NCBI RefSeq assembly: GCF_009730915.1 | Contig: NC_052480.1 | Location: 1,922,001 to 1,986,000, forward strand | Direction of reading: 5' to 3' | Length of the DNA stretch: 64,000 bases | Origin: Dioscorea cayenensis subsp. rotundata | Lineage: Eukaryota > Streptophyta > Magnoliopsida > Dioscoreales > Dioscoreaceae | Shown: in pieces, positions 1-64,000 of the stretch | How the letters are laid out: every line of letters starts with the position of its first letter | Position numbering within the stretch: position 1 is the stretch's first letter | Position numbers and translations under genes: made by a program | Notes under the pieces: model-generated | Databases searched by the model: none | What the model was told of the DNA's origin: nothing | Seen by the model: only the letters and a program-made list of their open reading frames with translations

Positions 1-3000
1 ATCTCACCTACAAGCTCTCCGTAGAGAGTTTGAAACCCTAGAAATGAAGTCAGGAGAAGGAGTTTCAGATTACTTTTCAAGAGTTCTCTCTATGGCCAAC
101 AAGATACGTATCTACGGCAAATCAATGCAAGATGTCACGGTGGTGGAGAAGATTCTCAGGTCGTTAAGTGAGAAGTTCAACTATATTGTTTGTTCAATCG
201 AAGAATCCAAAGACATCGATCAACTTTCAATTGATGAATTACAGAGCTCTCTACTTGTTCATGAACAGAAATTCCAGCGTCATATTGGAGAAGAACAGGC
301 ACTCAAGGTCACCTCCAAAGACAAGTTTGGTGCAAGGAGACATGGTCGAGGTAATTACAGAGGCAAAGGGAGAGGGAGGGGCCGCCAGCCCTATAACAAG
401 TCTACAATAGAATGCTATAAGTGTCACAAGCTTGGACACTTTCAATATGAATGTCCAAGCTGGGACAAGGAGGCCAATTATGCTGAGGCAGAATAAACAG
501 AAGAGATGCTACTTATGTCTTATGTGGAGAAGAATGATGATCAGAGATCAAACACTTGGTTTCTTGATTCTGGGTGCAGCAACCACATGTGTGGTGACAA
601 AAGTCTATTTTGTGAGTTAAATGAGAAGTTCAGGCAGAATGTGAAGCTGGGAAATGATACAAAGATGGCCTTGTTAGGTAAAGGTAATGTGAAGCTGAAA
701 GTAGGTGGTGTTACACATGTCATTAGTGGAGTGTTCTTTGTACCTGAATTAAAGAACAATCTGCTTAGTATTGAACAACTCCAGGAGAGAAGATTGGTGA
801 TTCTCATCCAAAATGGGAAACTGAAGATTTATCATCCAGAGAAAGGGCTTATAATCCAGACTGAAATGGCTACAAATCAAATGTTTGTGTTACAGGTTAA
901 TTCTATACCCAAAAAGCCAACGTGTCTGTACACATCCACACAAGACTTAGCACATCTATGGCATTGTCATTATGGACATCTAAGTTACAAAGGGTTGAGG
1001 ACACTTCAGTATAGAAAGATGGTGCACGGGTTACCTTAATTCAAGACTCCATTAGTCGTGTGTGGAAACTGCATGGTTGGAAAGCAACACAAGGATTCAA
1101 TTCCGAAGAAGAGTAATTGGAGGCCTACAGGAAAGTTTCAGCTTGTTCATTCAGACATCTGCGGGCCTATCTCTCCCATTTCTAATAGCAAGAAAAGGTA
1201 CATACTATGCTTTATTGATGACTTTACTAGAAAAGCATGGACTTATTTTTTAGTAGAGAAATCTGAAGCACTTAGCATGTTCAAAATTTTTAAGAATTCT
1301 GTTGAGAAAGAAACAGGGAGGTTTATAAAATGTTTGAGAACAGATCGAGGGGGGGAATTTACATCACGTGAATTCAATGAGTTTTGCTCAAAGCATGGTA
1401 TCAAAAGACAACTAACTGTAGAATATACTCCCCAACATAATGGAGTAGCTGAAAGGAAGAGTCGCACATTGATGAACATGGTTCAATGTATGCTGACTGA
1501 AAAAGGGGTTCCAAAAATGTTCTGGCCAGAGGCTGCAAACTGGACAACATATGTTCTAAATAGAAGTCCTACTCTGGTGGTGAAGAATCAAACACCTGAG
1601 GAAGCTTGGAGTGGAAGTAAACCCTCAGTTGAACATTTTAGGGTTTTTGGGTGTGTGGGACATGTGCACATTCCTGATGTAAAGAGAACGAAGCTAGATG
1701 CAAAGAGCTTTACTTGCGTGTGAGTACTGAGTCTAAGGCATATAGACTTTACGATCCAATTACAAAGAAGATCGTCATTAGTAGGGATGTAGTTTTTGAA
1801 GAGGAGAAGTCTTGGAGCTGGGATAATAATTATAAAGAGCACATAGTAGTAGATTTGGAGTGGAATGATGATCATACTAATGCTGAGAATAGTGAAGCAG
1901 AAAATGAGGAAGAAGAAAGGGCCATTGACGAGTTAACTGGTAGCTCGCAAGCTGGTATGAATGAGGAGGTTTATTCAGTTCTAGAGAAGGACGAGTTAGA
2001 AGACCACCGGGATGGATGCGTGACCATGTGAATGGGGAAGGACTTTCAGAGGAAGAAGATAGTGCTAACTTAGCTCTATTTTCTTCAACAGATCCAGTGC
2101 AATTTGAAGAAGCAATGAAGCACAACAAATGGAGGGCAGCTATGGATGAGGAGATAAAAGCCATTGAAAGAAACAACACATGGGAGCTTACTGATCTGCC
2201 GAAAGGTGCAAAGAAGATTGGGGTGAAGTGGATCTTTAAGACTAAACTCAAAAGAAAATGGAGAAGTTGACAAGTTTAAGGCCCGGTTGGTAGCAAAAGG
2301 ATATGCGCAACAACAAGGAATAGACTATACAGAAGTATTTGCACCAGTTGCAAGAATGGACACGGTTAGGATGATTGTGGTACTAGCAGCTCAGAAGGGA
2401 TGGACCATTTATCAACTAGATGTTAAATCAGCTTTTTTGCATGGGGAGCTCAATGAAGAAGTATATGTGGAGCAGCCTAAGGGATATGAGTTGAAGAATA
2501 ACCTTCAAAAAGTGTATAGGTTGAAAAAGGCCCTCTATGGACTAAAACAAGCTCCACGTGCTTGGTTTAGTCGTATAGAAGCACATTTCACAAGTGAAGG
2601 ATTCGAGAGATGTTACAGTGAACATACTTTGTTCATCAAAACAACTAAGGGAGGTAAAATTCTCATTGTTAGTTTATATGTTGATAACTTAATATTTATT
2701 GGTAATGATGATTGTATGTTTGCTGAGTTTAAAAAGTCCATGTTAAGGGAATTTGATATGACTGATTTGGGAAGGATAAGATTTTTTTCTTGGCATAGAA
2801 ATATTGCAGAGTTCTGATGGAATTCATATTTGTCAAAGAAAATATGACTTGGAATTGTTGAAGAGGTTTGGGGTGGAGAATAGCAATTCAGTTCATAATC
2901 CTATTGTTCCTGGTTGTAAACTTATTAAAGATGAAAATAGGGTTGGTGCTGATGAGACTTTATTTAAGCAGATGATGGGTTGTCTCATGTACTTGACAAC

Positions 3001-3871
3001 TACAAGGCCGGACTCAATGTATGTAGTAAGTCTGATTACCAGGTACATGGCCAAACCAACAGAGTTGCATTTGTTGGCGGCTAAGAGGATACTAAGATAC
3101 TTAAAAGGGACTACTGGATTTGGAATTTTCTACAAGAAGGGAGGTTGTAAAGATTTTGTTGGATATACAAATAGTGACTATACAGGAGATATAGAAGACA
3201 TGAAGAGTACATCGGGTTATGTCTTTATGCTAAGTTCTGGAGCGGTGGCTTAGTCTTTAAAGAAACAGTCCATAGTTACACTATCAACCACTGAAGCCGA
3301 ATTCTTAGCTGCAGCAGCCTGTGCCAGTCAAGCTGTATGGATGAAGAGGATATTTGAAAAACTAAGTCTAGAGGAAAGTAGGTGTACTACAATTCTCTGT
3401 GATTATAGCTCTACAATTAAGCTATCGAAGAACCCAGTTTTACATGGTTGAAGCAAGCACATAAATGTACGCTTCCATTTTCTTCGGGAGCTCATGCAAG
3501 TTGGAACAATTGAGCTGATTTACTGTGGAACACAAGATCAACTAGCGGATGTGATGACAAAGCCTCTTACACTGGATGCTTTTCAAAGGTTTTGGAGTCA
3601 AATGGGGGTTTGTCAAGTTCCTGATCTAAACTAGTTGCAATTGAGAACTAGTTTAAGGGAGGGAATGAAGAGAAAGTTTAAATTCATAGTTTGTTAATTG
3701 TTCTAGATAAGATAAGCTTTTTTGATAAGATAAGACTTTCTGTTTTATCTGATTTGTTTTAGATAAGTCAGTATGTTTGATTATTTGGTTCTATCTTATT
3801 TTTGGTTAAATCTGTAAGGCTATATATTGGCCAAGTTCTTTTAATAAAGGACGAGTCATCTTGTCAAGTCT
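1..3871 (+). mobile_element. Ty1/copia LTR retrotransposon fossil, broken
   Basis: Copia-type order of parts is visible. Gag ends in a zinc knuckle (CYKCHKLGHFQYEC) around 44-496. A protease-like part with LDSGCSNHM lies around 506-900. Integrase runs about 906-1723, with the HNGVAERK motif. Reverse transcriptase is around 2090-2817 and RNase H around 2990-3600. A purine-rich tract near 3652-3664 is followed by what looks like the start of the 3' LTR (about 3665), with a TATA-like stretch near 3821. Integrase before RT fixes the superfamily as copia; the lineage is not assigned. The left end lies outside the window and the right LTR runs into the gap. The element is clearly broken, with several breaks spread over its length, so it is not a recent insertion; age cannot be measured without both LTRs. 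Confidence 0.93.
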
Positions 3872-4871
3872 NNNNNNNNNNNNNNNNNNNNNNNNNNNNN
3901 NNNNNNNNNNNNNNNNNNNNNNNNNNNNNNNNNNNNNNNNNNNNNNNNNNNNNNNNNNNNNNNNNNNNNNNNNNNNNNNNNNNNNNNNNNNNNNNNNNNN
4001 NNNNNNNNNNNNNNNNNNNNNNNNNNNNNNNNNNNNNNNNNNNNNNNNNNNNNNNNNNNNNNNNNNNNNNNNNNNNNNNNNNNNNNNNNNNNNNNNNNNN
4101 NNNNNNNNNNNNNNNNNNNNNNNNNNNNNNNNNNNNNNNNNNNNNNNNNNNNNNNNNNNNNNNNNNNNNNNNNNNNNNNNNNNNNNNNNNNNNNNNNNNN
4201 NNNNNNNNNNNNNNNNNNNNNNNNNNNNNNNNNNNNNNNNNNNNNNNNNNNNNNNNNNNNNNNNNNNNNNNNNNNNNNNNNNNNNNNNNNNNNNNNNNNN
4301 NNNNNNNNNNNNNNNNNNNNNNNNNNNNNNNNNNNNNNNNNNNNNNNNNNNNNNNNNNNNNNNNNNNNNNNNNNNNNNNNNNNNNNNNNNNNNNNNNNNN
4401 NNNNNNNNNNNNNNNNNNNNNNNNNNNNNNNNNNNNNNNNNNNNNNNNNNNNNNNNNNNNNNNNNNNNNNNNNNNNNNNNNNNNNNNNNNNNNNNNNNNN
4501 NNNNNNNNNNNNNNNNNNNNNNNNNNNNNNNNNNNNNNNNNNNNNNNNNNNNNNNNNNNNNNNNNNNNNNNNNNNNNNNNNNNNNNNNNNNNNNNNNNNN
4601 NNNNNNNNNNNNNNNNNNNNNNNNNNNNNNNNNNNNNNNNNNNNNNNNNNNNNNNNNNNNNNNNNNNNNNNNNNNNNNNNNNNNNNNNNNNNNNNNNNNN
4701 NNNNNNNNNNNNNNNNNNNNNNNNNNNNNNNNNNNNNNNNNNNNNNNNNNNNNNNNNNNNNNNNNNNNNNNNNNNNNNNNNNNNNNNNNNNNNNNNNNNN
4801 NNNNNNNNNNNNNNNNNNNNNNNNNNNNNNNNNNNNNNNNNNNNNNNNNNNNNNNNNNNNNNNNNNNNNNN
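3872..4871. other. Assembly gap (1000 N)
   Basis: A run of exactly 1000 N, which looks like a fixed-size scaffold gap rather than a measured distance. It separates the copia LTR from the 3' side of the cycloisomerase gene. Open frames that appear to cross it are artefacts. Confidence 0.98.
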
Positions 4872-5755
4872 CTTTGCAATTTGCTAGTTACTTCCTGATA
4901 GCTAAAAAGAAATTGACTTGCACATTACCATTCTCTCCACAGCTAACCAATGGTGCCACATCAACAGACAACAAAAGATCCAAATAAAATGGGGCAGAAA
5001 AAAGGAAGGGAATTCCAATTCTTAGCTTTATTTAAGATCTCAGTTGATGTATAATGATATGTTGAGTTATAAAAAGTAAAGTGGCTTATACAAAGTTATG
5101 CATGAAATATTGTAGCACATCACTTGTGTCTAATAAAGCAAGACGGACATCATGTTTGACAGCAATGAGTAGTAAACTTTACAAAAATATATATGAATGG
5201 AAAATCAAATATAATACCAGTATTTAAGAAATATTATAACAAATAAGCTAATAGATAGGCTAAATAGACGTTGGTTATCAACTTCTGATATTTAACAACA
5301 TATACAAATATATACACTAACAAATCCTAAAAACATATAAGCTAATAGATAGGAAAGCACATGATGGTCCTACACATTGCAAATATATTAATTATAAGGG
5401 TGTAGACATCCAGTCTTCTTATCAATATTGAGAAGCCATACTGACAATTACATTATCAATATAACAACAAAAGTAAAGGAGCTGTTGGACATATTGAAAA
5501 CACTAGAGAACATATTATTGTTGGAAGAACTAGGAAACTGGCATTTGATAAGTTCAGTAAAAGGGGTCCATGATCATTAGAGCAGGATCAGGAGCCAAAT
5601 AACACAGGAAAACAGCAAAACTGTCGTGAAGAAAAATATATCATTCAATTTGACTCAACAATCGGAAAGAAAATCCACCATGCTAATAAATATAAAACAT
5701 TGATCATTCCAAATTAACAGCCAACTTGAACCTACTCAACAACATTATTTCTAGT
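4872..5755. other. AT-rich stretch, intron or 3' flank of the cycloisomerase gene
   Basis: No exon of the expected C-terminal half of cycloeucalenol cycloisomerase is recognisable on either strand, and no other gene is seen. It may be a long intron leading into the gap. Confidence 0.4.
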
Positions 5756-5761
5756 CCTTAC

Positions 5762-7132
5762 ATTGTTCATTCTCCACTGAAGGGAAAGTATATGATGCCC
5801 CCAGTACTGTAAAGAAATAGTGGGTCCAAAAGTAATTCCCTACATAGCTGAAAATTATGATCCAAAGATGTGCCTGCCATCAGAAAGAAATACATTACAG
5901 CATGAGCCTGAACAGAATTTAACTCGAAAAGCAGTCGAAAAGAAAAGATAGCATCCAAATGATATGAAATGAAATCAGGGAGTGACAAGCAGCTCAGATG
6001 AATCTAAAAGAAAATACCTTTAACCAGTAACGATCCTTCAAGGGTCTGCCTTTATCTGCCTGTGACATATAGTCAACAAATCAAAGCTTTGAACAAGCAA
6101 AACACACAGAACACTCCGATTATCAAAGGTTCTTACGGCAAACAATCAAATCAGACAAGATTATGAGCATAGGTGTATAGTAATTAAAACAGTCTGAAAG
6201 ATGAAACAAAATATTGACCTTTCCCACGAGTACAAAGGGTATCAAGAACGAAGGGACCGCTGAAACTAATCCCAGAAGTAAATACTCCAGTTCAGTGAAG
6301 CTCTGCAACCAGATCAGTTTATTAATACAATAGAAACACTAGCAAGGAATTCATCTAGGACAATTTTAAGGCAACTGAAAAAAAAACATATACAGAGATA
6401 AAATGTTTGAAGAAAATAGCCAAATATCAAACTACATAATTTTACATTATCCAGAAGGAAAACAAACTACAGGTCTGTGATAGAATGAAAGAGGCAATTG
6501 GTCAGGCAATGCCCATCCTATTCAATAAATGCAGGACATTTTCTCAAGACTGTGAAAATCCCCTTTCTGCCGAGAAAGGCATGGTGGCAATGTCATGTAC
6601 CACAAGTACTTAGAACACTTGCCTAAAAGCAAGTAAAAGAAAAAGACATTACTTAAATAGATCAAACCAAAAACAAGTTCGGATTTTTGACTGTCAGCCC
6701 ATCAATCCACATCAATTATATACTTATTTAATCAGAAACTTCCATTCATCACCATTCAAGCGTTGAAAAATCACAATCTAGGCATTAATACATGGTCAAA
6801 GAACTCACTTTCCGCATCAAAGAAAGACAACAAGAATTATCATGAAAACCAAACAGAGAGAATGAGAAGCATGACAAGACCTCGTAGAGCTTGAAGGGGA
6901 CGACAATGCCGAGGCAGAGAGTGAGCCAAAACGGAGTGTAGAGAAGGAAGAAGGCCTCAGCCCAGCGCTTACTGGGATTGGAGGCGAGCCACAAGCTACG
7001 ATCGATGGCATCGGCGTTGTTCTTCTGGGTTCTCGGTCGACCTACAACGAAGAGAAGGAGAAACCCTAAAAAACGAAGGAGAGAAGGGTTGGGCATTGGA
7101 GTGAGAAGTGGGGAGGTGAGGTTACCGCCCAT
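5762..7132 (-). CDS. CPI1: Cycloeucalenol cycloisomerase, 5' part
   Basis: Opens the cyclopropane ring of cycloeucalenol to give obtusifoliol in plant sterol synthesis; the family is an ER membrane protein. Exons on the minus strand: 7132-7126, 7041-6881 (SLWLASNPSKRW, then LTLCLGIVVPFKLYE), 6302-6219 (FTELEYLLLGLVSAVPSF), 6059-6018 (ADKGRPLKDRYWLK) and 5873-5762 (AHLWIIIFSYVGNYFWTHYF, then GASYTFPS). All borders are GT..AG and match the Arabidopsis CPI1 exon order. The start at 7132 gives MGGRPRTQ if an 84-bp intron (7125-7042) is removed; that intron is in frame without stops, so retention is also possible. Exon 5762-5873 has one surplus base near 5777 (112 nt where 111 are expected), shifting frame before WRMNN. 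The C-terminal half (from VPHTTFF in homologues) is not found between 4872 and 5755; it may lie in the gap or be lost. It is either a real gene with an assembly error or a truncated copy. Confidence 0.85.
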
Positions 7133-7333
7133 GACGTAGTATCGGATCCGGGTCGAAGAAGACGGGTAAACGGATCTCCGGTTCAACGCCCGCAACCGCC
7201 GCCGCCGAGAGCTGAGTGGGCACAGCACTACCGGTTGCTTTCCACTTGAAGGTACTTGTCACTGATTACGTCAGCAATCACCATCGATCATTAAATTGTA
7301 ATAAATTTATACTTCAGAAATTGGGGACATAAA

Positions 7334-7406
7334 GCCCGTCTAGCTCAGTTGGTAGAGCGCAAGGCTCTTAACCTTGTGGTCGTGGGTTCGAGCCCCACGG
7401 TGGGCG
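7334..7406 (+). tRNA. tRNA-Lys (anticodon CTT)
   Basis: A 73-nt cloverleaf. The acceptor stem GCCCGTC pairs with GGTGGGC using two G-T pairs. The D-arm carries TAGCTCAGTTGGTAGAGC (box A), the anticodon loop CTCTTAA has CTT, and the T-arm has GTGGGTTCGAGCCCCAC (box B). Discriminator base is G. A T-rich tract follows directly and would end pol III transcription. No intron. It lies about 200 bp from the start of the cycloisomerase gene, pointing away from it. Confidence 0.97.
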
Positions 7407-7440
7407 TTTATTTTTTTATTTTTATTTTATTTTTATTTTT

Positions 7441-8080
7441 TTGACAAAATGGTCAATTTATATGTCAGTTCGTGCGCACCATGAAGATTGATCATTCGAC
7501 TCATGCAGCATCGCTTTTGACTACTAAAAAATTTGAATCATTACGTCCATGCAGTGCTGTATACGGGCGGCTGACGCCTCTCGATCACATTATTTGTCTA
7601 CTTTTTCTCTATTAAAATGTTTAATTGTCTAATTTTGTCGACAAAAAAGAAAAATTATATGGCAATTCGTGCGCATGAAAATTGATCATTCGGCTCATGC
7701 GCACTCACTCTACTAATATGAGAATTTATTGTTAAGCCCATTCTCATAATGGGAGACCTAGCACTATTAATTAATTATTTTTTAATTTTTTTCTATTAAA
7801 ATTTAAATTTTAATTTTTTTTAATTATTTTTTTGACAAAATGGTCAATTTATACGTCAGTTCGTGCGCACCACTCACTCTATTGATATGGGAATTTATTG
7901 TAAGCCTGTTTTCATAATGGGAGATCTGACACCATTAATCATTTTTGTTTGACAAAGTGGACAATTCATATGTTAAGTCGTGCACACTATGGGGATTGAT
8001 CATTCGGCTCATGCGCACTCACCTGATATAGAAATTGACTACAAATCTGCTCCCATAGCCAGAGATCTAACACTATTGTG
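7441..8080 (+). repeat. Four diverged tandem repeats next to the tRNA gene
   Basis: Related units begin near 7441, 7634, 7832 and 7949. Each starts with a variant of TTGACAAAATGGTCAATT, then a TCGTGCGCAC core, then GATTGATCATTCGGCTCATG and a GGGAGACCTAGCACTATT-like end. Spacing varies (about 190, 200, 120 and 130 bp) because some units lack internal parts. No coding potential. Origin unknown. Confidence 0.8.
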
Positions 8081-10630
8081 TATAATACATTTTAAATTTT
8101 GAACAATGAAGGTTTCTATAAAACACATTTTTACAATGGGATTAGTACCACGGGATCAAATGGCATTTGATTGTGTGGGAAATATAAATGAAAAGGTTAT
8201 GAATTTAATTAATTTTGTATTTAATATATGGCATGTATTAAAGTGTTTTTTTGATAATGATGATGAGAAGAAGGCCATTGAGTTTCATAACCCACATTTA
8301 AGGACACTAACTAGAAAAGTATCTGTTGGGAAAGAGAGTGGGTGAAAGTGATTATATGCATTCTAATTCTCTTTGCTTTGAAAGCAAGAGTCCATCTTTA
8401 TCTCTATTTGTATGGGGTCACTTACGTGTAGATATGTGTATTATATGATTATATTTTATAATAACATTATTCATAACATGTGGGTTAGGTTAGTATAGTA
8501 GTTGTTTACCAAATGATTTAGATTTTTAAAACATGAATGGAAATTTACATACGTTTACTTTAGATCTAAAATTATTTATTAAAATAATATCAATTAAAAA
8601 ACAAGTTCTAATTTTGTGGATTAGATCATGCAGTGCCACATTTGTGAAGTGTACCGGAAATTAAAACAATGCCCATTTTTATTTAATAAAATTATTTTTT
8701 TATTATCTAATTAGATCAATGACTACTTCAGTTGTTAATACTATAAAAATAATAACTGGATTAAAATACATAATTTAGTAAGCAAAAAAATGAGATTTCA
8801 ATAGCAACAAAGCTGGTTTATATGTTAGAGATTTTGGGTCACTTAAACAAGTAATTTCGAATTCAAATCATTATATATATAAAAACATCTTGGAAAAGAT
8901 CTATCTTTATATAGCTTTTGATACATACATAGTCCAGTCCGATCAAAAACAATAAATAAATAAATGCATAAATAATAAAAATTCAATAACCAATGGTAAT
9001 TGAAAAGCAAATTCCATAATTAAGAGGATGATTTAAAAAAAAATTTGATAATACATGAAAATTATCAATAACAGTAAGATGAAAACACATGGTTCAATTT
9101 AGTTAAAAATAAAAATTTCAAAAAAACTAACGTGATTCAAACATAATTTTACTTAAAAAAATACGTTTAATAAAGTTCAAAATTTATCAATAATGATGGT
9201 ACAAACTACAAACAAATATATTTTGGGAATTAAAAGCATTATAAATATTTAGGGGCAAGGCAAGTAAGGTATGGTCCTTCAAACACATATAGGGATTGTG
9301 AGAGTGATGTGTCAATCATTGCTCCCCAACGAACTCCACCGCAACATTAATTGTAAATATATTTGTATGGCAATAATAATACTTGAAGAGATGGCCATAA
9401 TAATAACATTTTTTTTTTTTTTAGTTTTTTATTTATTGAAAAATAATGGCGTGTCTTTCTCTCTAAGTTATCTTTCTTGCATGGGAAGTGGTATAATACA
9501 TCACATGATGATGCTAATAATATTAATAATAATGCACACTTTCAAACAACCATCAATTTTTTATTACAAAAATAAGATAATAAAGCTGCTGTTTCAGACA
9601 TGAAATTTATATTATTAACGTGTTTTTTTTTTAAATTTTTTTTAAATTTGATTTGTGTTGTGAATGTAATTATTCAAAATTAATAAAAAAGAGGATATAG
9701 ATGGTTATAGTTTATATTTAAAAAAAAACAATGTAAACATGGATATTAAATACAAATATTTTTTAAATAAAATAAATAAACTATAATTTATTAAAAAAGA
9801 ACAACGGGAGATGACTGGACACAAAGACATTTACTGAAAGTAAATTAACAAAATTTTAAATTTAAAAAATAAAATATCCACCAGAAGTAAAAAAAAAATC
9901 TACAATTGGTTGGTACAAGTGATAGAAATTTTGATATTTTAAATAAAAAATTTTAAATTCAGATTTTTATAAACGGAAAAAAAAAATACTATTTGAGAAA
10001 GATTTATTTCTTTGTAACCTTTTTAATACCTCATTAAGGGCCAGTTTAGACATGAAGTTTTAAGAAAACCAATCAGTACAAAAAAATAATAATAAAAATA
10101 GATCCATTTAAAAATAAAAACTGCTTCTACAGTCCTTTTTAAACCATGGGACTTTAATTATACATATTTTTAAGCAGTCAAGGATAATATTGTTAATTTA
10201 CAACATCATTAATTTTTTTAAAAAAATAAATCATAATGACAAAATGCATTTTAAAGAAATAAAATTGATAATCTCTCCCTCTCTCTTCTTTTTATCAAAC
10301 AAACACTATAAAATTAAATAAAATACAACTTATTATTAATTTAAAAAAAAAAGAAACTTCTGTTTTTCTGAATGAAAATGAAAACAATAAGAAAAAACAA
10401 AAGAAAACTATAAAATATGCTCTTATATCCCAATTATCCACTAGATCACTCAAGTGGTCCTTCAAATCAAAAACCATTTCATTGTATTAATCAACTAACA
10501 AGCAAAGTTTTTCTCATCAATCCAACAAAATTATTCACCTCTCAAATCAATCCCAATCCCAATCCCACTCAACTAATCTCACTTCCAAATGTTTTCATTC
10601 TCTCCCCCCTCAATCCTTCCTTATATTTCA
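8081..10630. other. AT-rich intergenic DNA, no supported gene
   Basis: Long A/T tracts and low-complexity DNA. A 79-codon open frame at 8106-8345 resembles nothing I know. Short stretches such as 8820-8940 and 9900-10030 look like very old repeat debris. Confidence 0.6.
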
Positions 10631-10636
10631 AGCATC

Positions 10637-10650
10637 CAATCCATTTTCCG

Positions 10651-10685
<35 letters not shown>

Positions 10686-10687
10686 AA
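10637..10687 (+). repeat. TTTTCCA heptamer array
   Basis: About seven head-to-tail copies of TTTTCCA with one TTTTCCG variant, roughly 320 bp upstream of the LRR receptor kinase start. Pyrimidine-rich upstream DNA of unknown role. Confidence 0.8.
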
Positions 10688-10943
10688 TTTTTTCTAATTC
10701 ACTTTGCTTTCTCTCTACTCACGTACCTTCGACGCCTTAGGTTTTTGGCGGGAGCCCTGACCCCACCGGCAATCAAAACCCCACCAACTTATATACTACC
10801 ATCCATATATTTACCTTAACCTGTACCCACGGAAAAAGACAAATTCTCTCTCCTTTAAATCTGGAACTGACCTTGTCCTACTAAAGGTGCAGGATAAGCT
10901 ACGATGATCCTCCGTGCCACCAAACACCACACATTCTCTCTCT

Positions 10944-10950
10944 TATATAA
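10944..10950 (+). promoter_or_regulatory. TATA box of the LRR receptor kinase gene
   Basis: TATATAA in a CT-rich context about 50 bp before the chosen ATG at 11001, which predicts a short leader. Inferred from position and motif only. Confidence 0.5.
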
Positions 10951-11000
10951 CGAGTCCTTTGTCTTCTTTCTCTCTCTCGTCGGAGCTTGAAGGTCCATCA

Positions 11001-13112
11001 ATGGAGTTCTATGCCTTCGTTTGGGCTTTGATGATTCTAGGGTTTGGGAGCAGTGGAACGAAGCGTAGCTCCATGGCGCTCACGCCGGATGGGCTCACGT
11101 TGCTGACGTTCAAAGCGGCGGTGAGCTCCGACCCGGCCAATGCCTTGGTGACGTGGAACGAGGATGATGAGGATCCTTGCCGATGGCCGGGAGTTTCGTG
11201 CGCTAACATTAGTGGGAATCCTCGTGTCGTTGGCGTCGCCGTCTCCGGCAAGAACCTCTCCGGCTATATCCCGTCGGAGCTCGGCTCTCTCCTCTATCTC
11301 CGCCGCCTTAATCTTCATGGAAATCGCCTCTCAGGTCACATTCCGTCCGAGCTCTTCAATGCTACTTCCCTTCATTCGCTCTTCTTGTATGATAACAACC
11401 TCTCCGGCTCCATCCCTCCGTCTCTCTGCGATCTCCCCCGGCTCCAAAACCTCGATCTATCCAAGAATTCCATCTCCGGCACGATCCCACTTGATCTCCG
11501 TCACTGCCGGCAGCTCCAGCGGTTGTTACTCGCTCGAAACCGTATTTACGGTGAGATCCCTGCCGGGATCTGGCCGGAGATGGAGAGTCTCTCTCAGCTT
11601 GACCTCTCTTCCAATCAATTCAACGGATCGATCCCGACGGACCTTGGCGAACTCGGATCCCTCGTCGGCACACTCAACCTCTCCCACAATCACTTCTCCG
11701 GTGAGATCCCGACTTCTCTCGGCCGCCTCCCGCCGGACGTCAGCCTCGACCTCCGGTTCAACAACCTCTCCGGCGAGATCCCGCAGACTGGATCTCTCGT
11801 CAACCAAGGTCCCACTGCTTTTCTCAACAACCCACTCCTCTGCGGATTCCCACTCCAAAACCCCTGTCAGAACAACGTGGCCCCAGCACCACCTGGGGGA
11901 CAGATTCCATCTCCGACAACGGGTACCCCACCGGAGAAACACGGGCTCCGTCCAGGTCTCATCATCCTGATCTCCATCGCCGATGCAGTCGGCGTAGCCC
12001 TAATCGGGCTGATCGCTGTCTACGTGTACTGGAAGGTGAAGGACCAGGGCAACGGCTGCAGCTGCACCGGCCGGAGCAAGCTAGGTGGCGATGGCAACAG
12101 TGCGATCTGTGGATGCTGGCGGGCTGGGATTGGTTCAGATGAAGGGGAATCGGATAAGGGAGATGGAGGAGGAGGAGGAGGAGGTGGAGAAGGAGAACTG
12201 GTAGCTATAGACAAAGGATTCTCATTCGAATTGGATGAGCTATTGAGGGCATCAGCGTACGTGCTGGGGAAGAGTGGGTTGGGAATTGTATACAAGGTGG
12301 TGCTGGGCAACGGCATTCCAGTGGCGGTGAGGAGGTTGGGGGAGGGTGGGGCGCAGAGATACAAGGAGTTCTCGGCGGAGGCGCAGGCAATTGGAAGAGT
12401 GAAGCACCCGAACATAGTGCGGCTCAGAGCGTACTATTGGGCGCAGGATGAGAAGCTTCTCATCACTGACTTCATTTCCAATGGGAATTTGGCTACTGCT
12501 CTTCGAGGTTAGTACTACTACTCTCTCTCTCTCTCTCTCTCTCTGTTCCTCTTATTTCCCTCCATTTTCTCTCTTTTTTATTTATTTATTAATTTCTTGA
12601 TTGAATCCTTTTCCAATCTGAATGCTAATTCGTTTTTATCAATGAAAACAAAAAAATAAAATGAAAATTGCTAGTTTTGATTTTAAATATTTGAAACAAA
12701 ATCTGAAATAAAGAGTAGAAATGCTTCTTAAAAAAAAAATTTTGGTTTTGTAGTTTGGGGATATAGTTAGTAATTGTCCATTCTGAATTAATTTTTTGTT
12801 TTAACTTGAATAAAGTTTTCTATATATTTTTTATTATATCTATATCACTAGATGGAGATGGTTAGGCCTCTGTTTGGGAATGGACCACTTAGCCTGTTAA
12901 TTATGTTCTAAAGAAAATTGAAAACAAAAATGCAAAATGATATCTTATTGCATAGATTAAACCCTTTAATTTGGGATTGACATACTTGAATTTAAATGGA
13001 AATACTTCACAAGATGTTTCTGCCTCTTTTTATACTTAATTACAGTTAGTCATATAGCTTAGCACAATTTAGATAGTGTTTACACTTTACATAGAGAATA
13101 AGAAAGGATGAA

Positions 13113-13143
<31 letters not shown>

Positions 13144-15147
13144 GGTAGAAAGGTTATCTTTTGCTTTTGATTGGGATAATCAGTGGACACCTTGTGTGAG
13201 AGTCATTGAGCGCAGGCTTTATTGTCAAAGGTGACCCTTTGAGTAGGCTAAAGAAGTTGCAAAAGTGTAGGTGGAAACAAAGGGGTTAGACTGGTTAGTC
13301 CTTTTGAGTGGTATCAAAGTTTGAACCATGAAAGGTTGTTGAGCAGCTTTCCTATTCTTATATGGAGTAGATTTATATATATTTGTAAAGGAAACTAAAA
13401 GAAAGAGGTGGGCTGGTGGTGGAAAGAACCATTTGAGCTATAAGGAATCTTTTTCATTTTTCTTAGTGTCAGGACTGTTTTGTCTCAAGGACTGATGAAT
13501 GTCCTTTTGTTGGCTACCCACCGCTCATCCTTCTTCAATATGTTCACGAGGCAATTGGGTTTATGTGTGCTTTGTGCTTTCTAGTTTCAGTGTCAATGAC
13601 CGGTAACCAACGATCAAGTGGTCTGTTGGTAGTCGGATCTCTAATGAAACCCTTCATAAGTGGTAGAGTTCGAATATTAAATGAGAGTGCATTTCTGGGA
13701 GTGAGTAGTGGTTATGTGCGGGTGATCCCAGCACTTATGTGTGCGCGGACCCACTCTCACTTGCTCCGTTGAGATTTGTGCATGTCTGCCTTTTCTTAAC
13801 TGCTGAGACGCTCATTTTTGGAAAAACACTAATGACTGGTTTCAAACTTGGTCACATTGCCTCATTAGGTTGCCTGGTATTTATGGTTTTTATTAAAATA
13901 ATGGATGATAAGATAAGATCTTTGCTTTTTTGACATTTAGGTAATGTTACCATTTATAAACTGTGATGTTGCTCTTCTCATCATGACCTCTTCCTTTATT
14001 AGCTGTAGCCTTTTATAATAAGAAATTAGTATATATATATAATCCTCTGCATGGTAGTTGATTAGGTTATGAAAAGTTAGGTTACATTGGATTTAAGACT
14101 TTGATTGTTTGAATTTGTTTCAAATTGAAAAAAAGACCAGAATTTAATTTAATTAATATTAAATATTAGTATGTTTTAAAACAATATTAGAAAAATATAT
14201 TTATTTTGTTAATTTAGGGTGTTTTATTGTCCCACCATTTAAAAACCATCATAATATAAAATTTAAAACAATTTTTTTTTTTAAAAAAAACCAACATATA
14301 CCTTTCTTTTCTGTTTTAATGTAAGCTCAACAATATCATGTCCTCACTTTATATATTATAAATAAAAGATCGAATATGCCGTGAGGCCAACATATACTTC
14401 TAGAAATATTCCCACATAATTCATTTTTTTTAAAAAATAATAATAAATAAATAAATAAATAAAAAAATAAATGCAGGAAGGGCAGGGCAAGGAAGTATAA
14501 CATGGAACGCAAGGCTAAAGATAATAAAAGGAACAGGTCGAGGTTTATCTCATCTCCACGAATGCAATCCCCGGAAGTTCGTCCATGGCGACATCAAACC
14601 ATCCAACATCCTCCTCGACGCCGACTACAATCCCTACATCTCTGACTTCGGTCTCATCCGCCTCATCTCCATCGCCGGCAACGAAGCCCCCTCCTCCTCC
14701 TCCTCCGGTACCCCCGGTGGCTTCATCGGCGCCGCTCTCCCCATCTCCAAATCCGCCCCTCTCGATCGCCCTAACCCTTACCGTGCGCCGGAATCTAGGT
14801 TTCCCACCGCGCGCCCGTCCCAGAAGTCCGATGTCTACTCTTTTGGGCTTATCCTCTTTGAGATGCTCACCGGGAAGCCGCCGGAATTCTCGTCCCCGGC
14901 GACGCCGTCGACTTCGACGGCGGGGAGTGATGGGGTGCCGGAGCTTGTTAGATGGGTGAGGAGATGCTTCGATGAGGCGAAGCCATTGTCGGAGATTCTG
15001 GATCCGGTGTTGGTTAGAGAGGTGCAGGCGAAGAAGGAGGTGCTGGGGGTTTTCCACGTGGCGATCTCGTGCACGGATTCGGATCCCGAGGCACGGCCGA
15101 GAATGAAGGCGGTGTCTGAGACTCTTGATAGGATTGGTGGTACATGA
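11001..15147 (+). CDS. LRR receptor-like kinase (At1g67510/ZAR1 type)
   Basis: Two exons, 11001-12507 and 14477-15147, separated by a 1969-bp intron with clean borders (CGAG|GTTAGT .. TGCAG|GAAGG); 725 aa. The start at 11001 places a hydrophobic signal peptide at residues 1-18; an in-frame ATG at 10914 would bury it. Domains in order: LRR N-cap ending [10 protein letters not shown], about seven leucine-rich repeats to residue 270, a short Cys-containing linker, a transmembrane segment near 322-345, a glycine-rich run, and an intracellular kinase domain. In the kinase the loop is [10 protein letters not shown], the VAIK position reads VAVRRL, HRD reads HGDIKPSN, and the DFG motif is intact (SDFGL). 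Arg at the VAIK lysine and Gly in HRD suggest weak or no catalysis; the same residues occur in the Arabidopsis homologue. The family acts at the plasma membrane; ZAR1 itself works in asymmetric zygote division. No frame breaks. GC-rich third positions stand out from the spacers. Confidence 0.95.
12520..12543 (+). repeat. (CT)n microsatellite
   Basis: A run of CT dinucleotides just inside the intron of the LRR receptor kinase gene, about 12 bp after the 5' splice site. Confidence 0.9.
13595..13840 (+). mobile_element. SINE-like insertion with target-site duplication
   Basis: A 226-bp segment (13605-13830) is flanked by AATGACCGGT (13595-13604) and AATGACTGGT (13831-13840), a 10-bp duplication with one mismatch. 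The segment begins AACCAACGATC, has a box A-like GTGGTCTGTTGGTAG and a box B-like AGAGTTCGAATA about 45 nt later, and ends GGAAAAACACT. This is the layout of a tRNA-derived SINE. It lies inside the receptor kinase intron in the sense direction. Family not identified. Confidence 0.65.
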
Positions 15148-16090
15148 TCAGATCGAGCATTACATAGTGTTAATTGAGATGATGAAAATGATGAAGATAG
15201 CGATGGTATATGAAGATTGAAGAGGGTCTTTGTTTTTTTAATGATTATTGTTCTTATTTTTATTTTATTTTATTTTCTTTATTATTTTTTTTTTTAGGAT
15301 TATGAATGAATATTACATATAGTCTCAATTATCAAGAATATATATATATATATAAGGACCAGTCTATTAAAAATGTTAGTAGATAATAATTCTACGAACA
15401 ATCCTATATCAACCATTGGATATGAATCCAATGGTAGATCATCCAGTGGTGTAAACAGTAATTTACACAGTTAAATTCACCCACTTCTTTTTAAAGCAGT
15501 GTGCAATCTTCAACCACTTCTTATGCCTGAATTTTTTTTAATAAAGTAGATAAATAATATTATATTTAAAAAAGAAAATGTACGGCATTTAAAAACATAA
15601 ATAGTGATATTCTAATGTATCCAAATAACTCTCGATCATGAGAATGCTTAAAATAAATATATTGATATTTATTAAATACATAAAGAAGGATGACCATTGG
15701 TTAAAATATTGAGACCAAAATCAGCTTTAACCCTTGTTTAAATACCATCAATCTATTATTGTATGCTAACTATTTCATGTTTCTACATATATATATCCAT
15801 ACATTATTTAAAGGCATACAACACTCAATAACTTTTAAGACGCATTCTCTAGGCCGCTTTATAACATACTCAAATGCCCAAATACAAAACCAATAATGGT
15901 GCTTTTTATTACCTGAATGATACAATGAGACGGAGTCAATGAGCCTGCCTCTCTTCTACACACACTTATCCTGCGTCAAACTAAATCAAACAAACAAACA
16001 AACAAAATCTAGAAAAATCTCTCATCTCCAAATTACACAAATTAGAACTTAGAACAGATCCTTATACACATATTGAACATGATCTTCTTC
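15148..16090. other. Convergent spacer between receptor kinase and bHLH genes
   Basis: Holds the 3' flanks of two convergent genes and an AT-rich stretch. The segment around 15355-15480 resembles the short (TA)n-ended repeats seen elsewhere in the window. No gene seen. Confidence 0.5.
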
Positions 16091-16097
16091 TTCTAAG

Positions 16098-19000
16098 TCA
16101 TGCCATTTCTTGCTTGCTTGCACAGGTGCAGTTTGCTCGTTCTTCGGTGAGTTTCTGTGAAACAAGACCCAAAGGCAGATGATGTTGATCATCAAATCAA
16201 GTGATACAATTACAATGTAATGGTTTCTTTGAAAATCATACTTTCATGGTATTAAATATAAATTGTTCAAATTAATGGCAAAAAAAAGTTCCAACTCAAT
16301 TAGGAATAATATGTAAAGAGAAGTTTGGAGTTCCTCACATTTGTAAAATGCTAAAGAATCAAAATGAATTACTAAAACATGAGATCGAGATATCAGGAAA
16401 TAGAAGAGCCAAAATAATGCAGTTACAATACGAATAACTTGAAAACAAATTGGGTAGCCTGGTCTACATGCATCTGTTCATTCAAAGAATATTTCATTTG
16501 TACTCTAAACACACAATTTTCTTGCATCACCACTAATATTGCTGGCAACGATGTGAATTAACTAAAAAACTAAGAAAATCATGTAAGAACAGTAACTTTT
16601 GATGGCATAAGGATACAGACAGGCTAAAGAAATCTAAAATTCCTTGCAAACAAAATAATCTTGTAATCAAGAGAGGCATTAGAAAATAAGTGATTCAAAC
16701 ACACCTGAACTTGGCCTTGCAGTGTCTTGATGTGCTGAACAGCCAAATCTAGCATATCTGATGTGTTTGTTTGCTGTAAGAATTCAGCAAGCAGATTATA
16801 AACCAGTATTCATTTCATTAATTTGATAATACTAGTCTTTTGAGGAAAAGATTTAGTGAAGTGTTATACTATGATGCAGAGCTAGACCTCGTCTTTTGAC
16901 AATTTATATAGAATCATACAATCGACACCTACGCATGAAAAACCATACCTTGTCCATATTAGGAACAAGTTCTTGCAGCTTTCTCAACTTTTCACTGATT
17001 CTTGTTCTCCTCTCCTGAAATTGAACACATAATAACATTGCAATAGTTGGACACACATTTAACAATCAAAAGTATGAGGAAAATTCCAAATAAAGCTGGA
17101 AAGGACATGCTTATTGATTTAAGTCATTAACTCACTTTTTCTAAATGATAATATGCATAATATAGGCAATGATACTTTCTAGCTTCTCAATTGTTTTCAA
17201 CTGCTTCACAACATTTATCATACATTCATATTAAAAATCGAATGGATAATTTGGAGCGCTATAATACTTTTGGATCCTGGAAAATTTACCCTCTCGGCTA
17301 TGCTTCTAGGATGTGTTGCGCATCCACGCTTGGCTCTGATCTTAAAAGGGAAGAAATCTTGCTGGCCTTGGAGGAGCTTCTCCACGCTGGCCATCTCGAG
17401 TGATGTTTTTGGCAGGCTAAACTGAAGAGCATTAATAATGATTTAGATACATGATTTTGTGATCCATTAAAATAGGTAGAAGAAAGAAATAAATGAATAG
17501 TAATCCTTGTATTTAAAAACATAAAGCTAACCGGGGACAGGAGAATAAATAAACAGCTCGAAAGAACTAAAGCAATTCAGCTATTGTACAGCATGAATCA
17601 CCAAAAATGCAGTCACATGATAAATAGTGCAAAATGTTGTTCCCTACTATATATATATATATAGGGTACTATTCTTTAAAAATGTTTGATAATAGCCGTT
17701 AAATTATCATCTAATAACTGTAGTATACATAAAACTTAAAACTGTATAAAAATACTGTTGTTTACTGTACATGTGCATGCTTATTATTTGTTTGTTTGTT
17801 TTTTTAAAAAGGAACTTCTCAACTGAGAAGCTGATATATGCTTATTATTATTTGTTTGATTGTGTTTAATACTGTTTGGTGTAACAGTTAGATGCAAAGT
17901 CGATGACACCGGGACGTCCCTAGATTTTTTCACTTGATTTAAATTTTAGGGATGTCCCTTGAGGATGTGCCCTCATATATATATATATATATATTTATAT
18001 ATCATAAATACTTTTCCAAATTCTAAGTTTCTAACAAGATTCACAGATTTTAAAAACCATTTTTGGAAACCACTGAAAATACCTGAGATTCAAGGTTGTT
18101 AAGACTGTGGATTGCATCCCCATTATTATCTTTTATCCGTTTGCTTGGAGCAGAAAACACAATGGAATTTGTCTCATCCCATGAGCCAATTGGAAAGTTC
18201 TGAATGTAGGATTGTGCCACATCTTCAGTACTCTTCCCATTGCCAATGCTGTCACCTATGTCGGGTATGCTGATCTCAGAGATTTGTGAAAGAGAATCCT
18301 GTCTTGAAAAGCTCAACTGGGATTGCAACCTTCTATTTGCCATTGAACGAACATCATCTGCACCCACTTGGGAGTAATTACCAAGCCCCCTGTTAACAGA
18401 ATAACCTGTCAAACAAAAAAAGCATGCTTGAGTATTTTTTCTTTCAGCCACTCCTAAAAAGGCAAGATATTCTAGCCGACAAAAAATCTACAAGATCATG
18501 ATGGGTCCACGGAAACATGTTCTGGGAAAAAACACAAATGGGAAATAACAGTAAAAGGAGGGAATATATAAAGCCTTACTCATTAGAATCATAATACAGT
18601 AAAAAGATCCAATAACTTCCGTAAGCATTCAGATTTCAGGAGATTTCTGCTGCAACTATACCAAATAGCCAAATCACATGCGTTTCTGAAAGTAATGATA
18701 TGTTTCCTCAAAGACAGCACCACCACCAATATGGTGATACAAAGATTCCACCAATGCAAGTCACAACCCCACATGATTATGATTATAAAGAAGACCTTGG
18801 CAAATACAAAGTGTCAGTTGATTAATGCCTCAAAAAGAAAACATCATTCTAGTTCAAGTGATGAATTAGACAAATCTATTTGCACGATAACCTCTAGTTC
18901 AAAAAGACACTTCCTTTCAAGATAATTCATCAGTGCCAGATCTCACAACTACCATCAAGTAGCAGCTAAAACTAGGCACTTTCAAAGTTCAAATCATTTC

Positions 19001-20965
19001 TCTACAACAAAAGTTCCCCCTTGCACCCAGAATCAGACTCAGCGACAAAAAGCACTAGAAGCCAACAAACTTTTCACATCTAAATAATTAAACAAGCAGC
19101 TCCACCGAGAAGCAGAAGGTCCAAACACCACGGCCTCAAGTCTTCCTTATTGGTTGGCCAGTGAGTGGACATGTACATCTACATACTGTTTGGTTCCCTG
19201 TGGCACGGGGTAAGCTTGTGTACACACTTGCAATTGGCGTGCATGTTATTGTTGGGTGTCCTTACCTATGAAAACAACCACACCCAGACACCCTTGTTTT
19301 GTGCCCACTCTTCCTAACCACACCCTCACGTGATGTGGAAAAACACACCCCATCACCATCACGCCTATATATAAGTACTCTGACATGGGTGCCACTCTAT
19401 CCACCACTATCTCCACACACACACACACAGTCCTGTCTTACTTTTCCTTACAGTACTCACTTCTCTTCTCATAATTTAGTGCTTATTAAATATTTTTTTT
19501 TTTTCAACCAAAAATATCAAGTAAAAGAGATGGATAGAGATTTTGTCACATTTGTGTTTCATTTGCAAGTTGATATATAAAGGAAAAGTAGAAAGAGTAA
19601 GAAAACATTACAACATAAAAAGGAGCCATTTACTCCACTCTAGCAACTAGCAAGTAGGTTATTATGATCCACTTGAAAACATATAAAAAATCTTGTTTCA
19701 GAATAAACTACTACCGCCTCTTATTTAGACTAGTTTATTTAAGAAACATAAACCAATCTAAAAAGTAATCATAATAAAAATCTTCTTTTTATTAATCTCA
19801 ACAATGAATTTTCTTATAATAATCCATCAAACTATAAACCTTTATATATATTATAAAAGTTGACACAAGACAAAGACAAAGACAAAATAATAAACCATTA
19901 TAGTCAGAAATTAAAAAAAACACACACACACACATGGCCCGCATTGATTTGTCTATTAACACAAATAAGCTACTATTTTTTTTTTCTTAATCTCAACTAT
20001 ATATATTCTCAAATAATTCAAAAAAACATAAAAGGTGGTCAAATTTCAAACCTTTTTTTTGGGTCCAATAACATCAAACATTACAAAATTCCAAAAAAAA
20101 ACACACAAACCAAGTGAAGCAAAACGCAAGAAAATCATAGCCTCAAACTCCAATGTCCACTAACAACCTGGAATCACTGTCACTTGACAAGACCCAAAGA
20201 GATAAGACTAAGATTGGGTTAACGATCCAATAACAGGCTACACTCATCGAACCCAAGGGCAAAAGCGACATTTCACCGACCACCAGTCAACGGTAACTCC
20301 ACCCCGTCACACGATGCTAATTTTTTTTTAAAAAAAAAAGACACTAAACGACACGTGGCGATCAGTGACTGGCTAGGAGCACGTGCCATGTGTGGTGCAC
20401 GTTTGCACCGCCTCGAGTCGAGGTTAATTAAACTAACTCGCAGACGATCGATGAGCATTAATAAAATAAAATATTCGCTAAAAAAGCGGGGAAAATTATT
20501 CGTGTAGATCGGGTGTAGAGCAACAAACAGGAAACACACAGCAAGATAACCAATAAGAAACAGCCACGTATGAGAGGAGGAGAAGAAGGGAAGAGAAGAC
20601 TGACCATTATCGAGCATAAGATGGGAGAAGAAGCCGGCGGGGGAGCTGCTGTGGCGGATGAGATTAGGGCGGTGATCGATGGCGACGGCGGCGGCGGAGG
20701 CGGAGGGGAGGGGATCGAGTGAGAAAGGGTGAGGATCGGGGGAGGGTTTGCAGGGGGAGTCGGAGGAATCGGCGGAGAAGAAGCGGGGGATGAGAGAGGG
20801 GTGATCGGATCCGATTGGAGTGGTGGAAGAGGAGGAGAGGGTTGGGGTGGGAGTGGAGGAGGAGATGATGGATTCGGCGATGGAAGCGAGGAGGGAGCCC
20901 GGAGCGGAGCCATAGCGAGCGAGGCCGGTGGGAGGGCCGGAAGAGCGGTGAGGAGATGGGTACAT
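16098..20965 (-). CDS. bHLH transcription factor, bHLH122/bHLH130 (FBH) type
   Basis: Nuclear DNA-binding protein of bHLH subfamily IX, whose members bind E-box or G-box DNA and act in flowering time or drought responses. Six minus-strand exons: 20965-20605, 18405-18083, 17421-17290, 17014-16949, 16773-16705 and 16154-16098, all with consensus borders and no frame break; 335 aa. The start at 20965 (MYPSPHRSSG) follows a TATA box at 21063-21070. Family marks: GLARYGSAPGSLL, RHSSSPAGFFSHL, then a Ser/Gln-rich middle with RLQSQLSFSRQDS. The basic region is KIRAKRGCATHPRSIAER, the helices ERRTRISEKLRKLQELVPN and TSDMLDLAVQHIKTLQGQVQ, and the tail KLTEERANCTC. The basic region and helices are split among three short exons exactly as in homologues. 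Intron 1 (2.2 kb) carries two perfect G-boxes near its 5' end. Which paralogue it is remains open. Confidence 0.94.
20352..20385. promoter_or_regulatory. Pair of G-boxes in intron 1 of the bHLH gene
   Basis: Two palindromic CACGTG sites, 20352-20357 (as CACGTGGC, an ABRE form) and 20380-20385, 28 bp apart and about 220 bp downstream of the exon 1 donor. G-boxes bind bHLH and bZIP factors. A regulatory role is inferred from position and pairing. Confidence 0.4.
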
Positions 20966-21062
20966 CGATCGGAGTGGGAGCTGCTGGGGATTGGGTTTCG
21001 TTGGGAGAAGAGGAAGTGAGGATGGATCGATGGAGCGAAAAGATGGAAATTTTTTGAGGGGG

Positions 21063-21070
21063 TATTTATA
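21063..21070 (-). promoter_or_regulatory. TATA box of the bHLH gene
   Basis: On the minus strand CTATAAATACC lies about 100 bp upstream of the start codon at 20965, so a leader of some 70 nt is expected. Confidence 0.6.
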
Positions 21071-21129
21071 GAGGGAGGGAGGGAGTGAAAGAATATTTTT
21101 AAGACAAAAAAACACACACACACAAATAA

Positions 21130-23160
21130 GCTAAGTTTTAGGGATGGTTTTTTATTTTTTTTATATTTTTATTTTAAATAATGATAATAAAAAATAATAT
21201 ATATTTATTGTAAAAATTTAATGCAGTGGAGTTATACCCTGCTCCCTTACTAAGGTGTAGGGTAAGAGAGCAATTCTTAAAAAACGTGGTGCATTTTTAT
21301 ATTTCTTCTAATCTATAATTTTTTTATCTGTAATTTTTTTAATATCAATAAATATTTATTATTTTTTTCAAAATTATTTTTAATATTCTATTCAACTCTA
21401 TTGTTGTAATTAAATATGAGAGAAATGTGAAAATATAAATTACGATTAATTTTTAAAAAATAAATAATTTTTTTATAAAATTTTGTGAAATAACTCAATT
21501 TTTTTGTGCCTAATTAATTACAACAGATAAAAAAACTGAAAAAAATACTTATTTATTTTTTAATGAAAGAGATGTTTGTTTTTTTGTTAAAAAAATAAAT
21601 TTTTTAAATAATAATTGTAAATTTATTTGAAATGGTTTAGATGCTACAGACAAATGGCAAGTAATTCCGAAGTTTTTTTCAACTGAATAAATGAAAACTT
21701 AAAAAAAAAAGGTTGTGAAATTTAAATAACTGACAAAATAAATAAATAAATAAGGAGTAAACCAGGGAATTTTTTTATTAAAAAAAATCATGTTCTAGTT
21801 TCACTTTATAAAGTTAACATTGAAGATACTGTTTTGATGGACAAGCCATTCAAATATAATATATGATAAATGCCAAAAAAGTCATGGAAGAGCATTTAAG
21901 TGAGGTTTGTTACCTCCATTAACCTTGATATTTCTATAGCAGTCCAGCCAATCATGAGTGCTTGATATGTTTATATATTTATCTAATTCTGTTATATTAA
22001 AAAGGTAATGTTTTATAATCCTCAAAAAGAACTGCAGTACACGCAACTGCATTAGATGAGTTTTCCCGTGCGCGTGATATATTTAAAAATTCTGTATATA
22101 TTTTTGACAAAATATTTTATTTAGAACCTTGTAATATAATTAATTTATTTGACTTCTTTATTTTAATATTTGAGAAATATAAATCCCTTTTTAACTTTTT
22201 AGAAACAAATTACATTAGAAAAAAACTCATATTTTTTAAATATTAAAAAAAAAAAAATTAAAAAGATAAATTAATTACATTAGAATGACTAAATAGAATA
22301 TTGTACCTATATTTTTAATCATAACTTATTCGCTTTTATCCCAAAAAATTTTTGTTTCTTCCATCAAAAACATGATCTAAAGCCATCCAAATTTTTATGT
22401 AAACCTTTTAATGTTAATCTTATAGATCAACCTCTCAAGTCTCATCTTTTTTATTTTTCGATATAAACATTAAACAAACAATTCAATTTAATGAATAAAA
22501 CCGTATTATTACCAGCACAACTTTTAATAATTTTTTTAATAAAAAAGGTTTTAAGGTTTTCTTTTTAATAAACATAGATTAAAAAAATATACTTCAAAAA
22601 AGAAAATATATATAATAGAAAAATTACAATATTATAAAATAAAAAAAATTTGATAGGAAACAATGAAAGTGGGTGGTGATACATGTGAAGCCTAGTAAAT
22701 GGAGAGTCTTTAATGGCTGTCATCCTCAACTGAGATTTATTATCATCATATCACTAAACTTTATAATATAAAGTTACGCTTAAATTTTTAATTTTATATG
22801 TGATTTTTCTTTTCTTTTTTTTTAAAAAAAATTCCTGTGATTTCATGAATACTGGTTAACCACAAACATGTTAAATTACTTAAAAATAAAATAACCACGG
22901 TAGAATTATCATTTCCTCATGAGTCATTAAAACTTATACAGTAATACTATCCACAAAAACCAGTATAATAAACTTTCATGAAAATTTTCTATTAAACTTG
23001 AGCTAAACCCAAATTACACATGATAAATTCAATGAAAAAAATATAAATAAAGAGTTTAAGAAAATTTCTTTATTGAACTTGAGCCAAACTTGAATTGCAC
23101 ATGATACAACCATCTTAAGATATTAATAAAGAGTTTCAAAAGAAAAAAAAATGCATGAAA
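21130..23160. other. AT-rich intergenic DNA, no supported gene
   Basis: Promoter flank of the bHLH gene followed by low-complexity A/T-rich DNA. No open frame with recognisable content. Confidence 0.6.
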
Positions 23161-23166
23161 TGTAAG

Positions 23167-23451
23167 TTAAGAAGAAATAGGAAGAATAATATTACCACAA
23201 GTGACTTGGGAGTTGAGGAACAAGAACCATGCAGAGCTTAACATGGAAACAACATGAAAGTGATAGTTTAAGGGATGACCTTCAATTGATACCTGCCATT
23301 TCCTGTTAGGGTGTTGGCCTGTTAAATCAATCAATAATTCCAAAATTGAAGTAATGGTCATGTACTTATGATTTGATTCCTTTTGTCTGTTAATTTGGGA
23401 GATATAGAACCAGAGAATAGATACTGTACCTTGTTCTTCAGTAGCAATCAT
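23167..23451 (-). CDS. Small unrecognised open frame
   Basis: A 94-codon frame beginning MIATEEQGTVSILWF. I do not recognise it. Two stretches could be introns: GTACAG..TTAACAG would remove residues 8-45 and leave MIATEEQGQHPNRKWQ, which hints at a short spliced gene. There is no homology support. It may be chance, or the 3' end of an unseen transcript downstream of the HAD hydrolase gene. Confidence 0.15.
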   Translation of the reverse strand: MIATEEQGTVSILWFYISQINRQKESNHKYMTITSILELLIDLTGQHPNRKWQVSIEGHPLNYHFHVVSMLSSAWFLFLNSQVTCGNIILPISS

Positions 23452-24129
23452 TTACAGTTGCAGCACCTGTTTTTAATAAATGAATTATTAGGGTTTTAGA
23501 TTTATCTAATTAATCACAACTTAATGTATATTTCATTTAGACAATAAATAATGTTGCTTAAACTAAGCTTAATGCTGAAAGCATCAGAAGCCACCAGAGT
23601 GGTACTTTCTCTTTAGAAGTACATAGAAAATAAAATAAAGTACATGTTAATTAGGTCATACAACTATGATTGTACTTTGAAGTAAAGGAACCAATCAAAA
23701 ATGTCCCCACTTTCTTTCTCTACGACTTTAAGAAGATGTAAAGCCTTCTCTTCTCTCTATATATATAAGAATAACTTATGAAGAGAAAATCTGAGCTATC
23801 ATCAGAGTTCATAGATGAGGTGACAGATTATTAATAAATTAATCTTTAGGTAATCACCACTCTTTAAAAATTGAGGATTAGTTTAATGTAATCACTATCA
23901 TATGACATATTGACAGAGTGATGCATGACTCATTCACAATTAAAAAAATATGTATGTATATCCTGTTTATTTGTTTGTTTCTAATTAAAAAAGGTCTGGA
24001 TGTGAGCCTAGAACCACATACATCACAGTGACCAAACAGGCTTAAACTTGATGTTAACTTCCTATTTACCATTAACCAAGTGATAAGATTTTGTTCAAGC
24101 ATGACTAGAAGTCTTACCGTTTAAAGATA

Positions 24130-27100
24130 TCAATTGTCTTGAGTGACTAATCCAATTCCTAACAAGGATAGATCCTCTTTCAAGGTATCTGCATTTTTGA
24201 ACTGCAGGCCCACCATTCCTGCATTTTTTGCTGCCTCAACATTTGTGATCCTGAGATGACCAGAAAACCAATTGAAAGGAATTACAGAAAAAACTGTGTT
24301 CTATAACATAAGTGGATTCCTTTTGGGTTTAATTATGGAATAAACAAACATCTTAGGTTTATGATTAATGGCCCTGGATCAATTTCAAAGATCTCTATCC
24401 ATTTCTTTTCTAAAGTCATGAGTAACTGATGATTTCTAGAGGCTTTTCCAAAATTGGGAAGATAAAGACATCAATCAAGTTCAATACCAAAGGATTGTAA
24501 ATTTTCTAGATGTCAAGGGAAACATCAATAAATATGTTTGTTAGATCATTTGATTAGACCAAGGAAAGGTGGTTCTTTCTTTCTGAGTGAAAAGGGACAA
24601 GGGATGAAGGCTGAGCACAAAAACATATTCTGATGAGAACAAAGGTATCAAGTAATACCTATCATCAATGAATACACAATTTGCTGGATCAACACCCAGT
24701 CTTGTCAAGACTTCAGCATAAGAATCTGGAGCAGGCTTCCTTTTTCCTGCTTATGAAGAAGATGTCTTCATAAATTAGTATTCAGTTTATTAAGTCCATG
24801 AAATGCAGAAAAATTCCTTTTGTGGATAAATTTACTATTCTGGATCTCTGGTAAAAGTAGAAAGAATACTGTGAATTCACTGGAGTAAGATGCATAGGTA
24901 AAACATGAATTATTAGGCTGTGGCACAGTATATTAGAAGCTGTTTCCATGCTGGGTGCTAGTTCGAGGGACCTGAGGGAAAAAATATTCATAAGGTGAAA
25001 AAATTTTACCAGTTAAACAAGAACAGAATGTCCAAGACAGATACTTGGAAAGTTTCAGTTTCTCTTCAATCAGCGTATACCTACAGGATGTTACAAATGA
25101 AGATTGAATTATTTCAAGCTCAAAAGGTCAAAAGAATAAATTACACAACCTTTTTACCAAATTGGGTAATTTGTGAAAGCATGCATTTCATAGTTGTTTA
25201 GCTTCAAATTCTGTAGCAATGCCTCAATGCCATTTATATAGCAATATCCCCTAACCATGCATTCTTTGAGACCTGCAAAAAAACAATCCAGCTTGTTGAC
25301 ATCAAAATGTCTGGATGCACAGGAGCAAATTTCAATTAGATTCAATGATTTGAGACACCATAATGATTCAAAAATTTATTTAAAAAAAGAAAAGAAAAGA
25401 AAAAGGATTCAACCTTGGAAAGCTATGGATGTTCCTAAGATATTCTATTTAGTATTTTAGTGTATCACATAGTGCAGACAATCAATCTTGAAGACAAATG
25501 ATTATAAGAACTGTCAGGTGACAAAACATTCACTGATGAAATGCATTCAGAAAAATATGGGAAACACTGAAAGAGGAAGAAGACTTGATGAGTCTTAATA
25601 TTCTACACACACACACACAAAGTATATAAATTTATGAACAAAACATCTTCAAAATTTAGTTGATCTCTCTAGTCTCTAGACAGTTAGAAATTTCATTACA
25701 TCCTATAATTCAGCCATTCTTTTGCATTTCATAGTGTTGCTTTCTTCTAAGTAAGAAGGGTTGAAATTGTAATATGATGTTTAGCTATCAAGGCTAGATC
25801 TAGTAGTTCTCACCTTCCAAATCAAAAGGTCTTCCATCTTTGAAGAATTTTATTAGCTAGCTCCATCTGAAGCAGAAGCGAAGAGAGCTTGTTAAGTCAA
25901 TTTGTCACCTAGTTCACTTAATCTCGAATATCAAAGATTCAATCTATCCAAAGGAAAAAAGAAAAAGAAATTTATCAAAATTTCATGAAGATGTAACAAA
26001 ACAAAAAACGAGGAATATAAAAGAGAACAAATTAATAGAGTCAGAAAATTTCACAAGTAAACGACAGCTAAACTATATCTATTCTATGAAAAAAATTAGT
26101 TTTAGATCCACAAGACTATCAAATGGGACTTTATGAAGTAACCAGAACTGCAATTCCTTCTGTGACATCTCTGGGCTTTCGAGTTGAATTTGTGGTCAAA
26201 AGATGGAAGTTTCCATAGACTTAAATCCAATTCTTCTATCATGTTGTTCCTTCGCACATTACTGCTACTCAAATTGCAATCAATCAGATGCACATCATGC
26301 AAGAACCAAATGAACAAAAGATCATATCCCACCACATCAAATTAAAAAAGGGAAAAAGAACAATTAAAAGCAAGGTCACATTGAAGAGATGCTGGAGGTA
26401 ATATGGTTATTCTCACTAAACTTTAAATATCAAAGAACTGGTGTTCTGATCCTTCTTTCCAAAATTACTATGCATACCTCACTGATCAGCCCTTCCTCAA
26501 ATTCAACCCATGCAGTGGGGTGCTTTTCTTCCAAAATTTCTTTCAATGACATTCTGCAACAAAAATTTCACCAAACGAGCAGAGTAAGAAGCCCATAGCA
26601 CGTACTTACAAATAAAGAAAATACTGGAAACTCTCAAACAAAAGAAAAGGAACATTTTGAAAGCCCATTGTGAAACCATAACCAAAGTTGAGATTCATTC
26701 ACTAAAAGTAGTCACTTTATGGAATAGAGAAGTATATAATTAAGAGTACATATAAGTATATATATTGAAAAAATTCCATAATAAACATCAAATTACATAC
26801 AAATAAGAAGGAAGTTATCAATAATCCCAGTCCAATTCATCAATATGCTCAAACCAAACATCTATCCAAGAAATTCAAAACCTTTCAACAATAAACAACG
26901 CAATAATCGAAATCCTCGTCATCCATTCATCAATTAATTCATAGCAAGCAATCCAAAATCCACAAGTTAATCCAATCAAGCAAGAGCACAAGACATAAAA
27001 GGGAATGGAGAAGAGGAAATCAGAAGGAAGCGAACTTGAAAAAATTGGGGACATCTTCGTAGAAAGGATCGCGGACAAGTGTGTCCATGACGTCGAAGAG

Positions 27101-27220
27101 CAAGATGGGCAGCTTCCGTGAGGCCATGGTGGGGGAGCAGCTGGTGGTGGCCATGGATCTCGTCCTCGAGAGGAGCTTGGGGAGTGGAACTGTGGCGCTT
27201 GGCTGGAAGAGCAATGCCAT
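24130..27220 (-). CDS. HAD-superfamily hydrolase, plant organelle-type
   Basis: Seven minus-strand exons: 27220-27036, 26553-26478, 25866-25814, 25272-25158, 25080-25010, 24746-24659 and 24250-24130; about 235 aa. The HAD fold is shown by motif I LLFDVMDTLV (nucleophile Asp; Met replaces the usual second Asp), the motif II region HAFTNYPIW, the motif III lysine in GKRKPAPDSY and motif IV VFIDDR. A close plant homologue carries LPILLFDVMDTxVRDPFYED. The Ser/Thr-rich N-terminus with few acidic residues suggests a transit peptide (inferred); internal Met codons could give a shorter form. Substrate unknown. Exon 25814-25866 has one surplus A in the AAAA run (25848-25851): 53 nt where 52 restore ELANKFFKDGRPFDLEG. 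The gene is arranged head to head with the decayed dehydratase copy at 28103. The donor of exon 1 (GTTCGC) is weak but is required by the frame. Confidence 0.88.
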
Positions 27221-27429
27221 TGAGAGGAAGAGGAGGAGACGAAGAGGAACGATGACGGGTTCGTCGTCTTCGTTATTCCTCGAAGTTTTTGCGAAGACAC
27301 CCCTGAAAAAATGTCTAATTTTGATTGGTTAAATAATTTGATGAATAATGGTAAATTTTTCAGATGTGATTTTTTATTTACTAAACAAAATATGAAAAAA
27401 AAAAGAATAATTTTGCCGTTGCTTAAGAT

Positions 27430-28102
27430 GAAAAATACACGGTTTGATTAGCAAAATTGAAATTACCATAACTAATGGTAATTCGTGGATGGGCAGTTTG
27501 TTGGTGGTAATATTTTCAATTTACTGTCTTGTCGTAATATGAAAAAATTAACACATTTGGACTGGTGACATTGGTAATATTAATAATAATCTATGATTAC
27601 TAACTTTAAAATATTATTAAAAATTATATTATCATCAAAACAGGTGACTATTTTCGATCACGTAGTGGCTAGTTGGTAGTTTGAAATTTTTTCTAGATAA
27701 ATATGCTACAGCATATTTTATCAGTTGAATAAAAAAAATTAATTTTGAATGATTTTATTTTGGGAATATCTTTAATTTTTAAAAATTAATTTATTATATT
27801 ATAATTAATTTTTTTCATGCATAAAATTTTATTTTATCTTAACTTTCAATTTATGCAAAATTTTAGATATAAAAGTTTTTTTAAAATTATAAAATTAAAA
27901 TTTTATTTTTTAATTTCAAAATTAATTATTTTATCCTAAAATTTTATTTTATTTTATTTTTAATTTAAATTTATTCAAAAATGTAGAGATAAGAGTATTT
28001 TAAAAATTTTCACACATTACTAAAGATGAGTTCTCAACCAAACACCACAACATTTCTGGGTCTATAATTGATCTCATTATAGTGAATCAAACAACCCTTA
28101 TA
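27430..28102. mobile_element. GGTAAT-rich MITE, copy A
   Basis: Between the HAD gene and the dehydratase remnant. Rich in GGTAAT/ATTACC words. The left end reads ACGGTTTGATTAGCAAAATT; the right end, read inward, GGGTTGTTTGATTCACTATA. These ends match copy C (37086-37655), which sits in the same place in the other duplicated unit. No coding capacity. Exact ends are uncertain. Confidence 0.6.
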
Positions 28103-28246
28103 GGTATTAAAAAGTAAATTTTAAAATTTAATTTACTTTAACAAGGGTTTAAAACAAAAGAAAGATAGTTTTGAGTGATGCCAACCGTTGATTCATCCAA
28201 CTCAGACGCCGATACAAACATGACTCTTTAGTTTTATTTTTTCTCT
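28103..28246 (+). pseudogene. Remnant of a second isopropylmalate dehydratase gene, 5' piece
   Basis: Matches the promoter and 5' leader of the intact gene at about 37790-37955; shared words include GTGATGCC(A)ACCGTTGATTC and the ACGACTCTTT-like stretch before the CT tract. The match stops inside the CT tract, where the copia fossil begins, and resumes at 33001 with the next bases of the parent sequence. It contains no coding exon. Confidence 0.8.
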
Positions 28247-31200
28247 TGCCTATAAAGAAAGTAGGCACGAGATGAACAAGCATATAGAGGAGAACTCCAT
28301 TGTGTAAGTGGCACTAAGATTGTCACAATAGACTGTGGGTTGAGCTGGAATGGGAAGATGTAATTCTGAAAGTGACGATTAAATCTAAGAAAGTTCAGAA
28401 ACTGTGGAAGCAATCGCACGATATTCAGCCTCGGTGGAAGAACGAGCCACTGTTCGTTGTTTCTTAGAGCTCCAAGAAATAGGAGTGTTGTCAATGCAAA
28501 TAATATATGCTGAAGTAGATGTCTTGTCATCCGGATTGCCGGCCTAGTCCGAATCAGAAAAACCAGAGAGCATAAATGTAGACTCATGATGAATATTCAA
28601 ACCATGAAAAAGCGTCCCTTTTAAGTATCTAAGAACACGCTTTAATGCAGTTTGATGATGTGTAGTAGGCTTGTGCATGAATTGAGAGAGCCGATTGACA
28701 GTAAAACTAATATCTGGACGAGTTAAAGCCAAATATTGCAAAGACCCAACAGTTTGGCGGAATTCTATAGCATCAACTACAACAGAACCATCATGCAATT
28801 TCAAGGAGACAGAAGTAGACAATGGAGTAGTGGTAGGTTTGGCTCCAAACATCTTGGTTCATTCTAAAATGTCAATAATATATTTATGTTGACAAAGAAA
28901 TAACCCTCTGGAGTGAGGTATGACATCAATTCCTAAGAAATAATTCAGCTGACCAAGATCCTTTAAGGAAAAACGTTTAGAGAGATCGACAATAAATTTA
29001 TTCATGAAAGAGGTAGAATTGCCAGTGAGAATAATATCGTCAACATAAACAAGCATATAGAGGAGAACTCCATCGCGATGGTAAATAAACAAAGAGGTGT
29101 CAGCAATGGAATTTTCAAAGCCAGAAGACAGCAAAAAAGAGCTTAAGGCACTGTACCAGGCTCGAGGAGCTTGTTTTAGACCGTAGATAGCTTTGTGCAA
29201 CTTGCGGAAAATTTGGCCTAGTCTTATCATTGAATAACGGTGGTTTTGCATGTATATATCTTCATGCATATCACCTTGCAAAAATGCATTATTTACATCA
29301 GATTAATGCAGTGACCGGCCTTGAGAAACCGCAACACAAAGAACAACGTGAACCGTGACAGGTTTAACAGCGGGACTAAATGTCTCAGTGTAGTCAAGAA
29401 CAGGTCGTTGGTGGAAACCTTTTGTGACTAAGCGGGCTTTATATCTGGATATAGAGCCATTAGAATCCCGTTTGATCTGAAATAAACATTTGCAACCAAT
29501 AATTGTTCGACCCAAAGGAGGTGGTACCAACTCCCATCTGTGATTTTTGTGTAAGGCATGAAGTTCTTCCAACATTGCGTTCTTCCAAGAAGAGTCCTTA
29601 ATAGCTTGAGTGGCACAGGACGGTTCCATTGGAGGTGTCATAGGATGTTTGATAACTGAATAAAGGTGCTTGGGCTTGAAAATATTATTATGAGAATGAG
29701 TGATCATGGAGTGTGTTCGAGTAGAAATATGAGGAGAGATAGGAGATGGAAGGGATAAGGAACTTACTTGAGAAGAATTTCTATCATCCAAGGACACCAC
29801 TTGCTCAGTTGAAGATGATGATGAAGAAGCAGGTTGGGATATAACAAGAGTGGAATAAGTTGTCATTGGAAGGTCTGAAATGGAGCAAAGAGAAGATAGA
29901 TCATAATGAGAAGAAGAGGAAGATGATTTAGCATTGGAATATGGAAAGTGATGTTCCACAAATAAAACATGACGAGAGATAAAAATTTTATTAGTGGTGG
30001 GATCAAAACATAAGTAGGCACTTTGATTGTTTGAGTAACGACGAGAAAGACACATGATTTGGATTTAGCGTCAAGTTTATGTGAAGCATATGGCCTCAAC
30101 CAAGGATAACACAGACAACCAAAAACTTTTAGTTTGTTATAATTTGGTTGCAGGTGAAAAAGGCACTCAAATGGACTTTTGTTTGAGAGAACTCGAGATG
30201 GTAATCGATTGGAAAGATAAACCATGAGCTTTAAAAGCATAAGACCAGAAACTTAATGGTAAGGAAGCCTGATGCAATAGAGTGAGACCAGTCTTGACTA
30301 TAGTACGATGTCTTCACTCAACAATGGCATTGTGTTCAGGAGTGTATGGAGGAGTTTGAAAATGTTGAATGCCATTAGAGGAAAGAAATAATGTTAACTT
30401 GTTGTATTCTCCACCACAGTCAGAAATAGAGTGCCAAGATAGAAGTTTTGAAGTATTTTTCAACCAAAGATTTGAATTTAGGAAAAATAAGGTAAATATC
30501 AGTTTTGAATTTCATTGGATAAATCCAAGTGTATCGAGTGAAATGATCAACAAAAGAAACATAATATGTGAAACCATCAATTGATTTGACTTTGGCATGT
30601 CCCCATATATTAGTGAAAATAAGTTCAAGAGGAGAAGAACTAGTGAGAGTTAAATGAGAAAACGGAAGTTTATGCATTTTGTTACTAGAACATGAATGAC
30701 ACAAAGAATGCACATTAAAAGAAGTACATGGTAAAGAACTTGAATGAAGTAAATAACGCAGAGTATCAGAAGATGGATGGCCGAGACGTTGATGCCAAAT
30801 GGAGGATGGTGCTTTAATGCCAACTAGAGCTAGTGCATGAGCCTGAATCAATGGTTCACCAGGTGGAAATAAGTACACACCATTGCTACTCCGGCCTTGA
30901 GCAAGTGGCTGCCCCGTTTGAAGATCCTTTACCAAATAAGAGGATGGAAAAAATTCCACAGAAACATAATTATCTTTAGTAAATTTGTAAACAGAAATAA
31001 GTTTTTGACTGACTTTCTGGACACATAGAATGTTATTAAAAGAAAATGAATGAGAATTAGAGAGAATAGTTTTAGAACCAGTATGTGTAATGGAAAGACC
31101 TGAACCATCTCCAATGAAAAGTTTCATCCGTGCTGCCATATGGTTTAGGAATGTTGAGTTGATGAAGATCAGATGTGACATTGTGAGTTACACCGGAGTC

Positions 31201-32991
31201 AAGGAGCCAAGAGGAATTATTTGCAATAGTAGAGATTGGAGGCATTGGAGAAGAACCATTGGAATGAGCAGATACATTGTGTTCAGTAAAATGAGAATGT
31301 TGAATGCGAGGTTTAATTTTAAAGCAATTTTTGGCAGAATGTCTCGCTTTTGTCACAAAACTGACAAATGGTTCGAGCTGTCATTAGATTGCCATTGAAA
31401 GATCTTTTTTGAAATCTAGCACCACTAGAAATTGACTTAGGAAATGAATTTTGATTACTTTTGTTGCCTTTGCCATGTTGATTAGGTAATCGAGTAGCCA
31501 TATTTGCAGTTGGAATAAGGTAATCTGATGCAACCTCTAGTCTTTTGAGAAAAATTTCATAATCAACCATTTTTTCCATTAGTTCTTCAAAGGAAATTGG
31601 AGTTTCTTGAGCACAAATACCGGTAGCTATCTCTCTGAACTCAGGAGCAATGTCATCAAGCCATGGATAACTAGATCATCCTCAGAAATTGGAGAATTAA
31701 TTAGAGCCAAATCATCAGCAACACATCGAAACACTTGAAAGTATTCAGAGACTGACTTTGTTCCTTGTGGTAACATGAGTTTCTCACGTAAAGACATCAT
31801 ACGGGAGCGAGATTTGTTGGCAAACATACGAGAGAGTTTTTGCCAAGCCTCATTAGAAGTTTTGCAATAGGCAATGAAAGGAGCAATGGTCTTAATTTGT
31901 AGTGGAAGCAATAATTCCATGAAGCAACAGTTGATCTTGTTGAACCCAAATTGTATAATCAGGATTAGGAATTAATGTAGGTATAGTAGAAGTGGGAGAA
32001 GGGATGGTTTGAGGAGGAACAGAGGTTGTGCCATCAACAAAACCAAGAATATTATGACTAAGAAGTAAGGAATGAAATTGTGCTCTCCAAGATGGATCGT
32101 TTTGATGGTTCAATTTAATAGGTAGTTGGGTTGTAGCATTGATTGATATCAAAGCAGAATTTAGGCTTTGCTTGGGGTGAAGGGTTATGGAGGGTTGGGG
32201 AGGGTTTTGGAGGTAAGGGTTATTTGAACCCTTGCTTGGGGTGAGGGGTTGAGGGGTTGAGGGTGAAGTAAAGGTTTAGGAGGTAAATGGAGGGTTGAAA
32301 ACACCCCATTTACCTCCAAATTGGAGGGTTGAGGAGGGTTCATATTTTTTTTATGACAAGAATGCCCTTAGTAGAATAATATAATAACCTAACAATAAAT
32401 AGTGTTTTTTCTTAAAATTATTATTTTTTAATTAAAAAATTATTATTTTGTTATTATTGAGTTTATATCTCAAAGGGTAAACATCCTATTTTGGTAGTAT
32501 TTTAGGATAACAAATATTGGAAGCATAAGACATATCAAGGATATTTTGGTAATATTAGCACAAACCCTTACTTTCTTTTACCTCCAATCTAAACACAAAA
32601 AGTTAAATAACCTTCCTTTACTTTACTCTTGCCCCAAGCAAGATATAAGTTCAACCCTTACCTTCCCTTCTTTTACCTTACCTTACTTTATGAACCTTCC
32701 CCAAACTCCATCCAAGCAAGGCCTTAATGATTGTGTAGAAGGAATAGGTGTGGATATAGAGATGGAGGACATTGTGGATCAAAGTTGTTAAGCAATATCT
32801 CTAATACCATAAAGAAAGTAGGCACGAGATGAAAATTAAGAGCATACTTTCTCATGTTGTATTGAGGTATTTATAGAATTTTACAATATGTGATGAGGTA
32901 GTTACATAGATGAGGCAGTTACAATTTTGAATTTTGATTTGACTTGGTCTAATCCTTTTCTTTTAAACTTTGCAATCATGTTTTCCCTCCA
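28247..32991 (-). mobile_element. Second Ty1/copia fossil (minus strand), broken
   Basis: Read on the minus strand from right to left: an LTR-like segment (about 32991-32809), a primer-binding site related to TGGTATCAGAG (initiator tRNA-Met type, near 32808-32797), gag (about 32152-31320), protease and integrase (about 31260-29870, with HQRLGHPSSDTL), reverse transcriptase (about 29830-28859, with the YVDD box) and RNase H (about 28850-28310). A 25-bp stretch ending in AGTAGGCACGAGATGAA occurs near both ends (28252-28276 and 32809-32833). The element sits in the CT tract of the dehydratase remnant and is itself invaded by a MITE at 32164-32723. It is broken in several places. Age: younger than the gene duplication, older than the MITE. 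Confidence 0.92.
32161..32726. mobile_element. PIF/Harbinger-like MITE nested in the copia fossil
   Basis: A 560-bp insertion (32164-32723) with inverted ends GGCTTTGCTTGG and GGCCTTGCTTGG, flanked by the 3-bp duplication TTA (32161-32163 and 32724-32726), the PIF/Harbinger/Tourist signature. The end motif GCTTGGGGTGAGGGGTT recurs about 65 bp inside the left end, so the subterminal region is repeated. Purine-rich on the left, pyrimidine-rich on the right, so it can fold back on itself. No transposase. Confidence 0.8.
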
Positions 32992-33000
32992 ATAGCCTAC

Positions 33001-33430
33001 TCTCGGCTTCTCGAGCTCACCTTTGCCACCTCCAACCTCCTTCCATCTTTGAGTTCGTCAAAAATTAATTTATTGTTTGTTGTTCTTGCCGATTGTGTAT
33101 CTACCACCAATTGTAACTTCCCTGGCAGAATAGGACACAACGCATGCCAAATCTATCTTAACTTACCATACACCATTGCGGCGTCAGTGTATACAAGTTA
33201 TGTTACCAATCCAAGGGAGTTTTTGCATTAGTAAAAAAACCTGATGTGATCAAATTATACTTAAATTTTTATGAAAAACAATCTCATCTTTTGTTGTATC
33301 ATCACTTTTTTTTGTTAGTGCATGGTAAAATGATTATGGTGTTTGCGATTTTATATCACTTTGTTTTGTCATTCAGTTGTCTTTGAATAGTTTGTGAGGT
33401 GTTTGTGATCATATGTGTAGAGTTGTCAAG
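33001..33430 (+). pseudogene. Remnant of a second isopropylmalate dehydratase gene, 3' piece
   Basis: 33001-33047 continues the parent leader (37961-38006), then jumps within the word CCATC to the parent's last intron (43543) and continues through the last exon, the stop codon and about 200 bp of 3' flank (parent to about 43950). Some 5.5 kb of parent, including fourteen coding exons, is missing. The acceptor AG before the last exon is changed (GCCG for GCAG). The last exon still reads open (CVSTTNCNFPGRIGH .. NPREFLH) but has many amino-acid changes. Not expected to make a working enzyme. Confidence 0.88.
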
Positions 33431-34180
33431 TGGGTGGAGATTCACTAATGAATATATTCCCCTGCTTCAGCTTTGAATTTATAATCTCATCTCCAACTTT
33501 GCACCAACCTTGAACTCCAAGGGCCTCCTCCCCCAAATTCAAATTTAGGTATAATTTTTTTCCTCATTCCTATCCCCGTGGGGTTTCCTTGGGTTCAAAA
33601 TTTTCTTGACCATAATAAATTTTCTATAAACATAAATATAAAATATTATTATTTAAAATAAAATTTATAAAGTATATGGTCAAAATCTCAAATATATATT
33701 TGAGAATTGAATCAGAAAACACTTTTTTTTTAAATCAAGAAAGTCTCTTTAATCTCATAATAATCCCTAACTCAATTATAACTTATAATTAATTAACATA
33801 ATAAGATAATAGATTGAGATTAAATAATCTCTAACTCAATTATAATTTATAATTAATTAATATAATAAGATAATGGACTGTCAGACTATCGGACTGATCT
33901 ATTCTATTGCTTAATATTAAACATATCAAAGATATTATTTTTGACCATGTGTGTGCATATATCTAATTATATAAATATATTTTTTTTTTCAAAAATAGAT
34001 AAATATAGATTTCTTTTAATGGGGAGACTTGCTCTCTAAATTCTAATTTTAAAAAATGCAATATAGTTAATATAATTAAATATTTCTATTTAGTTTTTAA
34101 ATAATCCTCATTTAATTACTAATAATTTGATAATTAAATAAACTATATGAGCTTATTTTACCTTCTATTTACATATTTAT

Positions 34181-34214
<34 letters not shown>
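33431..34214. other. AT-rich spacer with degenerate repeats
   Basis: No gene. 33460-33600 carries CCCCTG/CCAACTTTG-rich DNA similar in style to 34670-34820, perhaps the flanks of one old degenerate element. Low-complexity A/T tracts fill the rest. Confidence 0.4.
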
Positions 34215-34217
<3 letters not shown>

Positions 34218-34617
34218 GAGAATTAGTTATAAACCTCTCAAAAGTTCATATTTATCCTTAGAAAAAACATAATTGTATATATACCCCTGTAAAATATAGG
34301 TAATTGCGGATATGCCCCTATTGTTAGATTCTGTTAATCAAACTTAATTAACTATGGTTATAACTTAGATTAAGATATGCAAAAGGTATAAAATAACCCT
34401 TGTACAACTTAAAAAACTTTTCAAGGGTATATATGCAACGGTATAATGGTAATTTTATATATTTGTTGTTTGTTAATGGATGGTTTTTCAATTAATTTGA
34501 ACTCAAGGGTATATACGCAATTATGTATATTATTCAAGGGTATGTATGCAATTAACTTTTATTAAGGGACAAATATGCAATTTCAAAATTTTTTAGAGAT
34601 ACACCTGCAAAAGCCCC

Positions 34618-34618
<1 letters not shown>
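34215..34618. mobile_element. MITE-like element flanked by (AT)n
   Basis: About 400 bp with imperfect inverted ends. The left reads AAGGAGAATTAGTTATAAAC, then CTCTCAAAAG and CATATTTATCCTTA. The right, read inward, is AGGGGCTTTTGCAGGTGTAT, then CTCTAAAAAA and GCATATTTGTCCCTTA. (AT)n arrays lie on both sides, so it probably went into or created a TA-rich site. No coding capacity. Confidence 0.55.
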
Positions 34619-34648
<30 letters not shown>

Positions 34649-35489
34649 ATTTTTAAATTAAATATTTTATATTTTGGGGTCAGAGCAGGGTAGGAAGAGG
34701 AGGGCTATTCTCTAGCTTTGTCCCCAACTCCAACGGAGAATTATATTTCTGTCCTGACTCCAATTTTCAAAAATTATATTCTTTTCAGGTCCCATTAGGG
34801 TGGGGAATCTGGTTCTCCAATGAAAGCCTTATTTTTCATGTTAAGAAATAAGATTAACATTATCAGGAGAAAACTAATTGTTATTATAACACTAATTTAC
34901 AAAACGGATAAGTACCATGATGAGTGATTAGACAAGTGGTTATGTAATGAATAAACAAAAAGTTGTGATTGATTCCAGTCCTCCTTTTATCTAAAATTTC
35001 TCATATACGTTTTATAATGTCATTTGATGACAGTACTACCTCACTATATGTTATGAAGGAAAGCTAGAAGCTCACCGTCACTAAAAGAACTAATCATAAG
35101 AAGGACAAGAAAAGCAAGAAAACAGAGAGAAGATGAGAAATCACTAGGCATTTCATTAATTCCTCTCGTATTTGAGTCATTGGTTATTTTAACTCTCAAC
35201 CAACGGCTAATGATCATGCTGAGTCACTTTGCACTATTACAACTCACTTGTTACAACCATTACAATGATGCCACCTTCTTAACCAACTGTAGCTTAACTA
35301 CCGAGTGAGAATGATTTATTTTTTTCTTGTTTTTTTAAATTTAAAATTACGTAAAGGGGTTTTGTTAAACCGGATGTATAGATCAGTAGGAAAAAAAAAT
35401 ATTTACATCATAATCGAGTTGGTTTTCTAAAACCCCCTATATATATTTATTTATATATGCTTCTAAAACGTAAAAATGTTGTAGTAATC

Positions 35490-35565
35490 TAATGATCTTG
35501 GGAAGCAGAACTATGGCACTTGGTCAGAAAAGCAATGCCATAGGGAGGAGGAGGAGACGAAAACA
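35490..35565 (-). pseudogene. Remnant of a second HAD hydrolase gene (exon 1)
   Basis: About 75 bp closely match the first exon and leader of the HAD gene at 27165-27240; shared stretches include AGCAATGCCAT followed by GAGGAGGAGACGA in the same orientation. The rest of the gene is not seen to the left. Its position, upstream of and divergent from the intact dehydratase gene, mirrors the intact pair at 24130-28246. Confidence 0.75.
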
Positions 35566-35569
35566 TTAA

Positions 35570-35959
35570 AGTGTCGTTTGGTTCATGATAATGATACATT
35601 ACCACATAACAAGATTACCATGGTAATATGAGTGGGAATTTTATATGGTTGGGAATATTGCGGTAATTTGATATGGTCATATTTGGTTGTGAACTCTTAT
35701 TACCGGGAATAGTTCATTACAGTGTTTGGCTGTCATGTTAATCAATTTGCTAAAATATAAAAAGTTATAAAATTACCACGGTAATCCAAGATAAACACCA
35801 AATTTGGTGGTAATAGGACTTTTTTAATAATATTTATAAGTTGGTAATGTGATATTACCATCCAGATTACCATCATTGAATGCTAAATGTGGTAATATTT
35901 TTAGATTAACACGTAACAAGTGGTAATCTTTCTACAATACCGCGAACTCAAATGGCCCT
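35570..35959. mobile_element. GGTAAT-rich MITE, copy B
   Basis: About 390 bp. The left end is GTGTCGTTTGGTTCATGATA; the right end read inward is AGGGCCATTTGAGTTCGCGG. Both are bordered by TTAA, consistent with a TTA or TAA target duplication of the PIF/Harbinger group. The inside is full of GGTAAT/ATTACC words, as in copies A and C. It starts five bases after the HAD remnant. Confidence 0.65.
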
Positions 35960-35961
35960 TA

Positions 35962-36442
35962 AGGCTGTATTTGATTACCTTTTTTCCCTGAGAAAATTTT
36001 TCACAAGTCATTTTTCAGCTAAATAGGTTGTTTGTTTGCCAAAATTTTCTGTGAAATTTTTTTCACAAACTCTATTATGTGACCCTATTTTTCCTCAAAT
36101 CAGTGGAAAATTTTTTCCTGCCTCCACTCTAAGAAAAGTTTTTCAGGGAAAACGTAAGGGGTTATGTGAAAAAATAACGTGCGATCATAATTAATAAAAA
36201 TAACTTTTCTTTTAAAAATTTAAAATAAAAGTTTTTTTTCCTTTTAATTTTTTTAAAAAAGATAAATTATATAGCTTGATAATATTTTAAATGAATTTAT
36301 CAGATTAGTGAACAAATCCCGCGGTGTTTTGATGGTAAGATTCAATTTCATGTAGCGATGTTTATAATTTTAATAATTTTTAAAAAATTTATGGAAAATG
36401 TGACTTTTTCAGGGAAAAATTAATGCAATCAAATAACAAATG
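35962..36442. mobile_element. MITE abutting copy B
   Basis: About 480 bp with inverted ends. The left has TGTATTTGATTACC followed by TTTTTTCCCTGAGAAAATTT. The right read inward has TGTTATTTGATTGC followed by AATTTTTCCCTGAAAAAGTC. Different family from copy B, which it touches. No coding capacity. Confidence 0.6.
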
Positions 36443-36569
36443 ATGTTTTTTCTAAAATACTCCCTCCAAAATACTCCTTGCTATTCGTCTAAATCTGAAA
36501 GCCTACTTGAAAATTGGAAGGGTTTGGACAAATATATAAGGCTCGATGACCATATTTTGGATAAAAAAA

Positions 36570-36985
36570 AAGGAGCCCGTTTTAAAAACGGGTCGGGTTT
36601 GATTTTCATTGTTAAAAACCGGGGCCAAGCCCAACCCGACTCAAATTTAAAAGTATATTTATTATATATATATATATTGTCATTTATTAGAATGGTTTGA
36701 ATTTTAATTATTGTGATTGAATTAAGATGTGCATTTGGTATTTTAATTTTAAAGTGTTTTGTAGAATAATATTTGGTCATGTTCACATATTAATATTATT
36801 GTTAATTTTTTATTTATTATTTAATGAAAAATCTATATGTGCAGGCCTTGGTTAAAGGTTTCATCAAATTTGGGCGGGTTCTAGCAAAAGTTAAGGCTGT
36901 ATTTTCAGGCCAGGCGGGGTTTGGATAAGCTTGAATTTTAGTAATTATGGATTTAACCTGCCCGGACCCATGGATAGGTCTAGGA
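36570..36985. repeat. Degenerate GGGTCGGGTT-type repeat
   Basis: Begins near ACGGGTCGGGTTTG and ends near CCTGCCCGGACCCATGGATA, a word pair common at the borders of degenerate plant repeats. A similar arrangement is seen at 57690-58100. Class not determined. Confidence 0.4.
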
Positions 36986-37085
36986 ATATAATTTAGTTTA
37001 GTTAAAATTTTTAAGAATTTTTTTTTTTAAACCCTCTTGTTTTAATTTACTATGCCGGTTAAAAATATCGATACGCGGACCTTTA

Positions 37086-37655
37086 GGGGCCGTTTGATTG
37101 GTAGTAATGTGAACATTACCGCCTGTTACGTGGTAATCTTTTCATATTACCATGTTTGGATTATTGGTGGTGGTAATATTGATGGTAATCTGTGATTACT
37201 AACCTTGGAAGATTACCAAAAAACTTGGTAATCCCATTACCACCAAAATAGGTGGCTATGTTGGATTACCAAGTGGGTGGTAATCTGAAATATTTTTTGG
37301 ACAAATATACCCTTTGTTTAAATATAATAATTTTCATACTTTATTTGTTGGATAAAAAAATTAAATTTAAATAACATTATTTTTGGAATATGTTTAGCTT
37401 CGAAAATTTAATTTTTTTATCCAAAATTTTATTTTATTTTAAATTTAAACTTGCATAAAATAGTAGACACCAGATGGTATTTTTAGAAAATTTAGAATAT
37501 CACCAAGTTGATTACTATGTAACATGAGTTTCAACCAAAACATGGTTATCGTGAATTACCATAACATTCCTTGGCATGTAACATTCCCGATCTTATTGCT
37601 AGCGATAATCTCAGTTACGTGATAATATATCATTCTGCATGAGCCAAAAGCATAC
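37086..37655. mobile_element. GGTAAT-rich MITE, copy C
   Basis: Starts GGGGCCGTTTGATTGGTAGT and ends near GAGCCAAAAGCATAC; many GGTAAT words. Positional counterpart of copy A, both lying between a HAD exon 1 and a dehydratase leader, so the insertion probably preceded the tandem duplication. The right end is only approximate. Confidence 0.55.
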
Positions 37656-38805
37656 TCAGGGAAATGTAATCTAAATTAAATATTTTAAAATTAAACTTTG
37701 ATTTTTTTGATGATTGTTTACTAATAATTTGTAAACATTAAAATTAATTTATTTATTAAAAATAATTCCATTTTTAATGTGATAATTTCGTTGAAAACTA
37801 TATGAATTTAAAAAGTAATTTTTTTAAAATTTAAATTATTTTAACAGGGGTTTTTATGAAAAGAGAGATATTTTACAGATGGAGTGATGCCAGCCGTTGA
37901 TTCATCCACCGCAGCCGCCAATACAAAACACGACTCTTTGGCTTTTTCTCTCTCGCTCTCTCTCGGCTTCTCGTGCTCACCTTCGCCGCCTCCAGCCTCC
38001 TTCGATCCCGATTCGCCGCCGTCGAGGGTTTCTCGCCGTCTCCGACCTATTTCAACGCCAAATCTGGTACTCAATCCGCTTGTTTAATTGGAATGAGGAT
38101 TCGAAAAATTGTTCTTTTTTTTTCCCTACTAGTTTTACTTTTAATTGGATTTTGTATGATAATTTGAAGAAAGTATAGAGGAATGATAGGTGTAGTTCTA
38201 GATGGATTTTGTATGATAATTTGAAGAAGAAGATATGGAGGAATGCTTATTGACAGTTGTTTGATATTGTCTCTATGATGTTCAGATGGTTAGTGTTAGG
38301 AATGGCTGTGACTATTTAAGAAGATAATGGCATGTATTGATTGTGTTATTGTATTATCATTTAAGGTGGGTGATCCGGCTTATGCTGTTTTGTAGAAGAA
38401 TTTTAGGATGTTCCATTGGTTTCTGCATGGCAACTATAGATTCCTAATCAATTGAAGGTCTTGTGTTTTGTCTCTGGCCATGTTTTTAGCAAAAGAGGGG
38501 TTTATCAAAAGTCCTTTTTGCAATAGAAAAGTGAAGCTTGGCCCAAAAAATGCTTTTTTGGCTTTTAATTTCCAAACTCGCACTTTTCTTTTTAAAGATG
38601 CCATTGGATTTCCCCTTATTTCTGGTGTATTTGTTTCTATCATGTTCTTCTAGTGGCATAACTTCTAACACTTATTGAAAGAGTAGTATATTTCCGGTTT
38701 TTTTTTTATTTGGTCCATCTTCTTTTTCTAGTTTAGTATGCTCATTTTTTGCCTTTTTCTGCATGGCAGAGGTGATCAAGTAAGAGGATACTACCAGTAT
38801 TAATA

Positions 38806-41800
38806 ATGGCTACAATTGCAATGACGTTGAGTCGTGTACATTTTGGTGGAAAGGTCCTGCTGCTGATTGACTATTTTAATTATCAGCTCATGAGCAAATA
38901 TGATATTGGTTTCCACTGAATTCCTTTTCCTTTCGCAGAGTGAATTAGGGGTCTCCTCTTTGTTTTCTCCTTCAACTATTGCCCACAGATGTCGGAGACA
39001 AGCATCAAACAAAATTCATGCAGTTATGACGCCCACACAGTCTCAACGTCCTCTGTCAACCACTGGTTCAGTTGGGTTCTTATACACTTTTAGCTTTCAT
39101 TAATTTTTTTTTTATCACTTAACTGTTTTTTGTATTGCTTAATTGTTAAGTGCTACCTTCTTTCTCCTTCCAGGTCAAGCATGGCATGACTATGACAGAG
39201 AAGATTTTGTCAAGGGCATCGGAGCGGTCACAGTTGGAACCAGATGAGAATGTATGGGTAAATATTGATGTCCTGATGACCCATGATGTTTGCGGACCAG
39301 GGACATTTGGAATTTTCAAGAAAGAGTTCGGTGAGAATGCTAAGGTACCGCATAACTCATGCCATTTTTAGGGGGTTTACTTAGAAGCATCTTTAGCCTG
39401 TATGTTGATTAATAAAACAATTCTTTTGTGAAAATGGCCAAAACCAGTAGTGAGCCTCCTAACACAAATAAAAGTCTTGACTTTAAATGAATTTTGGATT
39501 TATTTGTGGAGGAAATTCTCAGGGTTGGCTTTTTTTTATAATATATATATATATGTATATATACTACCTTATGTGAATCAGAGTAGACGATAATTCTCTC
39601 CCAGTTTCTAATTTTGAGCATGGAAAGCGGTTTGAGTTCTGTAAGCCTTTTTTACCAGAAAAGATAGTAGTGACATGCAGATAATGTTCAATTCTTATGC
39701 TAGTTTTCTGTACTTGTTACATTATTATTATGTCATCACAGGTTTGGGACCGTGAAAAGATTGTTATTATACCAGATCATTACATATTTACAAACGATGA
39801 ACGTGCAAATCGTAATGTTGATATCCTCAGAGACTTTCTGCATGGAACAAAATATTAAGTACTTTTATGACATCAAGGATCTTGGTAATTTCAAGGTATT
39901 GTTTTCAGTCCTCTTTTGCTGGTTGATTCCTTTAGTTATTTTATGACTTTTGGATAAGACTTTGTGCCTTCTGAAGAGCTTGAGATGAATCATAAGGTGA
40001 TTATATTATGTTGCAGGCCAATCCTGATTATAAAGGGTGTTTGCCACATTGCTCTTGCCCAAGAAGGTCATTGCAGACCTGGGGAGGTGCATTTTTATTA
40101 TAAATAACTTTTTTGTTAAACCACTGAATCACTGATAATAGTTGTATATATAACCCACTTTAGAGCCTCCTCTTTTGCGGATAGGTTTTGGTTGGCACAG
40201 ACTCTCACACATGTAATGCTGGAGCTTTTGGTCAATTTGCTACTGGTATTGGAAATACAGATGCTGGTTTTGTCTTGGGCACTGGAAAGCTTCTACTGAA
40301 GGTTACTATAGTCTTTATTATGGTTACCAATACCATACCTATTTTAATTGTAATTTTGAGACTTTATTATGGTATCACTGAGATATGTATATTCCTTTTT
40401 AGGTTTTTTTTTTTCAGGTTTTTTACCATACCTATTTCCTTACTAAATTCTTCAAAGTAATTTTTAATTTTATTGCTCAAATTACATTAACGCTAGGAAG
40501 CATAAGTAATTGTAACTCTGTGATAGTAACTATATTACAAATTTCTAACAGAATCGCATTTAGGTTTTGGTATTATTAGATTAGATTGTTGCTTGTTTTC
40601 TATTAGCTGATTGCTGTTTATTCAACATTGCAGGTTCCCCCCACTTTGAGGTTCATACTGGATGGAGAAATGCCTGACTATCTGCTGGCTAAGGATTTGA
40701 TTTTGCAAGTAAGTTTAAGTGATCTTGTGGATTCTTACTTCATACTGCTTTTTGATGAACTTTGATTCATCAGGTATGTTTGCTTTCTAATGATATTGGC
40801 CTTCTTGCTTACAATTATTTATCTGAATTTCTTTCTAGTGTCTTTAGCTGATGCATATTGTGCAGATCATTGGTGAAATAAGTGTCTCTGGTGCAACATA
40901 CAAATCCATGGAATTCATTGGTTCCACTGTTGAAAGTTTGTCAGTAAGTGTGTGCATGTATATGTTTTATTAATCTGTTGTCTCGAGGTAACTTTCTGCT
41001 TATATGCGTATTTTTTTTTGCCTTGAAGATGGAAGAAAGGATGACATTGTGTAATATGGTTGTTGAAGCGGGAGGCAAAAATGGGGTTGTCCCTGCAGAC
41101 CAAACTACTTTCAATTACCTTAAGGTATAGGAAGTTTCTTGAGAAACTTGGCTACATAGTTAATCTAGAACTCTAGAAGGCTAATATGCATGATCATTTC
41201 AATTATGGTTTGTGATTTCAATATTATCTGTAGGATAAAACATCCGTGGATTTTGAACCTGTATACAGTGATGGCAATGCAAGGTAATTTTTTGTTTCTT
41301 ATCTAAAGCTAGCTAATGCTTTTAGTGGTAAGCGCTCAAATTTTCTCCTCCGAGTTTGCAAAACCGCAGACACTGACTGATGCACCTTTATCTGAGATTT
41401 TTGGTCCAAGAATGAACCATAAATCTAGTGATGAGAATGATAATTAAATCCTTACCCGCTTCATCAGTTTTCAACTCTATTGGTTGCAATTATGTTGTAT
41501 TTTGCTTTTAAAATTTCCAAGGTTATGTTTTCACCCTGACTAAGCTTTGGATTCTTTTGGAGAAAATGTGGGAAACATGTGAACTGATCTGGGTAATTGG
41601 CTTCTGGAACTGCAAGAACTCTCTACCGTGGGAGTGTTTCTGTGTGCTTGTCTATTTGAAGACATCCCATTGAAATAGATGAATTGACCCATCAGAACTT
41701 TTACCTGTGAACTTTCTGGCATTATTATTAAAGAATCTTGACAGTGGTTTGAGTTTTCAGATGCCTGATAAATGACTTCCAGACTTGTTCTTCTTGGACA

Positions 41801-43728
41801 GTCTTCACTTGAGAATTTCTACTTTCAAAATTGCATTCACTTCCATAAATTGAATCCTTGTGATTCTTTTTGCACTGCCCCCGTTTACTGAAGATGCCCG
41901 CTTATTTGGACTATGAAATTCATTTAGCTCAATGCCTAAATACTGTCTACGAAACTCATTAGGGTGCCTTTAAACTATTCCTCTTTGATTGAAGATCATC
42001 ACCAATCCATATGCTGGTGTAAATTATATATATTCTTATTTCTTATCTCAGATTTCTTCAAGATTACAAATTTGATGTCTCCAAATTGGAACCGCTGGTT
42101 GCGAAGGTATATAACTTACAGATGTTAAATTTATATTGTTTTCGAAGTGGAAGTTTCTATTATGGATAGGAATTCTATTCATGTTCTAATGCTTTTTCAT
42201 TATGTGGCTCAAATTTCATAATTGTATATTTCCAGCCACATTCTCCTGATAATCGTGCTCTGGCAAGAGAATGCAAGGATGTGAAGATTGACAGGGTATA
42301 TATAGGTTCTTGCACTGGTGGAAAAACAGAGGATTTTCTAGCAGCGGCAAAAGTATTTCTAGCATCAGTAAGCAGATCTCATTTATGCACATACACTGCT
42401 AGATGCCTAGAATTAGTTTTCTATTATGCCTCAGTTATAAAATAACAGTTTGCATGAAATGACCAAAATAGCTTTTAGTTTTATAGTTAATCATGCTACA
42501 TCAAAAGTGCCATTTTGGAAGAATTCATTGTGGTTATCGCCGTCATTTTAGTTGGCGTCATTGAAGTTTTAGTGCTGATTTTTGTATTATTTGGTGCTAC
42601 TTGCTTCTGGGTGGCATCTACTTGGCAAAATCCTTATCATGCATCTTTATTCTTGTATGACTAATCTATTTGATCTCTCTTGCATCTAATGCTTTACCTT
42701 TGTTTGAGCAGGGCAAAAAAGTTAAAGTGCCGACTTTTCTGGTCCCTGCCACTCAAAAGGTAACAAACACATTGCTATAGCATTCACCTCAAAAATCTCG
42801 ATTATCACTTAACTGAAATGGCTCCTCGAAACTCTGTAGGTTTGGATGGATGTATACAGCCTCCCAGTTCCAGGATCTGGTGGCAAGACTTGCTCTCAGA
42901 TATTCGAGGAAGCTGGTTGTGATACTCCAGCCAGTCCTAATTGTGGAGCTTGTTTGGGTGGTCCTCGAGATACATATGCAAGGATGAATGAGCCTATGGT
43001 ATGAGAAATATTCACTAATCTGCTTTATTTTGAAAGCTAGTCCCACTCATTAAGTAAAAACACATTTATTTTTATCCCTCCAACCGATGTGGACTCATTT
43101 ATAATGATGAGCCTCGGTTTAGTACATCAACTGCTACATTCATTGGAAGGACTAAAACAAACAAATTGTTGTGGTTCATTGCCGAAATGAATATGTTTTT
43201 ACTTGAGGGATCACAAGTGTTTTTAACCCATTATAATTTACAATGTATCTTAGCTATCATTTAGATTAATTAAACACTGCAACCATCTTATATTCTTATT
43301 CATGGAGTCATTACTGATGAATTCTTCTTCATAGCAGAGGTCACATCTGAGCGCTATTACTGTGTTACTTTCTTGATTTTCATCTCCAATGACCCTCATG
43401 CATGCTCATTGTTCTAATTCTTGCTTTGCTGTATTAAAGAATAACAGTTACAATGTTTCATGTTCTTCATATCAATCATGAGTGATCATGTTTATATCTG
43501 CAACTGCGGATGATCCGGCAATGAACTCCCAGCTCATTCTGCCATCTTTGAGTTCGTCGAAGATTAAACTGTTTACTGTTTTTGCAGGTCTGCGTATCCA
43601 CCACCAATCGCAATTTCCCCGGCAGAATGGGGCACAAAGAAGGTCAAATCTATCTTGCCTCACCATACACCGCTGCAGCATCAGCAATATCAGGTTATGT
43701 TACCGACCCAAGAGAGTTCTTGCGTTAG
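38806..43728 (+). CDS. IIL1: 3-isopropylmalate dehydratase large subunit, chloroplastic
   Basis: Large subunit of the [4Fe-4S] enzyme that isomerises 2- to 3-isopropylmalate in leucine synthesis, and methylthioalkylmalate in glucosinolate plants; plastid stroma, with a separate small subunit. Fifteen coding exons start at 38806, 38939, 39174, 39742, 40017, 40185, 40634, 40866, 41029, 41234, 42052, 42236, 42712, 42840 and 43588; all introns are GT..AG; 507 aa expected against 509 in Arabidopsis IIL1. The first two exons are a Ser/Arg-rich transit peptide. Core marks: [40 protein letters not shown], and cluster ligands in [11 protein letters not shown] and [13 protein letters not shown] leader exon near 37870-38066 with an intron to about 38769 is likely. 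Exons 39742-39895 and 40017-40086 each hold one surplus base (near 39838 and in GGG 40035-40037), shifting frame inside [11 protein letters not shown] and [14 protein letters not shown] broken second copy lies at 28103-33430. Confidence 0.94.
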
Positions 43729-44797
43729 TAAAAATCTTACTAACCCGGTGTGATCAAATTCTGTTTAAATTTCTCTAAAAGACATTCTCACCTTATGTTG
43801 TATCATCACATCTTTATCAGTAAGAACAAAAGCAAATGCGGTATGCACTGTGACTACTTATAATAATCTTGATGTTTGTGATTTCATACCACTTTGTTCA
43901 TCAATGGTTTGTTTTTGAATAATTTGGGAGGTGTTTGTGATCATATAATGTGATTATTTAATAATTAAATGCGAGAAGTTATTACCGTTATAATAAGCGA
44001 GTGGTAAAATATTTGATTTTAAATATATATAAAAGTTAATAATTATATATATAATTTTTCCATATTAATTTATTGAATATGTGGAAAGTAACCCAATGAT
44101 AACCACTCAATGATAAGTGACGGTGGTTCCAAATTCTTTTGTTTGTTTATTTATTTTATTTTATTTGCTTTTTTTTTATGTCTTTATTGTTTAGAATTCT
44201 TTATTATTTATTTATTTATTTATTTTTATATGGTAACAAATTCTCGTTTCCTTCCCAACCTTTCCCTTTGCTTTCAGTGCTCCATCATCCTCTTCCTAAT
44301 TTCTCTTCATTTCTTTTGATTTTTCATCTCTTTTGCTTCGATTCTTCTCAGATTTCAATCTGGATTTGAGAAATCCTCTTTCCGATTTCTCGATCTCTCA
44401 AAAATTTGTTCTTTTTCAATCTAAACCGGAGCTGTTTTGAAGCTCTTTCAGGTTCGATTCTCTGTTCTTCATCTTTGTTTTCCTTTGATCTCGTTTTAAT
44501 CACTATTTCTTCAACCTTTCAGTTTGGAATTCCAATTTTCAGTTTGTGTTTCTCTAAATCTTTCAAAATTACAACTTTTTTTTTTTTTAGAAGTTTCAAT
44601 CCTTTTGATTCCTTATCTCTTAGGGTTTTACTTTCTGTTCTTCATCTCACTTTTCCTTTTTCATCTTTTCATCAGTACTTTCTTCAAACTTTCAGCTTGA
44701 AATTCCAATTTTCATCTCTGAATTCCATCTAGTTTTTCAAAATCACAACTTCATTTTGAGAAATTTTTCCAATTCCTTTCTCTCTAGAACCATCAAA

Positions 44798-45193
44798 ATG
44801 GCTCAAGAAAGCTGCAACCTTGACAAAGATGAACCTGAGATCCTTAAACCCTCACCTTCTTCTAATATCCCTCCAACCTCATCACCACCACCTTCTCTAT
44901 TCCTCAAACCATCACTAGACTACCAAATTCTCAGGCCTGACAAGCCAGAGAACTCCCGAGCACCGAAACCAGGCCGAGGACCTTCATCATCATCTCGGTT
45001 TGGCTTCCGGTGCTCGAGTTGCCAGAAAAGAGTCGGCCTCACCGGCTTCCGGTGCCGGTGTGGTGACCTCTTTTGTGCGAGCCATCGGTATTCGGATACC
45101 CATAACTGCTCTTTTGATTACAAAGCTCTTGGCAGGGAGGAGATCTCTAAAGCCAATCCTGTGATCAGAGCTGCCAAAATTATAAAGATATGA
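44798..45193 (+). CDS. AN1-only zinc-finger stress-associated protein
   Basis: 131 aa. The C-terminus is a full AN1 finger: [18 protein letters not shown], then [20 protein letters not shown] and the family tail [14 protein letters not shown]. Plant SAP proteins usually carry an A20 finger first; here the N-terminal half is Ser/Pro-rich ([15 protein letters not shown]) with no A20 cysteines, as in AN1-only members such as rice SAP15. The family binds ubiquitin or redox-regulates stress responses; the role here is inferred. The start at 44798 is preceded by CATCAAAATGG. A leader intron 44452-44787 (CTTTCAG|GTTCG .. TCTCTAG|AACC) is likely. A CT/T-rich leader spans 44400-44790. Coding exon single and unbroken. 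Confidence 0.92.
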
Positions 45194-47591
45194 GGTATCA
45201 TAATTTGGACCCTTCTTGTTTGTCTGAAATGAATTCCTATATGAATTCTCTATTGCTTTTTGTAATTGATACTACTTGAGTGTTAGTGCAATGGTTTGTG
45301 GTGGTTCATTGTGAATTATCATGGTTCTTTTGTCCAAGTTGGCAATCATGTGTTTGGATTTAGTTGAATTCATGTTGAATGTTTCTAGTTTTAGCTTAAA
45401 ATCTTTGTTTGTTGTGTGGTATTATTGATGGATGGTATGAGGTTGCATGAGAATTCAAGGATTGTTAGTTTGATGATAAACTCAAGTCAGGGGTTTAACT
45501 AATTATGTAGAAAAGGTTTCGATCTTATTGTCGCTGGCACTTCTAAGGGGATCTATTCGAGATCAACATTGGTTTGCTAAATTGTCTTTTATGGTTTTGA
45601 TTATCATTGAGATGTATACTTCTCCATAGAGTTTATCTAGGAGCAATGAAATAAGGTTTTGCATTTTCAAGCTCATGATTTTTTTTCCTGTCCAATTTGG
45701 GAATGTGTTTGGCTTTTGTTTAATTCAAGCTGAATTTTTCTAATTCTTGCATGACATCCTTGTTTCTTCTCGTATTCGTGGATGGTACAAGGTTGCCATT
45801 CCGGCAACCATGATCAAGTTTGCATGAGAATTCTAGGATTGTCGGTTTGATGATAAACGGAACTTAATGCTTTATCTGATTGTGTACAAATGGTAACACT
45901 TTTTACGGCAACGGAGTCAAGATCAACACGTGTTTGATAAATTTGTCTATAAAGTTTGTCGAAGGAATAATTGTCAACTAAGATTAAGTTTTTGCTATGA
46001 TTTTACCATATTTCGCCAACATTGGTTGAAACAGTAAAATTAGGGTGGAATGCATATTCTTTCCATTGTTACAAATGGAATGCTCTTGTGAGTTGTTGAC
46101 TAATTGCAAAGCTTTTTTTGGTGATGTCTTGACTTTCAAACTTCTTAACTAGGGTTTCTTCCTCACAATTTTACAGTTAAATCAACTTTGCAGTTCTTCA
46201 AACTTAAGAGGTTTATATTATTTGCTTTGCCAAGAAGTCAAGCATCTCTTGATTTTAATCTTTGATATCTTTATTGGAAAAAATTGCTTGTTTGTTTGAA
46301 TCTTCAAAATTTGAAAAATTTTGTGATTACTAATTTAATTTTGATTATTATATCTATGAATCAAGTTTGTTGAATTTTCTGTATGTTTTTGAACTGTTCC
46401 TGTATTTATCTTGAAATCTAAAGCTTTCAAATGTTTGGTTTGATTGACTCTTTAAGGCTTCCTATGTTTTTTTAATGGTTTAGGATTATTATAATTTTTG
46501 TATTAATATAGTCAAAGTTTAAATTTCGGAACAAATTCAATTGTTTTTTAGAAGATGATTTGTTTAATTGTTTCATATATATATATATATATATATAAAT
46601 TAGTTATGTATTTATGACCAACGTTCTTGGTCTCTTGTGTGTGCTTTATTCAACTATAAATTTGTTAAATGTTGTTCCTCATGTTTTTCATGATATATTT
46701 CAAACAATCACGTTTTTGTTATTTTGTCATTATTTGTTGAATTGGTATCCTGGAAGTTGACAATTATTGAAGGGTATTTTTGTTTTATTTTTAATTTTTG
46801 CTTGCCACAACCCTGTAAAAATGCGTAATTACTGATATAGCCCGGCAAAAGTGATCTGGTGATATATCGTCAAAAATCATTCTTATACCTTCATGTCTAA
46901 ACATCAACTTTAAAAATTTTATTAAAAATTAAATTATTTTTAACCACATTATTTATTACTACTATTATTATTATTATAGTATTTTTATTTTATGTGAATT
47001 AAAATTTCAATTTCGTGTTTTTCAATAAAAACACAAAGTATTTTATGTATGAGATTCAATATTAATAAATTAATAGGTAGTTGGCACGTCAACGGGTATA
47101 TAAGTATTTTATTTAATGAGTAATTGGAGAAATTTTTACTTTTTAGAGTACATACATATATGGAAATTACAGCCATTTTATTTAGGGTATTACAAAATAA
47201 ATAAATAAATAAATAAACAGATAAACCTCAAAATATAAATATGATAGACATACAAGTTGCAGTGCATGTTAAATGATAGGTTTATCTACACCTACACTGG
47301 AATTCAATCAATACAACGTTGATTGGTGTGAATGAATGCAATTCAATTCAGACCCACCACCTTTCACAGCTAAGCATTTCAAGAAATTTTCAATGAAATG
47401 TAACAAGAGCACTTGTGACTCCAGACTGGAATTAGCTGAACATTAAATAGCCTTTTTCCTTTTTTTGCCCTTTTTAAGTTTTAAATTCAAAATTTTTTTA
47501 ATACAAATATTTGTATTTTATCAATAGGATAGTGTTCGTTTGGGGTAATATCCGAAATCGAATTTTAAAACTCATATAAATAGAGGATAGG
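45194..47591. other. Spacer, no supported gene
   Basis: The first part is the 3' flank of the AN1 gene, with T-rich intron-like composition. Two similar blocks (about 45340-45520 and 45690-45870, sharing GGATGGTA..AGGTTGC and AGAATTC(A/T)AGGATTGT(T/C)) look like an old internal duplication. AT-rich afterwards. Confidence 0.5.
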
Positions 47592-47970
47592 GGGGCGTTA
47601 ATTTTAGGAGAACTGGGTGGAAATGGAGAAGTTAGTGAAGTGCTACTTCTCTGAAGTGAGGAAGTGATATCACTTCTAATAGTTTTGATGTTCATTTGTC
47701 AGAAAGTAAGAATAAAACCGGAGAATTTAGGTGGTAGATGAAGTCCTATGGGTTTAAAAATGATTTTGAAAGTGAAAAAAATAAGTTTTTTATAGATTGG
47801 TTCACTTTTCTCCTCATTTCAGTAAAAAAATTACTAAAATCGGTTTAGTTTAAAATTCACCTCAGTTGGAAGTGACGAAAGTGTCATTTCAGCACAAATA
47901 AACACCAGAAGTGGAGAAAGTCAAATCATTTTCCTCCATTTCTGTCCAGTTTTTCTAAAATGAACACTCC
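47592..47970. mobile_element. MITE with about 35-bp inverted ends
   Basis: The left end is GGGGCGTTAATTTTAGGAGA, then ACTGGGTGGAAATGG. The right end read inward is GGAGTGTTCATTTTAGAAAA, then ACTGGACAGAAATGG. About 379 bp, no coding capacity. Target duplication not resolved; class open (hAT- or Mutator-like). Confidence 0.65.
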
Positions 47971-49850
47971 TTTAGTGTAAATTGAGTTTACTACACATTT
48001 GTGATGTCGCTGACTTATTTATCGTCTATTTTAAATAAATAATGCACTTTGGATGTTTTTTTTAAAAACATTTTGGGTGTTTTAATATGATGTTTTTGGC
48101 TATATATATATATATAATATAGAAAGAGTAAGGGACTATTATTTTTTTTTAATATTTAATGAATTTAGTCAAGGTCAAAATGGCCCATATTTTGGGGTTC
48201 TACGTCATACCTCACGTTTTCCCAACATGGAAATACTGTTAGTTTTGAGTTCTTCAAATTGAAAAGATAATTTTTATAAAGTTGCACGGATGTGATTTTT
48301 TTAATAAATAAATGAAGTTTAATCATGCATGATGTTTCCCCTTAATTTATATGTAAATTGTAATATAGCCGACTTAAATCTCATACATAGGTTATACATA
48401 GAACAACTAATAATATAAATGCTATTATATTTATATCCGAATCAAGATAGTGTGAGAATACAAATTCAAAGTTGAATTAAATAAAAGAGTTTTGTTCTTT
48501 CTTTTTTTAACAAAATTAATTTAATATTTTCAATTCTTAATGGTGAATCGGTGAAAAAAAGAATGAAACTTATAATATAAATTCAAATTTTATAATTATA
48601 AGTGCATGTATATAGAATGCAATTTCCTTGACAATTGAAAGGGAAAATATGAAGTACATCACAACTTTCTTTGTTATATGGTGGTTTTACGAATAAAAGA
48701 GTATAACATATAAATTAATTAAAAATAATATAATTTATATTTTTTTAGTATCCCAAAATTATTGTACAAAAATTTTATTAAGTTATACAACATAACCAAA
48801 AAAAACCATCTTTGTTTTAAAAAACTTGTGTTTTTATCCGAAAATCAAACATAAAAAAATATATATAGAGAACCAATAATTTAGGGTCCGACTGCTTTAA
48901 TTATCATAATAGTACCGAAACTACGTTCTACAATATTGTACATTATCATGAACAGTATTTATATAAACAATCAACTGTTGAATAATAATCTAACTGTTTT
49001 AAATCAAACATTTTTAAAAAGAACAGTAATCTAAGGTTTATCTAGATTACCTTTTGCCATATATATATATATATATCATAAAAATAAAAAATAAAATGGA
49101 AGTATTTTATTTTACCTTTATTTGAATTTGCAGAAATTATTTTATCTTTATTTTAATGGAAGTATATAATATAAAATAAAAAATAATAATAATAATAATA
49201 AATACCAAAAGTCAAGACAATTAAATGCTACAGCTTGAACCTCGGTCCAACCAACTGTTTTCTTTTCACCAACATTCATCCAACGGTCCACATCACTCCA
49301 TCCCATTAATCTAGTCCCCACCTTCTAGAAGCCCTCCGCCAAAAAAGTTCAAACTTTAATAAATAACATTAAAAACTTCCCAGGGTTCTACATATAAAAA
49401 GTAAAAAAGGTCCTTCTTATTTTTTTTCTACCGCTGAAAACTATTCAAATTATTTATTATATATATTTTATAAGAAACATAAAAAAATATATTACATATA
49501 ATTAAACGAAAATTAAAATACTCCATCCGGTCATTTTTTTCATTTATCCTTGTCTATTTAAAAATTTTATGGAAATATTAAATATTTTTTTTTAAAAAAA
49601 ATTACTATTTATATTTAATTTACTGTTATAATTTTTTTAATAAATCATAATTAACTATATATTTTATTAAATTATATTTTAAACAAAAATTATTTTTTTG
49701 AAATATTAATAAATATTTTTTTTATAAATGCTAGATTAACAACTAAATAAGAATACTTTTTATTAATTTGTTAAAATAAACAAATAAAAACACCGGCGAG
49801 ATTATAAAATAGTAAGGTTAATTTAATTTTTCTATTTTGTAAGGGGTGAG
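47971..49850. other. AT-rich intergenic DNA with short (TA)n-ended repeats
   Basis: No gene. The segment about 48860-49075 begins and ends with (TA)n and contains AACAGTATTTATATAAACAA-like words, related in style to 15355-15480 and 17650-17780; probably short non-autonomous elements. Confidence 0.45.
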
Positions 49851-49851
49851 A

Positions 49852-49898
49852 TATAAATACTCATTATCAAAATCAAAATCAAAATCAAAATCATTGCT
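49852..49898 (+). promoter_or_regulatory. TATA box and TCAAAA array upstream of the AGC kinase
   Basis: TATAAATA at 49852-49859 is followed at once by five copies of TCAAAA (49867-49898), where transcription would be expected to start. A second TATAAA-like word lies near 49994, only 45 bp before the ATG. Which one is used is unknown. Confidence 0.4.
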
Positions 49899-50039
49899 TT
49901 AGTGTGACACGTCCTCAAATATTCCTGGAAAGAAATTTCCCACGAGTTTTCCAATTTTGCCCTCGCGCATGCTTCTTCACCAAGAAACCATCCATATAAA
50001 CCCCTCCCAGATCTCCTCCACGATCCCAAATCCCCGCCG

Positions 50040-51260
50040 ATGCTCCACTCTTCGCCGGCGCCGACGCCGGAGATCGACCTCACCGACCTCCCCGCCGTCG
50101 CCATCCTTGGCCGCGGCGCCAAAGGCGTCGTCTTCCACGTCCGCTCCCCCTCCGAACCTCTCGCCCTCAAAGCCATCTCCCGCTCCTCCATCGAGCTCAA
50201 GACCCGCTCCGGCGCTGGCTCCGACGATGCCTACAAGCGCGTCTGGTTCGAGCGCGACGTCCTCCTCTCTCTTCACCACCCCCTCCTTCCCACCCTCCAC
50301 GGCACCGTCTCCACCGACAAGATCATCGGCTTCGCCATCGATCGCTGCTCCGGTGGTGATCTCAACTCTCTCCGCCGTCGCCAAATCCGAGCATATGTTC
50401 TCCGATGATATCATCCGGTAACAATTCTACAATCTAAACCTAAAAAAAGTGAAAACCTTTTTGAATTTTTTTTTTCAATAGTTTTTTTTCTTTTGCTTAG
50501 ATTCTACGCGGCGGAGATGGTGTTAGCTTTGGAGTACCTTCACGGATTGGGGATCATCTACCGAGATCTCAAGCCGGAGAACGTCTTGATCCAAGACACC
50601 GGCCATATAATGCTCGTCGACTTCGATCTCTCCACCAAAATCCCTCTCCGATCACCGGAACCCTCATCCCTCCTCGTTCCTCCATCCATTTCTCCCATGA
50701 AAACGAAGAAGAAGAAGAAGTCTCCGCTTCTCCGATGCTTATCACGCAATGTAAACGTCTCACCGGAAACAACCGATTACCCAACCGCTTCACCAGCCAG
50801 CGGCAACGGCGACTCCGGCCACGGTCCGGGTAAGTCAAACTCATTTGTCGGCACAGAAGAGTATGTATCGCCGGAGATCATCGCCGGAAAAGGCCATGAC
50901 TATGGCGTTGATTGGTGGAGCTTGGGGATCGTTCTCTACGAGATGCTTTACGGTCGCACGCCGTTCAAGGGCGAGAATCGGAAGGAGACGTTCTACAGGA
51001 TCTTGTCGAAGTCGCCGGAGCTCGTCGGAGAGAGCACGCCGTTGAGAGACCTCATCGGAAGGTTGCTGGAGAAGGAGCCGGAGAAGAGGATTGGGTGCGA
51101 GGGTATAAAAAGCCATGAATTTTTCAGAGGGGTAGATTGGGAATCATTGTTGCTGATCTCGAGGCCGCCTTATATTCCATCAGGGGTAGATTGGGAAGAC
51201 TCCACGGATTTCATTGATGTTGAGAAGGTCGTTGAGGACGTCTTCGGCGATATTTCTTTA

Positions 51261-51302
<42 letters not shown>

Positions 51303-51335
51303 GCACACAAAAATGATGATTTTAGTGGGTTTTGA
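50040..51335 (+). CDS. AGC kinase, UNICORN (UCN)-like
   Basis: AGC group VIII Ser/Thr kinase; UCN restrains planar growth in ovules and flowers. Two exons, 50040-50417 and 50501-51335, with an 83-bp intron; about 403 aa. Marks: glycine loop GRGAKGVVF, catalytic Lys in [32 protein letters not shown] instead of DFG (VDFDLS) as in plant AGCVIII kinases, an insert before the activation segment, GTEEYVSPE, and a C-terminal hydrophobic DDFSGF that fits the PDK1-docking FxxF motif. One surplus A in AAA (50383-50385) of exon 1 (378 nt, 377 expected) shifts frame between LRRRQ and [11 protein letters not shown] run of about 13 Asn encoded by (AAT)n (51261-51300) lies between the kinase core and the docking motif. 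Strongly GC-rich third positions. Confidence 0.92.
51261..51300 (+). repeat. (AAT)13 coding microsatellite
   Basis: Perfect trinucleotide array in frame in the AGC kinase gene, giving about 13 consecutive Asn near the C-terminus. Likely to vary in length between individuals. Confidence 0.9.
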
Positions 51336-52440
51336 TATTATTTTTTTATTAAAATTAATTGTTCATATACTTGTTAACTGAAGGGTACTGATTTGTTTGT
51401 TTATATCAAATTATTTTTATGAAAAAAAAATTTTGGGATTGAAGAAGTGTGACCTTATATTATGCTATATTTGTATTTAATAAAATATAAAATATATGTT
51501 TATTATAATATTAGGTAAATTTTCATTTAAAGAAAATTTAAATTATGGTGATTGTGGGGAAGATAACATAAAACTGTCGTTTTAAAGCTATAATGTCAAT
51601 CTTTTTCATTGCTCATCCGTCTGTGTTGATTTATATATTTAAAATAAAATCATTGGATAATTTGCAAAAATATACTTCATTCATGTCCTCAATAACTTAA
51701 TATCATTAGTTATTTCACATAATTTAAAAAAAATTAGTTATCTTTTGAAAATTATCCCTTATTCATATTTCTCTCATATTATATTTTAAGAAGAGAATTG
51801 AATAAAATGTTAGGATAATTTTAGAAAAAAAATAATAAATATTTTTTTGATATTAAAAAATAAAAGATAAAAAATAACATGGGTTATGACAAATAAATAG
51901 TAACAAGGGAGTATATTATAAATTTGATATATTATATATTCAATACTGATATGTTATGGGCATGTGGAGGTGTGTTTTTAAAGGGTTTTTTTTATATAGA
52001 TAAAATATTATAATATTCCAAGGGACACAAATTTCAGGAAGATATTTTTAAATAGTTTAAAATAATGTCGATATAAGTTATATTATGACTTACAACAAAT
52101 GCTTTCTTGCTCTCCTCTAAATTACAAGATCTACATCTATTAAATCAAATATAAAAACACACCCATCCATGCAAACATGTGACACTTTGTTGTCCAACTG
52201 TCTTTTGATCAGACAAAAGTCAAAAAAATATAATACATTTACATTAATAATTATCAGAGTTTTATAACCTGATTTTTATTTAATCTGATCCTTCAAAACG
52301 CACAGTGGTATATTATATATATATATATATATTAGATGATCTCAGTGATAACAGAGATCATAGTAGTTGTTTACTCACTATATAAATTTGTTTTTAAAAA
52401 AAATTTAAACTATTAAGAATAACATAGTTAAACCATGATC
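51336..52440. other. AT-rich spacer, no supported gene
   Basis: 3' flank of the AGC kinase gene and low-complexity A/T DNA, with a (TA)n stretch at 52310-52332. Nothing gene-like. Confidence 0.55.
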
Positions 52441-52441
52441 C

Positions 52442-52682
52442 AAATTAAATACAATTGTCAACCATTGAATAGCCCAATGAAATGACACCAAAATATAAGG
52501 GGAGGTTATGTGTTCAAATCCCTCCTCCGACTGTCCTGTTCATACAATGTTTACCTGGGCTTTTTATACTATTTTCATACTGTACATACACTATATATCC
52601 GGGTTTCAGTACTGTTCCGTACTGTTTATATTCATATAAAAAAGGCGTTTGTCGTCTATTATTAAAAAAAAAATTAAATACA
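52442..52682 (+). mobile_element. SINE-like insertion with 12-bp target-site duplication
   Basis: A 217-bp segment (52454-52670) lies between two copies of AAATTAAATACA (52442-52453 and 52671-52682). It contains a box A-like TAGCCCAATGAAATG and a box B-like TGTTCAAATCCCTCC about 35 nt later, and ends in an A run. This is the form of a tRNA-derived SINE in plus orientation. The duplication is AT-rich, so chance similarity is possible. Confidence 0.55.
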
Positions 52683-53863
52683 GTCAATTAGACTTATAGT
52701 TAAGTTAAAAATCAATTTAAATATATTTTAAAATTTCTGTAAAATGAAAATAATTTTGGTAACATTTAATTTTCAACAAAATAAAATGATCTTTTCCTCA
52801 CACATATATATATATATATTTCAAAATTTAACTTTTAAAATTGTGTTTTTAATTTTTTTAATTATTTATTATTTTTTTAATGATTTATATAAAAAATTCT
52901 ATGGATAATTAAAATATATGTAGATTAATTGGAGCCAGTTGATTGAAGGATTGATATCAAAACAAGTGTCATACAACCATGAATACAAAGTGGATGGTTC
53001 ATGTTGTCTTTCAGGCCAAAATAAAAAAAGAATGTGACTTATGCAGGTGAGATTTGATGCCACCATTAAATTAGAACCATCTAAAAATTTTATTTTCCAT
53101 GTTATTATTAAATGGACATAAAGAGACAAGAAGGGTCATGTTTTTAATGAGTGAAAGAAACATTAATCTTTTTTCTCATGCATTAATTTCGTCAAATATA
53201 ATTAGGATTAACATTAAATGATATTAACTTTAAAAAAAATTAATTGCATAGTTTGAGAAACATATATAATTTAGATCAATATTAATTTTTTTAAAAAATA
53301 AATAAACCACTTAATTATTAGCACAAAGAAGAGAAAATTACAATGGCTCACTAGAAATAAAAAATGCTATAGAAAAATAATAACACAGAATAGAGATAAC
53401 AAATAACATATGACCAAAAAGTAATATATATCTCTAGGAAATGATTTTATTATTATTATTTTTTAGCTATAAGCACCGACTTGTGATTAATTTAAAAATA
53501 TATATATATATAGTGAAAAACAGGACTTTTGGAATAATATTACTTTTCTCGATTAATTTGCAATCCATTTGCTTCAAGGATGAATCAATTCTCCTCAAAC
53601 TTTATTTATGCTTCTTTTAGAACAATTATAATGCCCAACTATTCCCAATGGTAGACAATCATGAGATTCTCTTCTTCTTTCCAATTATAAACTTTTAATA
53701 AATAACAATTAAGTGAAAATTTCAAACTTCATAACAATTATTCCAATATTGCTCATGATTTATATAACTCTGTTTAAAACTGAAACTCTGATACAGTGTT
53801 GTTCCTTGATAATTAATATCATACATATAAAATAAAAATTTAAAGCTCACTGCATGTGTACAT
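52683..53863. other. AT-rich spacer, no supported gene
   Basis: Low-complexity A/T-rich DNA and the 3' flank of the amino acid transporter gene. No coding signal on either strand. Confidence 0.55.
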
Positions 53864-55421
53864 CTAATGGCCTCTCTGAAAACTCATAATCAGTGACTTT
53901 GAAGAGGAGATAGTTCCAATAACTCCAAAAACAGCTCCAATAATTATAATAACTCCATTGAGCACCACCACTTGTTTTGTAAGTTTAGGCCAGAAAATCT
54001 TCAAGTAAAAAGCACAAGGAAAGATGGCTGAAATTGCAACACTAACTAGTGAACCAGTTAAACTTAGAACACATTCAAAGTAAGGCACTGAAAGAGCTAG
54101 CACCAATATGAGCAACAAGAGAAGTGAACCTATGCTTCCTCTAATGGCCATCTTCATTCTTGAACTCATGTAAGAAGGAAGATTGTGATCTAATTGGGCG
54201 GCAAAAGGCGTGAACTCTAGCGCGTATTTAGTCATCGGTGTGAGCACCGTCGCCCACAGCGCTATTTTCGTGACGATGAGATGTCGAGGCATGCTTAGTG
54301 TCATCTGTGAGCTCACTGTTGGACCAAAGAGTTTGGCTCCCATGAATGCTAATCCAGTGTAGAGTGTTGTCACTAAAGTGAAGCTTGTTATTGATACCTG
54401 TACATAGATAAAGTTTACTACTAAATATTAATGCATGATCAAATTCATGCATGAATGGTAAAACAAATGGCACTTATTTATATATATATATATATATATA
54501 CCTTGGTGAATTTGGAAGGATCTTTCATGGCAGTGTAGATGTTGGGGAAGACAATATGACCGGCATAACTGAAGATATAAAGGCCTGAAATGGAGGGAAT
54601 CTTATGGAGTTGAAGAATTGGAATAGTTTGGTTGGCTTTTTAGTTCACTAAAAGCGGCTAAACATGCAACACTTGAAAAGATCAACATAGACATGAGAAT
54701 TCCTCCAAAGGACAAGAAGGAAATAGAGGAGAGATTCTTCAACCAAATGCTTGGAAGAGCAATCACAATGGCTATTACCGTGAGTAGTTGAGATGTAGAT
54801 AGGCGAAGGCCGGGAACTTGGAGATGAACTCCGGCGAAGACTAAGCTAAGGTTATCGCTTAAAGAGATCGTATAAGATACGAGGGTGAAGAAAATCTCTA
54901 CATAGATGAAAATAAAGGCTATGAGTTTTCCTTTTCTTCCAAATGCTTGATGACCAATGTCTGCATATGTCTTTGAGTTGTTGTCCTCTTCAAGGCATTT
55001 GCCAATGATGTGTGCTGTGTATGCACACATGATTCCAAGTCCTATGAGCAACAATGCTGATAACCATCCCTCCATTCTCTAGTGCATATGGAGTTGATAA
55101 TTGTCCAAGACCTATATATAAATTCCCATGACATATTAATCCATGTATATATAAGTTATGTTTATATATATATGTGTGTGTGTGATTACCTATGAGCATG
55201 CCAACCATGTTGATGACTGAATGAAGAAAGGAGCTAGTTGTAGTAGTGTTTGAAGTAGTAATCAAAGCATGATCACAGTTGCAAAGTTTCTTGTTTTGTG
55301 AACTATGGAGAGAGTTTAACTCAGTGGAAGCTAGCCATGCACCATGCATTGATTCACTGACTACTTGGTGACCCAACTCTAAGCATGAACAACATCCATT
55401 TGTCTTCTTATTATCCGGCAT
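53864..55421 (-). CDS. Amino acid transporter, AVT-like (AAAP family)
   Basis: Membrane carrier of the amino acid/auxin permease family; AVT members export neutral amino acids from the vacuole. Three minus-strand exons: 55421-55190, 55111-54502 and 54397-53864; about 457 aa. After a Cys/Ser-rich cytosolic N-terminus come SFLHSVINMVGMLIG, LGQLSTPYALENGG, YADIGHQAFG, SYTISLSDNLSLVF, YAGHIVFPNIYTAMKDPSKF and a hydrophobic C-terminal half with several helices, about ten transmembrane segments in all. Exon 2 holds two surplus bases: near 55067-55070 (between ENGG and WLSALLL) and in the A5 run 54637-54641 (between SELK and ANQTIPILQ); 610 nt where 608 fit. A TATA box lies at 55511-55520 on the minus strand. 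The exact AVT subgroup and substrate are not determined. Confidence 0.91.
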
Positions 55422-55510
55422 GATCTTGGATGCAATGTAAACTACGCAATCTTTAGATTTCTTTGTATTTGGTCTTTTCTTTTATGAATGTTGATGAGAG
55501 AATGGTGGTG

Positions 55511-55520
55511 TATTTATATA
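55511..55520 (-). promoter_or_regulatory. TATA box of the amino acid transporter gene
   Basis: TATATAAATA on the minus strand, 90 bp upstream of the start codon at 55421. Confidence 0.6.
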
Positions 55521-55529
55521 GTTGGAAAA

Positions 55530-56445
55530 GGTGGTGAAAATGCATAAGTATAAGCAAATGGGTTAATATCATATTTAGTACTTCTATTATTTTACTTTAT
55601 GCTCCTTTATTATAATTTATCAGTTGTCTCTATTTTTCAAATCTTTTGAAAATGTCAATCCTTCTCTCATATTCAAACGACTGTATTTTTTTTCGTCCAA
55701 GACGTTAACATGACACAGATCATTTCTAAACTAATAATATAAAAAAATACACTGGATGTAAATTACAGGAAAATAAGAAGGGTTAAGAGTTTTTAGGTAT
55801 TATCAGGATTTTTAAATATTAATACGAGGTTAATAAGTAATATATGCCACATCAGCGTTTTAGACTGAAAAATGAATGGTCATCTGAGAGAGATTGGTAT
55901 TTTCTAAACGTGAAAATAAAAAAAATTGACAGTGGATAAATTATAATAAGGGATTAAAAGGACATATTGATGATAATAAAAAGATTAAATAGGGTATTAA
56001 CAGTAAGCAAATTAAGAAGAAGTGATGAAATTCTATAAGTTATCTGGCATGACAAATTGTGATTTGTGGAACTTTGAGGTGTAAAGTTGGTGGGTATTGG
56101 TATTGGGTAGTGAGGTGATGTCAGACAAGCATCTTGTCAATTTGTTCTTCCTCAAAGTTTGGAGTATGGATAATTAATCATCTCTCTTATTCTACTTGCT
56201 GTGGCATGGCAAGGGTGATCAGAGCAGTGCTCGTTGGGTTGTTCTCTAAGGGATAATATCATCTGTTTTCCTTTCTTTTTTTTTTCCTTGGAGTTGGTCT
56301 TTTGTTTTATATGTGAGTTTGCTATGTTTGTCCCATTCGCCATCTTAATCCTCATTTAATTAATCAAAAGAATCAATATTAGCTTTCTAATTGTTTCTCG
56401 ATCATCATCATATTTGTTAGATTAATCCTTTAAACATGAATGTCA
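55530..56445. other. Upstream flank of the transporter gene, no supported gene
   Basis: AT-rich promoter flank. A short open frame at 56152-56355 shows no recognisable content. Confidence 0.5.
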
Positions 56446-56659
56446 GGCTCAATATGCAAATTTTTTTGTTTTGAGAAAGGCAACAAGCACCAAAATCCCA
56501 GACACGTGCACGTATGGGGAGTAAGGCTCTAACACCGACCCACGTGCCCTCACCTTGTATAGGACATGAGGTTCGATCCAAAATCCTCTCCAAAACGAAT
56601 GCCCTACGCAAGGGACCCAATACCAATTGACCCAAACGTCGTTGGTGGCTCAATATGCA
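56446..56659 (-). mobile_element. tRNA-derived SINE with perfect 13-bp target duplication
   Basis: A 188-bp segment (56459-56646) sits between two identical copies of GGCTCAATATGCA (56446-56458 and 56647-56659). Read on the minus strand it starts ACCAACGACG, shows a box A-like GGTCAATTGGTATTGGG and a box B-like GGATCGAACC about 45 nt later, and ends in an A-rich tail (AAAACAAAAAAATT). The perfect duplication and tail show a fairly young retroposed SINE. Family not named. Confidence 0.8.
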
Positions 56660-56733
56660 TTTGCAGAGGTGCAAAGCTTTTGAGGAATATTTTTTTAAAA
56701 AAAAATTTATACATGATTCTTTTCTTATTGAGA

Positions 56734-56765
<32 letters not shown>

Positions 56766-56810
56766 TAATAAACATCACAAATGTAATTAATTAGAGGTGT
56801 GCACACATGC

Positions 56811-56892
56811 TGGGATGGGATTTAATCATTCAGCAGTGCACCTCATCCTCCTGGGATGGGATTTAATCATTCAGCAGTGCACCTCATCCTCC
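56811..56892 (+). repeat. Perfect 41-bp tandem duplication
   Basis: Two identical head-to-tail copies, 56811-56851 and 56852-56892, each beginning TGGGATGGGATTTAATCATT and ending CCTCATCCTCC. No mismatch, so it is recent or an assembly duplication. Confidence 0.95.
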
Positions 56893-59800
56893 GACATAAA
56901 GTGTGAGTAACAAACTCAAACAAAGACCTAGAATCTATTAAAAAAAAATTTTAGTAATTTTTCAGATGTGCATACAAAACAACAACATTGGTCGGCAAGC
57001 AATAAGATTCAGTGTCGATATAGCAGCCATTAATGGAGGAATATATATACATAGACATCAAATTGGCTAATCGGATGCTCATATCGAATATATACTTCTC
57101 ATACATCAGCATTGTATATATATATATATAGTGTAACGTAAGTAAGTGTGAAACATGAAGGGATTAATTCATCTTCCATTATTCATTTGCTTTTATGATT
57201 CTTTTTGTTATAATTTTTCAAAAGGAAAAGAATTTAGGCTTGGAGAGAAAGAAAGAGAGGAGTGTCCACTGTGATTATGAATTCCATTAATGTGGAAATT
57301 CTTGTTCATGATTCATAACTACAAATTGGAGTAGTGGGAAGGTGGTGGTGGTGATTTCATTTTCATCTATGGCTGCTTCTGAACAAGAATCTTCCCAGCT
57401 TGTGGGAATTTAATGTCAACTCAGCCACTGCCAAGGAATCTTAATCACATGCATGTTTTTTTGTCTTCCAAACTTGAAGAAAATATGGAGAAAAACTAGT
57501 TGGTAATCAAATTAAGGTTTTCTAACCTAGTGATTTGTCTTGTTAGGAAAGATGTTATTAGGAAATTAGATGTGTGGAATTTTCAAATGTCTCTAATTTT
57601 TAAGTTCCCATCGGATACCGTCATATATATATATATATATGATGACGGATGTATTTGTTTTTGCGTATGCTTGTTAATAATTGTTTTGACCCTAAGCTCG
57701 ATCCAAACCTAATTCAAAGTTAATGATTGATGGGTCTGCCCAAGATCAATCCTAAAAAACTTTGGATTGGATATGGATATCATTTTTAAATGATAGACCA
57801 ATTCTTTTGGACTTTTTTTGGGTTGATTTAACAGGCTGACCAATGAGTTGATTTATTGAATTTATTATTAAATATTAATAATAATAAATTTTAAAAAAAT
57901 TCACAAAGAATATATAGAATGAGTAGGTGCCAATCCAGTTGGGATTTACTTATATTTTAGTAATGATGGGCTTTATATTTAAAATTTGGGCCGGTCCGGT
58001 CTGGCCCAAACTATTTATGAGACTCATCGGATTTGGGCTTGGGCTAGATCAAAGCCTTAATTTTCTGAGTTGAGCTGATCCGGCCCGGCCCAATGATGAG
58101 GGTGATCTTCTACTATGTTTTATATATATATATAACTATTTCAATGGTTATAATATTAAAAACAATTTAAAATTTTTTGACAAAATGTGAGATTTATGAA
58201 TAAAAAGAAAAAAAAAAAGGATAAATCGTCTATATTTTAAAAAAAAATTGTAAAAATTAAAACTATAATAGTGATGCATGATACAAGGGTTATATATCCC
58301 TCTCAATTCAATCGTTGAGCTTTTTTATTTTGATAAAAAAATTATTAAGAGTTAATTTCCTTATTTATTTTAAAGAAAAACAAGGGGTAGGTATAAAAGG
58401 GTGATTCTTGTTGAGATAAACATAAGTACATATGATAAATTTTAATCTATTGTTTGATTTGATCTTATGTTCATGAAGTATAATATACAACACTTTTAAA
58501 TAAATAAAATTTAATTTCAAAGTTAATTACGCTTTGGGACATAGTGCACAAGACCGTGATTTCAAGCCCTAGCTTTAAGCATCTCACATGAAAATATATA
58601 AATAAAATATAACTTATATATACTTCTATATCCCTCTAATTTTTTTTTTATCTATTTATAACATCTTTTAATTTTTAAAAAAAATAAATAAACCACTTTA
58701 ATTAAGATTCCTTTTAACTTTTTTTATAAATTAACGATTCCACATTTTAAAAATTTTCAACTTTTTGATCTCTTTTAATTTTAATTTAATTAAAAATTAA
58801 TAAAATTAATTTTTTTCTCTATCTCTCATTTTTATTTTCCATTTATAAATTCATTCCAAGCTCATAGAATTCACCGGAGTGTGCATACAATTAATTAGGT
58901 ATGATTGACCAACTTGGTCTCAAGTCCCTCATCAGCTCACTTGATTCATATGTTGTCTTAGTGAGCTCGGTAAAATATATAAGAATTTAATAGAAAGCTA
59001 GATGAGCTTACTAGAGTTATAGTGACTTTGTATCATAAGAATGATAAATATATATACCATTGCTCATTGAAGAAAAATTGAACTTACCAAAATTTTTTTA
59101 AATTTTTATGGGAAGCTTATGACTTTATTTATTTTTTTATAATAGTATATTAATAAATGGTTATATATATATATATATATTATAATTCATATGCACACAC
59201 CTAATGTATGGGCCTGAGCATGTGTGGCAGCCAGCCCATGTCACCTTGTGCTCGTGCTGGCCCACAACGCAATTGAAGCTGACAAAGCTCGTGTTCGCTA
59301 TGCGGCGGCCCATGCCTTTATTTATTTATTTATTTTTAATGAGATATATAAAATTATTTACATCCCATCATATATTCATATATATTAAAAAATATCCTTT
59401 AAAAATAGTTGAATAATGGGAAAACATCTTAATTTTAAATAATAAAAAAAAAATCCCTCTTGGAAACCAACACATAAATACATCAATTTTTTACTTTATT
59501 TTTTTTTAAATAAACCACTACATAATTACTAAGAGATTCAACAAAATATAAAAAACAACACCCACCAGTTATAAAGAGATATTAAATAGAAACAACCATA
59601 CAATACAAGAAAGATAGCAAGAGACATAATAATAAAAGAGAGTAAAAAGCAAATATCCTTGAACTACTACTACAAACTTTGAATCTACTCCTCTTCAAAA
59701 ATGAAAATGATTTTATTTAGATTCACCATTGTACTTCCATGTAAAGTTATAAAGTCAAAGCTGCACTTTACAGTAACGAGTGAATCCTCCAATTTAACTC

Positions 59801-60058
59801 TCTCTAAAACTTAAATCTACTCCTCGTCCCGAATAGAAATGATCTTATCTAAATTTACTATTACATTTGCATGTGAACTTATAAAGTCAAAACTGATGTA
59901 GCTCTCTCAGTCACCGGAACTTCAAGAGGGTTTTACGCTTATGATTATAGGATTAACAATTATGATGATCTTGTAATTCTAAAAAAAAAAAATGAAAAAA
60001 AAAAATGAAAAGGGTACTTCCGACATTTCATTAAAATGACTGGATAATGTTGTAATAA
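56893..60058. other. AT-rich spacer with degenerate repeats, no supported gene
   Basis: 57690-58100 contains GGGCCGGTCCGGTCTGGCCC and CGGCCCGGCCCAATG-type words, similar in style to 36570-36985. 59200-59310 is a small GC-rich island with GGGCCTG and GCGGCGGCCCATG. Several (TA)n runs (57119, 57621, 59165). No coding support. Confidence 0.5.
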
Positions 60059-60122
60059 TTGCACGATTTACAAAAATTCATCAATTTAATTATTTATTTA
60101 TTTATTTTCCTCGAAGCCGCAA

Positions 60123-62999
60123 ATGGCGAGCCCGTGCGAGAGCTCGAAGGAGGCCTCCTCTGGCCTCGCGTCCATGGCGGCGCTCCGGCGGCTCGCCGCC
60201 GTATCCTCCCATCTCCATCCCCCGGCCCAAGAACCAGGGATCTCCGTCGTGCCCGCTGTTGCCTCCTCGAGGAGCTCGGGAGGCAATGGTTGCGTCTTTT
60301 GTGAGATTATCCGTGGTGAATCCCCTGCTTTCAAGGTTCTCTGCTTGGATAATTTAAAATTCATTTGATGATTTTGAATTTCTATGAGTTTTGATTTTTG
60401 TTAATTTTTGCTTGATAGAGCTGGAATTGATGGCCAATTTCTTTGTTTGGTGGTAGTATTGATATCTGGAGGCTGGTGAACTGATTATTTGATGGAATTT
60501 GTTCCCAAATTATTCGATTTAGCAGTTGTTTAATTGGAGATAGTGTTTTGATTAGGGATTTAGTGCTTGTCCAATTGGTTTGTGAAATCTCTGTATTTGG
60601 GATTGGATTGATTGACTTGGATAGTTTCAGTATTTTTTTTTTCTCTTTTGGGAACTTAAAATTCTATTCACTGTAATACATGTTTGTAGACTTTGATATT
60701 GATGAAAATAATGTAGAAAATAAGTTACTTGTTTGCAGTAATAATGGGAATGAAATTGAGAGTAAATGGCAAGAATCTATTTAGAATTTGGTAATGGATC
60801 TTGACTTGGTCAAGTGTATGTTTTTTCTTGACAAAATGGGTTCTTGTGAATGTTTACTGTGTTTTACTATCCAATTCTTGTGCTGTTGTAAACCAGTAAA
60901 ATTATAGTAGTTTGTATTGAACACTGTATTTCATACATGGCTGTTGATTGATTAATGTTTTCTTATCTTAATGTTTGTCATGCAGTTGTATGAAGATGAT
61001 ATATGCCTATGCATTTTGGATTCCAACCCTTTGACTTTTGGGTAAGGTATTATGCAGTTCCTATTTTGATGTCATTTGACACCTACAAATTGGTGTTTAA
61101 GCTGTAATTTCTTCTTATGCTGTTCTTGTGCCTTTGAACCACTACTTTCCCTTATTCAGTGTTTTTAATTAAAAAAACAAATCATATGGTACTGAAATGT
61201 AAATAGATTGAATTCATTGTGAATTGTTTTTATAATGCTAGCTTTCTGGTATGGCTTCTCTGAGGATGCTTATATGCCTCCATGAATATGGCCTTCTATC
61301 AGAAGTTTGTTTTCTTTTTGTTACATCTAAAATGAAAAGGGTATCAATTAAACTAATAGTCTGATGTTCTTCAATTTGAGGCAAATACAAGTTGTCATGT
61401 GTTTTCTCTATTTTATTTCTCTCAAGTGTGTTCTATTTATGTTGCTTTGCAGGCACTCTCTTATCATCACAAAGTCTCATTTTTCTTCTTTACAAGTGAC
61501 TCCTCCTTCTGTAAGTGTTATTATTGACATATTTCCTCCGTTAAAATTTGTATATCGATTACCAAGTATCATAATCTGTTTGATTTAATATCTCTGTTGC
61601 TTGGGAGGAGAGCGTGACAAAAACAACCATTATATTGGTGAAAAAGATGAAATAAATGGTAATGGAATTTTGTTGTTTGTACTTTGGAAAGGGTGGATGC
61701 TATAAAGCTAAAGATATTAGTTTGCTAATGCGTTTAAGAGAATTCAAAAGTTCTTCCCTTGAAGCATTATTTTTCTTTTCCGAAAAAAAATTGATAAACC
61801 ACATTGCATTAATAAATAAAAGTCCGTTTAGGTCCCAAACCATGGTCTTCCTTCACCATAAACAATTAAAAAAAGTTTTTTTCCTCATACTCTATGTGAT
61901 GTAAGGTGATCATCTTTGCTTGAAAAGATATATGTTTCGGTTTATTTTTGGCTATTTACAAAGCTCTATCTTGCCAAAACATCTTCGACATTTTTGTCTT
62001 TAATTTTCTAAATAATTTTTCTGGTGCCTCTTCGTTAATTCATATATTCTGCTTCTGCTGCCTCTACTTTCTTAATGTGCATCTGTTTGGATCAAAACTT
62101 GAAATTTCCATGTTCATGCATATGACTATTTTTTATGCTTAGCAGCCAAGTTGAGGAGAATGAAAAAAAATATTGTCAGTTGGCACATTAGAAGTCAATG
62201 AAGAAAAAGGAAAAATCTTTATTTCAATGAATTTCTACAAGCTCCATACCATATATAAACAAAGTTCTGCTCGCTTTATATCATGAGTTGTAGCCTCTTC
62301 TATAGCCTCTAAAAATGAATTTATAATAAAAGTTTGAATTATATGATTTTCATGTGCAGGTGGTAGCAGCCATGTGTTCCACTGTACCAACCCTTGGTAA
62401 TGCAATCATGAAAGCTACTCATTGCAGTAAGTGGTCCTAAATACAGTTGGTTTTCTGTTAATTATATAGAATTAGATGCAGGAGTTAATATTTGCATACA
62501 AAATTATGAATTATTTTAGTTCTGAATTATGACAACAAAGAACAACATTCTAATTTTTTTTTTTTAATGATAGTTTTCTGACTTAATTCTTATATTGGTT
62601 CATTCAAAGCAGAATCATTCAATCTTGTTGTCAATAATGGATCTGCTGCTGGACAAGTAATATTTCATGTAAGTCATGATACTGAAAATTAACCAACCTA
62701 ATAAAATACTTACAATTCCGATGTTCACTGCATCAATTACTTGTTCTTATCTTGCAGACTCATCTGCACATAATTCCTCGTAAAGCAGGTGATCAGTTAT
62801 GGCCTTCTGAGGTAATTAATATACTCTGTCTGATGCTTATCATGGATGGAATCAATTCACTGATATATTCTCGAACCTACAGAGCTTTAGACGACAGTCC
62901 TTGGAACAAAACTCGGAAACCTTTGTTCTAGTAAAATCCATCAAGGAACAACTCTCCTCTGCCGATGAATCTACACCTGCAAACAACTCAGAAGATTAA
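60123..62999 (+). CDS. HINT3: HIT-family protein, HINT3-like adenylylsulfatase
   Basis: Histidine-triad nucleotide hydrolase; Arabidopsis HINT3 (At5g48545) is annotated as an adenylylsulfatase that splits adenosine 5'-phosphosulfate. Seven exons: 60123-60335, 60986-61041, 61453-61510, 62360-62426, 62613-62668, 62758-62811 and 62883-62999; 206 aa with no frame break. Marks: GCVFCEIIRGESPAFK, YEDDICLCILDSNPLTFGHS, VNNGSAAGQVIFH and the catalytic triad HTHLHII split by the intron between 62668 and 62758. The Ala/Ser/Arg-rich N-terminus (about residues 1-50) could be an organelle-targeting region; a second Met at 60174 gives a shorter form. The acceptor of exon 5 was chosen to keep homologue length; using AG two bases upstream of the CAG would add one residue. 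Confidence 0.93.
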
Positions 63000-64000
63000 T
63001 GGTTGCTTAGTGAATTCTACATACACTAGCATTTACCTTTGTTTATAATATATACACTCTTTATGTGCGCCAATGTCCAGAACTTGCTGCTGAAAAGTGC
63101 AGAGGATGATAACACCAAGTTGGTTCACAACTCAGGTTTGTACCATCATATTTGAATATTTAGTTCTCAGATTACTTGTTTTAAATGCAATTAAAGAAGT
63201 TTGACATGAATATATGCAAACAATTGGAGTAAACCAATGCCATGTGAGACAAAACCCTAATTATGAAACCTGGTCAAACACAAACAGGAACATTCAATTC
63301 AACTCTAAGAAAAGCTTGCCTGGATTGCTTTGCTTGTCCTTTTTAGAGATATTAATCTAAAGTTATTGAAAGTATAGCTCTTGTACTACATTGACCATTT
63401 TGCTTTCTGAATCTGAACATGTGAGACATCTTTTTATAGTTCACACTAAAGTTTCTTAATTACTAGTGAATTCTGAATTAAGTTCATGAAAACATAACTC
63501 AGGTTGGAGATTCAATTGGATCAATGCGAAAAAACCATTAGTTCGAGAAATGCAACAAATTTCAGCTTATGGGTTGGGATTCAAGAACTAGGGTTTGTTG
63601 TACATTTATTTTATTTTATTTTTATCTCTAAATATCAAAGTATAGGATGCAGAGTCTTCAAGGTCAAAAAGGCGAAAATCCGAAACCTTGTTAAGAGTTC
63701 CTCTTTACATGATTATTGTAAACAGATGCACTTTTACAAACCAAGGGATTAAATAAAACATGATTAGCATTCCCAGAGCTCTGAAGGATTCGATTTGGAA
63801 AATAAGAGGGCTGTTCTAGGGACAAACTCAGACAAGCATGCATTTATCTAATCTTTCTCTTTACTCTCTCTCTCTCTCTTAATCTTGATATATTCTTTAA
63901 TCTATGAAAACCAAGGACAAAATGAAATTAAGAAGGGTTTAACGTTAATGATTCTTATAATACATAGTTCATGTTGAAATCTGGTTCATTAGAACAAGGG
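63000..64000. other. 3' flank of the HIT gene, no further gene seen
   Basis: 3' untranslated and flanking DNA with a short CT run near 63865. An 82-codon frame at 63504-63752 shows no recognisable content. Confidence 0.5.

Follow-up and report, generated by a model that had tools for sequence, protein, structure and literature searches.

This locus raises the question of how a HAD hydrolase gene and a gene for a 3-isopropylmalate dehydratase large subunit, divergent and each the only copy found, came to be separated by damaged sequence resembling the start of the first and both ends of the second. The window, that is, the whole stretch of 64,000 nucleotides analysed (C10:1922001-1986000 of an assembly of 584,211,761 bases in 2249 contigs), holds two units: unit 1, the left copy, with the retained HAD gene and a dehydratase remnant, and unit 2, the right copy, with a HAD fragment and the retained dehydratase gene (Table 1). 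The best explanation, to which we assign a probability of about 0.8, is a local duplication in direct orientation of a divergent HAD/dehydratase region, followed by decay. The first-pass annotation had likewise proposed an ancestral head-to-head pair and a nearby direct duplication, which is supported by collinear matches in the window and by joined flanks elsewhere on C10, and had described one HAD and one dehydratase gene surviving about 11 kb apart, in agreement with their positions.

Table 1. Features of the two units and of the sequence between them (window coordinates unless prefixed with C10).
Feature	Position	Strand	Basis or remark
HAD hydrolase gene, retained, unit 1	24133-27303	-	frames, domain models, sole copy found in assembly
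HAD start codon	27220-27218	-	
HAD coding pieces 1-4	about 27220-27027, 26561-26482, 25868-25807 (one-base slip), 25275-25160	-	limits by eye
HAD coding pieces 5-7	about 25090-25015, 24751-24660, 24251-24133	-	limits by eye
HAD 5' flank, left part of putative ancestral divergent intergenic region	27304-27490		27304-27401 also at C10:1670053-1670144
MITE1	27491-28098		unit 1 only, between HAD and dehydratase flanks
Dehydratase remnant, 5' flank and start of 5'UTR, unit 1	28099-28252	+	alignment to 37799-37956
Copia retrotransposon within remnant	28253-32994	-	RVT_2 and gag_pre-integrs domains
Dehydratase remnant, continued	33000-33417	+	5'UTR 33000-33047, then last intron, last exon and 3' flank 33040-33417
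Inter-unit sequence	33418-35493		dispersed repeats in just over half
Inter-unit repeats	parts of 33553-34170		at least 40, scored of 180 candidates
Inter-unit MITE	34217-34618		at least 40, scored of 553 candidates
CACTA-like terminus	35303-35485		25 other places in assembly
HAD exon-1 fragment, unit 2	35494-35561	-	68 bp; matches 27173-27243
MITE2	35565-35960		directly beside HAD fragment; inverted similarity to MITE3, 71-74%
Unit 2 stretch, no counterpart found in unit 1	37024-37078		C10:1669921-1669976, 43/56 columns, above 200/200 shuffles
MITE3	37083-37648		high-copy family member
Unit 2 stretch	37717-37956	+	37717-37789 common to C10:1669990-1670062, plus dehydratase 5' flank
3-Isopropylmalate dehydratase large-subunit gene, retained, unit 2	37957-43946	+	domain models

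The joined coding pieces of the HAD gene belong to the HAD-IA hydrolases, scoring 51.5 bits against TIGR01509 (cut-off 29.4) and 56.1 bits against PF00702 (cut-off 26.4), and the product presumably resembles the chloroplast FMN hydrolase of Arabidopsis. The dehydratase is read on the plus strand from a start codon at 38806 to a stop at about 43727. Its joined exon pieces, scored with X at two frame slips, fall among the 3-isopropylmalate dehydratase / homoaconitase large subunits (NF001614, 450 bits, cut-off 385; TIGR01343, 408.4 bits, cut-off 385.7; PF00330, 279.7 bits, cut-off 28.7) and match the isopropylmalate/citramalate isomerases 4kp1 and 4nqy at E about 1e-106. Scores lay below the cut-offs of three narrower models, TIGR00170 leuC (207.2 bits, cut-off 560.25), TIGR02083 LEU2 (378.5, cut-off 610.65) and TIGR02086 IPMI_arch (376.9, cut-off 410.15); these come from a library built for prokaryotes, and the name of the gene is therefore based on the broader families and the two isomerases. 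The introns of the window genes are plant-type. When the whole assembly was searched in six frames with each protein (E <= 0.001), all six HAD matches fell within the unit 1 gene, and 11 of the 12 dehydratase matches fell within the retained gene, the twelfth being the last exon of the remnant; at this sensitivity, both genes are single-copy in the 584-Mb assembly. The description of both as intact in the first-pass annotation holds in so far as they are the sole copies found, but as assembled the HAD frame carries a single-base slip near 25850 and the dehydratase frame two one-base slips, near 39832 and 40035. These slips are probably assembly errors rather than decay, since no other copy of either gene was found and two further window genes also appear split (frames read by eye and domain pieces, for which introns may account in part). 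Both retained genes are presumably functional.

When the left half was compared with the right, four matches emerged, all collinear and on one strand. The start of HAD exon 1 (27173-27243) matches 35494-35561 in 56 of 71 columns (79%; E 3e-11 within the window, 1.7e-7 genome-wide), and the dehydratase 5' flank and 5'UTR match between 28107-28245 and 37808-37954 (79%, E about 2e-29), with limits refined to 28249 and 37956 (126 of 162 alignment columns identical when 28099-28249 is set against 37799-37956). Both had been reported at these places and in the same orientation, and both are beyond chance. A further piece of the dehydratase 5'UTR matches at 33000-33047 and 37960-38007 (90%), and the stretch from the last intron to the 3' flank, with the last exon between them, matches at 33040-33414 and 43539-43946 (73%, E 1e-62), the limit in unit 1 being refined to 33417. 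The concern that the reported matches might be dispersed repeats found at many sites was not borne out: at E <= 0.001 the HAD match occurs at 2 places only, and the dehydratase 5' region has five matches in the assembly, all on C10, comprising two unit 1 pieces, unit 2 itself, C10:1670184 and C10:1813948. A dispersed origin is accordingly rejected for both. Divergence is similar among the six pieces measured (raw differences 10-20%, with standard errors of 0.03-0.06), with K80 ranging from 0.11 to 0.24: 0.21 for HAD (68 sites) and, within the dehydratase, 0.15 for the 5' flank (139 sites), 0.11 for the 5'UTR (40), 0.23 for the last intron (43), 0.24 for the last exon (136) and 0.22 for the 3' region (183). 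This spread is compatible with a single age, without proving one. Published median KS values for yams are 0.064 between D. alata and D. rotundata, 0.163 against D. dumetorum and 0.389 against D. zingiberensis (PMC9010478); if the plant is D. rotundata, these values and the K80 range would predict a duplication common to D. alata and a single head-to-head pair in D. zingiberensis. Haplotype copies assembled in tandem by mistake could also produce two similar units, and a gap of N at 3872-4871 and the apparent one-base slips would be in keeping with such an artefact; however, differences of this size, together with large insertions and deletions that differ between the units, are excessive for alleles and make an artefact extremely improbable. 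The duplication of the divergent intergenic region and of the whole dehydratase gene is well supported.

The dehydratase remnant of unit 1 is broken by a deletion plus a copia insertion. The inserted element possesses RVT_2 and gag_pre-integrase domains and a 5-bp target duplication, as in Ty1/copia elements; the motif GCCTA is identical at 28248-28252 and 32995-32999, and when the element is removed the joined flanks align to the 5'UTR of the retained gene. The remnant beyond copia, at 33000-33047 and 33040-33414, had not been included in the first-pass annotation. At 33040-33047, the 5'UTR of the remnant abuts the last intron; in the retained gene 5.5 kb lie between the two, and the source sites of the deletion are alike in 6 of 8 letters, forming a short similar motif. 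In our reading of the gene, this junction is away from splice sites at both ends, which attributes the break to a genomic deletion of about 5.5 kb; the position of the junction and the intron and flank content together identify the remnant as a DNA-level copy, a retrocopy being ruled out by the presence of intron and flank sequence.

The last exon and 3' flank of the dehydratase (matching 43664-43915) are also dispersed on C18, C15, C19 and C1, in copies whose flanks are common among them, and this family could suggest that the remnants of the window are gene fragments brought in by transposons. The window remnant, however, is longer on both sides, holds the 5' part, an intron and both flanks in order, and has flanks that differ from those of the family, while the HAD fragment and the dehydratase 5' region were not found dispersed. 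In an unrooted six-sequence tree built on the 3' region, the two window copies are not enclosed by the four dispersed ones (support 0.889). The remnant is thus rejected as a member of the dispersed family, given its further extension and its placement in the tree, and delivery by transposons is disfavoured as very improbable. The branch of the remnant in the same tree (0.26) is double that of the retained gene (0.13); having three lineages and no root, the tree accommodates either order of 3' capture and window duplication.

Two degraded copies of the intergenic region, at C10:1670053-1670606 and, inverted, at C10:1813619-1814173, lie inside a 12-14 kb inverted duplication that is about 92% identical outside a tandem array. 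In each, the HAD 5' flank (27304-27401) comes first and is joined without a MITE to the dehydratase 5' flank (37784-37905), after which dehydratase intron 1 follows (38084-38436, carrying an insert). The HAD flank 27304-27401 aligns to C10:1670053-1670144 in 81 of 99 columns, with a score of 104.9 against a shuffle maximum of 48.2 (n=200) and E 4.4e-14 genome-wide. Since these copies keep both flanks together, they show that HAD and dehydratase were once adjacent, an adjacency for which the window is not the sole evidence, at a spacing estimated from the C10:1.67 Mb copy as roughly 0.3-0.4 kb. The 2 kb to the left of C10:1670060 yielded no HAD exon 1 (61 of 100 shuffles scored as well), and no obvious inverted ends frame the C10:1.67 Mb copy as a transposon among the matches listed for one stretch (25 of 41 pairs). 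Unit 2 and this copy have about 130 bp in common (37024-37078 and 37717-37789, the latter matched genome-wide at E 1e-5), for which no counterpart was found in unit 1. This shared sequence implies more than one duplication step: the locus was copied on more than one occasion. Unit 2 and the C10:1.67 and 1.81 Mb copies may share a past step, and unit 2 would since have lost the HAD flank still kept by those copies; relative to C10:1.67 Mb, about 105 bp of HAD 5' flank is absent from unit 2 at about 37785-37790.

The first-pass annotation had also relied on a MITE of one family between the two genes in each unit. The elements are indeed related, MITE3 resembling MITE1 at 68% over 252 columns and at 76% on 166 ungapped sites of the first part, but they fail as an inherited landmark, as they occupy different sites, MITE3 lying about 140 bp from the equivalent of the MITE1 insertion site. 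MITE1 sits between AATTCGTGGA and TATAGG, with no clear target duplication and about 4 target bases missing, and its site is empty both at C10:1670162-1670180, where ATTCGTGGAAAACTATAAG is uninterrupted, and in unit 2 (37786-37804), where TTTCGTTGAAAACTATATG is uninterrupted; a deletion adjoins the site in unit 2, and the C10:1.67 Mb copy is therefore the stronger witness. MITE3 is 88-94% identical to at least 39 further places in the assembly (40 of 836 candidates being scored) and is thus closer to other genomic places than to MITE1. One insertion inherited by both units is rejected on these grounds, and the MITE insertions are considered independent.

The HAD fragment of unit 2 covers 48 nt of coding sequence, start codon included, and 23 nt of 5'UTR of the unit 1 gene, with an in-frame stop after 5 codons (read by eye). 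Its left edge is 8 bp from the end of the element at 35303-35485, which is called CACTA-like because the ends of the three copies read are CACTAC/GTAGTG; 17 of the 25 other matches to this element terminate exactly at 35485. As just over half of the approximately 2 kb between the units consists of repeats, the duplication junction is gone, and within this sequence 33418-33552 and 34660-35302 have no dispersed match in the assembly. Residual HAD or downstream sequence was searched for there with 15 segments, each on both strands (30 tests, 100 shuffles each; HAD intron 4 left out). In 33418-35490, seven further HAD pieces (exons 2-7 and the rest of exon 1) scored no better than shuffled sequence: in every one of their 14 tests, between 19 and 92 of 100 shuffles did equally well. 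The highest scores came from non-coding, mostly A+T-rich segments: on the minus strand, opposite to that expected, 43947-44750 narrowly exceeded all shuffles (48.7 vs 47.0) and HAD introns 1 and 2 were equalled by 2 and 1 of 100, and on the expected strand 43947-44750 (3 of 100) ranked first, followed by the HAD downstream region 22500-24132 (4), 44750-46000 (4) and HAD intron 3 (6). In 30 tests these scores are counted as chance, although weak traces of old flanks are possible.

Loss of the opposite partner from each unit, as the first-pass annotation had it, is confirmed for the upstream dehydratase and is only a possibility for a whole HAD gene in unit 2. If the duplicated segment ran from inside HAD exon 1 to a point some 220 bp beyond the stop codon of the dehydratase, there would never have been a HAD gene in unit 2, and the dehydratase alone would have been doubled and one copy decayed. 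This one-sided loss, to which we give an even chance, agrees with the limits of homology, which lie within HAD exon 1 (35494) on one side and shortly beyond the dehydratase 3' end (33417/43946) on the other, and with the failure of all seven further HAD pieces; a transposon that near the duplication junction would, however, be a coincidence, and the edge of the fragment also fits a longer HAD that underwent insertion and then deletion. Under reciprocal loss, the whole pair would have been doubled and the opposite gene lost in each unit. Remnants of both genes are found collinear and in direct order, and unit 2 keeps the HAD start, start codon included, with a transposon end adjoining it, whereas HAD was detected there over 68 bp only, the dehydratase remnant having both its ends, and the MITE evidence offered in support was wrong; we rate reciprocal loss at somewhat below even odds, and hold it possible, if slightly doubtful, that HAD was once whole in unit 2. 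Both are versions of the same best explanation and fit about equally, given that the fragment length, the absence of further pieces and the nearby transposon end are consistent with either history. Counted against the best explanation itself are the 68 bp that alone tie HAD to unit 2, the lack of a preserved duplication junction, and a history with more than one duplication step.

Local duplication with later decay would have proceeded from an ancestral divergent pair of HAD and dehydratase large subunit, duplicated locally in direct orientation; the copied segment would have included no less than the beginning of HAD exon 1, the intergenic region between the two genes and the entire dehydratase gene. 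A single direct duplication as the cause, and the order of the later events, are what we infer. In unit 1, HAD survived, while the dehydratase lost about 5.5 kb, the short similar motif marking where its 5'UTR became joined to the last intron, and its 5'UTR also received a copia element. In unit 2, the dehydratase survived, with HAD reduced to 68 bp beside the CACTA-like end and its flank deleted. MITEs entered each unit separately. Through the duplication and the differing decay of the units, HAD and dehydratase now lack a common intergenic region.

Nonfunctionalisation after local duplication and the capture of gene fragments by transposons are known concepts, and reciprocal (complementary) gene loss has been described mostly after whole-genome duplication. 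The locus resembles the first in its direct copies, one of them degraded by deletion and transposon insertion, and differs in that the duplicated segment takes in the region common to two divergent genes, whereby decay also parts neighbours. It resembles reciprocal loss in the survival of one gene per unit; however, the duplication is local here and the HAD of unit 2 is known from 68 bp only. Fragment capture is paralleled by the dehydratase 3' end in the dispersed family of the same genome, whereas the window remnant is collinear with the gene and stands outside that family. A search of open-licence papers found no report of this HAD/dehydratase locus or pair; absence from print is not claimed. 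Such duplication and decay are common in plant genomes as part of their normal turnover, and the locus is a clear instance, though an ordinary one, of a gene duplication with subsequent decay. More tentatively, the compact divergent region of these two unrelated enzyme genes may have been doubled with complementary decay of the whole pair, leaving each gene with a private copy of the ancestral region. If so, two genes once driven from one region would have become independently regulated, HAD from its private copy in unit 1 with a MITE inserted, and the dehydratase from its copy in unit 2 with the HAD flank deleted. The degraded copies at C10:1.67 and 1.81 Mb display the intergenic region without MITEs, and the locus offers a readable example of how divergent neighbours become uncoupled when the region between them is duplicated and decay takes a different course in each copy.

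A copy of the intergenic region of the divergent pair of HAD hydrolase and 3-isopropylmalate dehydratase large-subunit genes is contained in each arm of an inverted duplication on C10, whose two arms show approximately 92% identity and which also includes a tandem array of units of approximately 700 bp. The terminal part of the last dehydratase exon, together with its 3' flank, is also found within a dispersed repeat family that has its own flanks.

Copia-like polyprotein pieces at window positions 44-3253 lie beside the assembly gap. Judging from their sequence, the genes carrying single-base frame slips appear functional apart from these slips, several of which fall at runs of one letter; the slips are probably consensus errors of the assembly.

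Coordinates of the features described (unprefixed positions count within the window)
Feature	Position	Remark
Inverted duplication	C10:1666962-1678665; C10:1805690-1819877	12-14 kb
Dispersed family members with dehydratase 3' end	C18:4005760; C15:5896705; C19:21388807; C1:7489969	
Assembly gap	3872-4871	run of 1000 N
Single-base frame slips	~25850; ~39832; ~40035; ~50400; ~55000	read from sequence frames
Tandem duplication	56810-56892	41-bp unit, 2 copies, perfect
Recurring 25-bp stretch of copia element	28276-28300; 29049-29073	read by eye
Further insert within copia element	~32164-32723	read by eye

In the copia element, the retrotransposon inserted in the dehydratase remnant, only about 23 bp of the downstream LTR were kept as read by eye, and the 25-bp stretch after this LTR remnant is repeated inside the polymerase region, also by visual reading. 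The further insert, likewise examined by eye, has inverted ends (GGCTTTGCTTGG ... CCAAGCAAGGCC) and is flanked on both sides by TTA; it resembles a nested MITE.
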